DNA from: Neisseriaceae bacterium CLB008
Lineage (GTDB): Bacteria > Pseudomonadota > Gammaproteobacteria > Burkholderiales > Neisseriaceae
Reading direction: 5' to 3'
DNA: 64,000 nucleotides
Assembly (NCBI GenBank): GCA_041228285.1
Contig: CP166133.1
Coordinates: 1,612,001 to 1,676,000, forward strand
Both the position numbers and the translations under genes were made by a program. Under the pieces are notes generated by a model that worked only from the letters and a program-made list of their open reading frames with translations, was not told the origin of the DNA and ran no database searches. This document shows, piece after piece, positions 1 through 64,000 of the stretch. Numbering within the stretch: position 1 is the first letter of the stretch; each line of letters starts with the position of its first letter.

Positions 1-41
1 GAAAACAACCACAGCAGCAAGAGCCGATACGCGACGGCCAT

Positions 42-66
42 AAAAAAAGCAGCCTCAGCTGCTTTT
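42..66 (-). terminator. Rho-independent terminator after the TetR gene
   Basis: On the minus strand a 9-bp stem (AAAAGCAGC paired with GCTGCTTTT, 4-base loop) runs into a T tract. It lies just past the stop codon of the TetR-family gene. Confidence 0.75.
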
Positions 67-87
67 AGGCGTCACCATCAACGTCGC

Positions 88-732
88 TTAGATGTCTTCA
101 CGGTTAATGATGGCCTCATAGGCCACCTTGTATTCGTCGGTCACATAGGGCTGCACAATGCTCATCACCTGCTTAATCCCACGGAACTTGGCCTGCTCGT
201 CCAAAGGCTGCTGCTGTTGCGCCGAGCTTTCAAAGACGAACCAATATTTGGAGATCAACCAAATATTGGTGGCACAACGCTTAAGCGACGCTTCATCGAT
301 GCTGATGAAACCACAGTCAATTAACACCTGACACTGCTTGGCAATGGCCGGCGTCACTTCGGTTTCGGTAAACTCGTGGTATTCTTGCGCCAGCTCGTCG
401 CTGCGAGCCAATAAGGTATTGGTGTCGGCGAATAAGAAGCGATAACGCCACATCACGTCAAACACATTATGGACAAAATTCCAAACCGAATCAGTACTAG
501 ACGGTGCTTGATATTCTTTTAAATACTGCAAGGTATCCTGACGGTAGCGCTTAAACAGCTGCAGGATGATCTCGTCTTTGTTTCTAAAATGATAGTACAA
601 ATTACCTGGGCTAATGCTCAAATGAGCCGCAATGTGGTTGGTGCTGATGTTGCGCTCACCTTGCTCATTAAATAAATCTAAACTGGCATCCACAATTTTA
701 TTGTAGGTATTCTGTTTTACTTCTTTTGCCAT
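88..732 (-). CDS. TetR/AcrR-family transcriptional regulator
   Basis: A 214-residue DNA-binding regulator. The N-terminal helix-turn-helix is seen at about residues 10-57 (ISTNHIAAHLSISPGNLYYHF, a typical TetR recognition helix), followed by a helical ligand-binding region with several aromatic residues. The C-terminal half resembles the TetR subgroup found next to cell-envelope or lipid genes in Neisseria-like bacteria, but I cannot name its ligand. It lies 55 bp downstream of murB on the same strand, separated by a hairpin (761-783), so it may be co-transcribed or have its own promoter. No divergent target gene is visible; targets could be elsewhere. Confidence 0.85.
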   Translation of the reverse strand: MAKEVKQNTYNKIVDASLDLFNEQGERNISTNHIAAHLSISPGNLYYHFRNKDEIILQLFKRYRQDTLQYLKEYQAPSSTDSVWNFVHNVFDVMWRYRFLFADTNTLLARSDELAQEYHEFTETEVTPAIAKQCQVLIDCGFISIDEASLKRCATNIWLISKYWFVFESSAQQQQPLDEQAKFRGIKQVMSIVQPYVTDEYKVAYEAIINREDI

Positions 733-760
733 AAAACATTCCTTTGCATATGGTATTTAT

Positions 761-783
761 TGGCTGCATGTCTCATACAGCCA
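761..783 (-). other. Short inverted repeat between murB and the TetR gene
   Basis: TGGCTG and CAGCCA arms flank an 11-base loop in an AT-rich 55-bp spacer. It has no T run, so it is a weak terminator at best. It could equally be an autoregulatory operator for the TetR gene just downstream. Confidence 0.35.
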
Positions 784-787
784 TATA

Positions 788-1810
788 TTATATGAAATTA
801 GGTTCTGACTCTAATGATACTTGATAAGCGGCCCAGACTTTAGCCTGGATATCGGCCGCCAACGCCACGACATCGGCCGCCGTCGCTTGGGCTTTATTCA
901 CCAAGACCAAAGCCTGTTTAGCATGAACGGCAGCCCCGCCAATCTGATGCCCTTTTAACCCTAGCTGATCAATCAACCAGCCTGCCGCCAGCTTCACCTG
1001 ACCATCCGGCATGGGATAATGCGGCGCTTCGGGGTGGTGCTGCAAAAAAGCGGTGGCGGCTTCAGCCGTGACAATGGGATTTTTGAAAAAGCTACCGGCA
1101 TTACCCAATACTTGGGGATCGGGCAATTTTTCAGCCCGAATGGCGCACACCGTCTGGGCCACATCAATGGCCGTCCACTGCTGACGATCCGGCAAACGGC
1201 CCAATAGCGCCCGTTCAATATCGCCATATTGGGTTTGCGGGTTAAACCGACGACCCAACTTAAACCGTACATTCAGGATCACGTAGCGACCCTTACCCGA
1301 TTGTTTAAAAATACTGTCGCGGTAAGCAAAAGCGCATTCATCATTCTTCAGCGTCACCACTTGGTATTCATGAAGATCAAAGCACACCACATGTTCGATG
1401 AGGTCTTTTACCTCAACCCCATAGGCACCAATATTTTGCACCGGCGCAGCGCCCACGGTGCCAGGAATTAAGCTTAAATTTTCTAGACCACAATAGCCTT
1501 CGGCCAACGTCTGTTGCACAAAATCATGCCAAACTTCACCTGCGGCCGCATCTACCCAAACCGTCTCTTCATCTACAGCCTCAAACGCCACGCCCTTGGT
1601 CGCCATGTGCACCACTAGGCCACGAACATCCTGGGTAAGAATGACGTTACTGCCACCGCCAAGCCATAAAACAGGCCCAGTGAGGTACTCATCGCAGGCC
1701 AATACTTCGGGCAACTGAGTCACATCCGTCAACGAGACAAAATGCTGCGCCCGTACCGACAAACCAAAAGTATTATAGGGGGTTAAATCAACGTCTGTTT
1801 GCAACTGCAT
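788..1810 (-). CDS. murB: UDP-N-acetylenolpyruvoylglucosamine reductase MurB
   Basis: Cytoplasmic flavoenzyme that reduces UDP-GlcNAc-enolpyruvate to UDP-MurNAc with NADPH in peptidoglycan precursor synthesis. The 340-residue length and layout fit type I MurB (E. coli-like). Visible motifs are YNTFGL near the N-terminus, the FAD-binding LGGGSNV, IPGTVGAAPVQNIGAYG in the middle, and GNAGSFFKNP with the proton-donor serine at residue 240. The C-terminal SLESEPNFI supplies the catalytic glutamate. The ATG at 1810 has an AGGAAA Shine-Dalgarno. It is the first gene of a possible murB-TetR pair. Confidence 0.97.
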   Translation of the reverse strand: MQLQTDVDLTPYNTFGLSVRAQHFVSLTDVTQLPEVLACDEYLTGPVLWLGGGSNVILTQDVRGLVVHMATKGVAFEAVDEETVWVDAAAGEVWHDFVQQTLAEGYCGLENLSLIPGTVGAAPVQNIGAYGVEVKDLIEHVVCFDLHEYQVVTLKNDECAFAYRDSIFKQSGKGRYVILNVRFKLGRRFNPQTQYGDIERALLGRLPDRQQWTAIDVAQTVCAIRAEKLPDPQVLGNAGSFFKNPIVTAEAATAFLQHHPEAPHYPMPDGQVKLAAGWLIDQLGLKGHQIGGAAVHAKQALVLVNKAQATAADVVALAADIQAKVWAAYQVSLESEPNFI

Positions 1811-1944
1811 GCGTGTTTCCTAAAGGTAAAATAACCGGCCAATCAAGGGCTGAAAGCGCCATGACTAACAGGACCATCAACGTATTCCAACCGAATCCTA
1901 ACATGATTAAGCGTGGCTGGCTCGTGGCTTATGCCTAAAGGCAT

Positions 1945-1969
1945 AAAAAAAGGCCGCCCTAAGGCAGCC
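1945..1969 (-). terminator. Rho-independent terminator after efp
   Basis: On the minus strand a 7-bp stem (GGCTGCC paired with GGCGGCC, one G-T pair) is followed by seven T residues, 20-45 bases past the efp stop codon. Confidence 0.8.
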
Positions 1970-1990
1970 CCTTTAAGCAGTACTGATGGC

Positions 1991-2551
1991 TTATGCGCGT
2001 TTGCGGAACTCATCACTGCGGGTGTCAATTTCAATTTTATCGCCGATTTCAACGAAAGCTGGTACGCTGATTTCGAAACCACCGATTAAACGGGCAGGCT
2101 TCATCACTTTACCAGAAGTATCGCCTTTAACCGCTGGCTCAGTGTATTCCACTTCACGCACCACGATGGTAGGCAATTCAACAGAGATGGCTTTACCGTT
2201 GTAGAAAGTCACTTCACATACGTCGGTCATGCCGTCAATGATGTAGTTGATGGCGTCGCCCATGTCGTCGGCTTCAACTTCATACTGTTCAAACTCTGTG
2301 TCCATGAACACATACATTGGGTCAGCGAAATAAGTATAGGTACATTCTTTACGTTCTAGCACCACAACTTCAAATTTTTCGTCAGCTTTGTAAACGGCTT
2401 CGGTGGCGTTACCGCTTAATAAGTTTTTCAACTTCATTTTAACCACGGCAGAGTTACGGCCAGATTTATTGTACTCAGTTTTTTGTACAACCATTGGCTC
2501 CGTACCTAACATAAACACGTTGCCTGGGCGAAGTTCTTGAGCTGTTTTCAT
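1991..2551 (-). CDS. efp: Translation elongation factor P
   Basis: A 186-residue tRNA-like factor that binds ribosomes stalled at polyproline and promotes peptide bond formation. The start is set at the ATG at 2551 ([11 protein letters not shown]), preceded by a GGACGGAA Shine-Dalgarno; the reading frame stays open 36 bases upstream but that part is not family-like. The residue at the tip of domain I, position 32 in NKSGRNSA, is arginine. This is the residue rhamnosylated by EarP, in contrast to the lysine of the EpmA-type factors. The upstream neighbour on the same strand is earP, only 42 bp away, so modifier and substrate are probably co-transcribed. Confidence 0.97.
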
Positions 2552-2593
2552 TAATGTTCCGTCCTGAAAATATATAAAGTAATACAAAACGCG

Positions 2594-3775
2594 TTATTCT
2601 AACTTATTTTTTACAAAAGCAGTTAATTTTTGTCGCAAGCTCGGTAAGCCTGCCTGTGCGCGACTGTACTCGGCCGCCATTATCTGCCAATGCGGCAATA
2701 AAGACAATAGCTTAGACCAAGCGTGCGTCCAGTCCTCTTGGCCTCGTTCTTCTGCCGCATTCAACGCCACACTCACGGCTTCATGCGCTTCGCGCAAAGC
2801 CGGACTCGCCGCAGCCAAGGCGGCCGACCAAAATGCCGCCAGCTTGGGCAGATGTGCCGCCTCATCTTGCTGATAAATATGCCATAAATAAGGCTTCCCC
2901 GCCCATAGTGCCCGCACAAAACTGTCTTCGCCACGGATGATATTGAGGTCGGCCAGCCACAACAGATAGTCAAAATCATCTTGCGCCACAAACGGTAAAA
3001 CGCACACCCGTACTTGGCCTAAGTGGTATTCATCTCCCACCGCCACAACAGCCTCTGGTGCCAAACCCAGGGCTGGCTTGAGGCTGTCTAGACTTTGGCC
3101 TGGATTCACCCACACCGTGATCGGCCGCTCAGACGCCTGCCACGCCCGTAGCCACAGCGGCAAGGCCGCTGATGTATAGGTAAATAGAAACACCGTTAAC
3201 TCATCCGCCTCACGCCGCTTTGGCAGCCCTAGACGCAGGCGCACCGCCGCTTGGGCACTGGGGCTGGCGCAAAAAGCATCGCGCGCGGCAATCAAGCCCT
3301 GTTCACGAATCAATCCGCCCGACTCGGGCGTAAAACCCGGAAAATAAAAATATTTGGCCATACCGTTGGCCTGCAAAGAAGGCAAAAGGTGTACGTCAGC
3401 CGCCCAAGCCTCGGCGCTTAAGTAATCTAAATTCAGCCACAGGCTATTCTGAGTTTGGGCATAGGCGGTCACCATCGTAGGCACCTCACAGGCAAACGCT
3501 TCGATCAACACCGTCGGCGTAGGCAACTTGGCTAAAGCAACGTGCTGTAGCGTCTCTGGCGTCCAATGAATCACACAGACGCCATTAATGATTTGCTGCC
3601 ATTGCTTCAGATCAACCGCTGGGCACAAGGCTTGAAACCGCACTAAATCATCTACCCACAGCACAACAGGCGCCTGAGACTGCAAGTCTTGAGCCAAACG
3701 CCAGCACACCCCTATGTCACCAAAATTATCAATCACCTGACAAAACAGCCAGCTGCTTTTTATCGACACCATCAC
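2594..3775 (-). CDS. earP: EF-P arginine rhamnosyltransferase EarP
   Basis: Uses dTDP-rhamnose to glycosylate Arg32 of EF-P, which activates the factor. The 393-residue length fits the family (formerly DUF2331). The N-terminal motif DNFGDIGVCWRLA carries the conserved aspartates that bind substrate in characterized EarP proteins, and the C-terminal RGEDSFVRALWAGKP motif belongs to the nucleotide-sugar site. The start is the ATG at 3775 or 3772. The gene directly precedes efp on the same strand. Confidence 0.96.
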   Translation of the reverse strand: MMVSIKSSWLFCQVIDNFGDIGVCWRLAQDLQSQAPVVLWVDDLVRFQALCPAVDLKQWQQIINGVCVIHWTPETLQHVALAKLPTPTVLIEAFACEVPTMVTAYAQTQNSLWLNLDYLSAEAWAADVHLLPSLQANGMAKYFYFPGFTPESGGLIREQGLIAARDAFCASPSAQAAVRLRLGLPKRREADELTVFLFTYTSAALPLWLRAWQASERPITVWVNPGQSLDSLKPALGLAPEAVVAVGDEYHLGQVRVCVLPFVAQDDFDYLLWLADLNIIRGEDSFVRALWAGKPYLWHIYQQDEAAHLPKLAAFWSAALAAASPALREAHEAVSVALNAAEERGQEDWTHAWSKLLSLLPHWQIMAAEYSRAQAGLPSLRQKLTAFVKNKLE

Positions 3776-3846
3776 GCCTACCTTCTCATCCAGTCAAATC
3801 GAGCAGTCGCTCGGAATGCGCTTATTTTAACAGCTATTGGCGCCAG

Positions 3847-3860
3847 ATTCAGGCCTGAAT
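3847..3860. promoter_or_regulatory. 14-bp perfect palindrome upstream of the metal-sensor operon
   Basis: ATTCAGGCCTGAAT is a perfect inverted repeat in the region between earP and the cadC-like gene. Its arms (ATTCA/TGAAT) resemble those of the two downstream palindromes, so it may be an additional operator copy. Confidence 0.4.
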
Positions 3861-3904
3861 GGGACCAGATCTGACACACTGCACCCAATCATTCAAACGA
3901 AGGC

Positions 3905-3933
3905 TTGAATAAAAGACCAAGATAGCCTAGACT
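3905..3933 (+). promoter_or_regulatory. Promoter of the cadC-cadA-like operon
   Basis: A -35 box TTGAAT (3905-3910) and a -10 box TAGACT (3928-3933) are separated by exactly 17 bp. The -35 box is also the right arm of an ATTCAA-N8-TTGAAT inverted repeat (3891-3910), and the likely transcription start falls in the operator at 3939-3954. Confidence 0.6.
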
Positions 3934-3938
3934 AACAA

Positions 3939-3954
3939 TCAAATAACCATTTGA
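3939..3954. promoter_or_regulatory. CadC-type operator
   Basis: TCAAAT-AACC-ATTTGA is a perfect 6-4-6 inverted repeat just downstream of the -10 box and 10 bp before the start codon. The arms match the known CadC operator style (TCAAATAAATATTTGA in staphylococcal plasmids). A repressor here would block transcription start. Confidence 0.65.
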
Positions 3955-3964
3955 ATGAATAACC

Positions 3965-4333
3965 ATGACCCATCCAGACCACCATCACAACTCGCCAGCG
4001 CCACATGAGCCTGAAAAAGTCGCCCTCGTGCATCGCGCACTAAGCAGCGAAAACCTCGGCGGCGTCGCGCAATTATTTAAAGCCTTAGCCGACGAAAATC
4101 GCGCCAAAATCGCCTATGCTTTAACCCAAACCGAAGAAATGTGCGTGTGCGATCTGGCCTACATCATCGACGCCAGCGTGGCCACCACGTCCCACCATTT
4201 ACGCACCCTACACAAGCAAGCCATTTTGAAAAACCGTAAAGACGGCAAAATGGCCTATTACTCTTTAGACGACGATCACATTCGTGAGTTAATCCTGATC
4301 GCACTCACCCATAAGAACGAGGTAAAACCATGA
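3965..4333 (+). CDS. cadC: ArsR/SmtB-family metal-responsive repressor, CadC-like
   Basis: A 122-residue winged-helix repressor that should leave its operator when it binds Cd, Pb or Zn. The family signature is clear: Cys60-Val-Cys62-Asp in the alpha-3 helix (the metal cysteines of CadC) and the recognition helix SVATTSHHLRTLHKQ. The N-terminus is rich in histidine (HHH at 6-8), which may add ligands. Its stop codon overlaps the ATG of the exporter gene by ATGA, so the two are translationally coupled. A CadC-like palindrome sits in its promoter. Confidence 0.92.
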   Translation: MTHPDHHHNSPAPHEPEKVALVHRALSSENLGGVAQLFKALADENRAKIAYALTQTEEMCVCDLAYIIDASVATTSHHLRTLHKQAILKNRKDGKMAYYSLDDDHIRELILIALTHKNEVKP

Positions 4334-6564
4334 GCGAACGACACGATAAACATATCCCCCACGGCCATGACCATGACCATGACCACGATGAACACGGTCA
4401 TTGCCAAACGCCAGCCAGCCCTAACGCTGGAAACGCATCGGCCCATGACGACAGCAAAAAAACTTATTTTGTTGAAGGCATGACCTGCGCCCACTGTGCC
4501 GGTCAATTTGAAGACAACCTCAAAAAGCTAGGCAACGTCACCAACGCCACGGTGAACTTCGCAGCCTCCAAAGTGACCGTGAGCGGCTCGGTCAGCCTAG
4601 CCGACATCACCAAGGCCGGCGCCTTTGAAAGCCTGGTTGTACACCCTGAGGGCGAACAGCCGCGCGTATTTGAGCACAAACCATTTTGGCGCCAGCCGGA
4701 AAACATCAAGGTTGTCATTGCAGCCGTGGTGCTGTTAATCACCTATGTACTCAGCAAGAATGAAGCGGTACCAGAGTTTTGGGTCACCTTAGGCTACGCA
4801 GCCACGATGCTGATCGGTGGTTTAAGCCTATTCAGACAAGGCCTACAAAACCTGTCTAAGTTTATTTTTGACATCAATACCTTAATCACCGTCGCCATTC
4901 TGGGCGCGGCCATCATCGGCGAATGGTTAGAAGGCGCCACGGTGGTGATTCTCTTCGCCATCAGTGAAGCTCTTGAGGCCTATTCAATGAATAAGGCGCG
5001 CAAGTCGATTCAGTCTTTGATGGACATTGCCCCCAACGAGGCCTTGGTCAAACAAGGTGGTGACTGGGTATCGACGCCCGTAGAAGCCATCGGCATTGGT
5101 GACGTTTTATTGATCAAGCCAGGCCAAAAAATTGCCATGGATGGCGTGATCAGCCTTGGTCTATCGACCATTAACCAAGCACCGATCACCGGCGAATCCA
5201 TGCCGGTTAACAAAACCGTAGGCGATGAAGTATTTGCCGGCACCTTAAATGAAGAAGGGGTTTTGGAAGTCACCGTCAGCAAAGCGGCCAAAGACTCTAC
5301 CTTGGCCAAAATCATCAGCCTTGTAGAAGAAGCTCAGGCCCAAAAAGCCCCAGCACAGCAATTTGTAGACAAATTTGCCCGCTATTACACCCCGATCATC
5401 ATGATCATTGCCGCCTTAATCGCCGTCGTGCCCCCCCTATTCTTTGGCGGGGAATGGCATAAATGGATTTATCAAGGCTTGGCCGTACTGGTTGTGGGCT
5501 GCCCTTGTGCCCTGGTGATTTCGACCCCCATTGCCATCGTCACCGCCATCGGCAATGCCGCCAAACAGGGCATTTTGATTAAGGGTGGCATTCACCTAGA
5601 AGAAGCCGGCACGCTAAAAGCCATTGCGTTTGACAAAACCGGCACCCTCACCGAAGGCAAGCCCGAAGTCACCGACTTTATCTTCACGGGCGCCGCCCCC
5701 GAGGCAGATACCTTGGCCATCGCCCATGACATGGAGCAAAATTCACAGCATCCCTTGTCACAGGCCATTGTTCGCTACGCTTTACAAACTGAGGTCCTAA
5801 CCCAGACCAATATCAGTCATTTTCAGTCGATTACTGGCAAAGGCATTCAGGCCGACATCGACGGGATCACCCACTATATTGGCAACCCTTCGCTCTTCCT
5901 CGACAACCTACAGCAGTCTTGGAGTGACACGCTGAGCGCTCAGGTAGACGCCTTATTGCAAGAGCAAAAAACCGTGATGATTATGGGTACTCAAACCGCC
6001 GTCACCGCCATCATTGCAGTACGCGACAAACTACGTGCCAGCGCGCCAGCGGTCTTAAAAGCCCTGCACCAACAAGGCTTGACCACCATTATGCTGACTG
6101 GCGACAACGCCCAAACCGCGGCCAAAGTGGCCAGCCAAGTAGGCATTGACGAAGTGCACGCCAACCTGTTGCCTGAAGACAAGCTAACGAAGATGAAGGC
6201 CTTGTTAGCCAAGCATGGCAAAGTGGCCATGGTGGGAGACGGCGTCAACGATGCGCCGGCGCTTGCCGCCGCAACCCTAGGCATTGCCATGGGCCAGGCC
6301 GGTACCGACACCGCGCTAGAAACCGCCAACATTGCCTTCATGAAAGACGACCTAGATCAACTGCCCTACACCATTCGCCTCAGCCGTAAAGCAGTGCGCA
6401 TCATTAAAGAAAACATCAGTTTTTCTTTAATCGTCAAACTGATTGCGCTATTGCTGGTGATTCCAGGCTGGTTAACCTTATGGATTGCGGTGTTTGCCGA
6501 CATGGGCGCCACCTTATTGGTCACCCTTAACAGCCTACGTCTGTTGCGGTTACGGGATAAATAA
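4330..6564 (+). CDS. cadA: Cd2+/Zn2+/Pb2+-exporting P1B-type ATPase
   Basis: An inner-membrane pump of 744 residues that exports divalent soft metals using ATP. The N-terminus holds a HDHDHDHD metal-binding stretch (residues 11-24) and one heavy-metal-associated domain with GMTCAHC (Cys53, Cys56). Further motifs are TGES (actuator), the intramembrane Cys391-Pro-Cys393 that defines the P1B-2 class, the phosphorylated Asp435 in DKTGT, the QHPLS histidine-proline motif and GDGVNDAPAL. It overlaps the repressor gene by 4 bp and is followed by a strong terminator, making a two-gene resistance operon. Confidence 0.96.
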   Translation: MSERHDKHIPHGHDHDHDHDEHGHCQTPASPNAGNASAHDDSKKTYFVEGMTCAHCAGQFEDNLKKLGNVTNATVNFAASKVTVSGSVSLADITKAGAFESLVVHPEGEQPRVFEHKPFWRQPENIKVVIAAVVLLITYVLSKNEAVPEFWVTLGYAATMLIGGLSLFRQGLQNLSKFIFDINTLITVAILGAAIIGEWLEGATVVILFAISEALEAYSMNKARKSIQSLMDIAPNEALVKQGGDWVSTPVEAIGIGDVLLIKPGQKIAMDGVISLGLSTINQAPITGESMPVNKTVGDEVFAGTLNEEGVLEVTVSKAAKDSTLAKIISLVEEAQAQKAPAQQFVDKFARYYTPIIMIIAALIAVVPPLFFGGEWHKWIYQGLAVLVVGCPCALVISTPIAIVTAIGNAAKQGILIKGGIHLEEAGTLKAIAFDKTGTLTEGKPEVTDFIFTGAAPEADTLAIAHDMEQNSQHPLSQAIVRYALQTEVLTQTNISHFQSITGKGIQADIDGITHYIGNPSLFLDNLQQSWSDTLSAQVDALLQEQKTVMIMGTQTAVTAIIAVRDKLRASAPAVLKALHQQGLTTIMLTGDNAQTAAKVASQVGIDEVHANLLPEDKLTKMKALLAKHGKVAMVGDGVNDAPALAAATLGIAMGQAGTDTALETANIAFMKDDLDQLPYTIRLSRKAVRIIKENISFSLIVKLIALLLVIPGWLTLWIAVFADMGATLLVTLNSLRLLRLRDK

Positions 6565-6582
6565 TCGGTCTATCCTGCCACG

Positions 6583-6605
6583 CCAGCCTTCGGGCTGGTT
6601 TTTTT
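6583..6605 (+). terminator. Rho-independent terminator after cadA
   Basis: CCAGCC-TTCG-GGCTGG forms a 6-bp stem with a stable tetraloop followed by seven T residues, 18 bp past the cadA stop. Confidence 0.9.
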
Positions 6606-6679
6606 GTGGCCCATCAATCATTTACCGCCTTAACTTGAAAATAACTCGCGTTTAGTCATTGATTTTAATCGTTTTTAAT

Positions 6680-6708
6680 TTGCAATCGATAATGATTTTC
6701 ATTACACT
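6680..6708 (+). promoter_or_regulatory. Promoter with Fur box for the siderophore-interacting protein
   Basis: The -35 box TTGCAA (6680-6685) and -10 box TACACT (6703-6708) are 17 bp apart. Between and over them lies GATAATGATTTTCATTA (6688-6704), which agrees with the 19-bp Fur consensus at 15 positions. Iron-dependent repression is therefore likely. Confidence 0.75.
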
Positions 6709-6751
6709 ACGGTTCTCATCCTTATTCACCAAATCGATAAAGAACCTGACT

Positions 6752-7567
6752 ATGCGCTTTCCCGAAACCCATAAAACCCGTTTACGCGTGGTGGCCAAAA
6801 ACCACCTCACGCCACACTACGTCAGCATCGTGTTTACTGCCGATGACGTTGCCCGCTTTGCCCACACAACCTTAGGCAGCAACAATAAAATTTTCCTGCC
6901 GCCACCAGGCCAAAAAGACTTTGAACTGCCTGATTTTGACTTCACCACCATGAAGTGGATGGTGCAAGACGAACGCCAGCGCCCGATTGTGCGAACCTAC
7001 ACCCATCGCAGCATCGACATCGACAAACAAACCCTCACCATAGACTTTGCGCTACACGACGGCCACAGTACGGCCAGCGCCTGGGCTGATGCCGCCCAGC
7101 TCGGCGATGAGTTAGGCGTGGTAATGGCCACCGAAGCCATTAGCCTAGTGCCAGACAATGTTCAACACTATGTATTCTTATGCGACGCCTCTGGCCTTCC
7201 CGCCACCGCCGCCCTATTGGAGCGGCTACCAGCCAGTGCCCACGCCTATGTGATCGCCGAAGTACATGGCCCAGAAGATGAGTTAGCGCTCAGTAGTCCA
7301 GCCCAGCTAGACATACAGTGGCTACACAATGCCGACCCGAGCCAGGGCAGCGCCATCACCACGGCCTTAAAGGCCCATGCCGACATAGCACGGCTACAAG
7401 ACAGCCGCTTTGCCCACATTGCCGCCGAGCACGCCACCGTACGCGCCAGCCGCAACTTCTTACGTAAGGAGCAAGGATGGACGCGTGAAGAGTGCTATGC
7501 CTGCGCCTATTGGCAGATCGGTCGTCGAGAAGGTGAAAGTAAAACCCCGCCATTGATGGATGATTAA
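6752..7567 (+). CDS. Siderophore-interacting protein (FAD-dependent ferric-siderophore reductase)
   Basis: A 271-residue cytoplasmic flavoprotein of the SIP/ViuB family that reduces imported ferric siderophores to release iron. The frame is open upstream to a TTG at 6659, but that stretch covers the Fur box and promoter, so the ATG at 6752 (MRFPETHKTRL) is chosen. Visible features are the FAD-binding region around RPIVRTYTHRS (residues 80-100) and the family's C-terminal motif LRKEQGWTREECYACAYWQIGRREGE. It stands alone, with a Fur box in front. No siderophore receptor or synthesis gene is visible nearby. Confidence 0.92.
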   Translation: MRFPETHKTRLRVVAKNHLTPHYVSIVFTADDVARFAHTTLGSNNKIFLPPPGQKDFELPDFDFTTMKWMVQDERQRPIVRTYTHRSIDIDKQTLTIDFALHDGHSTASAWADAAQLGDELGVVMATEAISLVPDNVQHYVFLCDASGLPATAALLERLPASAHAYVIAEVHGPEDELALSSPAQLDIQWLHNADPSQGSAITTALKAHADIARLQDSRFAHIAAEHATVRASRNFLRKEQGWTREECYACAYWQIGRREGESKTPPLMDD

Positions 7568-7708
7568 AGTAAAGGGTTAAATATGCTGCAGAGGGCTTGG
7601 CTTGTTCGCGAACCAGCAGCCGCGCCAAAACCCAAAAACAGCGCAGCTAAAGGCCCCCGCAGCACTTATTTACAGAGCCAAATGGCGCTGGCTGATGAAA
7701 CTCAAAGC

Positions 7709-8524
7709 TTAAAAAAATTCATCCATCAGATGATAAAAGTGTCGTTTTGCTTCATCTAATGGCGCCAAACCATAAGCCTGTAAAAACAATGTCTGCGCTG
7801 CGGGCCCTAAATCCGCCAGCTCACGTAAAGCAATGGCCAAGTCCTGATGGCGATCGCCCACCCCCGAGCGTCCCACATCAATGACTTGGCCGCGCCCGGT
7901 TTTGGGCCCATAAAATACATTGCTGAGCGTGTAGTCTCCATGCACCACGACTAAGTCCTCATTCATAGGGCGTAAACTCAGCCATTCACGCTGCAAGCTG
8001 GCCACATCATGACCTGGATTTTCTGCCGCCACGTCTTCTGCATCGACCAAACCAGCCTCGATTCTGGCCTGCACCAGCGGTATTTTATCGGCCAAACGTT
8101 GGCTAAACGGACAAGCATCAATGGGCAAGGCATGAATCTGCCGCAAAATCAGGGCATAAGCTTGAATGGCGGTGGTTTGAGACGCAGTATCCGCAGCAGA
8201 CATCACCAGGTCTTCCAACAGCACGCCTTCAGCACATGGCAATAATAAATGCTCTTGGCCTGCTGCGGCCATCACCAACGCCGCACGCGGAGCCAGCTGC
8301 AACCCAGAAAAATACTGTAGCTTCTGCGCCTCTAATAACAATGAATCGCTCGGTAAACAAGGCGTTGCTTGCTGTTTCAAATACCAAACCGCGGCCGTTT
8401 TTTGCGACACCCCTCGCCACACTTGAGCGCTAGAGAGGCCAACCTCATCCATCTGCCATTTAATGGGCTGATCTGAATTTAAATGGCGTAAAAACGCTAG
8501 CGGTAAGGTAGGCTGTATCGGCAT
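7709..8524 (-). CDS. APH(3')-like aminoglycoside phosphotransferase family protein
   Basis: A 271-residue kinase-fold protein, the usual length of APH(3') enzymes. The catalytic loop VVHGDYTLSN (HGD-x4-N) and the metal-binding segment VIDVGRSGVGDRHQDLAIA match the APH(3') pattern closely, and the C-terminus FYHLMDEFF matches the FYRLLDEFF ending of that family. Known members phosphorylate the 3'-hydroxyl of kanamycin or neomycin. The sequence fits, but the real substrate is unproven and could be a natural metabolite. It is monocistronic, convergent with the SIP gene and divergent from the secreted protein gene; no transposon signs flank it. Confidence 0.78.
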   Translation of the reverse strand: MPIQPTLPLAFLRHLNSDQPIKWQMDEVGLSSAQVWRGVSQKTAAVWYLKQQATPCLPSDSLLLEAQKLQYFSGLQLAPRAALVMAAAGQEHLLLPCAEGVLLEDLVMSAADTASQTTAIQAYALILRQIHALPIDACPFSQRLADKIPLVQARIEAGLVDAEDVAAENPGHDVASLQREWLSLRPMNEDLVVVHGDYTLSNVFYGPKTGRGQVIDVGRSGVGDRHQDLAIALRELADLGPAAQTLFLQAYGLAPLDEAKRHFYHLMDEFF

Positions 8525-8616
8525 GGCTTAATCTTTTTGGTTAGAGGGGATCGGCGCGGCCTGAAGATGTCGGTATACTCAAGCCCATACACCATTAAAT
8601 CACAGTTGGATGACCC

Positions 8617-9636
8617 ATGCACACACCTGCTTTTCGCCTCACTCGCTGTCACCTTGCCCTAGTCGCCGTCAGCACATTCTTCGCCAGCACCGCCTGGGCG
8701 CAAGCACCTAACTGGGCCCCAGTGATTGAGGGGAAATCCCTATTTGTGGATACGGCCTCATTCACGCTTAGCCCAAACGCGCCAGCAGGAGAACGCTGGG
8801 TTGAATTTAACATGGTGTTAAACACCCCCGTCCCTGACAGCCAAGAAGACGCCGTGGAGTTAAACGCATTTTTTGGCGCTGAGCCGAAAAGCTTTTTTAA
8901 CCACGCAACCATCAACTGTAGCGACATCACCGTACGTGAAGAAAGCAACGGCATCGCCTATGGCCATTTCCAAACCCCTAGGCGCGACCCCAACGGCCGC
9001 CCCTACCAGCCGTTTGAATTAGACCAATTAATTGAATACGACCGCCACAGCAACCCTAGTTTTGAAGCCATCTCCAGTGAGGCTGAGGCGCAACGCTACG
9101 CGCAGCTGCTGTGCCAATCCACGGCACCGTTAACGGCCGACACCCAGCTGAGTCTGGCTCAGCTCAACCAGGCCGTGCCCAGCGTCAGCCATGCTGCCCA
9201 ATTAATCCCTCTGGTCAATTACCCAGATAAATTCCTTGATCAAGCCTCAATCAAGCAGCACGTTGACGCACCCCACATTCACGACTTCAATATTGTCTAC
9301 CACATGCCTAAAGACGATCCTCAGTTTGCTCAAGCCACTGAGCCTTACGGGCTAGACCAGTTCACCTTAGTGTTTGATCGCTCCATCAATTGTCAGGCGC
9401 GCAGCATGCGCTCCAACCATCGCGCCATCACGGCCACTTATGAGCCCACGTCATTACTCTTAGAATACCGTCCTCAAGCAAACGCAGACTACCTACCGTT
9501 AACGGCAGAAGAAGACAGCCTCTACGCTTTGGTGTGCCCTGCACCCATTGTGCCCGTTGCCGCCCCTGCGGCCCCAAGCGTCAAACCAGCAGCGCCCATC
9601 AGACGACCGTCTCCGTTTCGTACTGAATATGATTAA
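8617..9636 (+). CDS. Secreted protein of unknown function, possible surface-adhesin-like repeats
   Basis: A 339-residue exported protein. A signal peptide is clear: positively charged start (FRLTRCH), hydrophobic core and an AWA-Q cleavage site near residue 28. The mature part seems to contain two related segments, each with a tryptophan or aromatic start, beta-rich pattern and a cysteine near NCSDITV (about residue 107) and INCQARS (about residue 255). This faintly recalls surface-adhesin protein E or CNP1-like periplasmic proteins, which is a weak inference. The tail is rich in Pro and Ala (VPVAAPAAPSVKPAAPIRRP). It ends 4 bp inside the convergent LysR gene. Confidence 0.7.
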   Translation: MHTPAFRLTRCHLALVAVSTFFASTAWAQAPNWAPVIEGKSLFVDTASFTLSPNAPAGERWVEFNMVLNTPVPDSQEDAVELNAFFGAEPKSFFNHATINCSDITVREESNGIAYGHFQTPRRDPNGRPYQPFELDQLIEYDRHSNPSFEAISSEAEAQRYAQLLCQSTAPLTADTQLSLAQLNQAVPSVSHAAQLIPLVNYPDKFLDQASIKQHVDAPHIHDFNIVYHMPKDDPQFAQATEPYGLDQFTLVFDRSINCQARSMRSNHRAITATYEPTSLLLEYRPQANADYLPLTAEEDSLYALVCPAPIVPVAAPAAPSVKPAAPIRRPSPFRTEYD

Positions 9637-10589
9637 GCCTCTGACTTCTGTGCACGCATGGGCGCCATCAACCACGGTGGCTGAGGCTGCCAAGCCGTCA
9701 CCAGCATGTCGATGAAGCAGCGCACCTTGGGCGTTAAGTGATGGCGGCTCGGATAAACGGCGCACACCGGTGCGCCTATGGCCGCATGCCCCTCCAGGAT
9801 CGGCACCAAATGGCCCGCCTGTACGGCCCCTGCCACTAGGTAGGCGCCAGCCTGGATCACGCCCAAGCCTGATTCTGCCGCCGCCTGCATCGCCTCAACG
9901 CTGTCCAAGCGCAAACGCCCCTGTACCGCCACCGTCGCATCTGACCCAGCTTGATCAAACCGCCAAGCCACGGCCCGACCCGAATGCATGTACACAATCG
10001 CCTCATGCTGGGCCAGATCGGCCGGCGTTTGCGGCGCCCCATACTGGGCCAAATACGCGGGCGACGCACAGGTTACCAAGCGATGGGGCGCCAATACCCG
10101 CTGCCGTAAACCGCTGTCGACTTCGCCGCCAATGCGAACGGCCACATCAATGCCTTCACCGATGAGGTCGTGATAGCGATCCGCAAAAATCACCTCTACG
10201 CTGACCTCAGGGTATTTAGCCAGATAAGCAGTCACAATCGGCAGCACCTGCAAACGACCAAATGTGGCGGGCACGGCCAGACGCAGTCGGCCATTTGGGC
10301 TGAGCTGTCGCTGCAATAGCACCGCTTCCGCATCTGCCACTTCGGCCAAAATGCGTAGCGCATGCTGATAAAACACCGCACCTTCATCACTGACGCTGAC
10401 CTGACGGGTGGTGCGATGCAATAACCGCGTCTGCAAGCGCGATTCCAAGCGCACAATACTCTTGCCGATGGCTGAGCGTGATAAACCAAGCAGCTCAGCC
10501 GCTCGGGTAAAATTTTGGGTTTCCACAACCCGTACAAATACCCACAAATCACTGACGTGATCAATCAAGGGTAGGCTTTTATTAGACAC
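9633..10589 (-). CDS. LysR-family transcriptional regulator (divergent from MFS exporter)
   Basis: A 318-residue LysR protein with the N-terminal winged helix (FTRAAELLGLSRSAIGKSIVRLESRLQTRLLHRTTR, residues 28-62) and a C-terminal periplasmic-binding-like effector domain (FADRYHDLIGEGIDVAVRIG). It belongs to the large group whose second domain contains the DVAVRIG motif. It is transcribed away from the MFS gene at 10671, an arrangement typical of a regulator and its target. Confidence 0.9.
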   Translation of the reverse strand: MSNKSLPLIDHVSDLWVFVRVVETQNFTRAAELLGLSRSAIGKSIVRLESRLQTRLLHRTTRQVSVSDEGAVFYQHALRILAEVADAEAVLLQRQLSPNGRLRLAVPATFGRLQVLPIVTAYLAKYPEVSVEVIFADRYHDLIGEGIDVAVRIGGEVDSGLRQRVLAPHRLVTCASPAYLAQYGAPQTPADLAQHEAIVYMHSGRAVAWRFDQAGSDATVAVQGRLRLDSVEAMQAAAESGLGVIQAGAYLVAGAVQAGHLVPILEGHAAIGAPVCAVYPSRHHLTPKVRCFIDMLVTAWQPQPPWLMAPMRAQKSEA

Positions 10590-10639
10590 AAATTGTCCCC
10601 AATATTGCTACAAATAGCCCATTTATATCATATTCCCAT

Positions 10640-10652
10640 CTAGTTAAACTAG
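10640..10652. promoter_or_regulatory. Candidate operator in the LysR/MFS divergent region
   Basis: CTAGTT-A-AACTAG is an inverted repeat with 6-bp arms around one central base. It lies 50 bp from the LysR start and 19-31 bp before the MFS start. Function is inferred from position only. Confidence 0.35.
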
Positions 10653-10670
10653 CGGCTTATTTCACTCTCT

Positions 10671-11870
10671 ATGGACTTTGTCATGTCTCACCCTCATGCA
10701 CACCAGCACCGCAATCAATGGTCGGCTGTTTTGGCCATGGCGATGGCTACTTTTACCGTCATCACATCAGAAATGCTGCCCATCGGCCTATTAAGCGCCA
10801 TCGCCAGCGAGCTAAACGTCAGCACAGGCTACGCAGGCTTAAGCGTCTCCGCCCCGGCTATTTTAGGCGGCCTGTTCGCACCCATTAGCCTGCTGGCGGC
10901 CGGAACACTAGATCGTAAACATTTACTGTGTGGCCTATTGATCCTCCTCGTGGCCGCCAACCTCGCCACCGCATTAGCACCCAATATGGCTTTTATGCTC
11001 ACGGCGCGCGTATTCGTTGGCTTCGCCATTGGCGGCATTTGGAGCATCGCCGGCGGCGTGGCTGCCCAATTGGTGCAGCCTCAGAAAATTGGCTTTGCCA
11101 CTGCCATCATAGTGGGCGGCGTCGCGGCTGCATCAGTCTTGGGCGTCCCCCTTGGTACGGGTATTGGCGACCTGTTCGGCTGGCGCAGCGCCTTTATCGT
11201 CATGGCTGGCCTTAGCCTCATGGTGCTGTGGCTCAATATCCGCTGCCTGCCCAAATTACCGGTCACCACTCAGGTATCCTTCAGCGCCTATCGCCACCTA
11301 ATGCAGCGCCCAAACGTACTATTAGGATTGCTACTGACATTCTTGCTGGTAGGCGGCCACTTCATGGCTTTTACCTATATTCGCCCCATTTCCCTCACCC
11401 TCCTAAGCTTACAACCACAATGGTTAAGCCTAGTTCTTCTTGCCTATGGCGCCATCGGCATGTTCAGTAACCTACTCATTGGCTACTTCAATTCGACCAA
11501 AATCGCCATGCTGCTCTTTGTCTTAGCCAGCAGCATTAGCCTGGCACTCTTCGGGCTTAATCACCTACCCATAACCAGCCTCACCCGCGCCATGCTGATT
11601 TTATTATTGTGGGGCGCAGCCTATGGCGGGGTGTCCATTGGCTTAATGAGCTGGATGATGCGCGCCGCGCCACAGGCCATCGAAGCAGTAACCGCGCTTT
11701 ACATCAGCGCTTTTTATCTGGCCATTGCCGTTGGCGCCTTTGCTGGCGGGCGCATCATGGACGTCAAAGGCTTAAGCGCTAATCTGAACCTCGCGGCCCT
11801 ACTGGCCCTCGCTGCGGCATTACTGTCGCTGTGGCTGATGCGTCCACAACGGCATCATGGCCAAAATTAA
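10671..11870 (+). CDS. MFS transporter, DHA1 drug/sugar-efflux type
   Basis: A 399-residue inner-membrane protein with about 12 hydrophobic segments. It resembles the AraJ/YdeA/YdhP group of proton-driven exporters: TSEMLPIGLLSAIASEL in the first helix and LDRKHLL in the loop between helices 2 and 3. Substrate is unknown. Translation could start at 10671 or at the in-frame ATG at 10683; neither has a strong Shine-Dalgarno. The divergent LysR gene probably controls it. Confidence 0.88.
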   Translation: MDFVMSHPHAHQHRNQWSAVLAMAMATFTVITSEMLPIGLLSAIASELNVSTGYAGLSVSAPAILGGLFAPISLLAAGTLDRKHLLCGLLILLVAANLATALAPNMAFMLTARVFVGFAIGGIWSIAGGVAAQLVQPQKIGFATAIIVGGVAAASVLGVPLGTGIGDLFGWRSAFIVMAGLSLMVLWLNIRCLPKLPVTTQVSFSAYRHLMQRPNVLLGLLLTFLLVGGHFMAFTYIRPISLTLLSLQPQWLSLVLLAYGAIGMFSNLLIGYFNSTKIAMLLFVLASSISLALFGLNHLPITSLTRAMLILLLWGAAYGGVSIGLMSWMMRAAPQAIEAVTALYISAFYLAIAVGAFAGGRIMDVKGLSANLNLAALLALAAALLSLWLMRPQRHHGQN

Positions 11871-12056
11871 GCACGATCCGACCGAATAGCATATGCCGTT
11901 CGGTCAAAACAATCCCATGAAAATAAACCGTAAACATAAACAGCTCTTGAATGAAAACCCAGAAAACAAATCAAGCCATTGTAAACAATAAACAAAATAA
12001 AACAGTCTCAATTAAGCCACGCTTTTTGTAAAATAATTACTTTTTTTGGAAATTTA

Positions 12057-12086
12057 TTTACATAACTTTGCAATGCATGCTAGGAT
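12057..12086 (+). promoter_or_regulatory. Putative promoter of the RpiR regulator gene
   Basis: TTTACA (12057-12062) and TAGGAT (12081-12086) are 18 bp apart, 35 bp before the start codon. The preceding 180 bp are AT-rich and carry a GTAA-N5-TTAC repeat (12028-12040) and two GTAAACA-type direct repeats (11930 and 11981). Apart from these, the 11871-12120 gap shows no gene. Confidence 0.45.
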
Positions 12087-12120
12087 GCTTTTAATCACTC
12101 ATCAGGCATAAGGTGCAACG

Positions 12121-12999
12121 ATGGAACCCGTGAACACGAATTTGATCAAGCACATTACTGAAGCCCTACCGACTTACTCGCGCGCGTTTACGCAATTGGC
12201 TGAATTTATTCTCAGCAAGCCTTTTGCCGTATCCAGCATGAGCATTGAAGAGTTGGCCAAGGCTGCCGACGTTTCCGTCGCAACCGTTAATCGATTTGCC
12301 CATGAATGTGGATTCAACGGCTACCCGCTGTTTCGCGCTGAACTCAGGGCGGTCTTTGAAAAAGTATTTGAACCTGCTGAAAAACTGCGCATGGGTGCTT
12401 TACAAAACCATGCAGAAGATGAAGTCGTACAGGCTTCTTTTGACGCCCTCGCCAGCAATATTGCCCAAAGCAAGGAGTGGCTGGCCCAAAAATCTGTACA
12501 GCCCATCATTGAGCACCTGTTAAACGCAGAACGAATTTTTATTATTGGCATGGGGGTCAGCGCCTTACACGCGACCTTTATGACTGAAATATTGGAGCCT
12601 TTTTTAGGCCCTAAAGTACAAGAATTAAACAATTTAGGCGGCCCGGAGCGCGCGATTCGTAAAATCAGCATGCTCGGCGCCAACGACGTCATGATCGCCA
12701 TTTCTCTGCCACGCTACTCAAAAAGCATTTTGGAAATGGTGCACTTGGCTAAGGCGCAACAAGCCTATGTAGTGGGTATTTCCGATACCCCTACCGCGCC
12801 ACTAGCTGGCCAAACCGACGTGTGTCTGTTTGCTTCGGCCGAGCAGCCGGTTTTATACGCATCCAGCGCCGCTTTAATTGCTTTAATTGAAGGCTTATGT
12901 GCCGCCGTAGCCTTACAGGTTAAGCAATCGGCCGAGCGCTTAGCCCAACAAACCGAATCGGTACTGCCATACCTATACTTACCGACTGACCAACCCTGA
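12121..12999 (+). CDS. RpiR-family (MurR-type) transcriptional regulator with SIS domain
   Basis: A 292-residue regulator. The N-terminal helix-turn-helix (SIEELAKAADVSVATVNRFAHECGFNGYPLFRAELR, residues 42-77) is followed by a sugar-isomerase (SIS) effector domain (RIFIIGMGVSALHATFM onward, about residues 136-260), with the phospho-ligand loop. RpiR proteins usually respond to a phosphorylated sugar or similar metabolite. It lies directly upstream, on the same strand, of the transport and amidohydrolase genes at 13122-18720, and is the likely local regulator. Confidence 0.9.
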   Translation: MEPVNTNLIKHITEALPTYSRAFTQLAEFILSKPFAVSSMSIEELAKAADVSVATVNRFAHECGFNGYPLFRAELRAVFEKVFEPAEKLRMGALQNHAEDEVVQASFDALASNIAQSKEWLAQKSVQPIIEHLLNAERIFIIGMGVSALHATFMTEILEPFLGPKVQELNNLGGPERAIRKISMLGANDVMIAISLPRYSKSILEMVHLAKAQQAYVVGISDTPTAPLAGQTDVCLFASAEQPVLYASSAALIALIEGLCAAVALQVKQSAERLAQQTESVLPYLYLPTDQP

Positions 13000-13121
13000 A
13001 AGGAGACTGACACCTTATAAGACAAGTAAGACATCAAGAAGACGCACCCAACACACACAACAATACCTATAAAAATATAAAAAATGCTTTAAAAAAAGCA
13101 CGGCTCCCTGGAGAATCGACG

Positions 13122-13403
13122 ATGGTCACTCAGCCTAAAAGTCATTTCGAACGAAACTGGCTTATTGTGTTTTTGGTTTTATACGCGCTCATTATGCTGC
13201 CGCTGCCTTGGTATTACAGCGAAGCGTACATCCCTAGTTTCTGGGGCGTACCGCTGTTTGTCTTTGGCTGGTTAGCACATGGGGTGGTGGTTTTAATCTT
13301 GACCGCAGTCTATGCGCGCCAATGCTTGAAACGACCCGAATATCAAGACTTTGAACTAGGTCATGAGGACCATCGTAGCGAGGGCCCACATCATGAACGC
13401 TAA
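13122..13403 (+). CDS. Small membrane protein, DUF3311 (YhdT-like symporter partner)
   Basis: A 93-residue protein with two hydrophobic segments (residues 14-30 and 42-65) and the PLPWYY and FWGVPLFVFGW motifs of DUF3311. Members typically sit next to a sodium:solute symporter, as yhdT does next to panF in E. coli. Here the 3' end overlaps the symporter gene by 11 bp. Start ATG has a GGAG Shine-Dalgarno. Its exact function is not known; a helper subunit of the symporter is the usual guess. Confidence 0.88.
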   Translation: MVTQPKSHFERNWLIVFLVLYALIMLPLPWYYSEAYIPSFWGVPLFVFGWLAHGVVVLILTAVYARQCLKRPEYQDFELGHEDHRSEGPHHER

Positions 13404-14889
13404 CGTTGAGCAGTTTCTGACGCCCACGCCTGGGCCGTTCATCATCACCTTATTGATTTATTTTGTCATCATCGCCGCCATCGGCTATGTGGCCGCACGC
13501 CAAACCAAAAACATGAAAGACTTTTTGGTGATGGGCGGCAAGGCTGGCGCCGTCGTATCCGGCATCGCCTATTTTGCCACTCAATACAGCATGAGTACCT
13601 TTATGGGCGTGCCCGCCATCGCCTACAATAATGGCTTTGCCGGCATGAGCATCACCATTCCTGGGGTGGCATTTTCCATGCTGATCCCCGCCCTCCTCGT
13701 CGGCCGCAAACTGATGCAGCTACGCCAGCACAACAATTTCCTCACCATGACCGACTATTTGGCCGATCGCTATCAGTCGGATACCATGCGCGTCATCCAC
13801 GCCGTGGTGATGGTCCTGTTTTTGATCGCCCTCTCAGGCGCCCAGCTAGTCGGCGCCGGCGTCATCGTCAAAACCTTTACCGGCTACCCAGAATGGACTG
13901 GCGTAGTCATTACTGGTGCGGTGGTGATGGTCTACTGTATGTATGGCGGTATGCGCGGCGCCATGCTGACCGACGTGTTACAGGGTAGCCTCATGGTGTT
14001 AACCGCCGTGGTGACATTTGTGATGTCGGTACGTGCAGGCGGTGGCCTAGAAGCCATCACCAGCCAATTGGTGCAAACCAGCCCCGATCACTTAACCCAT
14101 CCAGGTGCTAAAGGTGAATACGGGTTTGGCGTGTATGTGTCGATGATTTTGATGTGGAGCTTTTTCACCATCGGCCAGCCCACCTTATTCACCAAGTTTT
14201 TTTCCATGAAAAACTACTCAGTACTGTTTAAAAGCGTGATTTTAGGCACCTTGGGCATGTTGATTTCAGCCACCATGATCGAATGGTCTGGCGTCAATGC
14301 CTTCGTATCCGTCATTGGTCTACAGGGCAAAGACGCCGATTTCATTGTGCCCATCATGCTACAGCAGTCGCTAAACCCGATCTTGGCTTCGGTGATGATT
14401 GCCGGCATTGTGTCGGCTGGGATGTCGACCGTATCGGCCCTCATGGTGGTGGCCACCGGCGGCGTCTCCCGCGACATTTACCAAAAGCTGATTAATCCGG
14501 CCGCCAGCGACAAAACTGTGTTCCGTCTCTCCCAAGTGGTCACCGTGCTCATCGGCATCATCAGCATCGTCATTGGGATCATGAAGCCCGCCAGTATTTT
14601 TGAAATCGTGCGGTTTTCCTTTGGTGGCTTGGGCATTTGGGTCATTGCCGTGATTCTGGGCATGTATTGGCGTAAAGCCACCACAGCCGGCGTCTTGACC
14701 GGCGTGATCTTGGGTGAATGTTACTATGTAGCCGTCAAATTAGGCTGGTTGAGCCAGTCGTTTGCTTTGCATCTCGATCCGCTGATCCCAGCCTGGGGCT
14801 TTGGCATGATCGTCGCCATGCTGGTCAGCCGCTACACCAAAAAAGTAGACCCAAGCGTCTTGGCTCGTCATTTCAGCTCGAACACATAA
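13393..14889 (+). CDS. Sodium:solute symporter (SSS family)
   Basis: A 498-residue inner-membrane symporter with about 13 hydrophobic segments. Family motifs are YFATQYSMSTFMG (helix 2) and YGGMRGAMLTDVLQGSLM (helix 5-6, SSS signature). The start is taken at ATG 13393 (MNANVEQFL), which overlaps the DUF3311 gene and follows GAGGGC; the frame extends to 13363 but is less family-like. The partner genes suggest it imports a peptide-like or amide compound that the downstream creatininase-family and isoaspartyl dipeptidase enzymes cleave. This is inference from context. Confidence 0.92.
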   Translation: MNANVEQFLTPTPGPFIITLLIYFVIIAAIGYVAARQTKNMKDFLVMGGKAGAVVSGIAYFATQYSMSTFMGVPAIAYNNGFAGMSITIPGVAFSMLIPALLVGRKLMQLRQHNNFLTMTDYLADRYQSDTMRVIHAVVMVLFLIALSGAQLVGAGVIVKTFTGYPEWTGVVITGAVVMVYCMYGGMRGAMLTDVLQGSLMVLTAVVTFVMSVRAGGGLEAITSQLVQTSPDHLTHPGAKGEYGFGVYVSMILMWSFFTIGQPTLFTKFFSMKNYSVLFKSVILGTLGMLISATMIEWSGVNAFVSVIGLQGKDADFIVPIMLQQSLNPILASVMIAGIVSAGMSTVSALMVVATGGVSRDIYQKLINPAASDKTVFRLSQVVTVLIGIISIVIGIMKPASIFEIVRFSFGGLGIWVIAVILGMYWRKATTAGVLTGVILGECYYVAVKLGWLSQSFALHLDPLIPAWGFGMIVAMLVSRYTKKVDPSVLARHFSSNT

Positions 14890-14898
14890 CCACACCAC

Positions 14899-14930
14899 CG
14901 CCCTTCGCCGCCTGAATACGGCGAAGGGCG
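14899..14930 (+). other. Intercistronic hairpin between symporter and creatininase genes
   Basis: A 12-bp perfect stem (CGCCCTTCGCCG and its complement) with an 8-base loop and no T run. It probably modulates mRNA stability or differential expression within the operon rather than terminating it. Confidence 0.6.
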
Positions 14931-14945
14931 CAAGGACTACAAACC

Positions 14946-15647
14946 ATGTTAATTAAAGAAATGAACTGGATGCAGGTGGCCGACCATCTGCACACCGACG
15001 ACCGCATCGTATTGCCCATCGGCAGTACCGAACAGCACGCCTACCTAAGCCTCATGACCGACACCATTTTGGCGGAAAAAGTCGCCGCCGATGCCGCCGA
15101 ACCACTCAATGTGCCCGTATTGCCGGTTGTACCCTATGGCCTAGCGCCCTATTTCACAGCTTATCCTGGCACCATTTCACTACGCAGCAGCACCTATTTT
15201 GCTTTAATTACCGACATCCTTGACAGCGTTTACCAAGCGGGGTTTCGGCGCATTTTATTGGTCAACGGCCACGGCGGCAACAGCCCCGTACTGAACGAGC
15301 TACAAACCTGGCTGAACACCCATCCCGACGCGCGGGTCAAACTACACAACTGGTGGGCGGCGCCGCAAACCATGGCCAAAGTCAAAGCCATTGATCCTGT
15401 CGCCTCGCATGCCTCATGGATGGAAAACTTTCCTTGGACACGCATCGCCAATGTGGCATTGCCTGACGCCCAAAAACCCATGATTAACCTTGAGCACATG
15501 CGCCAGCTCAGCGCCCAAGGCGTGCGCGACTATGTTGGCGACGGCAATTATGGCGGCGATTATTACAAAGACGACGCCCTCATGCATGAGCTCTGGGCCA
15601 TAGGCGTGGCCGAAACCCGTGCCCAAATTGAAGACCACTGGGCCTAA
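14946..15647 (+). CDS. Creatininase-family amidohydrolase (intact copy 1)
   Basis: A 233-residue metal-dependent amidohydrolase. Visible metal ligands are in IGSTEQHAYLSLMTDT (Glu and His near residue 29, Asp near residue 37) and VNGHGGNSP (about residue 107). Creatininase-fold enzymes open cyclic amides or hydrolyse formamides; the substrate here is not known. It sits between the symporter and the isoaspartyl dipeptidase gene. The body of the gene from 14966 onward is repeated exactly 1,855 bp downstream; this copy has the original start and is the complete one. Confidence 0.9.
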   Translation: MLIKEMNWMQVADHLHTDDRIVLPIGSTEQHAYLSLMTDTILAEKVAADAAEPLNVPVLPVVPYGLAPYFTAYPGTISLRSSTYFALITDILDSVYQAGFRRILLVNGHGGNSPVLNELQTWLNTHPDARVKLHNWWAAPQTMAKVKAIDPVASHASWMENFPWTRIANVALPDAQKPMINLEHMRQLSAQGVRDYVGDGNYGGDYYKDDALMHELWAIGVAETRAQIEDHWA

Positions 15648-16820
15648 GCCCACACACAGAAAAAGCCAGCCATGAACGCCATTCCCTCTCTCTCTTTACG
15701 CTTCACCTTACTGCGAGGCGCCACTGTATTCGCGCCTGAAGCCTTAGGCATTCAAGACGTTTTGCTGTGTCAGCAGCAGATTGTGGCCATTGAACCCAGT
15801 ATCGACGCCGCTAGCTTGCCCAACTGCACCATCATCGACTTAAGTGGTCAAACCTTGTGCCCAGGCTTCATTGATCAGCACATTCATTTAATCGGTGGCG
15901 GCGGTGAAGCCGGCCCACACACCCGTACACCAGAGGCCAATCTATCGGCGCTGGTCGAGGCCGGCATCACCACCGCCGTTGGCCTTTTAGGCACCGATGG
16001 CATCACCCGCCATCCCGCCTCACTGTTGGCTAAGGTGAATGCCTTAAACCATGAGGGCATCAGCGCTTATATGTTTACCGGTGCCTACGCCGTACCCAGC
16101 CCCACCATCACCGGCCACATCGAACAAGACGTGGCCTTCATCGACCCCATCATTGGCGTCAAAACGGCGGTATCCGACCATCGCTCATCGGCTCCAAGCC
16201 CCGCCGAACTGGCCCGACTCAGCACGCAAGCGCGCGTAGGCGGACTTTTGGGCAATAAGGCCGGCATCACGGTCTTACATTTGGGCAGCAGCAGCCAAAC
16301 CTTTACGCCGCTGTATGCGCTTCTGGATGCCTCGGATGTGCCCATTAGCAAACTCCTGCCCACCCACGTGAACCGCAACCAACCGTTGTTTGACGACGCC
16401 ATTGCCTTTGCCCTAAAAGGCGGCAGCATCGACATCACCAGCGGCATCGACCCTGATATCGGCGCGCGCAACGCCGTCAAACCCAGCCATGCCATTAGCC
16501 AAGCCTTGGCCGCTGGCGTGGCCATGGCCAAGCTCACCATTAGCTCCGATGGCAATGGCAGCATGCCCAAGTTTGACGCCGAAGGCCGCTTAGTCGGCCT
16601 ATCGGTCGCTGGCTTTGACAGCTTGATGAAGTCGCTGCGTGACCTCGTCAACCAAGAGCACATGCCGTTATCAGAGGCCTTACGCCCCTTCACCAGTTCC
16701 GTGGCTGATTTATTACAGCTGCCGCATAAAGGCCGCCTTAAGCCTGGCCTAGACGCTGATTTATTGGTGTTGGATGCAAACCTCAAGATTCAAACCGTAT
16801 TCGCCAAAGGCCGTCAAATG
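14966..16820 (+). repeat. Tandem duplication, unit 1 (1,855 bp)
   Basis: The segment starts inside codon 7 of the creatininase gene and ends inside the 3' part of the iadA gene. It is followed immediately by a second copy. Positions correspond with a constant offset of 1,855 and encoded proteins are identical between copies. No insertion sequence or long flanking repeat is seen; only a short AAATG occurs near both parental breakpoints. Confidence 0.95.
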
Positions 16821-17078
16821 CTGGATGCAGGTGGCCGACCATCTGCACACCGACGACCGCATCGTATTGCCCATCGGCAGTACCGAACAGCACGCCTACC
16901 TAAGCCTCATGACCGACACCATTTTGGCGGAAAAAGTCGCCGCCGATGCCGCCGAACCACTCAATGTGCCCGTATTGCCGGTTGTACCCTATGGCCTAGC
17001 GCCCTATTTCACAGCTTATCCTGGCACCATTTCACTACGCAGCAGCACCTATTTTGCTTTAATTACCGACATCCTTGA
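15672..17078 (+). pseudogene. iadA: Isoaspartyl dipeptidase, copy 1 with altered C-terminus
   Basis: The first 383 codons are identical to the intact iadA at 17527. At 16821, the duplication junction, the reading frame passes out of frame into the second creatininase copy. The last 14 native residues (after GRQM) are replaced by 85 unrelated residues rich in Arg and His. The catalytic core (QHIH, LPTHVNR, SSDGNGS) remains, so some activity is possible, but the product is abnormal and the gene is best read as a by-product of the duplication. Confidence 0.9.
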
Positions 17079-18675
17079 CAGCGTTTACCAAGCGGGGTTT
17101 CGGCGCATTTTATTGGTCAACGGCCACGGCGGCAACAGCCCCGTACTGAACGAGCTACAAACCTGGCTGAACACCCATCCCGACGCGCGGGTCAAACTAC
17201 ACAACTGGTGGGCGGCGCCGCAAACCATGGCCAAAGTCAAAGCCATTGATCCTGTCGCCTCGCATGCCTCATGGATGGAAAACTTTCCTTGGACACGCAT
17301 CGCCAATGTGGCATTGCCTGACGCCCAAAAACCCATGATTAACCTTGAGCACATGCGCCAGCTCAGCGCCCAAGGCGTGCGCGACTATGTTGGCGACGGC
17401 AATTATGGCGGCGATTATTACAAAGACGACGCCCTCATGCATGAGCTCTGGGCCATAGGCGTGGCCGAAACCCGTGCCCAAATTGAAGACCACTGGGCCT
17501 AAGCCCACACACAGAAAAAGCCAGCCATGAACGCCATTCCCTCTCTCTCTTTACGCTTCACCTTACTGCGAGGCGCCACTGTATTCGCGCCTGAAGCCTT
17601 AGGCATTCAAGACGTTTTGCTGTGTCAGCAGCAGATTGTGGCCATTGAACCCAGTATCGACGCCGCTAGCTTGCCCAACTGCACCATCATCGACTTAAGT
17701 GGTCAAACCTTGTGCCCAGGCTTCATTGATCAGCACATTCATTTAATCGGTGGCGGCGGTGAAGCCGGCCCACACACCCGTACACCAGAGGCCAATCTAT
17801 CGGCGCTGGTCGAGGCCGGCATCACCACCGCCGTTGGCCTTTTAGGCACCGATGGCATCACCCGCCATCCCGCCTCACTGTTGGCTAAGGTGAATGCCTT
17901 AAACCATGAGGGCATCAGCGCTTATATGTTTACCGGTGCCTACGCCGTACCCAGCCCCACCATCACCGGCCACATCGAACAAGACGTGGCCTTCATCGAC
18001 CCCATCATTGGCGTCAAAACGGCGGTATCCGACCATCGCTCATCGGCTCCAAGCCCCGCCGAACTGGCCCGACTCAGCACGCAAGCGCGCGTAGGCGGAC
18101 TTTTGGGCAATAAGGCCGGCATCACGGTCTTACATTTGGGCAGCAGCAGCCAAACCTTTACGCCGCTGTATGCGCTTCTGGATGCCTCGGATGTGCCCAT
18201 TAGCAAACTCCTGCCCACCCACGTGAACCGCAACCAACCGTTGTTTGACGACGCCATTGCCTTTGCCCTAAAAGGCGGCAGCATCGACATCACCAGCGGC
18301 ATCGACCCTGATATCGGCGCGCGCAACGCCGTCAAACCCAGCCATGCCATTAGCCAAGCCTTGGCCGCTGGCGTGGCCATGGCCAAGCTCACCATTAGCT
18401 CCGATGGCAATGGCAGCATGCCCAAGTTTGACGCCGAAGGCCGCTTAGTCGGCCTATCGGTCGCTGGCTTTGACAGCTTGATGAAGTCGCTGCGTGACCT
18501 CGTCAACCAAGAGCACATGCCGTTATCAGAGGCCTTACGCCCCTTCACCAGTTCCGTGGCTGATTTATTACAGCTGCCGCATAAAGGCCGCCTTAAGCCT
18601 GGCCTAGACGCTGATTTATTGGTGTTGGATGCAAACCTCAAGATTCAAACCGTATTCGCCAAAGGCCGTCAAATG
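16821..18675 (+). repeat. Tandem duplication, unit 2 (1,855 bp)
   Basis: Second copy of the 14966-16820 segment, directly abutting the first. It is flanked downstream by the native 3' end of iadA. Apparent nucleotide identity means the event is very recent, or is an assembly artefact. Confidence 0.95.
16825..17502 (+). CDS. Creatininase-family amidohydrolase (copy 2, N-terminally clipped)
   Basis: Identical to the intact gene at 14946 from its ninth residue onward. The native start codon and first seven codons were lost at the junction. The nearest in-frame ATG (16825, MQVADHL) would give 225 residues, with all metal-binding motifs retained. An ATG at 16774 is also in frame but lies inside the iadA copy. 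There is no native Shine-Dalgarno; translation would depend on reinitiation or coupling, so expression is uncertain. Confidence 0.7.
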   Translation: MQVADHLHTDDRIVLPIGSTEQHAYLSLMTDTILAEKVAADAAEPLNVPVLPVVPYGLAPYFTAYPGTISLRSSTYFALITDILDSVYQAGFRRILLVNGHGGNSPVLNELQTWLNTHPDARVKLHNWWAAPQTMAKVKAIDPVASHASWMENFPWTRIANVALPDAQKPMINLEHMRQLSAQGVRDYVGDGNYGGDYYKDDALMHELWAIGVAETRAQIEDHWA

Positions 18676-18720
18676 GTGGCCAACGGCAAAGCCATTGTTA
18701 AAGGCACGTTTGAAGCCTAA
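17527..18720 (+). CDS. iadA: Isoaspartyl dipeptidase IadA (intact copy)
   Basis: A 397-residue zinc amidohydrolase that cleaves beta-aspartyl dipeptides formed by protein ageing. It aligns along its full length with E. coli IadA. Metal ligands are seen in the first motif FIDQHIHLIGGGGEAGP, the carboxylated-lysine region IIGVKTAVSDHRS, VLHLG, LPTHVNRNQP and SSDGNGSMP. The C-terminus KAIVKGTFEA matches E. coli KACVKGTFETA. It is the last gene of the RpiR-DUF3311-SSS-creatininase-iadA cluster and is followed by a terminator. Confidence 0.96.
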   Translation: MNAIPSLSLRFTLLRGATVFAPEALGIQDVLLCQQQIVAIEPSIDAASLPNCTIIDLSGQTLCPGFIDQHIHLIGGGGEAGPHTRTPEANLSALVEAGITTAVGLLGTDGITRHPASLLAKVNALNHEGISAYMFTGAYAVPSPTITGHIEQDVAFIDPIIGVKTAVSDHRSSAPSPAELARLSTQARVGGLLGNKAGITVLHLGSSSQTFTPLYALLDASDVPISKLLPTHVNRNQPLFDDAIAFALKGGSIDITSGIDPDIGARNAVKPSHAISQALAAGVAMAKLTISSDGNGSMPKFDAEGRLVGLSVAGFDSLMKSLRDLVNQEHMPLSEALRPFTSSVADLLQLPHKGRLKPGLDADLLVLDANLKIQTVFAKGRQMVANGKAIVKGTFEA

Positions 18721-18740
18721 TGCGTCAACACCCGCCTTAA

Positions 18741-18767
18741 AGGCCACGCCCAAAGCGTGGCCTTTTT
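18741..18767 (+). terminator. Rho-independent terminator after iadA
   Basis: A 9-bp stem (AGGCCACGC paired with GCGTGGCCT) with a 5-base loop and a T5 run, 21 bp past the iadA stop codon. Confidence 0.9.
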
Positions 18768-18923
18768 AGATTCTAGGCCGCCCCTTGTCGCCCACAGGCT
18801 TAGCCTCTATACTCAAAACAAAGTGGCTGGCGCCTAAACCTGCCCGCACAAAATGCTGAACACAACAGCCTATCTATCCCACACCGACTGTATCGGCCCT
18901 TTCAAGACAAAGGCTCAACCCCT

Positions 18924-20063
18924 ATGAACATCGTCATCGCCCCCGATGCCTATAAAGAAAGCCTCAGTGCCGTTGAGGTCGCTCAAGCCATAGCCGCTGG
19001 TTTTACCGATGTCCTGCCATCGGCCAAGCTGATTAACATTCCCATGGCCGATGGCGGCGAAGGCTCTGCCGCCACCATCACCACCGCCCTTGGCGGACAA
19101 CTACTGCCCGTAACAGTACACGATCCTCTAGGACGCCCCATCGTTGCCCACTACGGCCTCAGCCCTGATGGCGCCACGGCCATTATTGAGATGGCCGCCT
19201 GTAGTGGCCTACAGCTAGTGTCACCCTCAGAACGACAACCCTTAACCAGCAGCAGCCAAGGCATGGGCGAGGCCATCTTGGCGGCGCTTGATCGTGGGGC
19301 GCGTCGATTGCTGTTGTGCATTGGTGGCAGCGCCACTACCGATGGCGGCATGGGATTATTGCAGGCTTTAGGGGTTCGGTTTTTGGCCCAAGATGGCCAA
19401 AGCTTAGGCCCTGGAGGCGCCGCATTGGCGCGCTTAGAAACCATTGATGTGCAAGGCTTAGACCCGCGGCTGGCCGACTGCCAGATCGACATTGCCTGCG
19501 ACGTGACCAATCCCTTAGTCGGGCCCAACGGCGCGGCGGTGATTTTTGGGCCGCAAAAAGGCGCGACCGCCGCCGACGTTGCCTTACTCGATCAGGCCTT
19601 AAACCATTACGCCCACAAAATTCAGCACACTTTAAACCTTGCCGTAGCCGATTTAGCCGGCACTGGCGCTGCCGGCGGCATGGGCGCCGCGTTAATGGCT
19701 TTTTTAAAAGGCCGGCTACGCCCCGGCCATGAATTAATTGCCGAGGCAGTGGGCTTAGCGCAACACGTGGCCGAGGCCGACTGGGTGATCACTGGCGAAG
19801 GCCGCATCGACGGCCAGACTATTTTTGGCAAAACACCGATGGGCGTGGCCACCTTAGCCAAACAATATGGCAAGCCCGTCATCGCCATTGCAGGTGGCTA
19901 CGGCGATGACGCCTACTTAGTCCACCAGCACGGTATCGATGCGGTGTTCAGCGCCGTGCATGAGCCATCAACCCTAGACGCCGCCCTCGCCAATGCCGCC
20001 GCCAATGTGCGCCAAACCGCACGCAACGTGGCTGCCGTCATCAAGCTGGCTCAGCCTGTTTAA
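18924..20063 (+). CDS. glxK: Glycerate 2-kinase (GlxK/GarK family)
   Basis: A 379-residue cytoplasmic kinase that phosphorylates D-glycerate to 2-phosphoglycerate, linking glyoxylate or glucarate breakdown to glycolysis. Family motifs are IAPDAYKESLSA at the N-terminus, PMADGGEG, GGSATTDGGMG and the C-terminal TGEGRIDGQT. No glyoxylate carboligase or tartronate semialdehyde reductase gene is beside it in the window. It stands alone and runs convergently into the MFS gene with 23 bp of overlap. Confidence 0.94.
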   Translation: MNIVIAPDAYKESLSAVEVAQAIAAGFTDVLPSAKLINIPMADGGEGSAATITTALGGQLLPVTVHDPLGRPIVAHYGLSPDGATAIIEMAACSGLQLVSPSERQPLTSSSQGMGEAILAALDRGARRLLLCIGGSATTDGGMGLLQALGVRFLAQDGQSLGPGGAALARLETIDVQGLDPRLADCQIDIACDVTNPLVGPNGAAVIFGPQKGATAADVALLDQALNHYAHKIQHTLNLAVADLAGTGAAGGMGAALMAFLKGRLRPGHELIAEAVGLAQHVAEADWVITGEGRIDGQTIFGKTPMGVATLAKQYGKPVIAIAGGYGDDAYLVHQHGIDAVFSAVHEPSTLDAALANAAANVRQTARNVAAVIKLAQPV

Positions 20064-21195
20064 CCGAGCGAGCGCAGGCGTACAGCGCCAGCAACAAACC
20101 CACGCCGGTCATGCCAGCGCCCACCCAGCTGGGCGACAACAGGCCCCAACCTTGAGCAATCGCCTCACCTCCCAGCCAAACGCCAGCCGCCGCACCCAAA
20201 TTAAACGCTGAGATATTAGCCGCCGACGCCAGCGTGGGCGCGCCCTCTGCCTGGGCCATTAAATACAATTGCAGCGGCGGCACCGTCCCAAAACCAATGG
20301 CGCCCAATAAAAACACGTTCAGCAATAGCCAGCCTGGGCTGTGCACGCTCAGCGTCAACAACAATAACAGCAGCATCAAAAGAGCCAGCATACCCAACAA
20401 GGTCTGTTTTAAATAGCGATCCGCCAAACGCCCCGAGACCAAGTTACCCACCACCAAGCCCACACCGAAGAGCGCCAAAACCCAAGCCAAGCTGCTCGGC
20501 GCAAAGCCGGCTATTTCGACAACCAAGGGAGCAATATAGGCAAACATGGCAAACAAACCGCTGAAGCCTGCCGCCGTCACCATCAACGCCAGCCACAGTC
20601 GTGGTTTTCTAAATTCGCCCAGCTCGCCTTTAACCGACACGCGCTCAACCTCTTGTGCTGGAACCAGTCGCCATAAGCCAATCAAGCCCACTAGGCCCAA
20701 GACTGCAATGGCCCAAAAGGCCGAGCGCCAGCCCAAGCTTTGCCCAAATAAAGTGCCTAAGGGCACGCCCACCACATTGGCCAAGGTCAGCCCGGAAAAC
20801 ATCAGCGCAATGGCACTGGCCTGCTTATTGGGCGCCACTAAACGTGTGGCCACAACAGAGCCAATGCCAAAGAAGGCACCGTGGCACAGCGACGACACGA
20901 TGCGCCCCAGCATCAGCTGATTAAAACCAGCCGCCAGCGCCGACAGCAGGCTGCCACCGATGAACAGCAACAGTAAAAAAATCAGGACTTTTTTACGGTT
21001 AAAGCGTAAGAGTAATAAGGTAAAAATGGGCGCACTGACCACCACACCTAGGGCATAACCCATAGTGATGTAGCCCGCCTGGGGGATGGAAATCTGAAAG
21101 TCTTGCACAAAATCGGGCAATAGGCCGGTGGCCACAAACTCGGTAGTGCCAATGGCAAAGGCACAAATGGCTAAGGCTAGTAAGGCTAAAGGCAT
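20041..21195 (-). CDS. MFS transporter, DHA1 AraJ-like exporter
   Basis: A 384-residue inner-membrane transporter with about 12 helices. The first helix FAIGTTEFVATGLLPDF and the ALGVVVSAPIFT segment are characteristic of the AraJ/PbuE/YdhP exporter group. Substrate unknown. It is followed upstream on the same strand by a LysR gene (70 bp gap), which may regulate it. Its 3' end overlaps glycerate kinase on the other strand. Confidence 0.88.
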   Translation of the reverse strand: MPLALLALAICAFAIGTTEFVATGLLPDFVQDFQISIPQAGYITMGYALGVVVSAPIFTLLLLRFNRKKVLIFLLLLFIGGSLLSALAAGFNQLMLGRIVSSLCHGAFFGIGSVVATRLVAPNKQASAIALMFSGLTLANVVGVPLGTLFGQSLGWRSAFWAIAVLGLVGLIGLWRLVPAQEVERVSVKGELGEFRKPRLWLALMVTAAGFSGLFAMFAYIAPLVVEIAGFAPSSLAWVLALFGVGLVVGNLVSGRLADRYLKQTLLGMLALLMLLLLLLTLSVHSPGWLLLNVFLLGAIGFGTVPPLQLYLMAQAEGAPTLASAANISAFNLGAAAGVWLGGEAIAQGWGLLSPSWVGAGMTGVGLLLALYACARSVKQAEPA

Positions 21196-21265
21196 CGCAA
21201 TTCCTATGATCGATAAAGAACCGCCATGCTAATCTGCTCAACCCTGCCTTACTAGTCGCAAATAA

Positions 21266-22228
21266 TCACAATACTTGTGACGAATAGTCATAAATCTGGC
21301 TGTGCCGCGCTCGGCAATAATCAACCAAAAACTCAGTGAACTGGGCGACTCGCCCCAAGACCGCATGCTTTTGAGTACGCACCACCTGCACGGGGCGCGC
21401 AGGCCCAATCCAATTGGGCAGCAAACGCTGCAAACGTCCAGCGGCTAAGTCGTCCGCCACCACCCACGGCTCCAATAATGCCACACCGTGACCGGCCAGC
21501 GCCCACTGCAATAAGATGTGTCCATCATCGGCACCCATGGCTTTATTCATGCTAACAACCTGCGTACCGCCCTCGCCGCCATCATGCTCCAGCGCCCACT
21601 GACCACTGTCGTGGCCAGGATAAGCGAACATCAACGCCGGTAAGGCCTGTAGCTCCTCAAGATTAACCGGCGCCCGCCGACCTGAAGCAGCGTCTACATA
21701 GTTTGGGGCGCACACCAGTACCCGGTGGGCATCAAATATTTTACGCAACACCAGCTGAGAATCGGATAAATGGCCGATGCGAATCGCGATGTCGATGCCG
21801 TCGGCGTACATGTCCACTAAACGGCTGGAATTGTTCAGATAAAAGCTCACCTGCGGGTGCAGGGTTTTAAACGCCTGCATCGCCCCGATTAAAAAAGCTT
21901 GGTTAAACACCGAAGGGCTGCTGATGGCGATCGGCCCCGACATCTGCACTTGGCCAGCTTCGGCCACAGCATAGGCCTCATCTAGCTGGCTCAAGGCTAG
22001 CCGCACCGAAGCATAGATCTGCCGACCTTTTTCGGTCACGTAGATGTGGCGTGTACTGCGGGTAAACAAATCGGTACCCAAAGCAGCTTCGAGTCGTTTA
22101 ACCTGTTTGCTGACGGTGCTGGCGCTGAGGTTTAACACCCGCGCCGCGGCTGAAAACCCACCGCTGTCGACGACTTGCACAAAGGTTTCTAAATCAACTA
22201 GGTTTTTAGGATTGCTGCGATTCATCAT
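21266..22228 (-). CDS. LysR-family regulator upstream of MFS exporter
   Basis: A 320-residue LysR protein: helix-turn-helix FSAAARVLNLSASTVSKQVKRLEAALGTDLFTRSTR (residues 25-60) and an effector domain with YADGIDIAIRIG. It shares its 5' end (23 bp) with the 3' end of the next LysR gene, so the two regulators appear coupled. A TCACAA-TAC-TTGTGA repeat (21266-21280) overlaps its stop codon, upstream of the MFS gene. Confidence 0.9.
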   Translation of the reverse strand: MMNRSNPKNLVDLETFVQVVDSGGFSAAARVLNLSASTVSKQVKRLEAALGTDLFTRSTRHIYVTEKGRQIYASVRLALSQLDEAYAVAEAGQVQMSGPIAISSPSVFNQAFLIGAMQAFKTLHPQVSFYLNNSSRLVDMYADGIDIAIRIGHLSDSQLVLRKIFDAHRVLVCAPNYVDAASGRRAPVNLEELQALPALMFAYPGHDSGQWALEHDGGEGGTQVVSMNKAMGADDGHILLQWALAGHGVALLEPWVVADDLAAGRLQRLLPNWIGPARPVQVVRTQKHAVLGRVAQFTEFLVDYCRARHSQIYDYSSQVL

Positions 22229-23147
22229 CGTCCTGACTCTGTGCCATACGCGTCACCTGCTGTTTCAGCATGCTGATGAACACTTGAAGGCGGGTAGATA
22301 AATATTGGCGGTTAGGATAATACAGGCTAAAGCGATGGCTAGGGCTGAGCCAATCCGGTAAAATTGGGCGCAATTGGCCCATAGCCAAAGCATCAGCGAC
22401 GCCTAAGCGGTAAACCTGGGCAATGCCTAAGCCTAACTTCGCCGCTTCGACTAAGCTACGCTCATCATTTAACAACAGTGATCTGGGACTAAATTGATGG
22501 GTGAACGGCCCAGACACGGCCTTGAGCCGCCACGACAGCACCACGTCTTGAGCATCACTACGATAGCCGATACAGCGATGTTGCGCCAGTTGTTCTGGCC
22601 GCTCAGGCCGACCATAGCGGCTGAGATAATCAGGGCTGGCCACTAACAGCGACTGAAAATTCAGCGGCAACGCCAGCGCCAGCATATTGGGGTACAGCTG
22701 TTGCTGTAAGCGAATGCCAGCATCAAAGCCACTGCCGGCAATGTCAACCAGGCCATCGGCCAGTTCAATAAATGGCTCAATATCAGGATAGGCTTGGCCA
22801 AAATCAGCCAGCATCGGACACACCACGCCTTGCCACACAACGTAAGGCATAGACAGCTTCAGCACGCCTTTTAGGCTTTGTGGGCGCACTTTCGCACTGT
22901 CTAAAACCTCGGCCATATCCGTCAACAAAGGGGCAATCTGTGCCAACAGCAATGCCCCCGCTTCGGTCAAGCTGACCGAGCGAGTGGTTCGGTTGACCAG
23001 CCGCGTGCCTAATTCTGTTTCCATTTGCCGAATGGCCTGACTCACGGCCGACGCCGATAGGCCTAGTTCAACCGCTGCGCGGCTAAAGCTTTGCTGCTGA
23101 GCAACGCTTTTGAAAATACTTAAAGCCAGGTGTTGATTAAAAGCCAT
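22206..23147 (-). CDS. LysR-family transcriptional regulator
   Basis: A 313-residue LysR protein from the ATG at 23147 (MAFNQHLALSIFKSV). The frame is open to a TTG at 23231, but those extra 28 residues are not family-like. The helix-turn-helix is FSRAAVELGLSASAVSQAIRQMETELGTRLVNRTTR. The effector domain contains SGFDAGIRL. It overlaps the following LysR gene by 23 bp, suggesting an operon of two LysR regulators and one exporter. Targets are unknown. Confidence 0.85.
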   Translation of the reverse strand: MAFNQHLALSIFKSVAQQQSFSRAAVELGLSASAVSQAIRQMETELGTRLVNRTTRSVSLTEAGALLLAQIAPLLTDMAEVLDSAKVRPQSLKGVLKLSMPYVVWQGVVCPMLADFGQAYPDIEPFIELADGLVDIAGSGFDAGIRLQQQLYPNMLALALPLNFQSLLVASPDYLSRYGRPERPEQLAQHRCIGYRSDAQDVVLSWRLKAVSGPFTHQFSPRSLLLNDERSLVEAAKLGLGIAQVYRLGVADALAMGQLRPILPDWLSPSHRFSLYYPNRQYLSTRLQVFISMLKQQVTRMAQSQDDDESQQS

Positions 23148-23417
23148 GGTGAGAGTCTCTGCTTCAGCGTTATCTAGCGATAAGCTCATTTCAGGAATAG
23201 CCCTGATTAAAACGGGCTCGTCTGTACTCAATCATGACCCTAGCTGTATGGCTTGCTGTCCTGATCGTTCGGCTTACCCAGATACAATAAACCAAATGCA
23301 CAGCCTTGCCAGCCTAAAGTCAAGCCTTGAGCCGGCGTTGATTTACCGCTATGATATACCAAAAGCATATAGAGACACAATGGCCTATTCGGCCCCATCA
23401 TGGGGATGGCTTTGACC

Positions 23418-24326
23418 ATGTTTATTCGACAGTTGACCTATTTGAATACCCTGGCAACGGAGCGCCACTTTGGCCGCGCCGCCAAAGCTTGTCATGTCTC
23501 ACAACCGGCTTTATCCGGCGCCATTCAGAAGCTAGAACAAGAACTAGGCGTCGTCATCGTCCAACGCAGTCGACGTTTCGAAGGATTTACCGCAGAAGGA
23601 GAAGAAGTGTTGTTGTGGGCTAGGCGCATATTGGCCGACTGCGCTGCCCTTAAACAGGCCGTACAACGCCCAAGCGAAGGCCTCAGCGGCACATTGCGCT
23701 TAGGCAGCATTCCCACTGCGCTACCGCTGGTGCCCTTTTTAATTGATGCCTGCCTGAAGCAGCATGAACGCATACAGTATCAGGTGTTTAATCTGGCCGC
23801 CACCGAGATATTACGCAAGCTCACCACGTTTGAATTAGACATAGGCATCAGTTATTTAGACAACCAACAACCCTTCGGCCTGGAGACCACGGCACTGTTC
23901 CAAGAACGGTATTTAGTCGTCGCTCAACACGCCGATGCCTTTGCTGGCCGCCAAAGCATGAGCTGGGTCGAAGCGGCCAAACTGCCTTTGTGCTTACTCA
24001 CGCCCAATATGCAAAGCCGCCACGGCATTGATCGCGCTTTTGCCCACGCCGGCGTCATCGCCACCCCCAAGCTGGAATCAGATTCCCTCATGGTTTTGTG
24101 TGGTCACGTCCAACAGCTAGGCCTCTACAGCATTATGCCGCACAGTATTTTCTGTCTTAACCACTTAAGCCACGCCTTAGTCGCCCTACCGCTACAGCCA
24201 CAGCTACAGCGTAGGATTGGCTTCATCGTGCGTGCTGGCCGTCCCCATGCGCCCTTGGTTGAGGCCACGATTCAGGCGTTCCAGAGCGTTGACCTACAGG
24301 CTCAGGCAGACGCCCGCCTGCCTTAA
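23418..24326 (+). CDS. LysR-family regulator next to the formate dehydrogenase cluster
   Basis: A 302-residue LysR protein. The start is set at 23418 (MFIRQLTYLNTLATERHFGRAA) because this matches the canonical LysR beginning; two in-frame ATGs lie 12 and 18 bases upstream. It has a typical helix-turn-helix (CHVSQPALSGAIQKLEQELG) and an effector domain (LRLGSIPTALPLVPFLIDACL). LysR genes of this type are often found beside formate dehydrogenase genes. It converges on the OFA transporter gene with a 38-bp gap, so control of the neighbouring operon is an inference. Confidence 0.88.
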   Translation: MFIRQLTYLNTLATERHFGRAAKACHVSQPALSGAIQKLEQELGVVIVQRSRRFEGFTAEGEEVLLWARRILADCAALKQAVQRPSEGLSGTLRLGSIPTALPLVPFLIDACLKQHERIQYQVFNLAATEILRKLTTFELDIGISYLDNQQPFGLETTALFQERYLVVAQHADAFAGRQSMSWVEAAKLPLCLLTPNMQSRHGIDRAFAHAGVIATPKLESDSLMVLCGHVQQLGLYSIMPHSIFCLNHLSHALVALPLQPQLQRRIGFIVRAGRPHAPLVEATIQAFQSVDLQAQADARLP

Positions 24327-24364
24327 GCCCCTCTTCAGGCACCCACGCAGACGGCGCGCCGGCT

Positions 24365-26026
24365 TTATAAAAACGCCCTCACGCTCACTAAGGTTTGATA
24401 CACGCCCCAAGCCATGGGCAAGCCAACCGCCAGCCAGGCTAAGACCACTAGGCCTGTGTGGCTGCGTTCAGGCGCCGACGTCACGGTTGCGGTCACGGCC
24501 ACAGGCGCTTGATCATGCGCTAAACGTTTTTCTTGCGCCAACTCGTCATCAGTCATGAAGTATTTAGGATTCAGCGGCCGAATCAGCACATTACACACCA
24601 AACCAATCACCAACATGCCCACCAAGATATACATGGTTTGGCTGTACACCTGCGCCGGTGGAATGCCTAATGACAGCTGATAATCACGCATATAATTCAC
24701 CACCACCGGCCCCAAAATACCGGCCGTGGCCCAAGCCGTCAGCAACCGCCCATGAATGGCGCCCACCATCTGGGTACCAAATAGGTCGGCTAAATAAGCG
24801 GGCACCGTGGCAAAGCCACCACCGTACATGCTTAAGATGATGCAAAAAGCGGCCATAAACAAGAAGCGGTTTTCCGTAGCCGCAGCGCCAGGGATGCTGG
24901 CATACAGCAAGCCGCCCAAAATAAAGAACACGGTATAGGTCAGCTTACGGCCCAAACGATCAGAAAAACTGGCCCAGACAAAGCGACCCCCAATATTAAA
25001 CAGGCTGAGTAAAGCCGTAAATCCTGCCGCCACGCCTGCAATGGCAGTCAACTGTTCGGCATTCAGTTCGGTAAAGCTCAACGACAGCCCAATCAGCGAG
25101 CCCCCGAATACTTCCTGCAGCATGGGGCTGGCCATGCCCAACACCCCAATACCAGCCGACACATTCATACACAGCACCATCCACACCAACCAAAACTGAG
25201 GAATACCCCACACCCGCTTCACGTGCACGTGCTGCTTGGTCATCATGGCATTGCTTTTTTGCACGGGTGCCGTCCAGCCTTGGGGCTGCCAGCCAGAAGG
25301 CGGCACGCGATACGACAACGCCCCACCCATCATGAACACAAAATAAATCAAGGCCATCACCACAAACGTCGCGGTCACACCGACGCTGGTTGGCCCCGAA
25401 AATCGAGCCATTAGCTCAGCCGCCAGCGGCGAGCCAATCATGGCACCGCCACCAAAACCCATAATCGCCATACCGGTGGCCATGCCGCGCCGATCCGGAA
25501 ACCATTTGATTAAAGTACTGACCGGCGAAATATACCCTAAGCCAAGGCCAATGCCGCCAATGATGCCGGAGCCCACAATCATCAGCCAAAACTGGTGCAG
25601 ATACACGCCCAGTGCCGACACCAGCATGCCGCCGGCCCAACAACAGGCGCTGACCACGCCGGCTTTACGCGGCCCAGCACGCTCTAGCCAACCGCCCCAC
25701 AGCGCCGCCGAACTGCCCAGCAACACAAAAAACAGGGTATACATCCAACCTAGGGTAGAAATTTTCCAATCGCATTGCGTGGTAAACAACTCGCGCCAAA
25801 AGCCCACCTCTGGACCACATACTAAGGGCGCATCGACGCCCAAAGCGCGCGATAAGGGCAGCCAAAACACTGAAAAACCATAGGCCATCCCAATGCACAA
25901 ATGAATCGCCAATGCCGCGGGCGGCACCAGCCAGCGATTAAACCCCGGCTTAGCGATGATGCGTTCTTTGGATAAAAAAGCGGCGGCCCGAGTGGGCGCT
26001 GCCGCTGTTTGAGTCGATTCAGACAT
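24365..26026 (-). CDS. MFS transporter, OFA (oxalate/formate antiporter-like) family
   Basis: A 553-residue inner-membrane protein with 12 predicted helices. The start at 26026 (MSESTQ) has an AAGGAAA Shine-Dalgarno. It resembles the OxlT/YhjX group: AIHLCIGMAYGFSVFWLPLSRALG in the first helix, and FGGGAMIGSPLA and YGGGFATVPAYLADLFG later. A cysteine-bearing insertion after the first helix (VCGPEVGF...TTQCDW) is typical of this subfamily. The neighbouring formate dehydrogenase suggests formate, oxalate or pyruvate as substrate, but sequence alone does not settle it. Confidence 0.88.
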   Translation of the reverse strand: MSESTQTAAAPTRAAAFLSKERIIAKPGFNRWLVPPAALAIHLCIGMAYGFSVFWLPLSRALGVDAPLVCGPEVGFWRELFTTQCDWKISTLGWMYTLFFVLLGSSAALWGGWLERAGPRKAGVVSACCWAGGMLVSALGVYLHQFWLMIVGSGIIGGIGLGLGYISPVSTLIKWFPDRRGMATGMAIMGFGGGAMIGSPLAAELMARFSGPTSVGVTATFVVMALIYFVFMMGGALSYRVPPSGWQPQGWTAPVQKSNAMMTKQHVHVKRVWGIPQFWLVWMVLCMNVSAGIGVLGMASPMLQEVFGGSLIGLSLSFTELNAEQLTAIAGVAAGFTALLSLFNIGGRFVWASFSDRLGRKLTYTVFFILGGLLYASIPGAAATENRFLFMAAFCIILSMYGGGFATVPAYLADLFGTQMVGAIHGRLLTAWATAGILGPVVVNYMRDYQLSLGIPPAQVYSQTMYILVGMLVIGLVCNVLIRPLNPKYFMTDDELAQEKRLAHDQAPVAVTATVTSAPERSHTGLVVLAWLAVGLPMAWGVYQTLVSVRAFL

Positions 26027-26061
26027 AACCGTTTCCTTTTTAAAAGTCATCGGCGCATGCA

Positions 26062-26577
26062 TTAGCCCACTACCGCGGGCGCCCAGCGTCGCAGCAGCAC
26101 CGCATAGGCTTTAGCCAGCAAAACCAGCAAGATTGCGCCAAATAAAGTCGGTAGCCATAAAAAGCCCCAGCCAGGATCGCTTAAAAACACGATCACGGGA
26201 TTGCTGCCTGCGGGCGGGTGCACGGTCTGCGTGTACAGCATCAGCATCGCGGCCGCGGCGCCAGCAGCGGCTAAGGCCCACCAGCTAGGGCCTAAGAGCC
26301 ACAGAAAGGCGAGGCCTAAGGCCGAGCTAAGCATGTGCCCACCAATGACGTTACGGGGCTGCGAAAACGGCACATTCGGAAAACCAAACAATAACACACA
26401 GCTGGCCCCAAACGAACCCAATAGCCAAGGCTGGCCGCTCAACACGGCCAAGAAAGCCACCACCGCTAGCCCCAAAAACACCCCTGCGCCCACCAGCACC
26501 ACCTTTTTCAAAGACGGGGATGCCGATGCTGCAGGCTTTAGTTGAGCCCGCAGCATACGCCAAATATGTGTCAACAT
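26062..26577 (-). CDS. HPP-family membrane protein
   Basis: A 171-residue inner-membrane protein with four or five hydrophobic segments and the defining motif TVHPPAGSNP (about residues 117-126). Plant and cyanobacterial relatives have been linked to nitrite transport; bacterial roles are not established. It sits between formate dehydrogenase (18 bp gap) and the OFA transporter (35 bp gap) in one apparent operon, so it may move a small anion linked to formate metabolism. Confidence 0.87.
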   Translation of the reverse strand: MLTHIWRMLRAQLKPAASASPSLKKVVLVGAGVFLGLAVVAFLAVLSGQPWLLGSFGASCVLLFGFPNVPFSQPRNVIGGHMLSSALGLAFLWLLGPSWWALAAAGAAAAMLMLYTQTVHPPAGSNPVIVFLSDPGWGFLWLPTLFGAILLVLLAKAYAVLLRRWAPAVVG

Positions 26578-26595
26578 GATCCCCCACTTTTCGTC

Positions 26596-27789
26596 TTAAT
26601 AGCGGGCCGCTTCTTCAGAGCCTGTCGTGGTATTGCCTGCGCTGTATGAATGCGCGCCCACGCCGGCTAAAGCCCCATTTTGAACGATTAGATATTCATG
26701 ACGAATCGGCTCGTTGGCGAAATAGCATTCCAAGATTTCGCGCACGCCTGCGGCATAGCGAGCCTGAGCCGACAAGCTGGTGCCAGAAATGTGCGGCGTC
26801 ATGCCATGGTTCGGCATGCTGCGCCAAGGATGGTCGGCCGGTGCCGGTTGCGGAAACCACACGTCTCCCGCATAGCCAGCTAGCTGCCCCGTTTCGAGCG
26901 CCTCGGCAATGGCGTGTGCATCACACAGTTTGCCGCGGGCAGTATTGATTAAATAAGCCCCTCGCTTAAATGCCTGCAATGACTCGGCGTTCACCATGCC
27001 TTCGGTTTCGGGATGCAAAGGACAGTTGAGGGTCACCACATCGCACGCTTGGGCTAAGCTCGCGAGGCTGTCGTGATGAGTGAGGTTAAGCTCTGCCTCC
27101 ACGCTTTCTGGCAAGCGGTGCCGATCCATATAGTGTAAGTCTACGTCAAACGGCTTCAGTAAACGCAACACTCTTAAGCCGATGCGCCCTGCCGCCACAG
27201 TACCGACGCTCATGCCTTCTAAGTCATAGGACCGCGCCACACAGTCGGCGATGTTCCAGCCGCCTTTCATCACCCAGTTATAGGACGGAATGTAATTTCG
27301 CACCAGGCCTAAAATCATCATCACCACATGTTCCGCCACGCTGTTGCTGTTGCAATAAGTCACCTCTGCCACGGTGACGTTGTGATCAATTGCCGCCTGT
27401 AAATCGGTATGATCCGAGCCAATACCGGCGGTGACGATCATTTTTAATTTTTTGGCTTTTTCAAAACGCGCCGCCGTCATATAGGCTGGCCAAAACGGTT
27501 GGGAAATGACGATTTCAGCATCGGCCAACTCTTGATCTAACACGCTGTGGTCGCCATCTTTGCTGGCCGTGACAATGAACTCATGCCCCAAACCTTCTAA
27601 ATAATCCCGTAGGCCCAAAGCGCCGGACACGCTGCCCAATAGTGTACCTGGGGTAAAATCGATGGCCTTAGGCGTTGGCAGCGTTTGCCCATCGGGATAG
27701 CGCTCTAATTTCGGGAGGCCGTCACGCGCGTAGCGGGTGGGATAGCCTGAGATTGGATCATCGTATAAAACGCAAATGATTTTTGCCAT
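26596..27789 (-). CDS. fdh: NAD+-dependent formate dehydrogenase
   Basis: A 397-residue soluble enzyme that oxidises formate to CO2 with reduction of NAD+, without metal cofactors. It follows the Pseudomonas sp. 101 enzyme closely along its length. Visible features are the formate-site QPFWPAY, TAGIGSDHTDL, the nucleotide-binding VGTVAAGRIG followed by the NAD-selecting Asp in YMDRHR, NTARGKLCD with the catalytic Arg, and TPHISG with the catalytic His. The start at 27789 (MAKIICVLYDDP) has GAGGAGC upstream; the frame extends 20 codons further but is not family-like. First gene of the fdh-HPP-OFA operon. Confidence 0.97.
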   Translation of the reverse strand: MAKIICVLYDDPISGYPTRYARDGLPKLERYPDGQTLPTPKAIDFTPGTLLGSVSGALGLRDYLEGLGHEFIVTASKDGDHSVLDQELADAEIVISQPFWPAYMTAARFEKAKKLKMIVTAGIGSDHTDLQAAIDHNVTVAEVTYCNSNSVAEHVVMMILGLVRNYIPSYNWVMKGGWNIADCVARSYDLEGMSVGTVAAGRIGLRVLRLLKPFDVDLHYMDRHRLPESVEAELNLTHHDSLASLAQACDVVTLNCPLHPETEGMVNAESLQAFKRGAYLINTARGKLCDAHAIAEALETGQLAGYAGDVWFPQPAPADHPWRSMPNHGMTPHISGTSLSAQARYAAGVREILECYFANEPIRHEYLIVQNGALAGVGAHSYSAGNTTTGSEEAARY

Positions 27790-27849
27790 GATGTTGCTCC
27801 TCATTGAGTAAAAGTAGACAAGCGGCTTAGGCTCATAAAGCCCCAACAC

Positions 27850-28333
27850 ATTGTTTCAACATTATTTTATGTTTCGCCGTCTTGCCTAATTTTGCATAAA
27901 GTCGCCCCTCTGGCTAATCGTTTGATCTGATGAGGTGATCGCTGTGGGTGATGAGCGTGGGCGCAGGTTTTTTATGGCGGCGCCCTCAAACCCAAAACAA
28001 AATCACCAAGGCATGAGGAAACGAATGGCATTAGGCAGTAACGATTAGGCACGCTGCGCTTTACGCCACCCTACAACTCAGCAATAAGCGCCGCGACGAT
28101 CAAAGAACGCAGTGACATACCAAGGTTTACTGTGTCCACTATTTAATAGCCATCACGTTGACCGTTATGCGTAGGCTGGCCCGCGGCCCATGCAGATGAT
28201 TCAGGAGCACTGGCTCATTTGAGATCGTGGGCACACTTCGCCTTACCCACCCGACCCAATCGCAATAAACCATGATTCATCAATGGGTCGATCAGACAAA
28301 CCCCATAATGCTCAAAGCCTATGCTTACCCACA
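27850..28333. other. Intergenic region with decayed repeat copies, no gene seen
   Basis: About 480 bp between fdh and the DUF4282 gene. It contains two degenerate copies of the GTGGGTA...TACCCAC type repeat (about 28046-28074 and 28226-28254; compare 49432 and 49544). No convincing reading frame, RNA or further promoter was found beyond the expected fdh promoter region. Confidence 0.5.
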
Positions 28334-28358
28334 AAAAAAGCGTGACTCAGTCACGCTT
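28332..28358 (-). terminator. Rho-independent terminator after the DUF4282 gene
   Basis: On the minus strand AAGCGTGA-N5-TCACGCTT is followed by a run of T residues, 17 bp past the stop codon. Confidence 0.85.
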
Positions 28359-28374
28359 CACTCATCGCCACCCA

Positions 28375-28617
28375 TCAACGTTGGGTTTGCTCGGCAATTT
28401 TTTTCAAGTATTCATTGTTCTTAAACGCAATCATGATCAACTCGAAGCTGATGCGACAGCTAATGAGGCCCAACACCAACACAGCGATGCCTTGACCTGC
28501 ATGGCCACTGAACAGCATCAAGACGCCGCTTATAATAATCAGCGCGCTGGAAATCCAGTAAAAAAACACTAAAATACTGGGGGTAATCAACCGATCAAAA
28601 CCTAATAAATCTTTCAT
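28375..28617 (-). CDS. DUF4282-family small membrane protein
   Basis: An 80-residue protein with two hydrophobic helices (residues 13-35 and 42-62) separated by a short loop, beginning MKDLLGFDRLITPSIL, which matches the usual start of DUF4282 proteins. The C-terminus is charged and cytoplasmic. Function unknown. It is followed by its own terminator and lies 68 bp downstream of cysG on the same strand. Confidence 0.8.
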   Translation of the reverse strand: MKDLLGFDRLITPSILVFFYWISSALIIISGVLMLFSGHAGQGIAVLVLGLISCRISFELIMIAFKNNEYLKKIAEQTQR

Positions 28618-28685
28618 AAATCATCCTGACGTCTGGTAAAATTAATCGTCATATCATAGCATCCTTAAAAATAACACACTACTTT

Positions 28686-30107
28686 TCAAACACAAGCCAA
28701 TCTTTGTGTCGCCTTCTGTGTTGGTTGGTCGCTGGCCGCCGCCCCAAACCAGGCCAATTCAGGCTGTAATGCCACCACTTCTCCAATCACGATCAAGGCC
28801 GGCGTCGGTGCGCCTTCGGCTAAAGAGGCCAGTTCGGCCAGCGTGCCGATGCGGACGCTTTGCGTCGGCAAAGTGCCGTGACTGATGATGGCCACTGGCG
28901 TGTCGTGGCCGCGGCCATATTGAATTAAGGCAGCGCTGATGTCGGCGGCTTTAATCGTACCCATATACACCACCAAAGTTTGCCGCCCACGCGCCAGCGT
29001 GGCCCAGTCTAGCTCGTCACCGTCGGGGCGGCAGTGGCCGGTCACGAACAGCGCCGTTTGGGCATGGTCACGGTGCGTTAACGGAATGCCGGCATAAGCC
29101 GTCGCACCTAAAGCCGCAGTAATGCCTGGCACCACCGTAAAGGGAATGCCGGCCTTGGCCAACACGCTCAGCTCTTCGCCACCACGGCCGAATACGAATG
29201 GGTCGCCGCCTTTTAGCCGCACCACGCGCTTACCCGCCAAGGCATAGTCCAGCAGCAGCTGATTGGTTTGCTGCTGCGCCACTTGGTGGCCGCCGGCGCG
29301 CTTGCCCACGGCGATTTGATCGGCATCGCGGCGAATCAGCTTCAATACCTCGGGCCCAACTAGGGCATCATAAAACACCACATCGGCGCTTTGAATCGCC
29401 TGTAGACCATTGAGGGTCAACAACCCAGCGTCTCCTGGCCCGGCCCCGACCAAAGTCACCGATCCAAGGCTGGGTTGATGGCCATCTAGCTGCGCTTCAA
29501 GTACGGCTTCTGCCGCCTGCAATTGACCGCTGCGCGCGGCTTGTTCGAATGGGCCGTTGAAGAGGCGCTCCCAAAAATAGCGCCGTTCATTAAAACTGTG
29601 AATACGCGCCTTCACCCGCGTGCGCCAAGCCGCGGCTAAAGTAGCCATACTGCCCAAATGCTGGGGCAATATGGCTTCAATGCGTTCACGCCACTGGCGT
29701 GCCAAAACGGGCGCCGCGCCTCCACTGGAAACGGCGATCTGAATCGGCCCGCGCTCAATCACGGCAGGGGTAATAAAGCGGCACAGCGCCTGATCGTCCA
29801 CCACATTCACCAGGCGATGGCGCGCTTCAGCGGCCAAAAATACTTGCTGATTTAAGGCTTGATCGTCGGTGGCCGCAATCACCAGCCACACCCCGTCGAT
29901 CTGGGCCGGCTCAAAATCGGCTGCCAGCCACGACACCGTACCGGCATCTAACCAGCCCTGAATGGCCTGATTGACCTTGGGTGCCACCAACTGCACCTGC
30001 GCTTGGCTGTTTAATAGGGCTGCGATCTTACGCTCTGCCACCATGCCGCCGCCCACCACTAAGACGGGCTTGTCGGTTAAATCTGCAAACAAAGGGAAAT
30101 AGGCCAT
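28686..30107 (-). CDS. cysG: Siroheme synthase CysG (trifunctional)
   Basis: A 473-residue enzyme that methylates uroporphyrinogen III, oxidises precorrin-2 and inserts iron, making siroheme for sulfite reductase. The N-terminal dehydrogenase/ferrochelatase half shows [17 protein letters not shown]; the C-terminal methyltransferase half shows [30 protein letters not shown] and [16 protein letters not shown]. It is divergent from cysH and its product is needed by the cysI protein encoded in the same locus. Confidence 0.97.
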
Positions 30108-30137
30108 ACGGCGTCCTTAAAGCGAAACCAAAACCCT

Positions 30138-30166
30138 AATTTAGCCATCTAGACGTAAATAGTAAA
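30138..30166 (-). promoter_or_regulatory. Putative cysG promoter with ACGTCTAGA in its spacer
   Basis: On the minus strand TTTACT (30166-30161) and TAAATT (30143-30138) are 17 bp apart. The spacer carries ACGTCTAGA (30156-30148), the same 9-mer seen in the cysH promoter spacer. Confidence 0.5.
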
Positions 30167-30307
30167 ATACCCAATTGGCCTTAGCTCACAACCAAACGTT
30201 ATATACGCACGCCACACTCACCGCTCTAAACCCCTTCTTCACTTTGGCTTATTCAGTCATCTTTACCCCATATGGTTTTTGGTTATAAGCACAGCTGTTA
30301 ATGTTAT

Positions 30308-30337
30308 TTTACACGTCTAGACGTCTGTTGCTACGAT
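30308..30337 (+). promoter_or_regulatory. Putative cysH operon promoter with 12-bp palindrome
   Basis: TTTACA (30308-30313) and TACGAT (30332-30337) are 18 bp apart. The spacer holds the perfect palindrome ACGTCTAGACGT (30313-30324). A regulator bound there would sit between the -35 and -10 boxes. Confidence 0.5.
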
Positions 30338-30372
30338 GGCCTTATGACAAAAACAAGCATGGAGTGACTTTT

Positions 30373-31134
30373 ATGGTCAGCCAAATCAACCCCTTGCCGT
30401 GGCAACCCCCGCAGGCAACGACTGCAGTACTAAATGCCTTGGCAGATAAAATCCGCCTCTTAGACATTCGCCTGCGCTACATCACCGAGCAAGCGCTAGA
30501 CAGCCGCTTGGCCTCCAGCCTCGCCGCCGAAGACATGGTGCTCACCGATGCCATTGCGCGCCAGCAGCTGCCGATTACCATCTTCACCCTAGCCACCGGC
30601 AAGCTACCGCTCGAAACCTTGGCCTTACTGCCTCAGGTTCAGCGCCGCTACGGACTCACTGTGACCACCGTAGCACCAGACCCAGAGGCTACTGCTGCCT
30701 ACGAAGCCAAGCATGGTGCGTTCGCTTTTTACGACAGCGTGCCGCTGCGCCAGCGCTGCTGTCACATTCGTAAAATTGAACCCTTAAATCGCGCCTTAGT
30801 AGGCGCCGATGCTTGGCTTACCGGCCAACGTCAGGCGCAATCGGTGACCCGCGCCACGCTGTCGTTTCATCAGCTTGATGACGAACGGCAAATGGCCAAA
30901 TTCAACCCGCTGTTTGATTGGTCAGAGGCTGACGTTTGGGCCTACATCCAGCATTTCGACGTGCCCTGCAACGCTTTATACCAACAGGGTTATCCCAGCA
31001 TTGGCTGCGACCCTTGCACCAAAGCCGTACGCGCCGACCAAGACATCCGTGCCGGCCGCTGGTGGTGGGAGCAACAAGACAGCAAAGAGTGTGGCCTCCA
31101 CCCTTCCTCTCAATCCAACCCAAGCGAGTCTTAG
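30373..31134 (+). CDS. cysH: Assimilatory APS reductase (iron-sulfur CysH)
   Basis: A 253-residue reductase that makes sulfite from adenosine phosphosulfate with thioredoxin. The start at 30373 (MVSQINPLPW) is preceded by GGAG; the frame extends upstream over the promoter. The cysteine pairs RCCHIRKIEP and GCDPCTKAV are the [4Fe-4S] ligands that distinguish APS from PAPS reductases, and KECGLH near the C-terminus carries the catalytic cysteine. Use of APS directly fits the absence of an APS kinase gene in the locus. First gene of the cysHDNJI-sbp-TWA run. Confidence 0.95.
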   Translation: MVSQINPLPWQPPQATTAVLNALADKIRLLDIRLRYITEQALDSRLASSLAAEDMVLTDAIARQQLPITIFTLATGKLPLETLALLPQVQRRYGLTVTTVAPDPEATAAYEAKHGAFAFYDSVPLRQRCCHIRKIEPLNRALVGADAWLTGQRQAQSVTRATLSFHQLDDERQMAKFNPLFDWSEADVWAYIQHFDVPCNALYQQGYPSIGCDPCTKAVRADQDIRAGRWWWEQQDSKECGLHPSSQSNPSES

Positions 31135-31135
31135 T

Positions 31136-32053
31136 ATGACCACATTACACACTACCCACCTTGACTGGCTTGAAGCCGAAGCCATCCACATCATTCGTGA
31201 AGTGGCAGCCGAAGCCCGCCACCCCGCGCTGTTGTTTTCCGGCGGCAAAGATTCTGTCGTGCTGCTGGCCCTAGCCTGTAAAGCCTTTACTTTTGGTGAT
31301 CGGCCCTTGCGGCTGCCGTTTACGCTGGTGCACATCGACACCGGCCACAACTACCCCGAAGTCATTGCCTTTCGCGACCAAACCGCGGCGCGCGTAGGCG
31401 CACCTTTGGTGATTGGCCACGTAGAAGACTCCATCGCCAAAGGCACGGTGGTGCTGCGCCACGCCACCGATTCACGCAATGCAGCTCAAGCCGTGACGCT
31501 GCTAGAAACCATTGCCGAGCAAGGGTTTGATGCCCTAATGGGCGGGGCTAGACGCGATGAAGAAAAAGCCCGCGCCAAAGAACGTATTTTTTCTTTTCGG
31601 GATGAATTCGGCCAATGGGATCCTAAAGCTCAGCGTCCAGAGCTTTGGTCGCTCTACAACACTCGCCTGAACGCGGGCGAACACATGCGCGTTTTCCCTA
31701 TTTCCAACTGGACCGAGCTAGACATCTGGCAATACATCGAGCGCGAAGGTTTGGCGCTGCCCGACATTTATTACGCCCATCGGCGCGAGGTGGTCGAGCG
31801 CCGCGGCCTGTTGGTGCCGGTGACGGCCTACACGCCAAAGGCGGCCAACGAAGACAGCAGCGTGCGCTCGGTACGGTTTCGCACCGTCGGCGACATCAGC
31901 TGCACCTGCCCTGTGGCCAGCGAAGCGGCCACGCCCGCCGACATCATCCGCGAAACCGCCCTGAGCCAGATTTCTGAGCGCAGCGCCACCCGCCTAGACG
32001 ACCAGGTTTCTGAAGTCGCCATGGAAGAACGTAAACGCGCCGGCTATTTTTAA
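31136..32053 (+). CDS. cysD: Sulfate adenylyltransferase small subunit CysD
   Basis: A 305-residue subunit that adenylates sulfate with ATP, driven by the CysN GTPase. The true start is ATG 31136 (MTTLHTTHLDWLEAEAI), one base after the cysH stop; the open frame extends far upstream inside cysH but is not coding there. The PP-loop ALLFSGGKDSVVLL, HIDTGHNYPEV and the C-terminal RAGYF ending are family hallmarks. Confidence 0.97.
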   Translation: MTTLHTTHLDWLEAEAIHIIREVAAEARHPALLFSGGKDSVVLLALACKAFTFGDRPLRLPFTLVHIDTGHNYPEVIAFRDQTAARVGAPLVIGHVEDSIAKGTVVLRHATDSRNAAQAVTLLETIAEQGFDALMGGARRDEEKARAKERIFSFRDEFGQWDPKAQRPELWSLYNTRLNAGEHMRVFPISNWTELDIWQYIEREGLALPDIYYAHRREVVERRGLLVPVTAYTPKAANEDSSVRSVRFRTVGDISCTCPVASEAATPADIIRETALSQISERSATRLDDQVSEVAMEERKRAGYF

Positions 32054-32095
32054 GCCCAGACCCAACCGCCCCATTGCAGCACGAAAAGGACCCTT

Positions 32096-33400
32096 ATGAG
32101 CACCCAACCTTCTGTTTTAAGATTCATCACCGCCGGCAGCGTCGACGATGGTAAATCGACCTTGATTGGCCGTCTGCTGTACGACAGCCACGCCCTCTTA
32201 AGCGACCAGCTGGATCGACTTCATCACGACCACAGCAAGCGCACCGACGACGGCGTGCCAGATTTTGCCTCGCTCACCGACGGCCTTGCGGCGGAACGAG
32301 AACAAGGCATCACCATCGACGTGGCCTATCGCTACTTCAACACCGCTGAGCGTAAATTCATCATTGCCGACACGCCTGGCCATGAACAATACACCCGCAA
32401 TATGGTCACCGGCGCCTCCACTGCCCACGCCGCCATTGTGCTGATCGACGCCAGCCGCCTCGACTTAAGCCAGAGCGAGCCGCAGCTATTGCCCCAAACT
32501 AAGCGCCACAGCGCCTTATTGAAGCTATTGGGTTGCCCTCACATTGTGGTGGCGGTTAATAAGCTGGACTTACTCAATCACGATCAAGGCGCTTTTGAGG
32601 CGATTACCGCCGCCTATGCGCGCTTGGCTGACAGCCTAGGCCTACAGCCTGAGCAGATCCACTATGTACCGATTTCGGCGCTCTACGGCGACAATATTGT
32701 CGCCGCCAGCACCAATTTACCTTGGTATCAAGGCCCAGCCTTATTGAGCTTATTGTCTGGCCTGAGCACCGACCGCAGTCTACCCGACGACGCTAAAGCC
32801 GCCATTTTCCCCGTCCAGCGCGTGGCCAGACAGGATGGCAGCGCCGCCGATGATTTTCGCGGCTACCAAGGACGGCTAGAACAAGGCCAGCTCAGCGTAG
32901 GCCAGCCGGTATGGATCGAACCTGCGGGCAAGCTCAGCCACATTCAATCCTTGCTCGGCCTAGAAGGCGCCGTGACCCACGCCCAAGCAGGCGACCTCCT
33001 CACCTTAACCTTAACCGAAGACATTGATGTGTCGCGCGGCGACACCATTGTGGCGGCCAATTCACCCTATCTAGCCACCAAACGGTTGACCGCCTCTCTG
33101 TGCTGGTTTGACCAACGTCCGCTCAATCCGGCTCGGCGCTATTGGCTCAAACACGGCACTCAAACCGTGTACGCCAAGGTCAGTCAAGTGCTGAGCGTCT
33201 GGGACGTCCACACCCTCAGCCACGGTAGCGAAGCCGAAACCTTAGCCTTAAACGACATCGGCAGCGTCCAGCTCAGCCTACAGCAGGCCATTGTGCCCAC
33301 GCTGTACCAAGACAACCCCAATACCGGCGCTTTCATCCTCATCGATGAAGCCACCAACCAAACCGTGGCGGCAGGCATGATCACGGCGCTGAGCCAATAA
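32096..33400 (+). CDS. cysN: Sulfate adenylyltransferase large subunit CysN (GTPase)
   Basis: A 434-residue translation-factor-like GTPase that powers APS formation by CysD. GTPase motifs are GSVDDGKSTLIGRLL, DTPGHEQYTRNM and NKLDL. There is no C-terminal APS kinase (CysC) domain, in line with the APS-type reductase upstream. Located 42 bp after cysD. Confidence 0.97.
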   Translation: MSTQPSVLRFITAGSVDDGKSTLIGRLLYDSHALLSDQLDRLHHDHSKRTDDGVPDFASLTDGLAAEREQGITIDVAYRYFNTAERKFIIADTPGHEQYTRNMVTGASTAHAAIVLIDASRLDLSQSEPQLLPQTKRHSALLKLLGCPHIVVAVNKLDLLNHDQGAFEAITAAYARLADSLGLQPEQIHYVPISALYGDNIVAASTNLPWYQGPALLSLLSGLSTDRSLPDDAKAAIFPVQRVARQDGSAADDFRGYQGRLEQGQLSVGQPVWIEPAGKLSHIQSLLGLEGAVTHAQAGDLLTLTLTEDIDVSRGDTIVAANSPYLATKRLTASLCWFDQRPLNPARRYWLKHGTQTVYAKVSQVLSVWDVHTLSHGSEAETLALNDIGSVQLSLQQAIVPTLYQDNPNTGAFILIDEATNQTVAAGMITALSQ

Positions 33401-33443
33401 GCTCCTTCCCATTCATCTAAGAACACGACCACAAAGGATTCTC

Positions 33444-35231
33444 ATGAGCGCGCTTGCTTTTCCGCTTGACCCTGCACTTGCCCAGCAGCTGACGGCGCTG
33501 AACGCCACCCAGCTTGCCTGGCTATCCGGCTATTGTTGGGCACAAAGCCAAACCGACCCTCTCAATCTAGAGGCGCTGTTGACGCCGACGGCCACCGAAG
33601 TGGCGGCACGGCAAATCACCATTTTATCGGCCTCACAAACCGGCAATGCGCGCCGCGTTGCCGAAGCCTTACTGTTGCGCCTCGATGGCTTGGGCCTTAA
33701 AGTGCGCCTAAGCGGCGTGGCCGACTACAAAAGTAAGCAACTGAGCCAAGAGGACATCGTGCTGTTGGTGACCTCCACCCAAGGCGAAGGCGAGCCGCCG
33801 GAAGAAGCCATTCCCCTATATCAATATCTATTCGGTAAAAAAGCGCCCGACCTGAGCGCCTTGAGCTATGCCGTTTTGTCCTTAGGCGACAGCTCTTACC
33901 CTGATTTTTGTCAGGCCGGCAAAGACTTTGATGAGCAACTGACACGCCTAGGCGCTACCCGCCTGAGCCCACGGCAAGATTGCGACCTTGACCACGAAGC
34001 CGACGCCGACGCTTGGTGTGCCCAAATCAGCCAGACCTTGGCCGCACTGGCGCCGACGCAGACGGCCGCCGCAACGGTCGCGACCGCCACAGCACCGGCC
34101 AGCGCCTACACGAAAGCCCAGCCGTATCACGCCACCCTGTCGCTGCGCCAAAAAATCACCGCCAGCGGCGCCGCCAAAGACATTCAGCACGTGGTCATCG
34201 ACTTAGGCGATTCCGGCATCCACTATCAGCCCGGAGATGCGCTTGGCGTTTGGCCCAGCAATGAGCCAGCATTAGTCGACGCCATTCTGGCCGCGACTGG
34301 CTTTAACGGCGATGACCTGGTCACCCTCACCGACGGCCAACAACAGCCGCTGCGCGCCGTGCTGTTACACCATGCCGAACTGACCCAAAACACGCCGCAA
34401 TTCGTGAAAGGCTATGCCCAACTGGGCCAGATTGAGCCCTTACTGGCCTTCATCGACGACGCCAAGGCCTTGAATGACTACATAGCCAGCACGCCCATTG
34501 TCGCCATTTTGCGCCGCCATCCTTTGTCGCCCAGCGTCCTTGATGCCCAAACTTTTTACAGCCTGCTGCGGCCGCTGACGCCCCGCCTGTACTCCATCGC
34601 CTCGGCCCAAGCGGAAGTGGACAACGAAGTACACCTCACGGTGGCCCTGACCCATTTTGAACACGAAGGTGAATCCTTTAACGGCACCGCCTCGGGATTT
34701 TTGGGCGCCCGCTTGCAAGAAGACGAATCGGTTCAGGTTTACATTGAGCCCAATCCGCATTTTCGTCTGCCCCACGACCCCGCCACCGACATCATCATGA
34801 TCGGCGCCGGTACCGGCGTGGCTCCCTATCGCGCCTTCATGCAGCAGCGCGAATATGAAGCCGCCAGCGGCAAGAACTGGCTGGTGTTCGGCAATCAACG
34901 CTTCATCGATGATTTTTTATACCAAACCGAATGGCAGCAATGGCACAAGCAAGGCCTGCTGCACCAAGTTAGCCTGGCCTGGTCGCGCCAGAATCCACAG
35001 CAAAAAACCTATGTTCAAGATCGGCTGCGTCAAGAAGCTGTACAGCTATGGCAATGGCTGCAAAACGGTGCCCACCTCTATGTTTGCGGCGACGCCAATC
35101 GCATGGCGCGCGACGTTGAAGCGACCTTACTTGAGCTGATCGCCGCACAAGGCCAGCTCGATGCCGACGACGCCCGCGACTATTTAAACGACTTACGCGA
35201 ACAAGGGCGCTATCAGCGCGACGTGTATTAA
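33444..35231 (+). CDS. cysJ: Sulfite reductase (NADPH) flavoprotein subunit CysJ
   Basis: A 595-residue electron-transfer subunit that passes electrons from NADPH through FAD and FMN to CysI. Domain order is flavodoxin-like FMN domain (ILSASQTGNARRVAEAL, residues 55-200), FAD domain (PRLYSIASAQ, GTASGFLGARL) and NADPH domain (IGAGTGVAPYRAFMQ, FGNQRFIDDFLYQTEW), ending in RYQRDVY as in E. coli CysJ. An Ala/Thr-rich linker separates the first two domains. Confidence 0.97.
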   Translation: MSALAFPLDPALAQQLTALNATQLAWLSGYCWAQSQTDPLNLEALLTPTATEVAARQITILSASQTGNARRVAEALLLRLDGLGLKVRLSGVADYKSKQLSQEDIVLLVTSTQGEGEPPEEAIPLYQYLFGKKAPDLSALSYAVLSLGDSSYPDFCQAGKDFDEQLTRLGATRLSPRQDCDLDHEADADAWCAQISQTLAALAPTQTAAATVATATAPASAYTKAQPYHATLSLRQKITASGAAKDIQHVVIDLGDSGIHYQPGDALGVWPSNEPALVDAILAATGFNGDDLVTLTDGQQQPLRAVLLHHAELTQNTPQFVKGYAQLGQIEPLLAFIDDAKALNDYIASTPIVAILRRHPLSPSVLDAQTFYSLLRPLTPRLYSIASAQAEVDNEVHLTVALTHFEHEGESFNGTASGFLGARLQEDESVQVYIEPNPHFRLPHDPATDIIMIGAGTGVAPYRAFMQQREYEAASGKNWLVFGNQRFIDDFLYQTEWQQWHKQGLLHQVSLAWSRQNPQQKTYVQDRLRQEAVQLWQWLQNGAHLYVCGDANRMARDVEATLLELIAAQGQLDADDARDYLNDLREQGRYQRDVY

Positions 35232-35261
35232 ACCCATAAGATGACCCTAGGAACCCACATT

Positions 35262-37007
35262 ATGTCTACCACCCCCGACCCCAAAGCCAAGCTGCCCAAT
35301 GCACCGCTGTCCGATAACGAGCGCCTTAAAGGCCAGAGCCAACACCTGCGCGGCAGCATTGCCGCCGACCTCCACGACGGCCTCACCGGTGGTTTTAACG
35401 GCGATAATTTCCAGTTGATTCGCTTTCACGGCATGTATGAACAAGACGACCGCGACATCCGCGCCGAGCGCGTGGCCCAAAAGCTGGAGCCGCTAAAAAA
35501 CGTGATGCTGCGCTGCCGCCTGCCTGGCGGCATCATCAGCCCCCAGCAATGGCTAGGCATCGACCAATTTGCCAGCGAACACACCCTATACCAAAGCATT
35601 CGCCTCACCAATCGCCAAACCTTTCAGTTTCATGGCGTGCTCAAAGACGACATCAAGCCCATGCACCAATGGCTGCACCAGCTGGGCCTTGACTCCATCG
35701 CCACCGCCGGCGACGTCAATCGCAACGTGTTGTGCACGTCGAATCCGGTTGAATCTAAGCTGCATCAACAAGCTTATGAATGGGCCAAGAAGATTTCTGA
35801 GCATCTATTGCCGCAAACCCGTGCCTATGCCGAAATTTGGCTAGACGGCGAAAAGCTGCACAGCAGCGAAGACCAAAGCGTGGTCGAGCCGATTTTGGGC
35901 GACCACTATCTGCCGCGTAAATTTAAAACCACGGTGGTGATTCCGCCCTTAAACGACGTCGACATCCACGCCAATGACTTAAACTTTGTCGCCATTGCCG
36001 AAGACGGTGAGCTAGTAGGCTTTAACGTATTGGTAGGCGGTGGCCTATCCATGGAGCACGGCAACCAAGCCACCTACCCCAATACCGCCCGTGAATTCGG
36101 CTTCATCCCCTTAAGCCATACCCTCGCTGCGGCAGCGGCCGTGGTCACCACGCAACGTGACTGGGGCGACCGCAGCAACCGTAAGGCCGCCAAAACCCGC
36201 TACACCTTAGAGCGGGTGGGCACAGAAGCCTTTATTGCCGAGGTGGAAGCGCGCATGGAAACCGCTTTTGCACCGATTCGGCCCTATCACTTTGACGCCC
36301 GCGGCGACCGCATTGGCTGGGTAGCGGGCACGGATGGCCGCTGGCATTTAACCTTATTCATCGAAAACGGCCGCCTCATCGACGCCGACCAGCCGCTGAA
36401 AACAGGCGTGCGTGAGCTGGCTAAAGTTCACCAAGGCGATTTTCGCCTCACCGCCAACCAGAACCTCATTGTGGCCAATGTGGCTGAGGCCGACAAAGCC
36501 GACATTGAAGCCATTGCCCGCGCCCACGGCCTCATCCGCGCCGAGCTGACGCCGCAGCGGCAAGCCTCGATGGCCTGCGTGTCTTTGCCCACCTGCCCAT
36601 TAGCCATGGCCGAGGCCGAACGCTTCTTGCCCGAATTCGTCGACCAGATTGAGGCCATTATGGGCCGTCACGGCGTGGCCGAAGACGACATTGTTCTACG
36701 CGTTACGGGCTGTCCCAACGGCTGTGGCCGCGCCATGCTGGCCGAAATAGCCCTAGTCGGCAAGGCCGTTGGCCGCTACAACCTCCATCTAGGCGGCAAC
36801 CGCACCGGCACACGCATCCCCCGCTTGGATCGCGAGAACATCACCGTCGCCGAAATTCTGACACGGCTGGACGAACTGATCGGCGCTTGGGCGCGCTCGC
36901 GCAGCCCCCACGAAGACTTTGGCGATTTTGTCATCCGCAGCGGCGTAATTAAGCCTGTACTCAATCCCGCCCTCGACTTTTACCACCCTGAGCGCGTCAG
37001 CGCCTAG
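35262..37007 (+). CDS. cysI: Sulfite reductase hemoprotein subunit CysI
   Basis: A 581-residue siroheme and [4Fe-4S] enzyme that reduces sulfite to sulfide with six electrons. The start is ATG 35262 ([10 protein letters not shown]), preceded by AGGAA; an earlier ATG at 35241 is in frame. Cluster and siroheme ligands are in [10 protein letters not shown] and TGCPNGCGR. Siroheme comes from the divergent cysG gene. Confidence 0.97.
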
Positions 37008-37024
37008 CCCGGAAGGATGCCCTT

Positions 37025-38065
37025 ATGTCTATCTTCACCCAACGCTGGCGCCAACGCCTCACTGCCCTGGCTCTTAGCCTCTCCTTGGCGGCCTGCGGCA
37101 GCGCGCCCGACACCACCAATGGCCACGACATTGAACTCATGAACGTGTCCTACGACGTCACCCGCGACTTCTACCAAGCCTATAACCCGATGTTTGTGGC
37201 CGAATATGAGGCGGCCCATCCCGGTAGCCGCGTGCGCATTGCTCAATCTCACGGCGGCTCAACCAAACAAACCTTGGCCGTGGCCAACGGCTTGCCGGCC
37301 GATGTCGTGACCATGAACCAAAGCAGCGACCTCAATTTGCTGGTGTCGCGCCAGCTGGTCGCGCCCGACTGGGCTAAGCAACTACCCAATGGCGCCATGC
37401 CCTACACCAGCACCACGGTGTTTTTAGTGCGCACTGGCAACCCCAAAAACATCCGCGACTGGGCCGACCTTGTCGGCCACGATGCCCAAGTGATTTTTGC
37501 CAATCCGAAAACCTCTGGCAACGGTCGCTACGCTTTTTTGGCCGCCTATGGCAGCGCCTTAAAAACCCATCACGGCGATCATGACGCCGCCCGAGCCTAT
37601 ATGCGCACTCTATTCCAAAACATCCCTGTTTTAGACAGCGGCGGGCGTGCTGCCACCACCACCTTTGTGCAGCGACAAATTGGCGACGTACTCGTTGCGC
37701 CTGAAAATGAGGCCCAACTGGCCAGACGTGAATTCGGCCCAGACGCTTTTGAAGTGGTCTATCCCAGCTACTCCATCGTCATCGAAAGCCCCATGGCAGT
37801 GGTTCAGCCGGTGACGCAAAAAAAAGGCAGCCAGGCCGTCGCCACGGCGTATTTACAAGGCCACTGGGCTAAGCCTGCGCAAGATTTAGCCGCCTCGCTG
37901 TTTCTACGCCCGCAAGACCCTGAGGTTTTGGCCGCCCATACCGCGCAGTTTCCTAATATTGAACGCTTCTTGGCCCAAGACGTTTTTGGCAGCTGGGACA
38001 GCATCATGACCACTTATTTTGCCGATGGCGGCGTGCTGGATCAAATCAGCCAACCGCCGCGCTGA
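37025..38065 (+). CDS. sbp: Sulfate/thiosulfate-binding protein of ABC transporter
   Basis: A 346-residue substrate-binding protein. The signal peptide ends in a lipobox-like LSLAAC-GS (cysteine at about residue 23), so it may be lipid-anchored rather than free. The family motifs are VSYDVTRDFY, QSHGGSTKQ, and FANPKTSGNGRYAFLAAYG. It could be Sbp (sulfate) or CysP (thiosulfate); the sequence does not separate them. It opens the transport part of the cys operon, 17 bp after cysI. Confidence 0.94.
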   Translation: MSIFTQRWRQRLTALALSLSLAACGSAPDTTNGHDIELMNVSYDVTRDFYQAYNPMFVAEYEAAHPGSRVRIAQSHGGSTKQTLAVANGLPADVVTMNQSSDLNLLVSRQLVAPDWAKQLPNGAMPYTSTTVFLVRTGNPKNIRDWADLVGHDAQVIFANPKTSGNGRYAFLAAYGSALKTHHGDHDAARAYMRTLFQNIPVLDSGGRAATTTFVQRQIGDVLVAPENEAQLARREFGPDAFEVVYPSYSIVIESPMAVVQPVTQKKGSQAVATAYLQGHWAKPAQDLAASLFLRPQDPEVLAAHTAQFPNIERFLAQDVFGSWDSIMTTYFADGGVLDQISQPPR

Positions 38066-38079
38066 ATTCGGAGCCCACT

Positions 38080-38916
38080 ATGCGCTTATTGACCACCGCC
38101 ACCGTTCTACCTGGCTTTCGCCTCAGCCTGGCCGTGTCGATTTTATGGCTGTCGCTGCTGGTGTTTTTACCCTTCATCATGCTGGCCTTAAGCATAGGCA
38201 ATATGGGCTGGGCCAATGCGTGGCACACCGTCACCGACGCCCGCGTGCTGGCGGCGCTGTGGCTTACCCTCAAGCTGTCGCTATACGCCACCCTCATCAA
38301 TATGGTGTTTGGCACGCTGTTGGCCTGGGTCTTGGTGCGCTATGACTTTTGGGGCAAAAGCCTGCTAAATGCGCTAGTCGACCTGCCGTTTGCCCTTCCC
38401 ACGGCGGTCACCGGCATCGCCCTAGCCACCCTGTATGCGCCTAACGGCCTGATTGGCCAATGGCTGGCGAAAATCAACGTCAAGGTGGCCTTTACCCCCA
38501 ACGGTATTTTATTGGCCCTCATCGTCGTCAGCCTGCCGTTTGTGGTGCGGGCGGTGCAGCCGGTTTTGGCACAGCTACAGCCAGAATGGGAAGAAGCCGC
38601 CACCACGCTCGGGGCCACGCGCTGGACGATTTTTCGGCGGGTGCTGCTGCCCGAACTGATGCCGGCCTTATTGATGGGATCGGGCATGATGTTTGCGCGC
38701 GCCACAGGAGAATATGGCTCAGTGATCTTCATCGCCGGCAATCTGCCGTTTGTGTCAGAAATTCTGCCCCTCATCATCAACGCCAAATTGGAACAGTTTG
38801 ACGTACAAGGTGCGGCCGCCGTGGCCCTCTTTATGCTGCTGATCTCCTTTGTGATTTTATTGACCCTTAACGTCAGCCAATGGCTGTTAACCCAACGCAT
38901 GGAGCGTCGCTCATGA
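38080..38916 (+). CDS. cysT: Sulfate ABC transporter permease CysT
   Basis: A 278-residue inner-membrane permease with about six helices. The cytoplasmic EAA loop EWEEAATTLGATRWTIFRRVLLPEL couples to CysA. Its stop overlaps the cysW start (ATGA), so the two permeases are translationally coupled. Confidence 0.95.
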   Translation: MRLLTTATVLPGFRLSLAVSILWLSLLVFLPFIMLALSIGNMGWANAWHTVTDARVLAALWLTLKLSLYATLINMVFGTLLAWVLVRYDFWGKSLLNALVDLPFALPTAVTGIALATLYAPNGLIGQWLAKINVKVAFTPNGILLALIVVSLPFVVRAVQPVLAQLQPEWEEAATTLGATRWTIFRRVLLPELMPALLMGSGMMFARATGEYGSVIFIAGNLPFVSEILPLIINAKLEQFDVQGAAAVALFMLLISFVILLTLNVSQWLLTQRMERRS

Positions 38917-39794
38917 GCCCTCAATCACACAATACCCGCCTGACCGAACCGCGGTGGGTGCGCATCCTGCTGCTGACGCTGGCGCTGGCCTTTGTCGGCC
39001 TGATGCTGATCGTGCCGCTGATCTCGGTATTCATGGAAGCGTTGCGGCAAGGCTGGCGTCTGTATGTGGCGGCGCTCACCGAAGCCGATGCCCTCGCTGC
39101 CATCCGCTTAACGCTCTTAACTGCAGCCATCGTGGTGCCCATCAACGCTGTACTGGGCGTGGCCATGGCGTGGTTGTTGACGCGCTTTCAATTCAGAGGC
39201 AAAGCGTGGTTGACCACCTTATTGGACTTGCCGTTTTCGGTGTCACCCGTGGTGGCGGGGTTGATGTTCGTGCTGTTGTTTGGCAGTCACAGCATCATCG
39301 GCGGCTATTTGGAGGCACATAATGTCCGCATTATTTTTGCCCTGCCCGGCATTGTCTTGGCCACCCTCTTTGTCACCTTCCCCTTTGTGGCGCGCGAACT
39401 GATGCCGGTGATGCAGGCCCAAGGAGATGAAGAAGAGCAAGCGGCGTTGATCTTAGGCGCCAGCGGTTGGCAGATGTTCTGGCGCATCACCTTGCCCAAT
39501 ATTAAATGGGCCTTGCTCTACGGTGTCATCCTCACCAACGCCCGCGCCATGGGTGAATTTGGCGCCGTCAGCGTGGTGTCTGGCCACATTCGCGGCCAAA
39601 CCAACACCATCCCGCTGTTCGTTGAGATCATGTACAACGAATACAATTTTGTGGCGGCCTTTGCCGCCGCCAGCCTCTTGGCCTTTTTAGCGCTGATCAC
39701 CCTCGCCCTGCAGCATGGCCTCGCCTATTGGCAGCAACGCCAATACGATCGAGCCCAACGCGCCACCGCCGTCATTGAAAGGTCCCCCTCATGA
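38913..39794 (+). CDS. cysW: Sulfate ABC transporter permease CysW
   Basis: A 293-residue inner-membrane partner of CysT. The start is the ATG at 38913 ([10 protein letters not shown]), overlapping the cysT stop; an upstream ATG at 38880 is inside cysT. The EAA loop is [26 protein letters not shown]. Its stop overlaps the cysA start. Confidence 0.95.
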
Positions 39795-40876
39795 GCATCC
39801 GCATTCAACACTTAAACAAACACTATGGCACCACCCAAGCCTTGCACGACATCAGCCTCACCGTGCCCAGCGGCCAGCTAGTGGCCTTACTGGGCCCCAG
39901 CGGCTGCGGCAAAACCACGCTGCTGCGCACCATCGCCGGCCTAGAAGCCGCCACCTCTGGCCACATTTTTCTCGATGACGTTGACGTCAGCCAACACAGC
40001 GTCAACCAGCGTGGCATTGGCTTTATGTTCCAAAACTATGCCTTGTTCCGCCACATGAGCGTGTTCGACAACGTCGCCTTTGGCCTACAGGTGCAGCCAC
40101 GGGCCCAGCGGCCAAATAAAGCAAGCATCCACCAGAAGGTGATGGATTTACTGCAGCTGGTGCAGCTGGCCCATCTGGCCCACGCCTATCCCAGCAGCCT
40201 CTCTGGCGGCCAACGCCAACGCGTTGCGCTGGCGCGTTCTTTGGCCGTCTCGCCCAAACTCTTACTATTAGACGAGCCGTTTGGCGCCCTCGACGCCAAA
40301 GTGCGTAAAGAACTACGCACCTGGCTACGCGACATCCACCATGAGCTAGGCATCACCAGCCTTTTAGTGACCCACGACCAAGAAGAGGCTTTAGCCATTG
40401 CCGACCAAATTGTGGTTATGAACCAAGGCCGCATCGCCCAAATAGGCGCCCCCGAAACGCTGTATCAGCAGCCTGACAATGCCTTCGTGACTGAGTTTTT
40501 AGGCGACGTGAATGCCTTTCACGGCCGCCAGCAAGGGCCAGAGTTTGTCGTGGGTGCCTATCGCTACCCCGCCGCCGGCTTTGCTGCCTCGGTGCAGCAA
40601 GCCGCCGTCGCCTATGTGCGCCCACATGAGCTACTGCTCTCGCGCGCGCTTGATCAGCCTGCCTTAGCCCAAGGCCAAATCAGCCACATTGACGCCTTTG
40701 GCCCCATGGTGCGCCTCAGCCTCAAGCGCAGCAGCGGCGACGGTAAACCCATCGACGTCTTGCTGACTCATGCCGAACAACAGCAGGCTCGATACCAACA
40801 GGGCGATTGGGTGGCGGTGACACCGCGCCAGGCCAAAATTTTTACCGAAACCGAACTGGTGGGCTTCATGATTTAA
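39791..40876 (+). CDS. cysA: Sulfate ABC transporter ATP-binding protein CysA
   Basis: A 361-residue ATPase energising sulfate import. Walker A is [11 protein letters not shown], the signature is [15 protein letters not shown], and Walker B is [18 protein letters not shown]-terminal TOBE-like regulatory region follows residue 240. Last gene of the cysH-to-cysA run; no clear T-tract terminator is seen after it. Confidence 0.96.
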
Positions 40877-41011
40877 CGTTGACCGCGAGCGACATAAACA
40901 CTTGTTTTAAAGCATGACGCCTCGCCTTCATTCACCGATTTAACCAAGCCTGTGCTAAGCTAGACCTTCTAGTTAGAAGACTTCGCTTTTTGACAACGAG
41001 GTGTACACGCA

Positions 41012-41548
41012 ATGGCACAATCCTCATTAGCACAGGCGAGCCTAGGCTCGCGCTGGCCCAAATGCTTGGCCCACAATGATGAGCCCAATCGTGTGGTGCT
41101 GCACATCGGCCAGCACCGCAGCGAATGCCGCATCGGCGCCCACGAACGCATCAGCCTCGCCTTCGGCACCCTCAGCCTGCCCAAGCAGTTTTTTCAACAC
41201 GATCTGCCCAATGCCTTAGAAATGGAAGCGGCCATTGCCTACGTTGAAGACGAAGTAGCCAAGGCTTGGCCCTCGATTCAACGCTTAGAGGCCCCGCAGC
41301 TGTTTAGCCGCGATGCCTGTCTGCATGAGGTCGCTCAGCTGGCCCAGGCCCCTCTACAGGGCACGCCGATTTGGGTCTTGCCCACCGACGCCGTCGAACA
41401 GCTATTTAATCGGCTCACCTACATCATCGAAGGGCGCCCCGCCAGCATCGAGGGCCTTCCCACCAACAAACCGTTTATGGCCGCCACCTTGATTTTGCGC
41501 GAATGGCTACACCATCTGCGGTTTCAAGAAATCACCCTGATCCCTTAA
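41012..41548 (+). CDS. Conserved-looking hypothetical protein
   Basis: A 178-residue soluble protein that I do not recognise. It has no signal peptide or membrane segment. The C-terminal half (WVLPTDAVEQLFNRLTYIIEGRPASIEGLPTNKPFMAATLILREWLHHLRFQEITL) looks like a compact helical domain with a conserved feel. A GAGGTG Shine-Dalgarno precedes the start by 9 bp. An inverted repeat CTTCTA-GT-TAGAAG (40966-40979) lies 32 bp upstream. It follows cysA on the same strand with 135 bp between; a link to sulfur metabolism is only positional. Confidence 0.7.
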   Translation: MAQSSLAQASLGSRWPKCLAHNDEPNRVVLHIGQHRSECRIGAHERISLAFGTLSLPKQFFQHDLPNALEMEAAIAYVEDEVAKAWPSIQRLEAPQLFSRDACLHEVAQLAQAPLQGTPIWVLPTDAVEQLFNRLTYIIEGRPASIEGLPTNKPFMAATLILREWLHHLRFQEITLIP

Positions 41549-41579
41549 TCGGGGCAGATTCAAGCTGCAAACAGCATGA

Positions 41580-41615
41580 AGGCCAGCATAGACGCCTAAG
41601 GTGTCCACGCTGGCC
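41580..41615. other. Long imperfect hairpin between convergent genes
   Basis: Outer 8-bp arms AGGCCAGC/GCTGGCCT continue into a partly paired inner stem (two mismatches) with a TAA loop. It lies between the hypothetical gene and eutH, which converge. There is no T run on either side, so it may work with Rho or as an mRNA end-protecting structure. Confidence 0.5.
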
Positions 41616-41641
41616 TCTTGCCATCGGCCCATCAACATCCG

Positions 41642-42889
41642 TTAGGGCACATCATCCTGTTCTTGCGTCTCATCACCTAAATGCCGATCATTCAGCTTAT
41701 CTTGCTCAGCCAAAACCAAGGCCGCCGGCACCGACAGCTTATAAGCCAAGAAAATGGCGATGGCGCCGGCGCTGAATTTACCAATGATTAAGGGCAAGAT
41801 AATGGTGGGCTGGAAGTTGGCGGCAAAAGACAGATGGTCGCCCAATAAAAACGCGGCACACACCCCAAACGAAATATTGATGACTTTATCCTTAGGCGGC
41901 ATGTCGCGAATCAAGGTAAACATCGCCAAAATATTGGCCATGGTCGCCAACAAGCCTGCACTACCCGCTGGCGACAGCCCCAACCAATCGCCCACCACGG
42001 CCAGCGGCCTAGCCGCATGTTTGCGAATCAAATACACCATGGGGAAAGCGCCGGCGAGCATGATGCCAATATAGCCTGCCGTTTCTAGGGCTCGAAACTG
42101 ATCCAGTTCATCCGCCATAATCGGGTCGAACCCCCACGAACCCAGCACGCTGCTGAAAAAGCCGGTAAAAATTTCCACGATCGAAAACACCAACACCAGC
42201 TTAATCAAGGCATCCATGATGCGGCCGAACAGCATAAAACCCGCAATCATCGCATTCGGCACCAACTTCAGCCCCAAGGCAATCAAGGCCACAAACACAA
42301 ACAGCGGCAGCAGGTTAATCAAGATTTGCATAATCGAGATGGCAAACACGTGCGTGGGCGCCGCCGTGGTGCTGATGATGGTGCGAATGTCGGTGTCAAA
42401 CGTCACAATCAAAACCGTGGCAATGAAGGCCCCAATCGGAATAGATAAAACGCCCGACATAATGCCCAAGGCCATGTATTTATGATCGCGCCGATTCAGC
42501 ATGGCCAAGCCCATGGGAATGGAAAACACAATGGTGGCGCCCGACATAAAGCCCACCACCATCGCCATCACCCAACCCTCATAAGAGGCCTTTAAAGCGT
42601 TGGCTAGCTGATAGCCGCCCATGTCTGAAGCCAATATGGCTGTGGCCGCTAAGGCAGGATCGGCGCCGATCAGTTCAAACACCGGGCTGATAAACTGGCT
42701 GATAAACCAAGTTAAATACGGAATGGCCGCCATAATGCCGGCCGCGGGAACGAAAATGTGACCAACGGTGTGAACGCCATTCATGAATTCCCGACCAATG
42801 CCGTGTTCAGGATTTCGAATCGCCCCGAAGGCGCCCATTACCGCACAAATCATGATGATGTACACAATCACCGTGCCAATTACTTCCAT
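41642..42889 (-). CDS. eutH: Ethanolamine permease EutH
   Basis: A 415-residue inner-membrane protein with about 11 helices that lets ethanolamine enter the cell. It aligns over its length with enterobacterial EutH: LASDMGGYQLANALK, SGATIVFSIPMGLAML, LSIPIGAFIA, and KVINISFGVCAAFLLGDHLSFAAN near the C-terminus. A GAGGAG Shine-Dalgarno precedes the ATG at 42889. In Salmonella eutH sits with the eut microcompartment genes; here it lies with gamma-glutamylation-type enzymes instead. A 316-bp spacer separates it from the upstream hydrolase gene. Confidence 0.93.
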   Translation of the reverse strand: MEVIGTVIVYIIMICAVMGAFGAIRNPEHGIGREFMNGVHTVGHIFVPAAGIMAAIPYLTWFISQFISPVFELIGADPALAATAILASDMGGYQLANALKASYEGWVMAMVVGFMSGATIVFSIPMGLAMLNRRDHKYMALGIMSGVLSIPIGAFIATVLIVTFDTDIRTIISTTAAPTHVFAISIMQILINLLPLFVFVALIALGLKLVPNAMIAGFMLFGRIMDALIKLVLVFSIVEIFTGFFSSVLGSWGFDPIMADELDQFRALETAGYIGIMLAGAFPMVYLIRKHAARPLAVVGDWLGLSPAGSAGLLATMANILAMFTLIRDMPPKDKVINISFGVCAAFLLGDHLSFAANFQPTIILPLIIGKFSAGAIAIFLAYKLSVPAALVLAEQDKLNDRHLGDETQEQDDVP

Positions 42890-43205
42890 GAGTCTACTCC
42901 TCTATTTTACTTATCTGGCCGTCCTGCATCGCTTGCTAGGTGAAGCGGAACGGCCAAGCGTCAGTATTTTGAGTCAAAAGCATCCCTACCCACCCTTTGG
43001 ATGGGTTTGTTTTCGCATCAAATTCTTGGGCTTAATGATGCCAATTACGGCGGGTTGAGGGTTTCTAACATGACTTTCTCCTGGTTTGATTATGGTTGTT
43101 ATGGTGTCGCTTTAAGGCTTGATTGAGGTACGGCCTCTGTAGAACAGGCTCGAAGGCAGCGACTATGGCCTTCGAGCCCAAAGCTCTGGCATGGCCAGCC
43201 AAAGG
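42890..43205. other. Spacer between hydrolase gene and eutH
   Basis: Contains an 11-bp perfect hairpin just past the hydrolase stop (GGCTCGAAGGC at 43147-43157 with its complement at 43168-43178) without a T run, and a smaller ACCCACCC/GGATGGGT hairpin near 43009-43027. No convincing gene is seen. It may hold a separate eutH promoter or an mRNA processing site that sets eutH expression apart from the enzymes. Confidence 0.5.
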
Positions 43206-43922
43206 TTATTTTGCTGGCTGATTGGCCTGTTGCGCGCGGGCAATGAGCCAGTCAAACAACCCTTGTTGGTCTTGATCCTCGGTGGCGCTCAGCTCTGGAT
43301 GCCACTGCACCACTAACCAATTAGGCTGATCAGCCAGAGCCACGGCCTCAATCACGCCATCTGGCGCCCAGGCAATCGCTTCAAGGCCTTGACCTAATTG
43401 TTTAATCGCCTGGTGATGCCAGGACACCGTTTCCACCTGCGTGCCGATGAGTTCGGCCAGATGGCTATCGCCAGCGACATCCACCCCATGCTTTATGGGC
43501 TGACGCTGCTCATCGCGGTGGCGCACCGTCTCGCCAAAAACATCGGATAGATGAACATGCAGCGTGCCGCCCAAGACCGTATTTAAAACCTGCATGCCGC
43601 GACAAATCGCCAAGACTGGCTTCGGTTGAGCCAATAAGGCCTCCACCAAGGCGGCTTCAGCGCTGTCCCGTTCAGGACTGAGGCCGTAAATCGTCTCGTG
43701 ATCGGCGCCGCCATAGCGCTTTGGGTCGATGTCGCCCCCGCCAATGAGCACCACCGCATCGACGCAGCTAAGCCACTCTTGCGCCCCATCGGTACATTGG
43801 CTGGGCAATAACACCGGCACCCCGCCCGCCCTCATCACGGCATCCACATAGGGGACGGGCGTGTGCCAGCCGTGGTCGGCGCTGGCAGGATACGTGGTCA
43901 AGCCAATAACGGGTTTCTTCAT
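43206..43922 (-). CDS. Gamma-glutamyl hydrolase, class I amidotransferase fold (PuuD-like)
   Basis: A 238-residue cytoplasmic hydrolase of the PuuD/peptidase C26 family, which cleaves gamma-glutamyl amides to release glutamate. The nucleophile Cys107 is in AICRGMQVLN, and the His208/Glu210 pair is in VVQWHPE; GGGDIDPKRYG precedes. It overlaps the alcohol dehydrogenase gene by 4 bp. In the proposed route it would split gamma-glutamyl-glycine into glutamate and glycine; in E. coli the relative PuuD acts on gamma-glutamyl-GABA. Confidence 0.9.
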   Translation of the reverse strand: MKKPVIGLTTYPASADHGWHTPVPYVDAVMRAGGVPVLLPSQCTDGAQEWLSCVDAVVLIGGGDIDPKRYGGADHETIYGLSPERDSAEAALVEALLAQPKPVLAICRGMQVLNTVLGGTLHVHLSDVFGETVRHRDEQRQPIKHGVDVAGDSHLAELIGTQVETVSWHHQAIKQLGQGLEAIAWAPDGVIEAVALADQPNWLVVQWHPELSATEDQDQQGLFDWLIARAQQANQPAK

Positions 43923-45085
43923 AGCTGCCCCTTTACCGCCGCCACAAAAATCGCCGCATAATCGTCTGCGCTCAAGTTGATGGGGTTGCCACCATCGCTT
44001 GGGTCTAATTTTGCCGCCGCCCCAATTTCTGCTGCGCGACTGGCGTCTATGCCGATTTCAGCCAAGCTGTGCGGAATATTCAAGCTGGCCCGCAGCGCCA
44101 CAATCCACGCCAAAAAGCCTTCGAACGTCGGGTCTGTCAGCCCGATATAGCGAGCGGCATCGGCCAAGCGTTCGGCAATCGCAGGACGGTTGCGCACCAG
44201 CACATAAGGCAACATAATGGCATTGGCCAATCCGTGATGGGTATCAAACACCGCACCAATGGGATGCGACAGCGCATGCACGCCACCTAGACCTTTTTGA
44301 AAAGCGGTGGCGCCCATAATCGACGCGGCCAGCATGTGCGAGCGCGCTTCTAAGTCGCCGCCATCCGCACAAGCTCGTGGCAGCCAATCGTGCACCAGCT
44401 TCATGCCCTCTAAAGCCACCCCTTGCGCCAGCGGATGATAAAACGGTGAGCAATAAGCCTCTAAGTTATGGACAAAGGCGTCAATGCCGGTGGCCGCAGT
44501 TAAGTGCTGCGGTAGGCCCACGGTGAGCTCTGGATCGGCCAAGACGATTTTGGGCAGCATGCTGGGGTGAAAAATAATGACTTTACGATGCGCCGCTTCA
44601 TCGATGATGAGAGAAGCGCGCCCCACTTCTGAGCCCGTCCCGGCCGTGGTAGGGATGGCGATGGAGGGCGCCACGCCCGCCTCGTTCACCCGCGTCCAAT
44701 TGTCGCCTTCATCTTCAAAGTCCCACAGCGGCCGCGTTTGTCCCGCCATCAGCGCAATCGCCTTGCCCACGTCTAAAGCACTGCCGCCGCCAATGGCGAT
44801 CACGCCATCGTGGCCGCCATCTCGATACAGCGTCACGCCATTGTTGACGTCGATGCCGCCAGGGTTTGGGCGAACCTGGTCGAATAGGCCAAAGTCAGGC
44901 AAGGCAGACTGTAATAAGGCTTTTAAATCGGTCAGAATGGGCAGCTTGGCCAAGCCCGAATCCGTCACCAATAATGGTTTTTTAATGTTTAATTCGGCAC
45001 ACAGCGCAGGCAGTTCTTTAATGCGGCCAGCGCCAAAACGAATGGCGGTTGGGTAGTGCCAGTTGGCGGTTAAGTTCATGTTCAA
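43919..45085 (-). CDS. Iron-containing alcohol dehydrogenase
   Basis: A 388-residue NAD(P)-dependent dehydrogenase of the type III (Fe) family. The nucleotide-binding GGGSALDVGKA and PTTAGTGSEVGR, and the metal ligands in GIDAFVHNLEAYCSP and HALSHPIGAVFDTHHGLANAI are intact. It overlaps the hydrolase gene. The expected role here is oxidation of the hydroxyl end of gamma-glutamyl-ethanolamide to the aldehyde. E. coli putrescine use has no such step, since its substrate is an amine; this argues for an amino-alcohol substrate. Confidence 0.93.
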   Translation of the reverse strand: MNMNLTANWHYPTAIRFGAGRIKELPALCAELNIKKPLLVTDSGLAKLPILTDLKALLQSALPDFGLFDQVRPNPGGIDVNNGVTLYRDGGHDGVIAIGGGSALDVGKAIALMAGQTRPLWDFEDEGDNWTRVNEAGVAPSIAIPTTAGTGSEVGRASLIIDEAAHRKVIIFHPSMLPKIVLADPELTVGLPQHLTAATGIDAFVHNLEAYCSPFYHPLAQGVALEGMKLVHDWLPRACADGGDLEARSHMLAASIMGATAFQKGLGGVHALSHPIGAVFDTHHGLANAIMLPYVLVRNRPAIAERLADAARYIGLTDPTFEGFLAWIVALRASLNIPHSLAEIGIDASRAAEIGAAAKLDPSDGGNPINLSADDYAAIFVAAVKGQL

Positions 45086-45118
45086 CTCCTCATCTCATTT
45101 AGTTAATGTTCATCAGCC

Positions 45119-46513
45119 TTAGGCAATACGAAAATGGTAAGACTTCACCCGCGTCAGCTGGGCATAGCCCAAGCTGGATAAAGAAATGCCGTGGCCGGTG
45201 TCTTTCACGCCGGTCCACGCCAGCGCTGGATCAAGATAATCACAGCGATTCATGAATACGGTGCCGGTTTCAATCTCGGCGGCCAGGCGCGCCGCCGCCG
45301 TCTCGTCCTGAGTCCAGATGGATGCGGTCAAGCCATAGTCGCTGTCGTTCATGAGGCGAACCGCCTCTGCATCCCCTTCGACCTTCATGATGCCGACTAC
45401 CGGGCCAAAGCTCTCTTCCGTCATCACCCGCATCGTGTGGTCAACCCCCACCAAAACCTGCGGTGCCAGATACGGCGTCCCGGCTTGACTCAACGGGAAG
45501 TCGGCCTCATCAATCAACGCCTTAGCACCCTGCTGCACCGCCTCGGCAATTTGGCCCCGAACAAAATCAGCCGCCGACACCTTCACCAGCGGCCCTAAAT
45601 TGGTGTTGGCCTCGCTGGGATTGCCCAGACGGTATTGGCGCGTATGGCCCACAAAGGCCGCGACAAAGTCATCGTAGACGGCTGCGTCTACATAAATACG
45701 CTCAATGCCACAGCAAGACTGGCCAGAATTAAAGAAGGCGCCATCGACTAAGTTTTCGGCCGCAACGGCCACATCGGCATCGGCCCGAACGTAGGCAGGG
45801 TCTTTACCGCCAAGCTCCAAGCCGGCGCCAATAAAGCGCTGGCTGAGCGCGGCCTGTACTTGATGGCCGCCGCTCACCGAGCCGGTAAAGGCCACAAAAT
45901 CTACTGCCTCAGAGCGCAATAAGGCATCTGTATCCTGATGGCTTAAATGTAGATGCTGAAACACGCCGGCAGGCAGGCCTGCCGCATCAAACGCGGCTTG
46001 AAACCATTCGGCCACGGCCGGCGTTTGTGAGGAGTGTTTCAGCAACACCACATTCCCTGCCGCCAGCGCGGGCACAATGCTGTTGACTGCGGTTAAGAAA
46101 GGATAATTCCAAGGCGCCACCACCAAGACCGTGCCCACCGGCTCGTGCCGTAAAAAGCGCTTGAACCCTGCCTTTTCAGCCGGCACCACATCGGCTAACG
46201 CCTCTTCGGCAATCGCCAACATGTGGCGGGCGCGTTCCTCTAAACCCCTGACCTCGCCCGGCGATTGGCTAATCGGGCGGCCCATGCTTTGGGTAATGGT
46301 GTGGGCAACGTCATCTTGATGAGCCACCAGCCAATCAATGGCGGCACCAATCAAGCGCTTGCGTTCGGCCAGCGGCGTGTTGTTCCAGCCCCCTTGGGCA
46401 CTTTTAGCGGCGGCAATGGCCGCATCAATACCGGCTTTATCGGCGTAGTTTTTGGTGTAAAGCGCTTGCCCATCAATAGGTGAAACCACGGTAAATGTTT
46501 GCTTCATATTCAA
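45119..46513 (-). CDS. Aldehyde dehydrogenase (NAD(P)+-dependent)
   Basis: A 464-residue aldehyde dehydrogenase. The catalytic Cys lies in NSGQSCCGIERIYV, the general-base Glu in LELGGKDPAYV, and the cofactor region in VAPWNYPFLTAVNS. Members of this subgroup often accompany the gamma-glutamyl ligase type of gene. The predicted step is oxidation of the gamma-glutamyl aldehyde to gamma-glutamyl-glycine. Spacing to both neighbours is 29-33 bp, typical of an operon. Confidence 0.93.
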   Translation of the reverse strand: MNMKQTFTVVSPIDGQALYTKNYADKAGIDAAIAAAKSAQGGWNNTPLAERKRLIGAAIDWLVAHQDDVAHTITQSMGRPISQSPGEVRGLEERARHMLAIAEEALADVVPAEKAGFKRFLRHEPVGTVLVVAPWNYPFLTAVNSIVPALAAGNVVLLKHSSQTPAVAEWFQAAFDAAGLPAGVFQHLHLSHQDTDALLRSEAVDFVAFTGSVSGGHQVQAALSQRFIGAGLELGGKDPAYVRADADVAVAAENLVDGAFFNSGQSCCGIERIYVDAAVYDDFVAAFVGHTRQYRLGNPSEANTNLGPLVKVSAADFVRGQIAEAVQQGAKALIDEADFPLSQAGTPYLAPQVLVGVDHTMRVMTEESFGPVVGIMKVEGDAEAVRLMNDSDYGLTASIWTQDETAAARLAAEIETGTVFMNRCDYLDPALAWTGVKDTGHGISLSSLGYAQLTRVKSYHFRIA

Positions 46514-46542
46514 TCCTTAGGGGTCTATCGAGACCATATCGT

Positions 46543-47922
46543 TTAAATAATTTCAAAATAGCGACGGCGTTCCCAATCGCTGACGTGTTTTTGAAACTCT
46601 CGCTCTTCCCATTCGCGGGTACTGGCGTAATGATCCACAAAGTCATCGCCCAGCCATTCACGCGCCGTGTCTGAGGCGCGTAGCCGCTGAGCCGCATCCC
46701 ATAGGCTACGCGGCAGCGTTAATTCTGGCGGCGGCGTCGCTGCATAGGCGTTGCCCTTATAGGCGGCATCTGGCTCAATCTGGTTGGCAATGCCGTGTAG
46801 GCCGGCAGCAAAAATGGCGGCCGCCACCAGATAAGGATTGCAGTCTGCCCCTGGCACTCGATATTCAATACGCTGTGATTTAGGGCTGCCGCTGATGGCG
46901 CGAATCGCCGTGGTGCGGTTGTCTAAGCCCCATAAGGCAGAGGTCGGCGCCCAATAGCCGGGCACCAAGCGGCGATAGCTGTTGATGGTCGGTGCATGAA
47001 TGGCCATTAAATCGGCCGCCATGTTCTGTAAGCCGCCGACAAACCAGCGCATCTCCTGGCTGATGTTGCCCGGCTGAGTATCGTCGTAAAAAGCGCTGCT
47101 GCCATCAGAGCGTTTGAGCGACACGTGTACATGACCGCCCTGACCCGCATGATCTTGATGCCACTTAGCCATGAACGACACCATGCGGCCCTGCTTTTGT
47201 GCCAATACTTTAGAATAGGTTTTAAACAAGGCCGCATTGTCGGCAGCCAAATGGGTTTCCATCACCTGAAGGGCCACTTCTAGCTGGCCTGGGCCCGTTT
47301 CTTCATGGAAGCTTTCTACTGGAATTTGCATGTGGTTACACACGCCTAAAAGGCCTTCATAAAAATCATTGTTCACGCCGGTACGCAAAATGGAATAACC
47401 AAACGGGCCATGCCCCAGAGGAATGGGCTCATAAAAATCGCGGGCGCGTAAGGATTCATGCGACTCATTGGTGACCAGCATTTCATATTCAAAGCCGGCG
47501 GCGGTTTCAAAACCCATCTCCTGAGCACGCGCCAATACTTTATTCAGAATTTGTCGCGGACACAGCGGCTTCATGTGGCCAATAATTTGCCCCGGCACCA
47601 AGATCGTGCCCTGCTCTAGCGGTAGCTCGCGCCATAGCTCAGGCAATAGCTGCACTTGAGCATCGGCGTAGCCCGTGGCCCAGCCCGATAGATTGATGTT
47701 GTCAAACAGCTCATCGTTGACGTCCCAGCCAAACACCACGTCGCAGAACGCAAAATGATTGTCTAATGCCGATAAGAACTTCTCGGTCGCCATGAACTTG
47801 CCCGCCATCACGCCATCCAGATCAAAAAAGCCCACTTTGACGTGTTTAATCTCGCGATCGGCAATCAGTTGACGTAAATCAGCCACAGCACGTTCGCGGT
47901 TGGCCTTAATCTCTGTTTCCAT
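46543..47922 (-). CDS. Gamma-glutamyl-amine ligase, glutamine synthetase family (PuuA/IpuC/GlnA4-like)
   Basis: A 459-residue ATP-dependent ligase that joins the gamma-carboxyl of glutamate to an amine. GS-fold motifs are EETGPGQLEV (metal-binding Glu), GQGGHVHVSL (His), NSYRRLVPGYWAPTSALWG (ATP site) and RIEYRVPGADCNPYLV. It lacks the canonical GlnA NKFGE-type signals and the adenylylation loop, and is placed with amine catabolic genes, so it is not the housekeeping glutamine synthetase. The co-encoded EutH permease and Fe-alcohol dehydrogenase point to ethanolamine as the amine. Confidence 0.88.
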   Translation of the reverse strand: METEIKANRERAVADLRQLIADREIKHVKVGFFDLDGVMAGKFMATEKFLSALDNHFAFCDVVFGWDVNDELFDNINLSGWATGYADAQVQLLPELWRELPLEQGTILVPGQIIGHMKPLCPRQILNKVLARAQEMGFETAAGFEYEMLVTNESHESLRARDFYEPIPLGHGPFGYSILRTGVNNDFYEGLLGVCNHMQIPVESFHEETGPGQLEVALQVMETHLAADNAALFKTYSKVLAQKQGRMVSFMAKWHQDHAGQGGHVHVSLKRSDGSSAFYDDTQPGNISQEMRWFVGGLQNMAADLMAIHAPTINSYRRLVPGYWAPTSALWGLDNRTTAIRAISGSPKSQRIEYRVPGADCNPYLVAAAIFAAGLHGIANQIEPDAAYKGNAYAATPPPELTLPRSLWDAAQRLRASDTAREWLGDDFVDHYASTREWEEREFQKHVSDWERRRYFEII

Positions 47923-47996
47923 GTAAATCTCCTTTGTTTTTAAGGGTTTTTCTACGTTTTACGGGCGTATCTTCGCCTCTTAAAAATAGAATAAAC

Positions 47997-48002
47997 ATTA
48001 TA
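47997..48002 (-). promoter_or_regulatory. Putative -10 box of the ligase operon promoter
   Basis: On the minus strand a perfect TATAAT lies 75 bp before the ligase start. The -35 region falls at about 48020-48026, inside the left arm of the palindrome at 48023-48042, and is weak. Confidence 0.5.
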
Positions 48003-48022
48003 TTTGATAAAATCAAGAACAA

Positions 48023-48042
48023 TTTGGAACAAAAATTCCAAA
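48023..48042. promoter_or_regulatory. Candidate RpiR operator
   Basis: TTTGGAA-N6-TTCCAAA is a perfect 7-bp inverted repeat located between the two divergent promoters, touching the -35 region of the ligase operon and adjacent to that of the regulator gene. TGGAA/TTCCA arms are in keeping with several RpiR-family operators. Position strongly suggests autoregulation and control of the operon. Confidence 0.6.
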
Positions 48043-48044
48043 CA

Positions 48045-48075
48045 TTGCGGTCATGCCCCTTAAAAGCGATATAAT
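48045..48075 (+). promoter_or_regulatory. Putative promoter of the RpiR regulator gene (ethanolamine locus)
   Basis: A perfect TATAAT at 48070-48075 with TTGCGG at 48045-48050 (19-bp spacer, slightly long). Confidence 0.5.
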
Positions 48076-48099
48076 GCAATCATCCCGTCATGTTTGAAG

Positions 48100-48963
48100 A
48101 TGAAAGCGCCTATGCCCAACAACACCATAGCCGTGCGTTTGCGCGAAGATTACAACGCTTACACACCGGCTGAACGCAAAGTCGCCCGTGTGTTACTGAA
48201 TCAATATCCACTCGCCGGCCTCGAGACCATCGCCCAACTGGCGCAAAAATCTGCCGCCAGCGGCCCCACCGTATTGCGTCTAGTCGCCAAGCTCGGCTTT
48301 AATGGCTATGTGGCCTTCCAAGAGGCGCTGCGCGCAGAGCTAGACGCCAAGCTACAGTCGCCGCTCTTGCGGCGCGATCCCAACCTCATGACCGACAACC
48401 AAGGCTTTGCGCATGGGTTTATCAATAATATTCAGCAGTTATTGCAACAGACGGCCGAGCATTTATTGCTGGCTGATTTTGAAACCGTGGTCGAGTGGTT
48501 GGGCCAACCACGCCATCGCTTATGGATCATCGGTGGCTACATCACCGGCTCTTTGGCCGAATATTTCGGCCATCACCTACAGGCTATCCGCCCGCAGGTG
48601 TCGCTATTGCGCCCGATGCCCAGAACCTGGGTTGAGCACATCGTCGACATGGGTAAAAATGATGTGTTGATTGTGTTTGATATTCGCCGCTATTGGCCTG
48701 AGTTGGCCACCTTGGTGACGCTGGCAAAAGAGCGTAAATGCCGCATTGTCCTCATCACCGACCAATGGACATCGCCCGTGGCCAGCCAGGCCGACGTCGT
48801 GCTCACCGCCTATACTGAAGGGCGTTCTGGCTGGGACACCAACGTGTCAGTGATGCTGTTGATCGACACGCTGATCGCCGCCTTAAATAACCGCGACTGG
48901 GAAGAAACCAAAAGCCGTTTGCAGCAGTTGGAAAACCTGCGCAAGCAGTTTCAGCTGGATTAA
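48100..48963 (+). CDS. RpiR-family regulator divergent from the ethanolamine-type operon
   Basis: A 287-residue regulator with an N-terminal helix-turn-helix (TPAERKVARVLLN, then AQKSAASGPTVLRLVAKLGFNGYVAFQEALR) and a SIS-type effector domain (RLWIIGGYITGSLAEYFGHHL, about residues 140-260). The frame begins at a TTG (48094); ATG 48100 is preferred, with ATG 48112 as alternative. It is transcribed away from the ligase gene with the palindrome and two promoters in between. RpiR regulators commonly sense sugar phosphates, so a non-sugar ligand here would be unusual. Confidence 0.88.
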   Translation: MKAPMPNNTIAVRLREDYNAYTPAERKVARVLLNQYPLAGLETIAQLAQKSAASGPTVLRLVAKLGFNGYVAFQEALRAELDAKLQSPLLRRDPNLMTDNQGFAHGFINNIQQLLQQTAEHLLLADFETVVEWLGQPRHRLWIIGGYITGSLAEYFGHHLQAIRPQVSLLRPMPRTWVEHIVDMGKNDVLIVFDIRRYWPELATLVTLAKERKCRIVLITDQWTSPVASQADVVLTAYTEGRSGWDTNVSVMLLIDTLIAALNNRDWEETKSRLQQLENLRKQFQLD

Positions 48964-48988
48964 GCCACTTTTTAATCGGCCAGAATGG

Positions 48989-49034
48989 ACCATGCCCCCG
49001 CCAACACGCTATCTGCGTTGTGCGGGGGCATGGT
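48989..49034. other. Strong GC-rich hairpin between convergent genes
   Basis: A 13-bp perfect stem (ACCATGCCCCCGC and its complement) continued by a partly paired inner stem. It lies between the RpiR gene and the small hypothetical gene, which converge. No T run is present, but it could end both transcripts. Confidence 0.6.
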
Positions 49035-49055
49035 TGATTACCGGCCTAGGCTGCC

Positions 49056-49304
49056 TTATTTGGATTCGCGGGCGCGGCCTTCTAAGGTAAAGTATTCGAC
49101 CACGTCTTCTGGGAAGCCTCGTTTGGCCTGCTCCAATACGCCATGCACTTCTGGCATGGCGGCCGTACCGCCGTCAACTAACTTTTGCGCATGCACGAAT
49201 GCCTTGAAAAAAGCCTCTTGCAGCTGGGCATATTGGGCCCGAAACTGTGCGTCTGCCTCATATTGTTCTATGAGTTCTTGCCGTCTGATTTTATCGTAAC
49301 TCAT
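49056..49304 (-). CDS. Small hypothetical soluble protein
   Basis: An 82-residue charged, helix-forming protein (EQYEADAQFRAQYAQLQEAFFKAFVHAQKL) with no membrane segment. I do not recognise the family. A clear AAGGAG Shine-Dalgarno precedes the ATG by 8 bases, which supports it as a real gene. It lies between the RpiR gene (convergent) and a repeat-rich spacer. Confidence 0.65.
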   Translation of the reverse strand: MSYDKIRRQELIEQYEADAQFRAQYAQLQEAFFKAFVHAQKLVDGGTAAMPEVHGVLEQAKRGFPEDVVEYFTLEGRARESK

Positions 49305-49431
49305 GTTATAAACTCCTTGTGTAGAATCATGACTATATCACCCTTCTCAAGACATCGCATGATTTTCGATTATTTTGACAAAACGGCCTATAGCCCGTGG
49401 GCTGGTGCTGTCAGGGGTATTCAGTCAATCG

Positions 49432-49457
49432 GTGGGTAGGCTGCGCTTTACCCACCC
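49432..49457. repeat. Palindromic repeat, copy A
   Basis: Arms GTGGGTA and TACCCAC flank GGCTGCGCTT; identical to copy B at 49544-49569. Such GGGTGGGTAAAGCGCAGC-like sequences occur as dispersed intergenic repeats in several proteobacteria. Confidence 0.75.
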
Positions 49458-49543
49458 GATGCGATGTATTGATTCTCAGCGGCTGCTTTACCGTAGGGTG
49501 GGTCGTGACCCACGCGGTTTTTATGCCTTATGGTTCAAAGGCC

Positions 49544-49569
49544 GTGGGTAGGCTGCGCTTTACCCACCC
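49544..49569. repeat. Palindromic repeat, copy B
   Basis: Exact copy of the repeat at 49432-49457, 112 bp away, followed by CCTACC. Confidence 0.75.
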
Positions 49570-49585
49570 TACCAGATGCAGCCAC

Positions 49586-49609
49586 AAAAAAGCCGCCCGC
49601 AGGCGGCTT
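49586..49609 (-). terminator. Rho-independent terminator after the acyl-CoA ligase gene
   Basis: On the minus strand AAGCCGCC-TGCG-GGCGGCTT is followed by a T run, 15 bp past the ligase stop. Confidence 0.88.
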
Positions 49610-49623
49610 CTCTCACACACAGC

Positions 49624-51264
49624 TTACTTAGGTTCTTCTTCCACCAACATCGCCCGCAACACCTTTTTCTGGATTTTACCGGTTGAGGTTTTCGGGATGT
49701 CCTCGGTGAACACCACTTTTTTCACCACTTTAAAGCTGGCTAAATGTTCACGGCAATAGGCCACGATGTCGTCTTTGGTGACCTGCTCTTGACCTGACTT
49801 CAAGGTAATGAAGGCACAAGGCACTTCGCCCCAATAGTCGTCGGGTGCAGCCACCACGGCCACTTCCAAAATGGCAGGATGGTTGTATAAGGCATTTTCT
49901 ACTTCAAGGCTGGAAATATTTTCGCCGCCCGAAATAATGATGTCCTTAGAGCGATCGCGAATCTGCACATAGCCATCTTCGTACCACACACCCACGTCAC
50001 CCGTGTGAAACCAATCCTGTTCAAAGGCTTTGGCGGTTTCGGCAGGATTGTCTAAATACCCTTTCATCACGCTGTTGCCGCGTACCCATAACTCACCCAC
50101 GGTGTCGCCATCTTTAGGCACGGCGCGCCCTTCCTCGTCGGCCACCTTCATGTCGCTCATGGATAAGGAATACACGCCTTGGCGCGCCATTTTGGTGGCT
50201 TTTTGGGTGGCGTCTAGCCCCACCCAATCGTCTTGAGGCTCGCACACCAAGCTTGGCCCATAGGTTTCGGTTAAGCCATACAGGTGCACCACGTTAATGC
50301 CCAAGGCCTCCATTTTGGCAATGGTGGCCGAAGCCGGTGCCGCGCCACCAGTGGCGATTTTAACCGCATGGTCGAACGGCTTTTGCACCTCTTTCGGGGC
50401 ATTCACCATCATGTTGAGCACGATGGGTGCGGCACACATATGGGTGACTTTATGAGTGGCGATGGCGTTAAAAATCGCTTCCGGCCGCGGCTGACGCAGG
50501 CACACGCTGGTGCCGGCAATCGCCGCTACCGCCCAAGGGTAACACCAGCCGTTGCAGTGAAACATCGGCAGCGTCCACAAATACACCGATCCTGGCAACA
50601 GCCCAATGCCGATGATATTGCTTAAGGCATTGAGGTGAGCACCACGATGGTGGTAAACCACGCCCTTAGGCTGGCCGGTGGTGCCCGAGGTGTAGTTCAG
50701 TGAGATGGCCTGCCATTCGTCGGCCACTTCGGCATAGGCATAATCCACGCTGCCCTTAGCCCGCAAGGTTTCGTAGTCGATGCTGCCAATGAGGGCCCCG
50801 CCGCTGTAATTCACGTCATCAACGTCTACCACCAGCGGTTTTTGCTGGCAGCTGGCCAAAGCACCGCTGGCCGTGGCGTGAAACTCCTTATCGGTAAACA
50901 ACACCTTGGTGCCGCTGTGATCCAAGATGTAGGCCAGCGTCTTAGCGTCTAAGCGGGTGTTCATGGTGTTCAACACCCCGCCCACCATCGCCACGGCAAA
51001 ATGTAGCTCCAACATTTCCGGCACATTGGGCAACAGCGTCGACACCACGTCGCCCGTGCCAATGCCTTGCTGGGCCAAAGCATCTGCCATTTGGCGACAG
51101 CGTGCATAGGTTTCCCCCCAAGTGCGCTGAACCGGGCCGTGAATCACGGCCAAGCGATCGCGGTGCGCCATAGCGCTGCGGCGCAAGAAGGTCAGCGGCG
51201 TCAAGGCTGAGAAGTTGGCCGGATTGGGCGGCAAAGCGTCGTTAAAACGGTTGATTGCGTTCAT
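49624..51264 (-). CDS. Acyl-CoA synthetase (AMP-forming), DmdB-like
   Basis: A 546-residue ligase that activates a carboxylic acid with ATP and CoA. The start is ATG 51264 (MNAINRF) with a GGGAG Shine-Dalgarno. Motifs are YTSGTTGQPKGVVYHHRG (AMP-binding), LYGLTETYGP, and the C-terminal DRSKDIIISGGENISSLEVE and STGKIQKK with the catalytic Lys. The length and order resemble medium-chain and 3-methylmercaptopropionyl-CoA ligases (DmdB); the acid used here is not known. Last gene of the six-gene minus-strand operon that begins with malonyl-CoA decarboxylase. Confidence 0.92.
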   Translation of the reverse strand: MNAINRFNDALPPNPANFSALTPLTFLRRSAMAHRDRLAVIHGPVQRTWGETYARCRQMADALAQQGIGTGDVVSTLLPNVPEMLELHFAVAMVGGVLNTMNTRLDAKTLAYILDHSGTKVLFTDKEFHATASGALASCQQKPLVVDVDDVNYSGGALIGSIDYETLRAKGSVDYAYAEVADEWQAISLNYTSGTTGQPKGVVYHHRGAHLNALSNIIGIGLLPGSVYLWTLPMFHCNGWCYPWAVAAIAGTSVCLRQPRPEAIFNAIATHKVTHMCAAPIVLNMMVNAPKEVQKPFDHAVKIATGGAAPASATIAKMEALGINVVHLYGLTETYGPSLVCEPQDDWVGLDATQKATKMARQGVYSLSMSDMKVADEEGRAVPKDGDTVGELWVRGNSVMKGYLDNPAETAKAFEQDWFHTGDVGVWYEDGYVQIRDRSKDIIISGGENISSLEVENALYNHPAILEVAVVAAPDDYWGEVPCAFITLKSGQEQVTKDDIVAYCREHLASFKVVKKVVFTEDIPKTSTGKIQKKVLRAMLVEEEPK

Positions 51265-51281
51265 GCTGTGTACTCCCATGC

Positions 51282-52664
51282 TCAAGATTCCTTCGTCTCA
51301 TGCTCAGGCTCGCCGCTAGGCTCGCCACGGCCTTGCAGCCAATTGCGCTCTAATAAGATGTACAGCACAATCCCAATGCCTAAACCCCAGGTCGCGCCCT
51401 TCACCGCCAAGATGGCGCCGATCATGATGGCCACGCCGCGCTCCACATTGCTGCGATTGGCCAACATTTCAATAGCCAAATAACCACATAAATAGCCCTG
51501 AATCAACAAGGTAATCACCATGCCTAAGTTTAAGCCAGGCTTGAGTAAAGACACAATCGGCACAAACATCATGGCGATACTCATGCCCCAGAACAAGCTG
51601 GTGGCACCGCCCCAATAGCTGTCGACCACTTTACGCGGATTACTGGCGTAGCGATTGATCACCAAAACCTGACCGCCGGTCCAAGACGGACCAGACAAGC
51701 CCAACATTGGTGCCACCATGCCGTGAATAAAGTTACGAATGGCACAAATAATGCTGTTACGCTGCGGGCTAAAGGTTAGTTTCTCGTCTGGGCGCGCCTC
51801 ATCGGCACGCTTAAACATAGAGTCGATCACCAAAATATCGCCAAAGGCAATGATGTAGGCGGCAAAAGCCAAAGGCAGCGCATCAATAAAATACTGTAGC
51901 GACGGCAGGCCTAGACCAAACACCGAGTAGTTCTGGATGATTTCTGTAACCGGGAACGACACCACGCCCCATTCTAAGGTCGGCATGGCCACTTCACCGA
52001 TCACAATCCCGAACACATAGGCCACCAAGAACGGTACGGCAATGCCGTATTGGGCCACGTAGCGGAATAAGGGATAACGTTTACGCAGCGGCGCAGCGGT
52101 TTCCGAAAACAGCATAAAGAAGGCAAAGGCAGAGCCAAACAGGCCGGTGATCGGCATGCTCCAAATGCGGCCATCGGTGCCAAATTGAGAAATAATCGAC
52201 GACACGCCCGCGCCAATCAAAATCCCCGCCTTAATCGACTCCGGCATGCGTTTCACCATCGCGTCGGCGCCTTTAAACACCCCCAGTCCTAGGAAAATCA
52301 CCGCCAGCGTGAGCTGTAAGGCAATCAGCGCCAAGATACGCGCCTCACCTTCGGGATAGCCCAATAGGAAGGCCACATAGAGCGGCAGCCCTGCGGTAAT
52401 CCAACCCGCAACAGAGGGATCACCAAAGCTGGTGTGCATTAAGTATAAGAAATTGTTCAAGACCACAAACGCCACTGCAATCTCGAACGGAATGCCCAAG
52501 ATTTGGGTCATTAAAGCCGTGATGCTCAAGGGCACGACGCATAAAATCATGCCCTGTAAAATATCGGGAATCTCCAGTTTGTAGTGAATAAAGGGTAGTC
52601 TAAGCTTCAGAATGCCCAAAGAGTACGGCTGTTCTGCGCCATCGGCACGTTTTTTAATGCTCAT
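51282..52664 (-). CDS. Multi-helix permease, NCS2/SulP-like fold
   Basis: A 460-residue inner-membrane protein with about 12-14 hydrophobic segments. The start is ATG 52664 (MSIKKRADGAEQ) with GGAGGGT upstream. The segment DILQGMILCVVPLSITALMTQILG and the central ISQFGTDGRIWS suggest the 7+7 inverted repeat fold of NCS2 or SulP permeases, but I cannot place it in a named substrate group. It lies 17 bp before the acyl-CoA ligase gene and probably imports the acid that the ligase activates. Confidence 0.75.
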   Translation of the reverse strand: MSIKKRADGAEQPYSLGILKLRLPFIHYKLEIPDILQGMILCVVPLSITALMTQILGIPFEIAVAFVVLNNFLYLMHTSFGDPSVAGWITAGLPLYVAFLLGYPEGEARILALIALQLTLAVIFLGLGVFKGADAMVKRMPESIKAGILIGAGVSSIISQFGTDGRIWSMPITGLFGSAFAFFMLFSETAAPLRKRYPLFRYVAQYGIAVPFLVAYVFGIVIGEVAMPTLEWGVVSFPVTEIIQNYSVFGLGLPSLQYFIDALPLAFAAYIIAFGDILVIDSMFKRADEARPDEKLTFSPQRNSIICAIRNFIHGMVAPMLGLSGPSWTGGQVLVINRYASNPRKVVDSYWGGATSLFWGMSIAMMFVPIVSLLKPGLNLGMVITLLIQGYLCGYLAIEMLANRSNVERGVAIMIGAILAVKGATWGLGIGIVLYILLERNWLQGRGEPSGEPEHETKES

Positions 52665-52747
52665 TGTTATGACCCTCCAGATGCGCGCGTTCCACTGCGT
52701 CACCTATAAGTTTTTTCGTTTTAAGTTTATTTCCTCTATATCAACTG

Positions 52748-54172
52748 CTAAATCACCATGCCTGCTAACTTGGTTTCTAAATATTCATGAATGCCTGCAC
52801 GTCCTCCTTCTCGTCCTAAACCACTGTGCTGCATGCCGCCAAATGGCGCCGCCGCACTGGTGGGGTTAATGTCGTTTAGTCCAATAATGCCAAAGCGCAA
52901 GCCTTCAAATAACCGCATGGCGCGCGCCAATTGTTCTGTATACACATAGGCCGCCAACCCATATTGGGTGTCGTTGGCTTGGCGCAAGACCGCTTCTTCC
53001 GAATCAAATGCCAACACGGCGGCCACTGGGCCAAAGGTTTCTTCACGGTAAATACGCATCTCCTCAGTCACGCCCGCCAACACCGTGGGCGCATAGAAAT
53101 AGCCTTGATCAAGCCCGTCATGCAGCAACCGTTGGCCGCCGCACAGCAGCGTGGCGCCTTTGGCCACAGCGTCTTTGACCTGAGCATCAACCTTATTCAG
53201 CGCAGCTGCATTGATGAGGGGGCCAATGCTGTTGCCCGGCTCTAAGCCTGGCCCTGCTTTAAGTGCGCTCACGCGTTTCACCAGCTCGGCCAAAAAAGGT
53301 GCCATGATGTCTTGATGCACAAACAGACGGTTAGGGCTGATGCAGGCCTGGCCGGTATTCAGGAATTTCACCAGCGCCAAGCCTTTGGCCGCATGTACTG
53401 GGTCGGCATCGGCACACACAATGGCCGGCGCATGGCCACCCAACTCTAGCGACACCCGCTTTAAATGGGCCGCAGCGAGCGCATTCAGCTTTTTACCCAC
53501 GGCCGTAGAGCCGGTGAAGGTCAGTTTTTGTATTCTGGGGTCTTGGCAAAACGCCTCGCCAACCGCGTCGGGACGACTCACGGTGATTAAATTCACCACG
53601 CCGGCAGGAAAGCCAGCGGCTTCAAAGATTTTCATCATCGCCACGGCGCACAGCGGTGTGCTTTCGGCCGGTTTCAGCACCACGGTACAGCCGGCCGCTA
53701 AGGCTGGCGCCAGCTTTCGGGTAATCATGGAAATCGGATAATTCCAAGGCGTGATGGCACCGACCACGCCGACGGCCTGGTGCTGTACCAAAAAGCGCTG
53801 ATTATCACGGCCAGATGGAATGGTCTCGCCATAGATGCGCTTAGCCTCCTCGGCATACCAGCTCAAAAAATCGGCGCCGTACTGCACCTCGTTCAGAGCC
53901 GCCTTCAAGGGCTTGCCCTGCTCTTGGCTCATGAGCTCAGCCAGCTCGGTTTTTTGCGCCAGCATCAGGCGGTGCGCCTCGCCTAATAGACGGGCACGTT
54001 CATAAGGGTTGGTGCCCGACCAGGCGGGAAAAGCCTGGTGGGCGGCGGCGATCGCCGCCTCAATATCGGCAGGGGTGGCGTCGCCCACATCCCCCAGCCA
54101 CGCACCGGTGGCTGGGTTGTGAACCGAAAAGCGGTTTTCGGCTAAACGCCATTGGCCATTAATCAACATCAC
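52748..54172 (-). CDS. NAD(P)+-dependent succinate/malonate-semialdehyde-type dehydrogenase
   Basis: A 474-residue aldehyde dehydrogenase of the GabD group. Motifs are ITPWNYPISMITRKLAPALAAG, LELGGHAPAIV (Glu), and NTGQACISPNRLFV with the catalytic Cys. GabD-like enzymes oxidise C4 semialdehydes; in this operon a malonate semialdehyde substrate would also fit. Start at 54172 or 54169 (MM). Confidence 0.88.
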   Translation of the reverse strand: MMLINGQWRLAENRFSVHNPATGAWLGDVGDATPADIEAAIAAAHQAFPAWSGTNPYERARLLGEAHRLMLAQKTELAELMSQEQGKPLKAALNEVQYGADFLSWYAEEAKRIYGETIPSGRDNQRFLVQHQAVGVVGAITPWNYPISMITRKLAPALAAGCTVVLKPAESTPLCAVAMMKIFEAAGFPAGVVNLITVSRPDAVGEAFCQDPRIQKLTFTGSTAVGKKLNALAAAHLKRVSLELGGHAPAIVCADADPVHAAKGLALVKFLNTGQACISPNRLFVHQDIMAPFLAELVKRVSALKAGPGLEPGNSIGPLINAAALNKVDAQVKDAVAKGATLLCGGQRLLHDGLDQGYFYAPTVLAGVTEEMRIYREETFGPVAAVLAFDSEEAVLRQANDTQYGLAAYVYTEQLARAMRLFEGLRFGIIGLNDINPTSAAAPFGGMQHSGLGREGGRAGIHEYLETKLAGMVI

Positions 54173-54227
54173 GTTCTCCTCTATTATGGTTTATTATCCG
54201 TGCGCTGCTTAGATTGTCTGCGGTAGC

Positions 54228-56012
54228 TTAAAAATCAGCCTCAGCCAAGGCCATCACGTCTTTGCTGCCAAAGGCGATGATTTGCGCATACGCCAAATAG
54301 CGAGGCAAAACGTGGGCCAGGTAAAAACCACAGGTGTGTTGCTTGCTGCGTTTAAACGGTTCCGACAGATGCGCGCTGCGCGTCTCATCCGCCACCAGTG
54401 CCCAAGCGCGCAGCATCTGCCACGAAGTCACCACGGTTGACGCCAGCATTAAATAGTTAAACGCCATAGCACCCGGCAAGTTAGGGTCGGCTTCGCCTTG
54501 GGATAATAGCGTTGCCGTCGCCGCTTCCAGCGCCTGTAGCGACTGGCCAAACAAGGCCACATAGGCACCGTCAATCGCGGCCAGGCCTGACCACGCGGCG
54601 GCGTCTTGCTGCATTTCTGCCAGCAGCTCATTCATCGCCAAGCCCTGATCGCGCAACACCTTACGGCCCACTAAGTCCATGGCCTGAATGCCGTTGGTGC
54701 CTTCGTAAATCGGCAAAATGCGTGCATCGCGCTGATGCTGCGCCGCGCCGGCCTCTTCCACAAAGCCGCTGCCGCCGTGGCACTGTACGCCTAAAGCCGT
54801 CACCTCTTGCGCCATCTCGGTACACCAGCCCTTCACCAAGGGCGTGAGTAAGTCCAAGCGCCGCTGATGGCGGGCTAAGGCGTCAGGATCGGCGACATGC
54901 TTGGCTAAATCCACTTCGCGACAGGCCAAATAGGCCAAGGCGCGACCGGCTTCGGTTAAGCTGCGCATCAACAGCAGCATACGGCGCACGTCGGGATGGC
55001 GAATGATGGGGCCTGGTTCGCTAAAGCCTGGTGCCACGCCCTGAACCCGCTCTTGGCTATAGGCCAAGGCATGCTGATAAGCACGCTCTGAAATCGACAC
55101 GCCTTGCAGGCCAACGGTGAGGCGGGCATTGTTCATCATGGTGAACATGCAGGCCAGACCACGGTTTTCAGCACCGACTAAATAGCCCACGGCGCCGCCG
55201 TTGTCGCCAAAGCTCATCACACAGGTTGGGCTGGCGTGGATGCCCATTTTGTGCTCAATCGACAGCACGCGACAGTCGTTGGCCTCGCCCAGGCTGCCGT
55301 CGGCGTTGACCATGATTTTGGGCACTAAAAACAGCGAAATACCGCGCACGCCTTCAGGTGCCCCCGGTAATCTGGCCAAGACCAGATGCACGATGTTTTC
55401 GGCCATGTCGTGCTCACCCCAGGTGATGAAGCACTTTTGGCCTTGAATTAAGTAATGATCGCCCTCGGCCTTGGCCGTGGTGCGGATATTCGATAAGTCA
55501 GACCCGGCCTGAGGCTCGGTCAAGTTCATGGTGCCGCTCCAGCGAGCGCTCACCATATTGGGTAAAAACTTTTCTTTAAGGGCCGCTGAGGCGTTTTGCT
55601 CAATCGCCTCAACCGCGCCTTGAGTCAACAATGGACACAAGCCCCACGCCATATTGGCGGCGTGAATCATTTCTTGAATCGGCGTGGCCAGCGCAAACGG
55701 TAGGCCTTGGCCTTCATAGTCGCTGCCAAACTGAATGCCGCCCCAGCCGCCGTCAACAAAGGCTTGGTAAGCCTCTTTAAACCCTGCGGGGGTGGTGATG
55801 CGGCCGTCACCGTCTAAGGTCACGCCCGCCATGTCGCCGCTGTGGTTCAAGGGCGCAATCACTTCGGCGGCCAGCTTGCCGCCCTCTTCCAGAATCGCCT
55901 CAACCAGATCGGCACTCGCGTCTTCACAGGCGCAAGCGTCGACCACGGCGGCAAAGTCGTGTAAATCATTCAGCACAAACAGCATGTCGCTGATAGGGGC
56001 TTGGTATGCCAT
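54228..56012 (-). CDS. Acyl-CoA dehydrogenase, long DmdC-like type
   Basis: A 594-residue FAD enzyme that introduces a 2,3-double bond into an acyl-CoA. The ATG at 56012 has AAGGAG upstream; a TTG two codons earlier is in frame. The FAD/substrate loop LTEPQAGSDLSNIRTTA, the GDNGGAVGYLVGAENRGLACMF segment and the catalytic-Glu motif YEGTNGIQAMDLVGRK are visible. The extra C-terminal region of about 130 residues is found in the DmdC (methylmercaptopropionyl-CoA dehydrogenase) and AcdA groups. 13 bp after the SDR gene. Confidence 0.92.
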   Translation of the reverse strand: MAYQAPISDMLFVLNDLHDFAAVVDACACEDASADLVEAILEEGGKLAAEVIAPLNHSGDMAGVTLDGDGRITTPAGFKEAYQAFVDGGWGGIQFGSDYEGQGLPFALATPIQEMIHAANMAWGLCPLLTQGAVEAIEQNASAALKEKFLPNMVSARWSGTMNLTEPQAGSDLSNIRTTAKAEGDHYLIQGQKCFITWGEHDMAENIVHLVLARLPGAPEGVRGISLFLVPKIMVNADGSLGEANDCRVLSIEHKMGIHASPTCVMSFGDNGGAVGYLVGAENRGLACMFTMMNNARLTVGLQGVSISERAYQHALAYSQERVQGVAPGFSEPGPIIRHPDVRRMLLLMRSLTEAGRALAYLACREVDLAKHVADPDALARHQRRLDLLTPLVKGWCTEMAQEVTALGVQCHGGSGFVEEAGAAQHQRDARILPIYEGTNGIQAMDLVGRKVLRDQGLAMNELLAEMQQDAAAWSGLAAIDGAYVALFGQSLQALEAATATLLSQGEADPNLPGAMAFNYLMLASTVVTSWQMLRAWALVADETRSAHLSEPFKRSKQHTCGFYLAHVLPRYLAYAQIIAFGSKDVMALAEADF

Positions 56013-56025
56013 GGTCAACTACTCC

Positions 56026-56772
56026 TTACATGTATTGGCCGCCGTTAATCGACAAATTGGTACCGGTCATGAAGCCTGCATCGTCAGCGGTCAAGAAGGC
56101 CACGGCGCGTGAAATGTCTTCAGGCGTGCCCAAACGGCCTACAGGTACCCCAGCAATGATCTTGTTCAAGATGTCTTCCGGTACTTGGCGCACCATCGGC
56201 GTGTCGATGTAGCCAGGAGACACGGCGTTGGCGGTCACGCCTTTACGTGCGCCCTCTTGCGCCAAAGATTTGGTTAAGCCATATACGCCCGCTTTAGCCG
56301 CAGCATAGTTGGCTTGACCAAACTGGCCTTTTTCACCGTTTAAAGAAGAAATGTTCACGATGCGGCCCCAGCCTTGAGTACACATGGCGTCAAACACGGG
56401 CTGAACCATATTGAACATGGCGCTTAGGTTGGTGTCGATGACGGCGCGCCATTGCTCAACTTTCATGCGCTTCACTGGTGCGTCACGGGTAATGCCGGCG
56501 TTGTTCACCAAGATGCTTACAGGGCCATGCTCGGCTTGCGCTTGAGCATAAAACGCCACACAGGCATCGGCGTCGGTCACGTCAAGCGCGTACAGAGCCA
56601 GCTCAAAACCCGCCGCCTGCATGTCTTTTTGCCAAGCCAAAGCCGCGGCTTCGGTTTCAGCGCCCGGATAATAGGTGCCAATCACTTTACGGCCTTGTTC
56701 AATCAAGGCTTTACACATAGCTTCGCCCAAACCACCGTGCGCACCGGTCACCACTGCAATTTTTTGTTCCAT
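56026..56772 (-). CDS. phaB: Acetoacetyl-CoA reductase-like short-chain dehydrogenase (PhaB)
   Basis: A 248-residue NADP(H)-dependent SDR. The cofactor loop is VTGAHGGLGEAM, the NNAG motif is ILVNNAGITRD, and the catalytic Ser-Tyr-Lys lie in ISSLNGEKGQFGQANYAAAKAG. The GQFGQ-NY context is typical of PhaB, which reduces acetoacetyl-CoA to (R)-3-hydroxybutyryl-CoA. No PHA synthase gene is seen in the window, so its job could be hydroxyacyl oxidation. Start ATG 56772 has AAGGAG upstream. Confidence 0.9.
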   Translation of the reverse strand: MEQKIAVVTGAHGGLGEAMCKALIEQGRKVIGTYYPGAETEAAALAWQKDMQAAGFELALYALDVTDADACVAFYAQAQAEHGPVSILVNNAGITRDAPVKRMKVEQWRAVIDTNLSAMFNMVQPVFDAMCTQGWGRIVNISSLNGEKGQFGQANYAAAKAGVYGLTKSLAQEGARKGVTANAVSPGYIDTPMVRQVPEDILNKIIAGVPVGRLGTPEDISRAVAFLTADDAGFMTGTNLSINGGQYM

Positions 56773-56856
56773 CGTCAAGCTCCTTTTATTCAATCATGGG
56801 TACTGGGGGCAGGTTGCCGCCTCAGTAGGGTTTAATCTAGGCCGCTCGTAGGCAGC

Positions 56857-58278
56857 CTACTTGAGTAATTTTTGCACTGGACGCGACAGCGCCACGGTGC
56901 CTCGTTCAGAATACTGCTGGCTGCGCGCTTCAATTTTTGGCAGCTCATATAAATAGTTAACCATCATGCCGGCAGCCTCTTTCTCGCCTTTGTCCGACGT
57001 ATCGGCCTGCCAGTTGATTTGACACAGCTGGGCGCCGTTACTGAGGTGAAAATGAGCCACAGGGTCTTTAGCCGTTTTGCCCCCGCGCTTCTCTACGCTG
57101 AGGTAGTGCGCCACCAGCCGCAGCAAGGCTTCTTTTTTAGGGTCTTCGCCCTTAGCTACCTTTTTAGGTTTCGCCTTGGTGACTTTGGCACCGCCACCGG
57201 CTTCGTTGTCTTGCAACGCCAGCCATTCCTTACCGCCGGGCAAAGTCATCAATGTGTCGGCATCTTGCTGCGCCAACCAACGGTTAAAACCTGGAATCGG
57301 CGACAAGGTGGCGAAGTTTTTCAATTGCGCAAACTCTTCACGCAGCTCTTGCACCACTTGTTTGATCAAAAAATTACCAAAGCTGATGCCCGCTAAGCCC
57401 ATTTGCGCATTGGATATCGAATAGAAAATCGCCGTATCGGCCTTATTCAAATCCTCTAAAGGGGCTTCTTCATCCAACAACTTTTGCACGCTATCGGCAA
57501 TCCCGTTCACCAAGGCCACTTCCACAAAAATCAATGGCTCTTTTGGCATATTGGGGTGGAAGAAAGCAAAGCAGCGGCGATCAGAATCCAAGCGATTTTT
57601 TAAATCCTTCCAGCTTTTAATCGTGTGAACTGCTTCGTAGGCAATCAGCTTTTCTAGGGTTTCGGCGCTGGAATGCCAGCCGATCTGCTCTAGCTGTAAC
57701 AGGCCAATATCAAACCAGCTGCTGAGCAGGCTTTTTAAATCCACTTCTAAAGGCGCCAGCTCTGGATGCTTTTTACGTAAACGCAACACTTCTGCACGCA
57801 GGTCAACTAAAAACTTTACCCCAGACTGGAGGCCGTTAAACTGTTTCAACAGCTTAATCCGACGTGGTTCTAAAGCTTGGCGCAAGGCTTCTTCTGCGGC
57901 CACTCTGCTTTCAGGCTCGGCACAGGCCCCGCCCACGCTACAGTTTTGCCATGCGGTGATGGCGGCCTGAACCTTATCTTCTTCCACGCCATAGTCGTTT
58001 TGGGCCAAAAGGCGTAAAAAACGCAGTCGACCGACGTCGCTCAAATGTAAGAAATGCGTGCCCAAGGTGGCCGCACGAGAGCGTGCCGTCACCTGGCAGC
58101 CATCTTTAGCCAAACAGCTGTCGATCCACTGGCGCAGGGTCTCAATGTCTTTACCGTCAAGATTAGGCGACAGCGTTGAAGAGGCGCTCAGCACCGCCGC
58201 ACCCTCCTGGCCTCGCCAGCTCTTAGGCAGCCAGCTCTTTAACGCTTTATCAAATAGGCTAATCGACGTATTGCTCAT
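56857..58278 (-). CDS. mcd: Malonyl-CoA decarboxylase
   Basis: A 473-residue cytoplasmic enzyme that converts malonyl-CoA to acetyl-CoA and CO2. The start is ATG 58278 (MSNTSISLF) preceded by GGGAG. The N-terminal helical domain and C-terminal acetyltransferase-like domain are recognisable; the family C-terminal motif HFHLSNGAQLCQINWQADTSDKGEKEAAGMMVNYLYEL contains the catalytic His. The KPKKVAKGEDPKK insert near residue 395 is unusual. First gene of the minus-strand catabolic operon, facing the MaoC gene. Confidence 0.93.
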   Translation of the reverse strand: MSNTSISLFDKALKSWLPKSWRGQEGAAVLSASSTLSPNLDGKDIETLRQWIDSCLAKDGCQVTARSRAATLGTHFLHLSDVGRLRFLRLLAQNDYGVEEDKVQAAITAWQNCSVGGACAEPESRVAAEEALRQALEPRRIKLLKQFNGLQSGVKFLVDLRAEVLRLRKKHPELAPLEVDLKSLLSSWFDIGLLQLEQIGWHSSAETLEKLIAYEAVHTIKSWKDLKNRLDSDRRCFAFFHPNMPKEPLIFVEVALVNGIADSVQKLLDEEAPLEDLNKADTAIFYSISNAQMGLAGISFGNFLIKQVVQELREEFAQLKNFATLSPIPGFNRWLAQQDADTLMTLPGGKEWLALQDNEAGGGAKVTKAKPKKVAKGEDPKKEALLRLVAHYLSVEKRGGKTAKDPVAHFHLSNGAQLCQINWQADTSDKGEKEAAGMMVNYLYELPKIEARSQQYSERGTVALSRPVQKLLK

Positions 58279-58364
58279 TTTGAGTTCTCCCTGTGGGTGA
58301 TTCTTTGGCGCTTCGATCTGTCGACCGAACATGATTTCAGGCTAACAGAGTCAAAAATATAAAT

Positions 58365-58380
58365 CAAGTATTAATACTTG
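58365..58380. promoter_or_regulatory. 16-bp perfect palindrome in the mcd/maoC divergent region
   Basis: CAAGTATTAATACTTG is a perfect inverted repeat between the two divergent operons, 87 bp from mcd and 68 bp from the MaoC gene. It resembles a TetR-type operator. It overlaps the -35 box of the MaoC promoter. Confidence 0.6.
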
Positions 58381-58406
58381 CTTTTATGTTGGAATACCCT
58401 TACAGT
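58378..58406 (+). promoter_or_regulatory. Putative promoter of the MaoC gene
   Basis: TTGCTT (58378-58383) and TACAGT (58401-58406) are 17 bp apart; the -35 box shares bases with the 16-bp palindrome. Confidence 0.5.
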
Positions 58407-58447
58407 GACACTCACTAACCCGAACAACAACGACTAAGAAAGCCTAT

Positions 58448-58885
58448 ATGACAAATCTACATGGTTACTATTTAGAAGACTTAACAGTTGGCATGAGCGC
58501 TGCCTACGCCAAAACCATTACCGACGCGGACGTGGTGCTGTTTGCCGGCGTCACCGGTGACGACAATCCTGTTCACATCAATGCCGAATACGCCGAGACC
58601 ACTCGCTTTGGTCAACGCATCGTGCACGGCATGTTCAGCGCTGGCTTGATTTCTGCCGTTTTAGGCACACGCCTGCCTGGCCCTGGCGCCATCTATGTGG
58701 ATCAACAGCTCAGCTTTAAGGCTCCGGTACACATTGGCGACACCGTCACCGCCACCGCCACCGTGATTGAGATCGACACCGAACGTCGTCGCGTGAAATT
58801 AGAAACCGTGTGCACGGTCAAAGGCCAAGTGGTCGCCACCGGCGTGGCCACCAATATGGTGGATCGTCGTCCGAAAGAAGCTTAA
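58448..58885 (+). CDS. MaoC-like (R)-specific enoyl-CoA hydratase (PhaJ type)
   Basis: A 145-residue hot-dog-fold hydratase. The catalytic Asp and His are in DDNPVHINAEYA, and RIVHGMFSAGLISAVLGTRLPGPG is the conserved helix region. It adds water to trans-2-enoyl-CoA to give (R)-3-hydroxyacyl-CoA. It would follow the acyl-CoA dehydrogenase encoded on the other side of the palindrome. Confidence 0.93.
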   Translation: MTNLHGYYLEDLTVGMSAAYAKTITDADVVLFAGVTGDDNPVHINAEYAETTRFGQRIVHGMFSAGLISAVLGTRLPGPGAIYVDQQLSFKAPVHIGDTVTATATVIEIDTERRRVKLETVCTVKGQVVATGVATNMVDRRPKEA

Positions 58886-58909
58886 GGCTTTATTGATTAA
58901 GGAGAGACT

Positions 58910-59455
58910 ATGTTAGTCAACGTACAAGACAGCGCCTTATTGGTCATCGACGTGCAAGGCCGACTATTGGGCGGCATTCACCAAAGCGAAGCCTTGGTGC
59001 AAAAATGCCAGGCATTGATCACCCTAGCCCAGGCCCTAGATGTACCTGTTTTAGGCTCAGAGCAATACCCACAAGGCCTAGGCCACAGCGCAGAGCCCTT
59101 GGTTGAGCTATTAGGTCAAGACGCCTTCGTCGGCAAAACCGTGTTTTCCTGCGCCGAATCCACTGAATTTTGCGACCGCTTGGCCAAAACCGCTAAAAAC
59201 AGCGTGATTTTATGCGGCATGGAAGCCCAAGCCTGCATCATTCAAACCGCCTTTGGCTTCTTAGCACAGGGTAAAACCGTCTACGTGGTGGCCGATGCCA
59301 TCTCGGCGCGTAACCCTCTAGAAACCGAGCTGGCCTGTCAACGCATGCGCGCTGCCGGCATCCACATCATCACGGCTGAAATGCTGGGCTTTGAGTGGGT
59401 GCGCGACTCCAGCCACCCTCAGTTTAAGCTGTTCAGCAAACTGCTGTTACGTTAA
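58910..59455 (+). CDS. Isochorismatase-family cysteine hydrolase (YcaC-like)
   Basis: A 181-residue hydrolase with the Asp-Lys-Cys triad visible in LLVIDVQGRLL, FVGKTVFSCAES and LCGMEAQACI. Family members cleave isochorismate, nicotinamide or other amides; substrate here is unknown. It has a GGAGAG Shine-Dalgarno and lies 24 bp after the MaoC gene, so both are probably one transcript ended by the hairpin at 59463. Confidence 0.92.
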   Translation: MLVNVQDSALLVIDVQGRLLGGIHQSEALVQKCQALITLAQALDVPVLGSEQYPQGLGHSAEPLVELLGQDAFVGKTVFSCAESTEFCDRLAKTAKNSVILCGMEAQACIIQTAFGFLAQGKTVYVVADAISARNPLETELACQRMRAAGIHIITAEMLGFEWVRDSSHPQFKLFSKLLLR

Positions 59456-59462
59456 ACCCAGC

Positions 59463-59495
59463 GGCGCCCATCTTCATGATGGGCGCCGTCCTTTT
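59463..59495 (+). terminator. Terminator-like hairpin after the isochorismatase gene
   Basis: A 10-bp perfect stem (GGCGCCCATC/GATGGGCGCC, 5-base loop) is followed by GTCCTTTTG. The T run is short and delayed, so termination may be partial. Confidence 0.65.
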
Positions 59496-59532
59496 GAGCG
59501 CTTTGGCCACCGTATTGAAAAGCAGGCAGATC

Positions 59533-61095
59533 ATGTATACTCTCCCGTTCCGACAACTCAGTTCTTTGAACATGTTGAGCATGGCACAGCAGACCAAACT
59601 GACGGCCTTAGCCGACGAAACCGAACGCAACCGCATGCTGGCAGAAATGGCCGAACAATCGACCGACATGATTTCTCGCCACACACCTGACCGTGGCTGC
59701 TTTATTTACGCCTCTCCGGCCATCACCCACTTATTGGGCTACAGCGTGGAGGAAATCATCGGCGTATCTGCCTACGATTTATATCATCCTGACGACGTCG
59801 AAAACTTTAAACGCCGCACCCGCAACGTCAACTACAGCCGCGGCCTGTATACCCATACCTATCGGTTTCGCAGTAAAAGCGGCGAATACATTTGGCTAGA
59901 AAGCACCAGCCGCACCATTCGCGACAAGCACAGCGGCGAAATCAAAGAAATCCTGGTGGTGTCACGCGACATCAGCCACCGTATTTTGGCCGACCAGACC
60001 AACCGCCGACTGGTTCAAGTCATGGAAAGCACCAGCGACATGGTGATTTTTGCATCTTTGCAGCATCGGGTTAAATACATCAACGAAGCCGCCCGCAACA
60101 CCTTATCGCTCCACCACAAGCAGCCAGAAAACCTCGAACTGAGTGAATTATTCCCCGAGGCCGACTATCAGCAGCTACTGCAACACGCCCTAGTTAAAGC
60201 CAGCCTACACGGCAGCTGGCGCGGCGAACTCTCGATGCGCCAGCTGAATTCAAGCGTGGCCATCCCCGTTTCTATAGAGGTTTTGGCGCATATGTCGATG
60301 ACGGCCGAGCTGGACTATTTTTCCCTCGTTGCCCACGACTTAACCGAGGCCCGTGCCGCCGAGGCCAAGCTGACCCAATACCAAACAGAGATCAACCACG
60401 CCGGCCGCATGGTGGCCATGGGCGAACTCGCATCGAGCCTAGCGCATGAGCTGAATCAGCCGCTCACCGCCATCGTCAATTATCTGCGGGGCATCGAACG
60501 GCGTTTTGGCCAAGAGGCCAATATTGCTTGGGCCGATGTGGAATATCCAATCAAAAAAGCCACCGCTACGGCGCTGCGCGCTGGCGAAATAATTCACCGC
60601 ATGATGGACTTCACCCGCCAACGCGAACCATTTAAAAAAGAGCTGTTCGGCCTCGGCGACGTCATCGAAGATTTAGTCGAATTTTGCCACCCCAAGGCCA
60701 AACGCCAGCACGTCCGCTTTGAAACCACGGTACCGGCCGACATCCCCCTAGTCGAAACCGACCGCATTCAGGTCGAACAAGTGTTGCTCAATCTGATGGT
60801 CAACGCCATCGAAGCCTACGCCGACTGCCCAGACGGTCGCGATAAAGTCATCCAAATCACCGTCAGCCAATACGACACCGCCCATCTTCAGGTACAGGTC
60901 AAAGATTTTGGCATGGGCCTACCGGCTGAAGCCGACAAAGTGTTTGAGCGCTTTTTCACCACTAAATCCTCAGGTCTGGGCATAGGCTTGGCCATCAGCC
61001 GCTCGCTGATCGAGGCATTGGGGGGCGAACTGTGGGCGCAAAACAACCCCGAAGGCGGCACTAGCTTTTACTTTACTTTAATGACCAGCATTTAA
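59533..61095 (+). CDS. PAS-domain sensor histidine kinase, FixL/DctB-like
   Basis: A cytoplasmic histidine kinase of about 520 residues. Two PAS domains are seen: the first around ISRHTPDRGCFIYASPAITHLLGYSVEEIIG and YRFRSKSGEYIWLE, the second around STSDMVIFASLQHRVKYINEAARNTL. The phosphorylated His is in MGELASSLAHELNQPLTAI (codon 60445-60447), with N-box LLNLMVNAIEAY and ATP-lid GLGIGLAISRSL. No membrane segment is visible, so it senses an internal signal. The start is uncertain: 59476 lies inside the terminator hairpin, 59533 has a weak AGG, and 59572 or 59581 are possible. A TTGAAA/TATACT pair at 59515-59541 may be the promoter, with a short 15-bp spacer. Confidence 0.9.
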   Translation: MYTLPFRQLSSLNMLSMAQQTKLTALADETERNRMLAEMAEQSTDMISRHTPDRGCFIYASPAITHLLGYSVEEIIGVSAYDLYHPDDVENFKRRTRNVNYSRGLYTHTYRFRSKSGEYIWLESTSRTIRDKHSGEIKEILVVSRDISHRILADQTNRRLVQVMESTSDMVIFASLQHRVKYINEAARNTLSLHHKQPENLELSELFPEADYQQLLQHALVKASLHGSWRGELSMRQLNSSVAIPVSIEVLAHMSMTAELDYFSLVAHDLTEARAAEAKLTQYQTEINHAGRMVAMGELASSLAHELNQPLTAIVNYLRGIERRFGQEANIAWADVEYPIKKATATALRAGEIIHRMMDFTRQREPFKKELFGLGDVIEDLVEFCHPKAKRQHVRFETTVPADIPLVETDRIQVEQVLLNLMVNAIEAYADCPDGRDKVIQITVSQYDTAHLQVQVKDFGMGLPAEADKVFERFFTTKSSGLGIGLAISRSLIEALGGELWAQNNPEGGTSFYFTLMTSI

Positions 61096-61191
61096 ACCCA
61101 GCGCGCCACAGCTTAGCGGCAAATCTCGCAGCCAGGCCAAAGCGCTTATGTTAAAATACGCCGTTCGACCGTTTTTTCGCAAAGGCCACTC

Positions 61192-61812
61192 ATGAATCCA
61201 GCAGACACCCCGCAACGCGTGTACATCATCGACGATGATGTAGATGTGCGCGATTCGCTTAAATGGTTGCTTAATTCCGTCCATTTAGACGTCGTGTGCT
61301 TTGACAATGCCCAAGATTTTCTGGAGCAATGCCCAAGCGACGCCGAAGGCTGTATCATCATGGATTTACGCATGCCGGGCTTAAGCGGCATCAACGCGCA
61401 AAAAAATCTGGCCAAATACCACATCGACCTGCCGCTGATCATGATTTCTGCTCATGGCAGCATCGACACCGCCGTCACCGCCTTACAGCAAGGCGCGCTG
61501 ACCTTTTTAGAAAAACCCTTCGACGACCAAGTGTTGATCGACCACGTTCAGATGGCCTTAACGCAAGACAAAGCGCACAAAGCCAGCGTGCACGAAAAAC
61601 AGGCCTTAAAAGCCCGCTACAACACCTTGACCAAGCGTGAAAAAGAAGTGTTCCAACACGTGGTGCGCGGCCTGTCCAATCAGGAAACCGCCGACGCCCT
61701 AGGCGTCAACCGTAAAACCGTTGAAGGTCACCGCGCCAATATGATCGCCAAAATGGCCTCGCCCTCTTTGGCCGATCTGGTTCAAGCGGCGGTCGCCCTC
61801 GAGCTACTCTAG
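61192..61812 (+). CDS. FixJ-family response regulator
   Basis: A 206-residue regulator. The receiver domain has the acidic pair Asp15/Asp16, phosphorylated Asp58 in IIMDLRMPG, and the switch Lys in LEKPFDD. The C-terminal LuxR-type helix-turn-helix is LTKREKEVFQHVVRGLSNQETADALGVNRKTVEGHR. It lies 96 bp after the kinase gene and is the evident partner. Likely targets are the neighbouring acid-catabolism operons. Confidence 0.93.
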   Translation: MNPADTPQRVYIIDDDVDVRDSLKWLLNSVHLDVVCFDNAQDFLEQCPSDAEGCIIMDLRMPGLSGINAQKNLAKYHIDLPLIMISAHGSIDTAVTALQQGALTFLEKPFDDQVLIDHVQMALTQDKAHKASVHEKQALKARYNTLTKREKEVFQHVVRGLSNQETADALGVNRKTVEGHRANMIAKMASPSLADLVQAAVALELL

Positions 61813-61830
61813 GCCAACCATGACCCATAA

Positions 61831-61857
61831 AAAAACCACCCTAGGGTGGTTTTTTGT
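61831..61857. terminator. Bidirectional terminator
   Basis: AAAAACCACC-CTAG-GGTGGTTTTT is a near-perfect palindrome with A and T runs on both sides. It ends the FixJ gene on the plus strand and the macrodomain gene on the minus strand, which converge here. Confidence 0.9.
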
Positions 61858-62388
61858 TTAGGACGGCAAAGGCCTTGCCGCCAGCGCCTCGTACAGCGCC
61901 CAATTTTCTTCATCAAAGCACACCGCCCAAACCGTCTCAATCTCAGGATAACGACGCAGGTTTTCCGTCATCGCCGCCCACGCAATGCGTGCGGCTTCAG
62001 GCTTAGGAAAGCGATACACGCCGGTGCTGATATTGGGAAACGCCAACGACTTCAAGCCATGCGCTGCCGCCACGGCAAAGCAATTGTCGTAGGCTTGGCG
62101 CAATAAGGCCGCCTCCTGTTGCTGACCACCCTGCCATACAGGGCCTACCGTGTGAATCACATGATGCGCCGGCAACAGCCCCGCCGTAGTGATCACCGCC
62201 TCGCCCACGGCACAGCCGCCCTGTTTGGCGCGAATCGCATGGCACTCGGCCAAAATCGCTGGCCCGCCAGCGCGGTGAATCGCACCATCAACGCCACCAC
62301 CGCCCAATAAAGACGTATTGGCCGCATTCACGATTGCGTCTACCTTCATCTGGGTTATGTCGCCCAAGCACACTTGTACCGTCCCCAT
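61858..62388 (-). CDS. Macrodomain protein, O-acetyl-ADP-ribose deacetylase (YmdB-like)
   Basis: A 176-residue macrodomain. The ligand loops [19 protein letters not shown] and [17 protein letters not shown] match the YmdB/MacroD-like group, which hydrolyses O-acetyl-ADP-ribose and mono-ADP-ribosyl marks. The start at 62388 is preferred because AGGAGG lies 6 bases upstream; the ATG at 62394 would sit directly on the Shine-Dalgarno. Confidence 0.93.
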
Positions 62389-62519
62389 TGCCATCCTCCT
62401 ATTTAACCAAGCTTTATCTTAAGCCAAGCCAAACCAATACGCCAGCCGTATTCTGACCGCAATAGGATTGTCTCAGCCACGATTTGATGAGACCATAGAT
62501 GCTTCCCAAGGAGACCATC

Positions 62520-62942
62520 ATGAGCTACGACAGCAATAATATTTTCGCCAAAATCATCCGCGGCGAAGCCCCCTCTTTTAAAGTCTATGAAGACGAGCAC
62601 ACTTATGTGCTCATGGACATCATGCCGCAATCCACAGGCCACACGCTCATCCTGACCAAAGAGCCTGCCGTGACCCTGTTTGAACTGTCGACCGAAGGCG
62701 CCCAAGCCTGCATTGCCACCGCCAAAAAAATCGCCCCGGCGTTGATGGCCGTCACCGGTGCCCAAGGCTTAACCATGTGCCAGTTTAATGGTGCAGTAGC
62801 CGGCCAAACCGTCGACCACGTCCATTATCATTTAATTCCCCGCTATGAAGGCGAAAGCATGAACCTACATGCCAAAGAAGTAGGCGATCTAGACGCCATC
62901 AAGGCCTTAGGCGAACAAATCGCCGCCGCCATCGCCGCTTAA
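62520..62942 (+). CDS. HIT-family nucleotide hydrolase (HinT-like)
   Basis: A 140-residue HIT-fold protein. The histidine triad lies in VDHVHYHLIPRY, with the nucleophile at the middle His. The start at 62520 (MSYDSNNIFAKIIRGEAPS) has AAGGAG upstream. HinT-like proteins cleave purine nucleoside phosphoramidates or dinucleotide polyphosphates. Confidence 0.94.
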   Translation: MSYDSNNIFAKIIRGEAPSFKVYEDEHTYVLMDIMPQSTGHTLILTKEPAVTLFELSTEGAQACIATAKKIAPALMAVTGAQGLTMCQFNGAVAGQTVDHVHYHLIPRYEGESMNLHAKEVGDLDAIKALGEQIAAAIAA

Positions 62943-62959
62943 TCCTAGCCCGCACACAC

Positions 62960-62992
62960 AAAACGGCACGCCTGATCGCGTGCCGTTTTTTT
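62960..62992 (+). terminator. Rho-independent terminator after the HIT gene
   Basis: AAAACGGCACGC and its complement form a 12-bp stem with a 6-base loop followed by a T run. It may also serve proP, which converges from the other strand. Confidence 0.92.
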
Positions 62993-63013
62993 CACGGAAC
63001 CACTTAACCTAGT

Positions 63014-64000
63014 TTAATGGTTGATCTCTGGATGCTGATCCACCAAAGTGGCCCGTTTTTTCTGCAAGCGCTCAATCTCCTCATCGATGTTTTCGATTCG
63101 GCCTTCGATGTGGTCGTAATGCGCCTGTAAAATCTCGCGCGCTTCTTCCTTACTCGACGCCGCCGGCGTGGCCCCTTTTAGGGGTTTATTGGCGGTTTCA
63201 ATCATGCGTAGGCCCGTAATCAAGCCGATCACCGCCACCACCATTAAATAATAGGCCGGCATGTAGAGGTTTTGCGTTGCTTCCACCAGCCAGGCGATCG
63301 CCGTCGGCGTAAAGCCCGCCACCAAGACCGAAATATTAAACGCAATGGCCATGGCGCTGTAGCGAATCGCCGTCGGGAAAATGGCCGGCAAAATCGACGC
63401 CACCACGCCCGTAAAACAGTTCAGCATCACCGCCAACAGCAATAAGCCCAAGAAAATCAAGCCTACTGAACCGCTGTTAATCAGATAAAAACACGGAATC
63501 GACAGCAGCAACAGGCCCAAGCTGCCGCCAATCACAAAGGGCTTACGGCCAAAGCGGTCGCTCAACAGGCCAATAATCGGCTGCACAAACAGCATGCCAC
63601 ACATGATCGCGATGATGATCAACACGCCATGATCAGCAGAATAATGCAGGTTATGCGACAGATAGCTGGGCATATAGGTTAACAGCATGTAATACGTCAC
63701 GTTGGTGGCGATTACCAAGCCCACGCACACCAATAAGCCTTGCCAGTTATTGCGCACCACCTCTTTAAACGAAATTTTCGCTGGCGCTTTAATATTGCGT
63801 TTGTCGTCTTCAGTGAGTTGATCAACGTGTTGCTGAAACGCCGGCGTTTCTTCCAGCGCATGGCGTAAATACAGGCCAATCAAGCCCAAAGGCCCGGCAA
63901 TAAAGAACGGGATGCGCCAACCCCAGGCTTCAAAATCTTGCTCGCCCACGATGGCAGAAATCAACACCACCACACCGGCGCCAAGCACAAAGCCGGCGAT
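63014..64000 (-). CDS. proP: Osmosensory proline/betaine symporter ProP (3' part, continues past the window)
   Basis: A partial gene of 329 codons; its start lies beyond 64000. It encodes the C-terminal two thirds of an MFS proton symporter for proline, glycine betaine and other osmolytes. The sequence follows E. coli ProP closely: IAGFVLGAGVVVLIS, RHALEETPAFQQHV, NVTYYMLLTYMPSYLSHNLHYS, NCFTGVVASILPAIFPTAIRYSA and ANKPLKGATPAAS. The C-terminal coiled coil (EEAREILQAHYDHIEGRIENIDEEIERLQKKRATLV) is the osmosensing tail of the E. coli type, not the short form. Confidence 0.96.
   Translation of the reverse strand: MAGFVLGAGVVVLISAIVGEQDFEAWGWRIPFFIAGPLGLIGLYLRHALEETPAFQQHVDQLTEDDKRNIKAPAKISFKEVVRNNWQGLLVCVGLVIATNVTYYMLLTYMPSYLSHNLHYSADHGVLIIIAIMCGMLFVQPIIGLLSDRFGRKPFVIGGSLGLLLLSIPCFYLINSGSVGLIFLGLLLLAVMLNCFTGVVASILPAIFPTAIRYSAMAIAFNISVLVAGFTPTAIAWLVEATQNLYMPAYYLMVVAVIGLITGLRMIETANKPLKGATPAASSKEEAREILQAHYDHIEGRIENIDEEIERLQKKRATLVDQHPEINH

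Follow-up and report, generated by a model that had tools for sequence, protein, structure and literature searches.

The locus analyzed here lies in a 64,000-nucleotide stretch of the genome of Neisseriaceae bacterium CLB008 (the window) and raises the question of which acid is oxidized by a gene set that joins a permease, an acyl-CoA ligase and an acyl-CoA dehydrogenase (ACAD) with a MaoC-type hydratase, an SDR, an aldehyde dehydrogenase (ALDH) and a malonyl-CoA decarboxylase (MCD). No thiolase was found among the classified ORFs of the window, nor among the ten conserved genes described below. The initial annotation had read the interval 49624-59455 as a module for a short acid that ends in malonyl-CoA and acetyl-CoA, and our analysis supports this general reading. 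All of the genes named in it are intact ORFs at about the places given, and profile searches assign them to the named families. However, the interval is incomplete because the conserved set runs on to position 61812, and the gene list left out both the FixL/FixJ-type pair and a hydrolase of the isochorismatase family (Table 1).

Gene content, conservation and control region

The six minus-strand genes, encoding the MCD, a PhaB-type SDR, a FadE/DmdC-type ACAD, the ALDH, the permease and the ligase, look like a single operon, from which the plus-strand operon of the MaoC-type hydratase, the isochorismatase-family hydrolase and the FixL/FixJ-type pair diverges. The MCD gene probably starts at the ATG at 58278. 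The Fe-ADH/ALDH/glutamine-synthetase-like/RpiR genes at 43919-48963 were rejected as a part of the module given that they adjoin it only in one near-identical contig (L002).

Table 1 Features of the locus, with positions in the window
Feature	Position	Strand	Basis
Hairpin with T run, terminator-like, immediately downstream of the ligase gene	49584-49611	-	Read by eye
Acyl-CoA ligase of the PRK08162 subfamily; would activate propionate	49624-51285	-	NF006020, 800 bits (cut-off 677)
Permease, relative of PurT (7tak)	51282-52703	-	7tak, E 4.8e-87; 4-bp overlap with ligase ORF
ALDH, SSADH-like, Leu271; predicted 3-oxopropionyl-CoA to malonyl-CoA	52748-54172	-	Profiles, alignment
ACAD, FadE1/FadE2/DmdC type; predicted propionyl-CoA to acryloyl-CoA	54228-56018	-	
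SDR, PhaB type; predicted 3-hydroxypropionyl-CoA to 3-oxopropionyl-CoA	56026-56793	-	TIGR01829, 352 bits (cut-off 302.1)
MCD	56857-58278	-	Longest ORF from 58332; start revised
Six-gene operon, predicted -10 box (TAGCCT)	58339-58344	-	TAGnnT, 17-bp spacing, 26/26 rows
Six-gene operon, predicted -35 box (TTGATT); overlaps the palindrome on its left arm	58362-58367	-	Promoter alignment
Palindrome CAAGTATTAATACTTG, predicted site of the FixJ-type regulator	58365-58380	.	No other exact match in the 3.26-Mb genome
MaoC operon, predicted -35 box (TTGCTT); overlaps the palindrome on its right arm	58378-58383	+	Promoter alignment
MaoC operon, predicted -10 box (TACAGT)	58401-58406	+	TAnnnT, 17-bp spacing, 26/26 rows
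MaoC-type hydratase; predicted acryloyl-CoA to 3-hydroxypropionyl-CoA	58448-58885	+	Profiles
Isochorismatase-family hydrolase	58910-59455	+	Profile; conserved in module
FixL-like sensor histidine kinase containing PAS domains	59476-61095	+	Profiles
FixJ-like response regulator; DNA-binding domain of LuxR type	61192-61812	+	Profiles

The ten genes occur together, in rearranged order, in the window's genus, in Marinobacter, in Alkalilimnicola and in other genomes of the Marinobacter order. Altogether, 24 permease-bearing loci were found, and in each of them the permease adjoins the ligase. With three short contigs (L002, L004 and L010; 3.7-11 kb) left out of the completeness count, all ten genes are present in three of the 21 longer loci and nine in the other 18, where the tenth lies past the fetched end; all five further genomes also contain the complete set, one of them (G711) being the genome of locus L017 again. 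Row counts given here include such duplicates (L017 = L107; L003 = L027 = L085), and distinct counts are given separately. The genes for the ACAD, the ALDH and the MCD are present in every sufficiently long locus, and the conserved set includes the FixL/FixJ-type pair. Eight fetched Marinobacter loci (one genome being represented twice) additionally carry a 4HBT-type thioesterase gene between those for FixJ and the permease, so that CoA removal may occur in these copies, and in one module genome (locus L109) a BktB-like gene is located about 8 kb from the ligase gene. The portions of the literature covered by our search contained no paper about this ten-gene module.

The palindrome CAAGTA-N4-TACTTG is located between the divergent operons, and its only exact copy in the complete host genome is the one at this locus. 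The number of matches per genome is weak evidence, with 17 matches to the pattern in 16 genomes compared to 11 for the reversed control; the evidence is the position of the site, which overlaps the predicted -35 boxes of both operons. One locus (L110, from genome G680), where the site has two mismatches, was left out of the promoter alignment. From this arrangement, we infer the promoters and the link between regulator and site: the single palindrome is the predicted target of the FixL/FixJ-type pair, which would control both operons from there. The pair is FixLJ-like in architecture but is not FixLJ, as both proteins score below the respective equivalog cut-offs in profile searches (229.8 vs 850 for FixL; 197.1 vs 255 for FixJ).

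Further comparison identified six sister short-chain fatty acid loci, on plasmids of Stutzerimonas stutzeri and Halomonas KO116 and in four genomes of the Alkalilimnicola order, which share with the module the permease (37-41 % identity), the ligase (54-56 %) and, in four of the six loci each, the ACAD (49-52 %) and the sensor kinase with its regulator. In contrast to the module, three of these loci contain FadB-type genes, in one case along with a BktB thiolase, and close homologs of the module MaoC, SDR, ALDH or MCD were not found in any of the six. Thus, the genes for these four enzymes stand in the module where half of the sister loci carry FadB-type genes. Because the other five sister loci also show no BktB-like match, a thiolase might be supplied from elsewhere, which weakens the evidence drawn from the missing thiolase. 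Other MCD loci, including the MatB/MCD loci for malonate, have only the MCD in common with the module: among the 20 neighborhoods fetched (of 34), none contained a close module gene, and the ligase, SDR and kinase matches were distant (24-32 %), some of these ligases presumably being MatB.

Enzyme families and the proposed route

With moderate confidence, we propose that the module is a self-contained, specifically regulated system for the oxidation of propionate (or propionyl-CoA), in which all intermediates stay bound to CoA and the products are acetyl-CoA and CO2. The permease would import propionate, and the ligase would convert it to propionyl-CoA, from which the ACAD, the MaoC hydratase and the PhaB-type SDR would successively produce acryloyl-CoA, 3-hydroxypropionyl-CoA and 3-oxopropionyl-CoA (malonyl-semialdehyde-CoA); the SSADH-derived ALDH would then oxidize the aldehyde end of the latter to yield malonyl-CoA, and the MCD would convert malonyl-CoA to acetyl-CoA. 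The substrate and each catalytic step are predicted from sequence. At the family level, the six enzymes match the six reactions that lie between propionate and acetyl-CoA, a scheme that would require neither a thiolase nor CoA hydrolysis and in which the isochorismatase-family hydrolase has no step. The ALDH and the MCD suit a C3 substrate because thiolysis of 3-oxopropionyl-CoA, with its terminal aldehyde, cannot yield two acetyl-CoA.

The ALDH is not assigned to the SSADHs: its score against TIGR01780 (555.5 bits) is below the cut-off (646.35), and an active-site Arg is replaced. Where SSADHs carry this Arg, all 26 module rows (20 distinct) have Leu271, whereas the Arg, which belongs to the motif K[FY]RN.GQ.C, is present in the five PDB chains compared, four of them named SSADH, and in all four ALDHs encoded beside related permeases. 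An ALDH devoid of this Arg could oxidize 3-oxopropionyl-CoA to malonyl-CoA. The SDR scores above the acetoacetyl-CoA reductase cut-off (Table 1), with invariant catalytic Ser, Tyr and Lys, but falls under the stricter PhaB equivalog NF042966 (204.3 vs 436); the loop following the Rossmann motif is no guide to its cofactor preference, as the acetoacetyl-CoA reductase structure 4k6c also has no Arg pair there. If the SDR acts on CoA thioesters and the ALDH follows it, free 3-hydroxypropionate would be needed at no step, and the CoA removal steps that the initial annotation considered unaccounted for may not be missing at all, the thioesterase of some Marinobacter copies notwithstanding. In addition to its domain match, the MCD contains the conserved Ser and His of malonyl-CoA decarboxylases as Ser305 and His429 (in the numbering of the 491-aa ORF), and all 27 rows (25 distinct) share both residues. 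The A5 motif of the ligase, YGLTET, does not contain the Trp that restricts Acs and PrpE to C2-C3 acids. The selectivity filter of the ACAD (position 130) is Leu in all 20 rows (19 distinct); the medium-chain FadE2 has the similarly bulky Met130 at this position (PMC11890623). The two sister ACADs checked have Leu and Met, respectively, so the filter is no proof of a C3 substrate: it argues against long chains and makes no choice between C3 and C4-C5.

A route through malonyl-semialdehyde-CoA was reportedly proposed by Vagelos and Earl in 1959, on enzyme evidence, for propionate oxidation in Clostridium kluyveri, with the same sequence of propionyl-, acryloyl-, 3-hydroxypropionyl-, 3-oxopropionyl-, malonyl- and acetyl-CoA. 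That route is biochemical and belongs to an anaerobe, whereas the module is a predicted gene set of Pseudomonadota. In the modified beta-oxidation of Candida and plants, propionyl-CoA is degraded by way of free 3-hydroxypropionate: the steps up to 3-hydroxypropionyl-CoA are the same, and a CoA hydrolase, a dehydrogenase for the free acid and a semialdehyde dehydrogenase of the CoA-acylating kind then take the place of the PhaB-type SDR, SSADH-like ALDH and MCD of the module; neither a CoA hydrolase nor a CoA-acylating semialdehyde dehydrogenase is found among the ten conserved genes. The accessible text of PMC6572756 treats 3-oxopropionyl-CoA only as a theoretical route, and in the portions of the literature searched we found no genes assigned to the malonyl-semialdehyde-CoA route of propionate oxidation, which thus seems to have been previously without identified genes.

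Propionate metabolism of the host genomes

As had been suggested for the module, the host appears to manage without the methylcitrate cycle. A search of the complete host genome for prp genes yielded a single TIGR01800 (PrpC) match of 341 bits, below the cut-off of 421.3, and a best PrpB match of 72 bits compared to a cut-off of 354.4; no PF01642 match, indicative of methylmalonyl-CoA mutase (MCM), was detected either. The host does encode thiolases elsewhere and an ORF that, by eye, reads like FadB, so that propionyl-CoA from odd-chain acids would need another outlet in a cell without PrpC, PrpB and MCM. Two MMSDH-type genes are also located elsewhere in this genome, which gives the cell a route through free malonate semialdehyde as well. 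The absence of the methylcitrate cycle was seen only for the window's genus and is not, however, a general correlate of the module: all 14 module-bearing Marinobacter and Alkalilimnicola genomes searched have a TIGR01800 match above the cut-off. The module is therefore no simple replacement of the methylcitrate cycle, and propionate is unproven as its substrate. More tentatively than for the route itself, and at somewhat less than even probability, we suggest that a dedicated CoA-bound propionate system, with its SSADH-derived ALDH family, a carboxylate permease from the family of purine carriers and a two-component system with a single-copy site, replaces both standard propionyl-CoA routes in the window's genus.

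Alternative substrates and implications

The sister loci suggest a beta-oxidation of C4-C6 acids, in which a thiolase encoded elsewhere cleaves acetoacetyl-CoA or a homolog and the ALDH and MCD form a side branch. PhaB and MaoC/PhaJ-type enzymes classically take C4 and longer substrates, the permease, ligase and ACAD are common to loci with FadB-type genes or BktB, most sister loci likewise have no BktB-like gene, and the host does possess thiolases; we nevertheless consider this reading unlikely because it leaves without a role the ALDH and MCD that all sufficiently long loci retain. Identical chemistry on a substrate one methyl group larger would lead from isobutyryl-CoA via methacrylyl-CoA, 3-hydroxyisobutyryl-CoA, methylmalonyl-semialdehyde-CoA and methylmalonyl-CoA to propionyl-CoA, the last step being catalyzed by the MCD homolog. 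In Marinobacter, this propionyl-CoA could enter the PrpC pathway, but in the host, given the absence of PrpB, PrpC and MCM, it would have no outlet unless the same enzymes degrade it further; this, together with an SDR of the acetoacetyl-CoA reductase type, makes isobutyrate or methacrylate quite improbable. Much the same low probability applies to acrylate or 3-hydroxypropionate, derived for instance from DMSP cleavage: the Marinobacter carriers are largely marine and the steps below acryloyl-CoA would be the same, but the ACAD would stand idle, and its constancy points to a saturated acid. As for free 3-hydroxypropionate, Cupriavidus necator is reported, in the accessible text of PMC6572756, to rely on MmsA enzymes rather than on mcd.

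The remaining candidates are very improbable. Methylmercaptopropionate, which had also been suggested, would call for a DmdB/DmdC pair, and malonate for a MatB-type ligase beside the MCD. The ligase belongs to the DmdB superfamily, and the ACAD is related to 6ijc (E 2.8e-127), which we take to be DmdC; however, the ligase scores far below the cut-offs of the 3-(methylthio)propionyl-CoA ligase model NF005426 (318.6 vs 822 bits) and of the malonyl-CoA synthase model (218.9 vs 558). On these scores, DmdBC and MatB membership was rejected, and the ligase is not a DmdB equivalog. Furthermore, the ACAD is closer to FadE1/FadE2 than to DmdC, and on malonate both the ACAD and the SDR would be needless. 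Hardly more credible is a C3 fragment derived from nucleobases, with the permease as a purine or pyrimidine carrier and the isochorismatase-family enzyme as a ureide hydrolase. The permease has no Pfam match and is homologous to PurT, presumably a purine carrier, but the ten-gene set includes no ring-opening gene, and many permeases of the same family are encoded next to acyl-CoA ligases or Fe-ADH/SSADH-like genes, with some paralogs adjoining neither. PurT itself groups with the ligase-linked permease clade (by SH-aLRT support only).

If the propionate reading is correct, the module would supply the genes for a route proposed decades ago, a six-enzyme CoA-bound path joining propionate, 3-hydroxypropionyl-CoA and malonyl-CoA that could be useful for engineering the chemistry of 3-hydroxypropionate or malonyl-CoA. 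It would further imply that relatives of purine permeases are able to serve short carboxylic acids and would explain how propionyl-CoA is handled in a bacterium that has neither methylcitrate nor methylmalonyl-CoA enzymes.

Layout and conservation of the module

The complete 3.26-Mb genome containing the window encodes ten genes (table below) at the place where the initial annotation saw a catabolic set that could oxidise a short acid through 3-hydroxypropionate-type steps. The finding is real, and it is both sharper and larger than first described: the gene set stands, but the interval assigned to it ends short of the FixL-like/FixJ-like pair. On the minus strand, from the malonyl-CoA decarboxylase (MCD) gene to the permease gene, the genes are separated by 63, 7, 55 and 44 bp, the permease and ligase genes overlap by 4 bp, and a terminator-like hairpin lies 3' of the ligase gene in a by-eye reading of the sequence. 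A public contig labelled 'Neisseriaceae bacterium' (L002) encodes an identical permease, with neighbours identical or nearly identical to those in the window, which places the host in the species of that contig or one very close to it.

Features of the module, its surroundings and its counterparts in other genomes
Feature	Coordinates	Strand	Description
MCD, SDR, ACAD, ALDH, permease, ligase		-	Six genes, closely consecutive by ORF coordinates
MaoC, isochorismatase-family hydrolase, FixL-like/FixJ-like pair		+	Divergent from MCD
Direct repeat	window 49432-49466 and 49544-49578		35 nt, 89% identical, GGGTAGGCTGCGCTTTACCCACC cores; just past ligase end
Glutamine-synthetase-like gene, ALDH, Fe-ADH	window 43919-47922	-	Consecutive, adjoining RpiR-type regulator; outside module; best model for the Fe-ADH is 4-hydroxybutyrate dehydrogenase, below cut-off (341.3 vs 500)
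Macrodomain protein	window 61858-62394		Near O-acetyl-ADP-ribose deacetylase models; directly after response regulator
Second same-family permease	L082:7725-10327 (host genome, ~12-14 kb past window end)		39% identical, adjoining Fe-ADH; class-III aminotransferase and APH-family kinase nearby
4HBT-type thioesterase, molybdopterin oxidoreductase	L008:6672-9818 (Marinobacter)		Between FixJ and permease; likewise in some other Marinobacter loci
SDR and ACAD reading frames	L022:17985-20551 (Alkalilimnicola ehrlichii)		Each in two pieces, perhaps through sequencing errors
ALDH-like stretch	L003:8305-8508 (second species of window's genus)		68 residues, 90% identical to part of ALDH, just upstream of full ALDH gene; partial duplication

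A permease scan of one genome per species (84,980 species), which detects close relatives only, yielded 24 loci: three Neisseriaceae MAGs, 19 Marinobacter records, one Alkalilimnicola and one contig labelled Deltaproteobacteria. Three of these are short contigs; among the remaining 21, all ten genes are present in three and nine in 18, the tenth lying past the end of the fetched sequence. Within the Marinobacter order, 15 of 293 genomes have a permease match, which is close (>=68%) in seven, and all five newly fetched loci (one of them, G711, from the same genome as L017) contain the ten genes. A close permease is found in one of 54 genomes of the order of Alkalilimnicola, in one of 369 genomes sampled from the class of the window (its own genome) and, among 101 relatives, only in the three genomes of its genus. 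The blocks MCD-SDR-ACAD-ALDH, MaoC-hydrolase-FixL-FixJ and permease-ligase are intact across loci, and their order varies. MCD is present in 35 of the 369 class genomes; in the 20 neighbourhoods fetched from the other 34 (three cut by contig ends), no close module gene was detected, only distant matches to the ligase, SDR or kinase (24-32%).

A palindrome in the predicted divergent promoter region

The region between the two predicted module operons contains the palindrome CAAGTA-N4-TACTTG. Allowing up to one mismatch, the window and the fetched sequences (1,877,760 bases in total, with overlapping and duplicate loci counted) contain 36 occurrences: 26 at the divergent promoter region, eight at a second Marinobacter location and two elsewhere. 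In an alignment without the degenerate site of the module genome G680, -35-like boxes overlap both palindrome arms in all 26 rows (TTGGTT in 21 and 23, otherwise variants). At a spacing of 17 bp, again in 26 of 26 rows, each is followed by a -10-like element, which reads TAGnnT towards MCD and TAnnnT towards MaoC; this spacing was picked after inspection of the sequences, in rows that are related and include one genome twice. Exact copies number one in 13 of the 16 module genomes, two in two and none in G680, and all 15 genomes with an exact copy have one at the divergent promoter region of the module, as assigned by coordinate arithmetic. Because a control pattern matches 11 times in the 16 genomes, as against 17 for the true palindrome, the count is unremarkable and it is the position that matters; when two mismatches are permitted, the window by itself gives one match, compared with 1.43 expected by chance. 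We infer that the palindrome is the binding site of the FixJ-type regulator.

All eight second sites in Marinobacter (one genome counted twice) start 67-68 bp upstream of a molybdopterin oxidoreductase reading frame, and the second palindrome is missing from two of the 10 fetched loci that carry this gene. The oxidoreductase is a possible additional member of the palindrome regulon.

Sister loci and the permease family

Relatives of the permease with ~40% identity occur in other gene settings. One of these, linked to a ligase, is represented by a Stutzerimonas stutzeri plasmid, a Halomonas plasmid and all four fetched loci (of five found) from the order of Alkalilimnicola. In these six loci, a ligase 54-56% identical to that of the module adjoins the permease or lies at most 0.6 kb away, accompanied by a DmdC-like acyl-CoA dehydrogenase (ACAD) in four, a two-component system in four, FadB-type genes in three and a BktB thiolase in one. 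The other setting, with an Fe-ADH, is found on Agrobacterium and Thioclava plasmids, in the fetched loci L115, L119 and L144 and in the paralog locus of the host itself; four of these six encode an ALDH resembling succinic semialdehyde dehydrogenase (SSADH; 45-48%). Neither setting was seen in the paralog loci L084, L116, L118 and L145, and L117 has only a distant ligase (34%). Related permeases were also matched in Fusobacterium and on further plasmids. In a quick tree with SH-aLRT support only and long branches flagged, the module permeases form their own clade, and PurT (7tak), the solved relative, reported from transport work to be a purine carrier, falls in the ligase-linked group. A link to short acids is thus common in the permease family, and for the module permease it takes weight from the purine label attached to PurT.

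Candidate chemistry and substrate

A CoA-bound C3 route would run through propionyl-, acryloyl-, 3-hydroxypropionyl-, 3-oxopropionyl-, malonyl- and acetyl-CoA, chemistry reportedly proposed for Clostridium kluyveri by Vagelos and Earl in 1959. Work on propionate in Candida describes a route through free 3-hydroxypropionate instead. BoxD and PaaZ are precedents for an ALDH whose semialdehyde substrate is carried on CoA. Relative to the sister loci, the module gains MaoC, a PhaB-type SDR, ALDH and MCD but lacks FadB, which is the change that an aldehyde-ended 3-oxoacyl-CoA would demand. By itself, the absence of a thiolase from the module is weak evidence because five of the six ligase-linked sister loci show none either. 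The SSADH arginine of 'FRNxGQxC', Arg334 of the human enzyme, corresponds to Leu271 in all 26 module ALDH rows (20 distinct) and is retained in the five PDB chains compared and in all four ALDHs beside related permeases; a second SSADH arginine (MITRK) is retained in the module ALDH, which speaks for some binding in common with SSADH. Ser305 and His429 of MCD are invariant.

C4-C6 acids and isobutyrate are the serious alternatives as the substrate. There would be no work for the ALDH and MCD if the acid had a chain of C4 or more. Leu130, Ala298 and Gln305 are found in every one of the 20 ACAD rows (19 of them distinct); these positions are reported to govern chain length in Pseudomonas aeruginosa FadE1 and FadE2 (PMC11890623). 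In its bulk, Leu130 resembles Met130 of FadE2 (PDB chains being assigned to FadE1 or FadE2 by inference from their residues), but the two sister-locus ACADs compared have Leu and Met here too. Eight fetched Marinobacter loci (one genome twice), among those whose sequence spans the stretch from FixJ to the permease, have a 4HBT-type thioesterase within it, and therefore these loci may include a CoA-releasing side step.

Other propionyl-CoA routes were sought in the host and its relatives. The single host match to TIGR01800, below cut-off, is taken as its citrate synthase; the model scores over cut-off in all 14 Marinobacter and Alkalilimnicola genomes searched and in nine of 14 control genomes, indicating that it marks PrpC-type citrate synthases and not PrpC alone. 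The best host match to PrpB (72 bits vs a cut-off of 354.4) is likely isocitrate lyase, and PrpB exceeds the cut-off in none of the three members of the window's genus (one only 81% complete), compared with 33 of 58 other family members. No methylmalonyl-CoA mutase match was detected in the host; 15 of 101 relatives have one, all from other families. The host also has thiolases, with a FadB-like ORF, identified by eye, beside one, and two MMSDH-type semialdehyde dehydrogenase genes over cut-off, one of which adjoins a class-III aminotransferase and so fits beta-alanine use.

According to the respective papers, MmsA enzymes serve 3-hydroxypropionate and mcd is dispensable in C. necator, where 3-oxopropionyl-CoA is named merely as a theoretical route (PMC6572756), P. 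putida PP_3553 is predicted to be a short-chain CoA ligase (PMC9744835), and growth on odd-chain fatty acids requires methylcitrate genes (PMC12543098). The CoA-bound propionate route is absent from the portions available of PMC8914356, and a gene set for it was not found in the open-licence literature searched.

We consider the chances even that the module oxidises a CoA-bound C3 acid through 3-oxopropionyl-CoA; far more certain than this chemistry is that the ten genes constitute one functional module.
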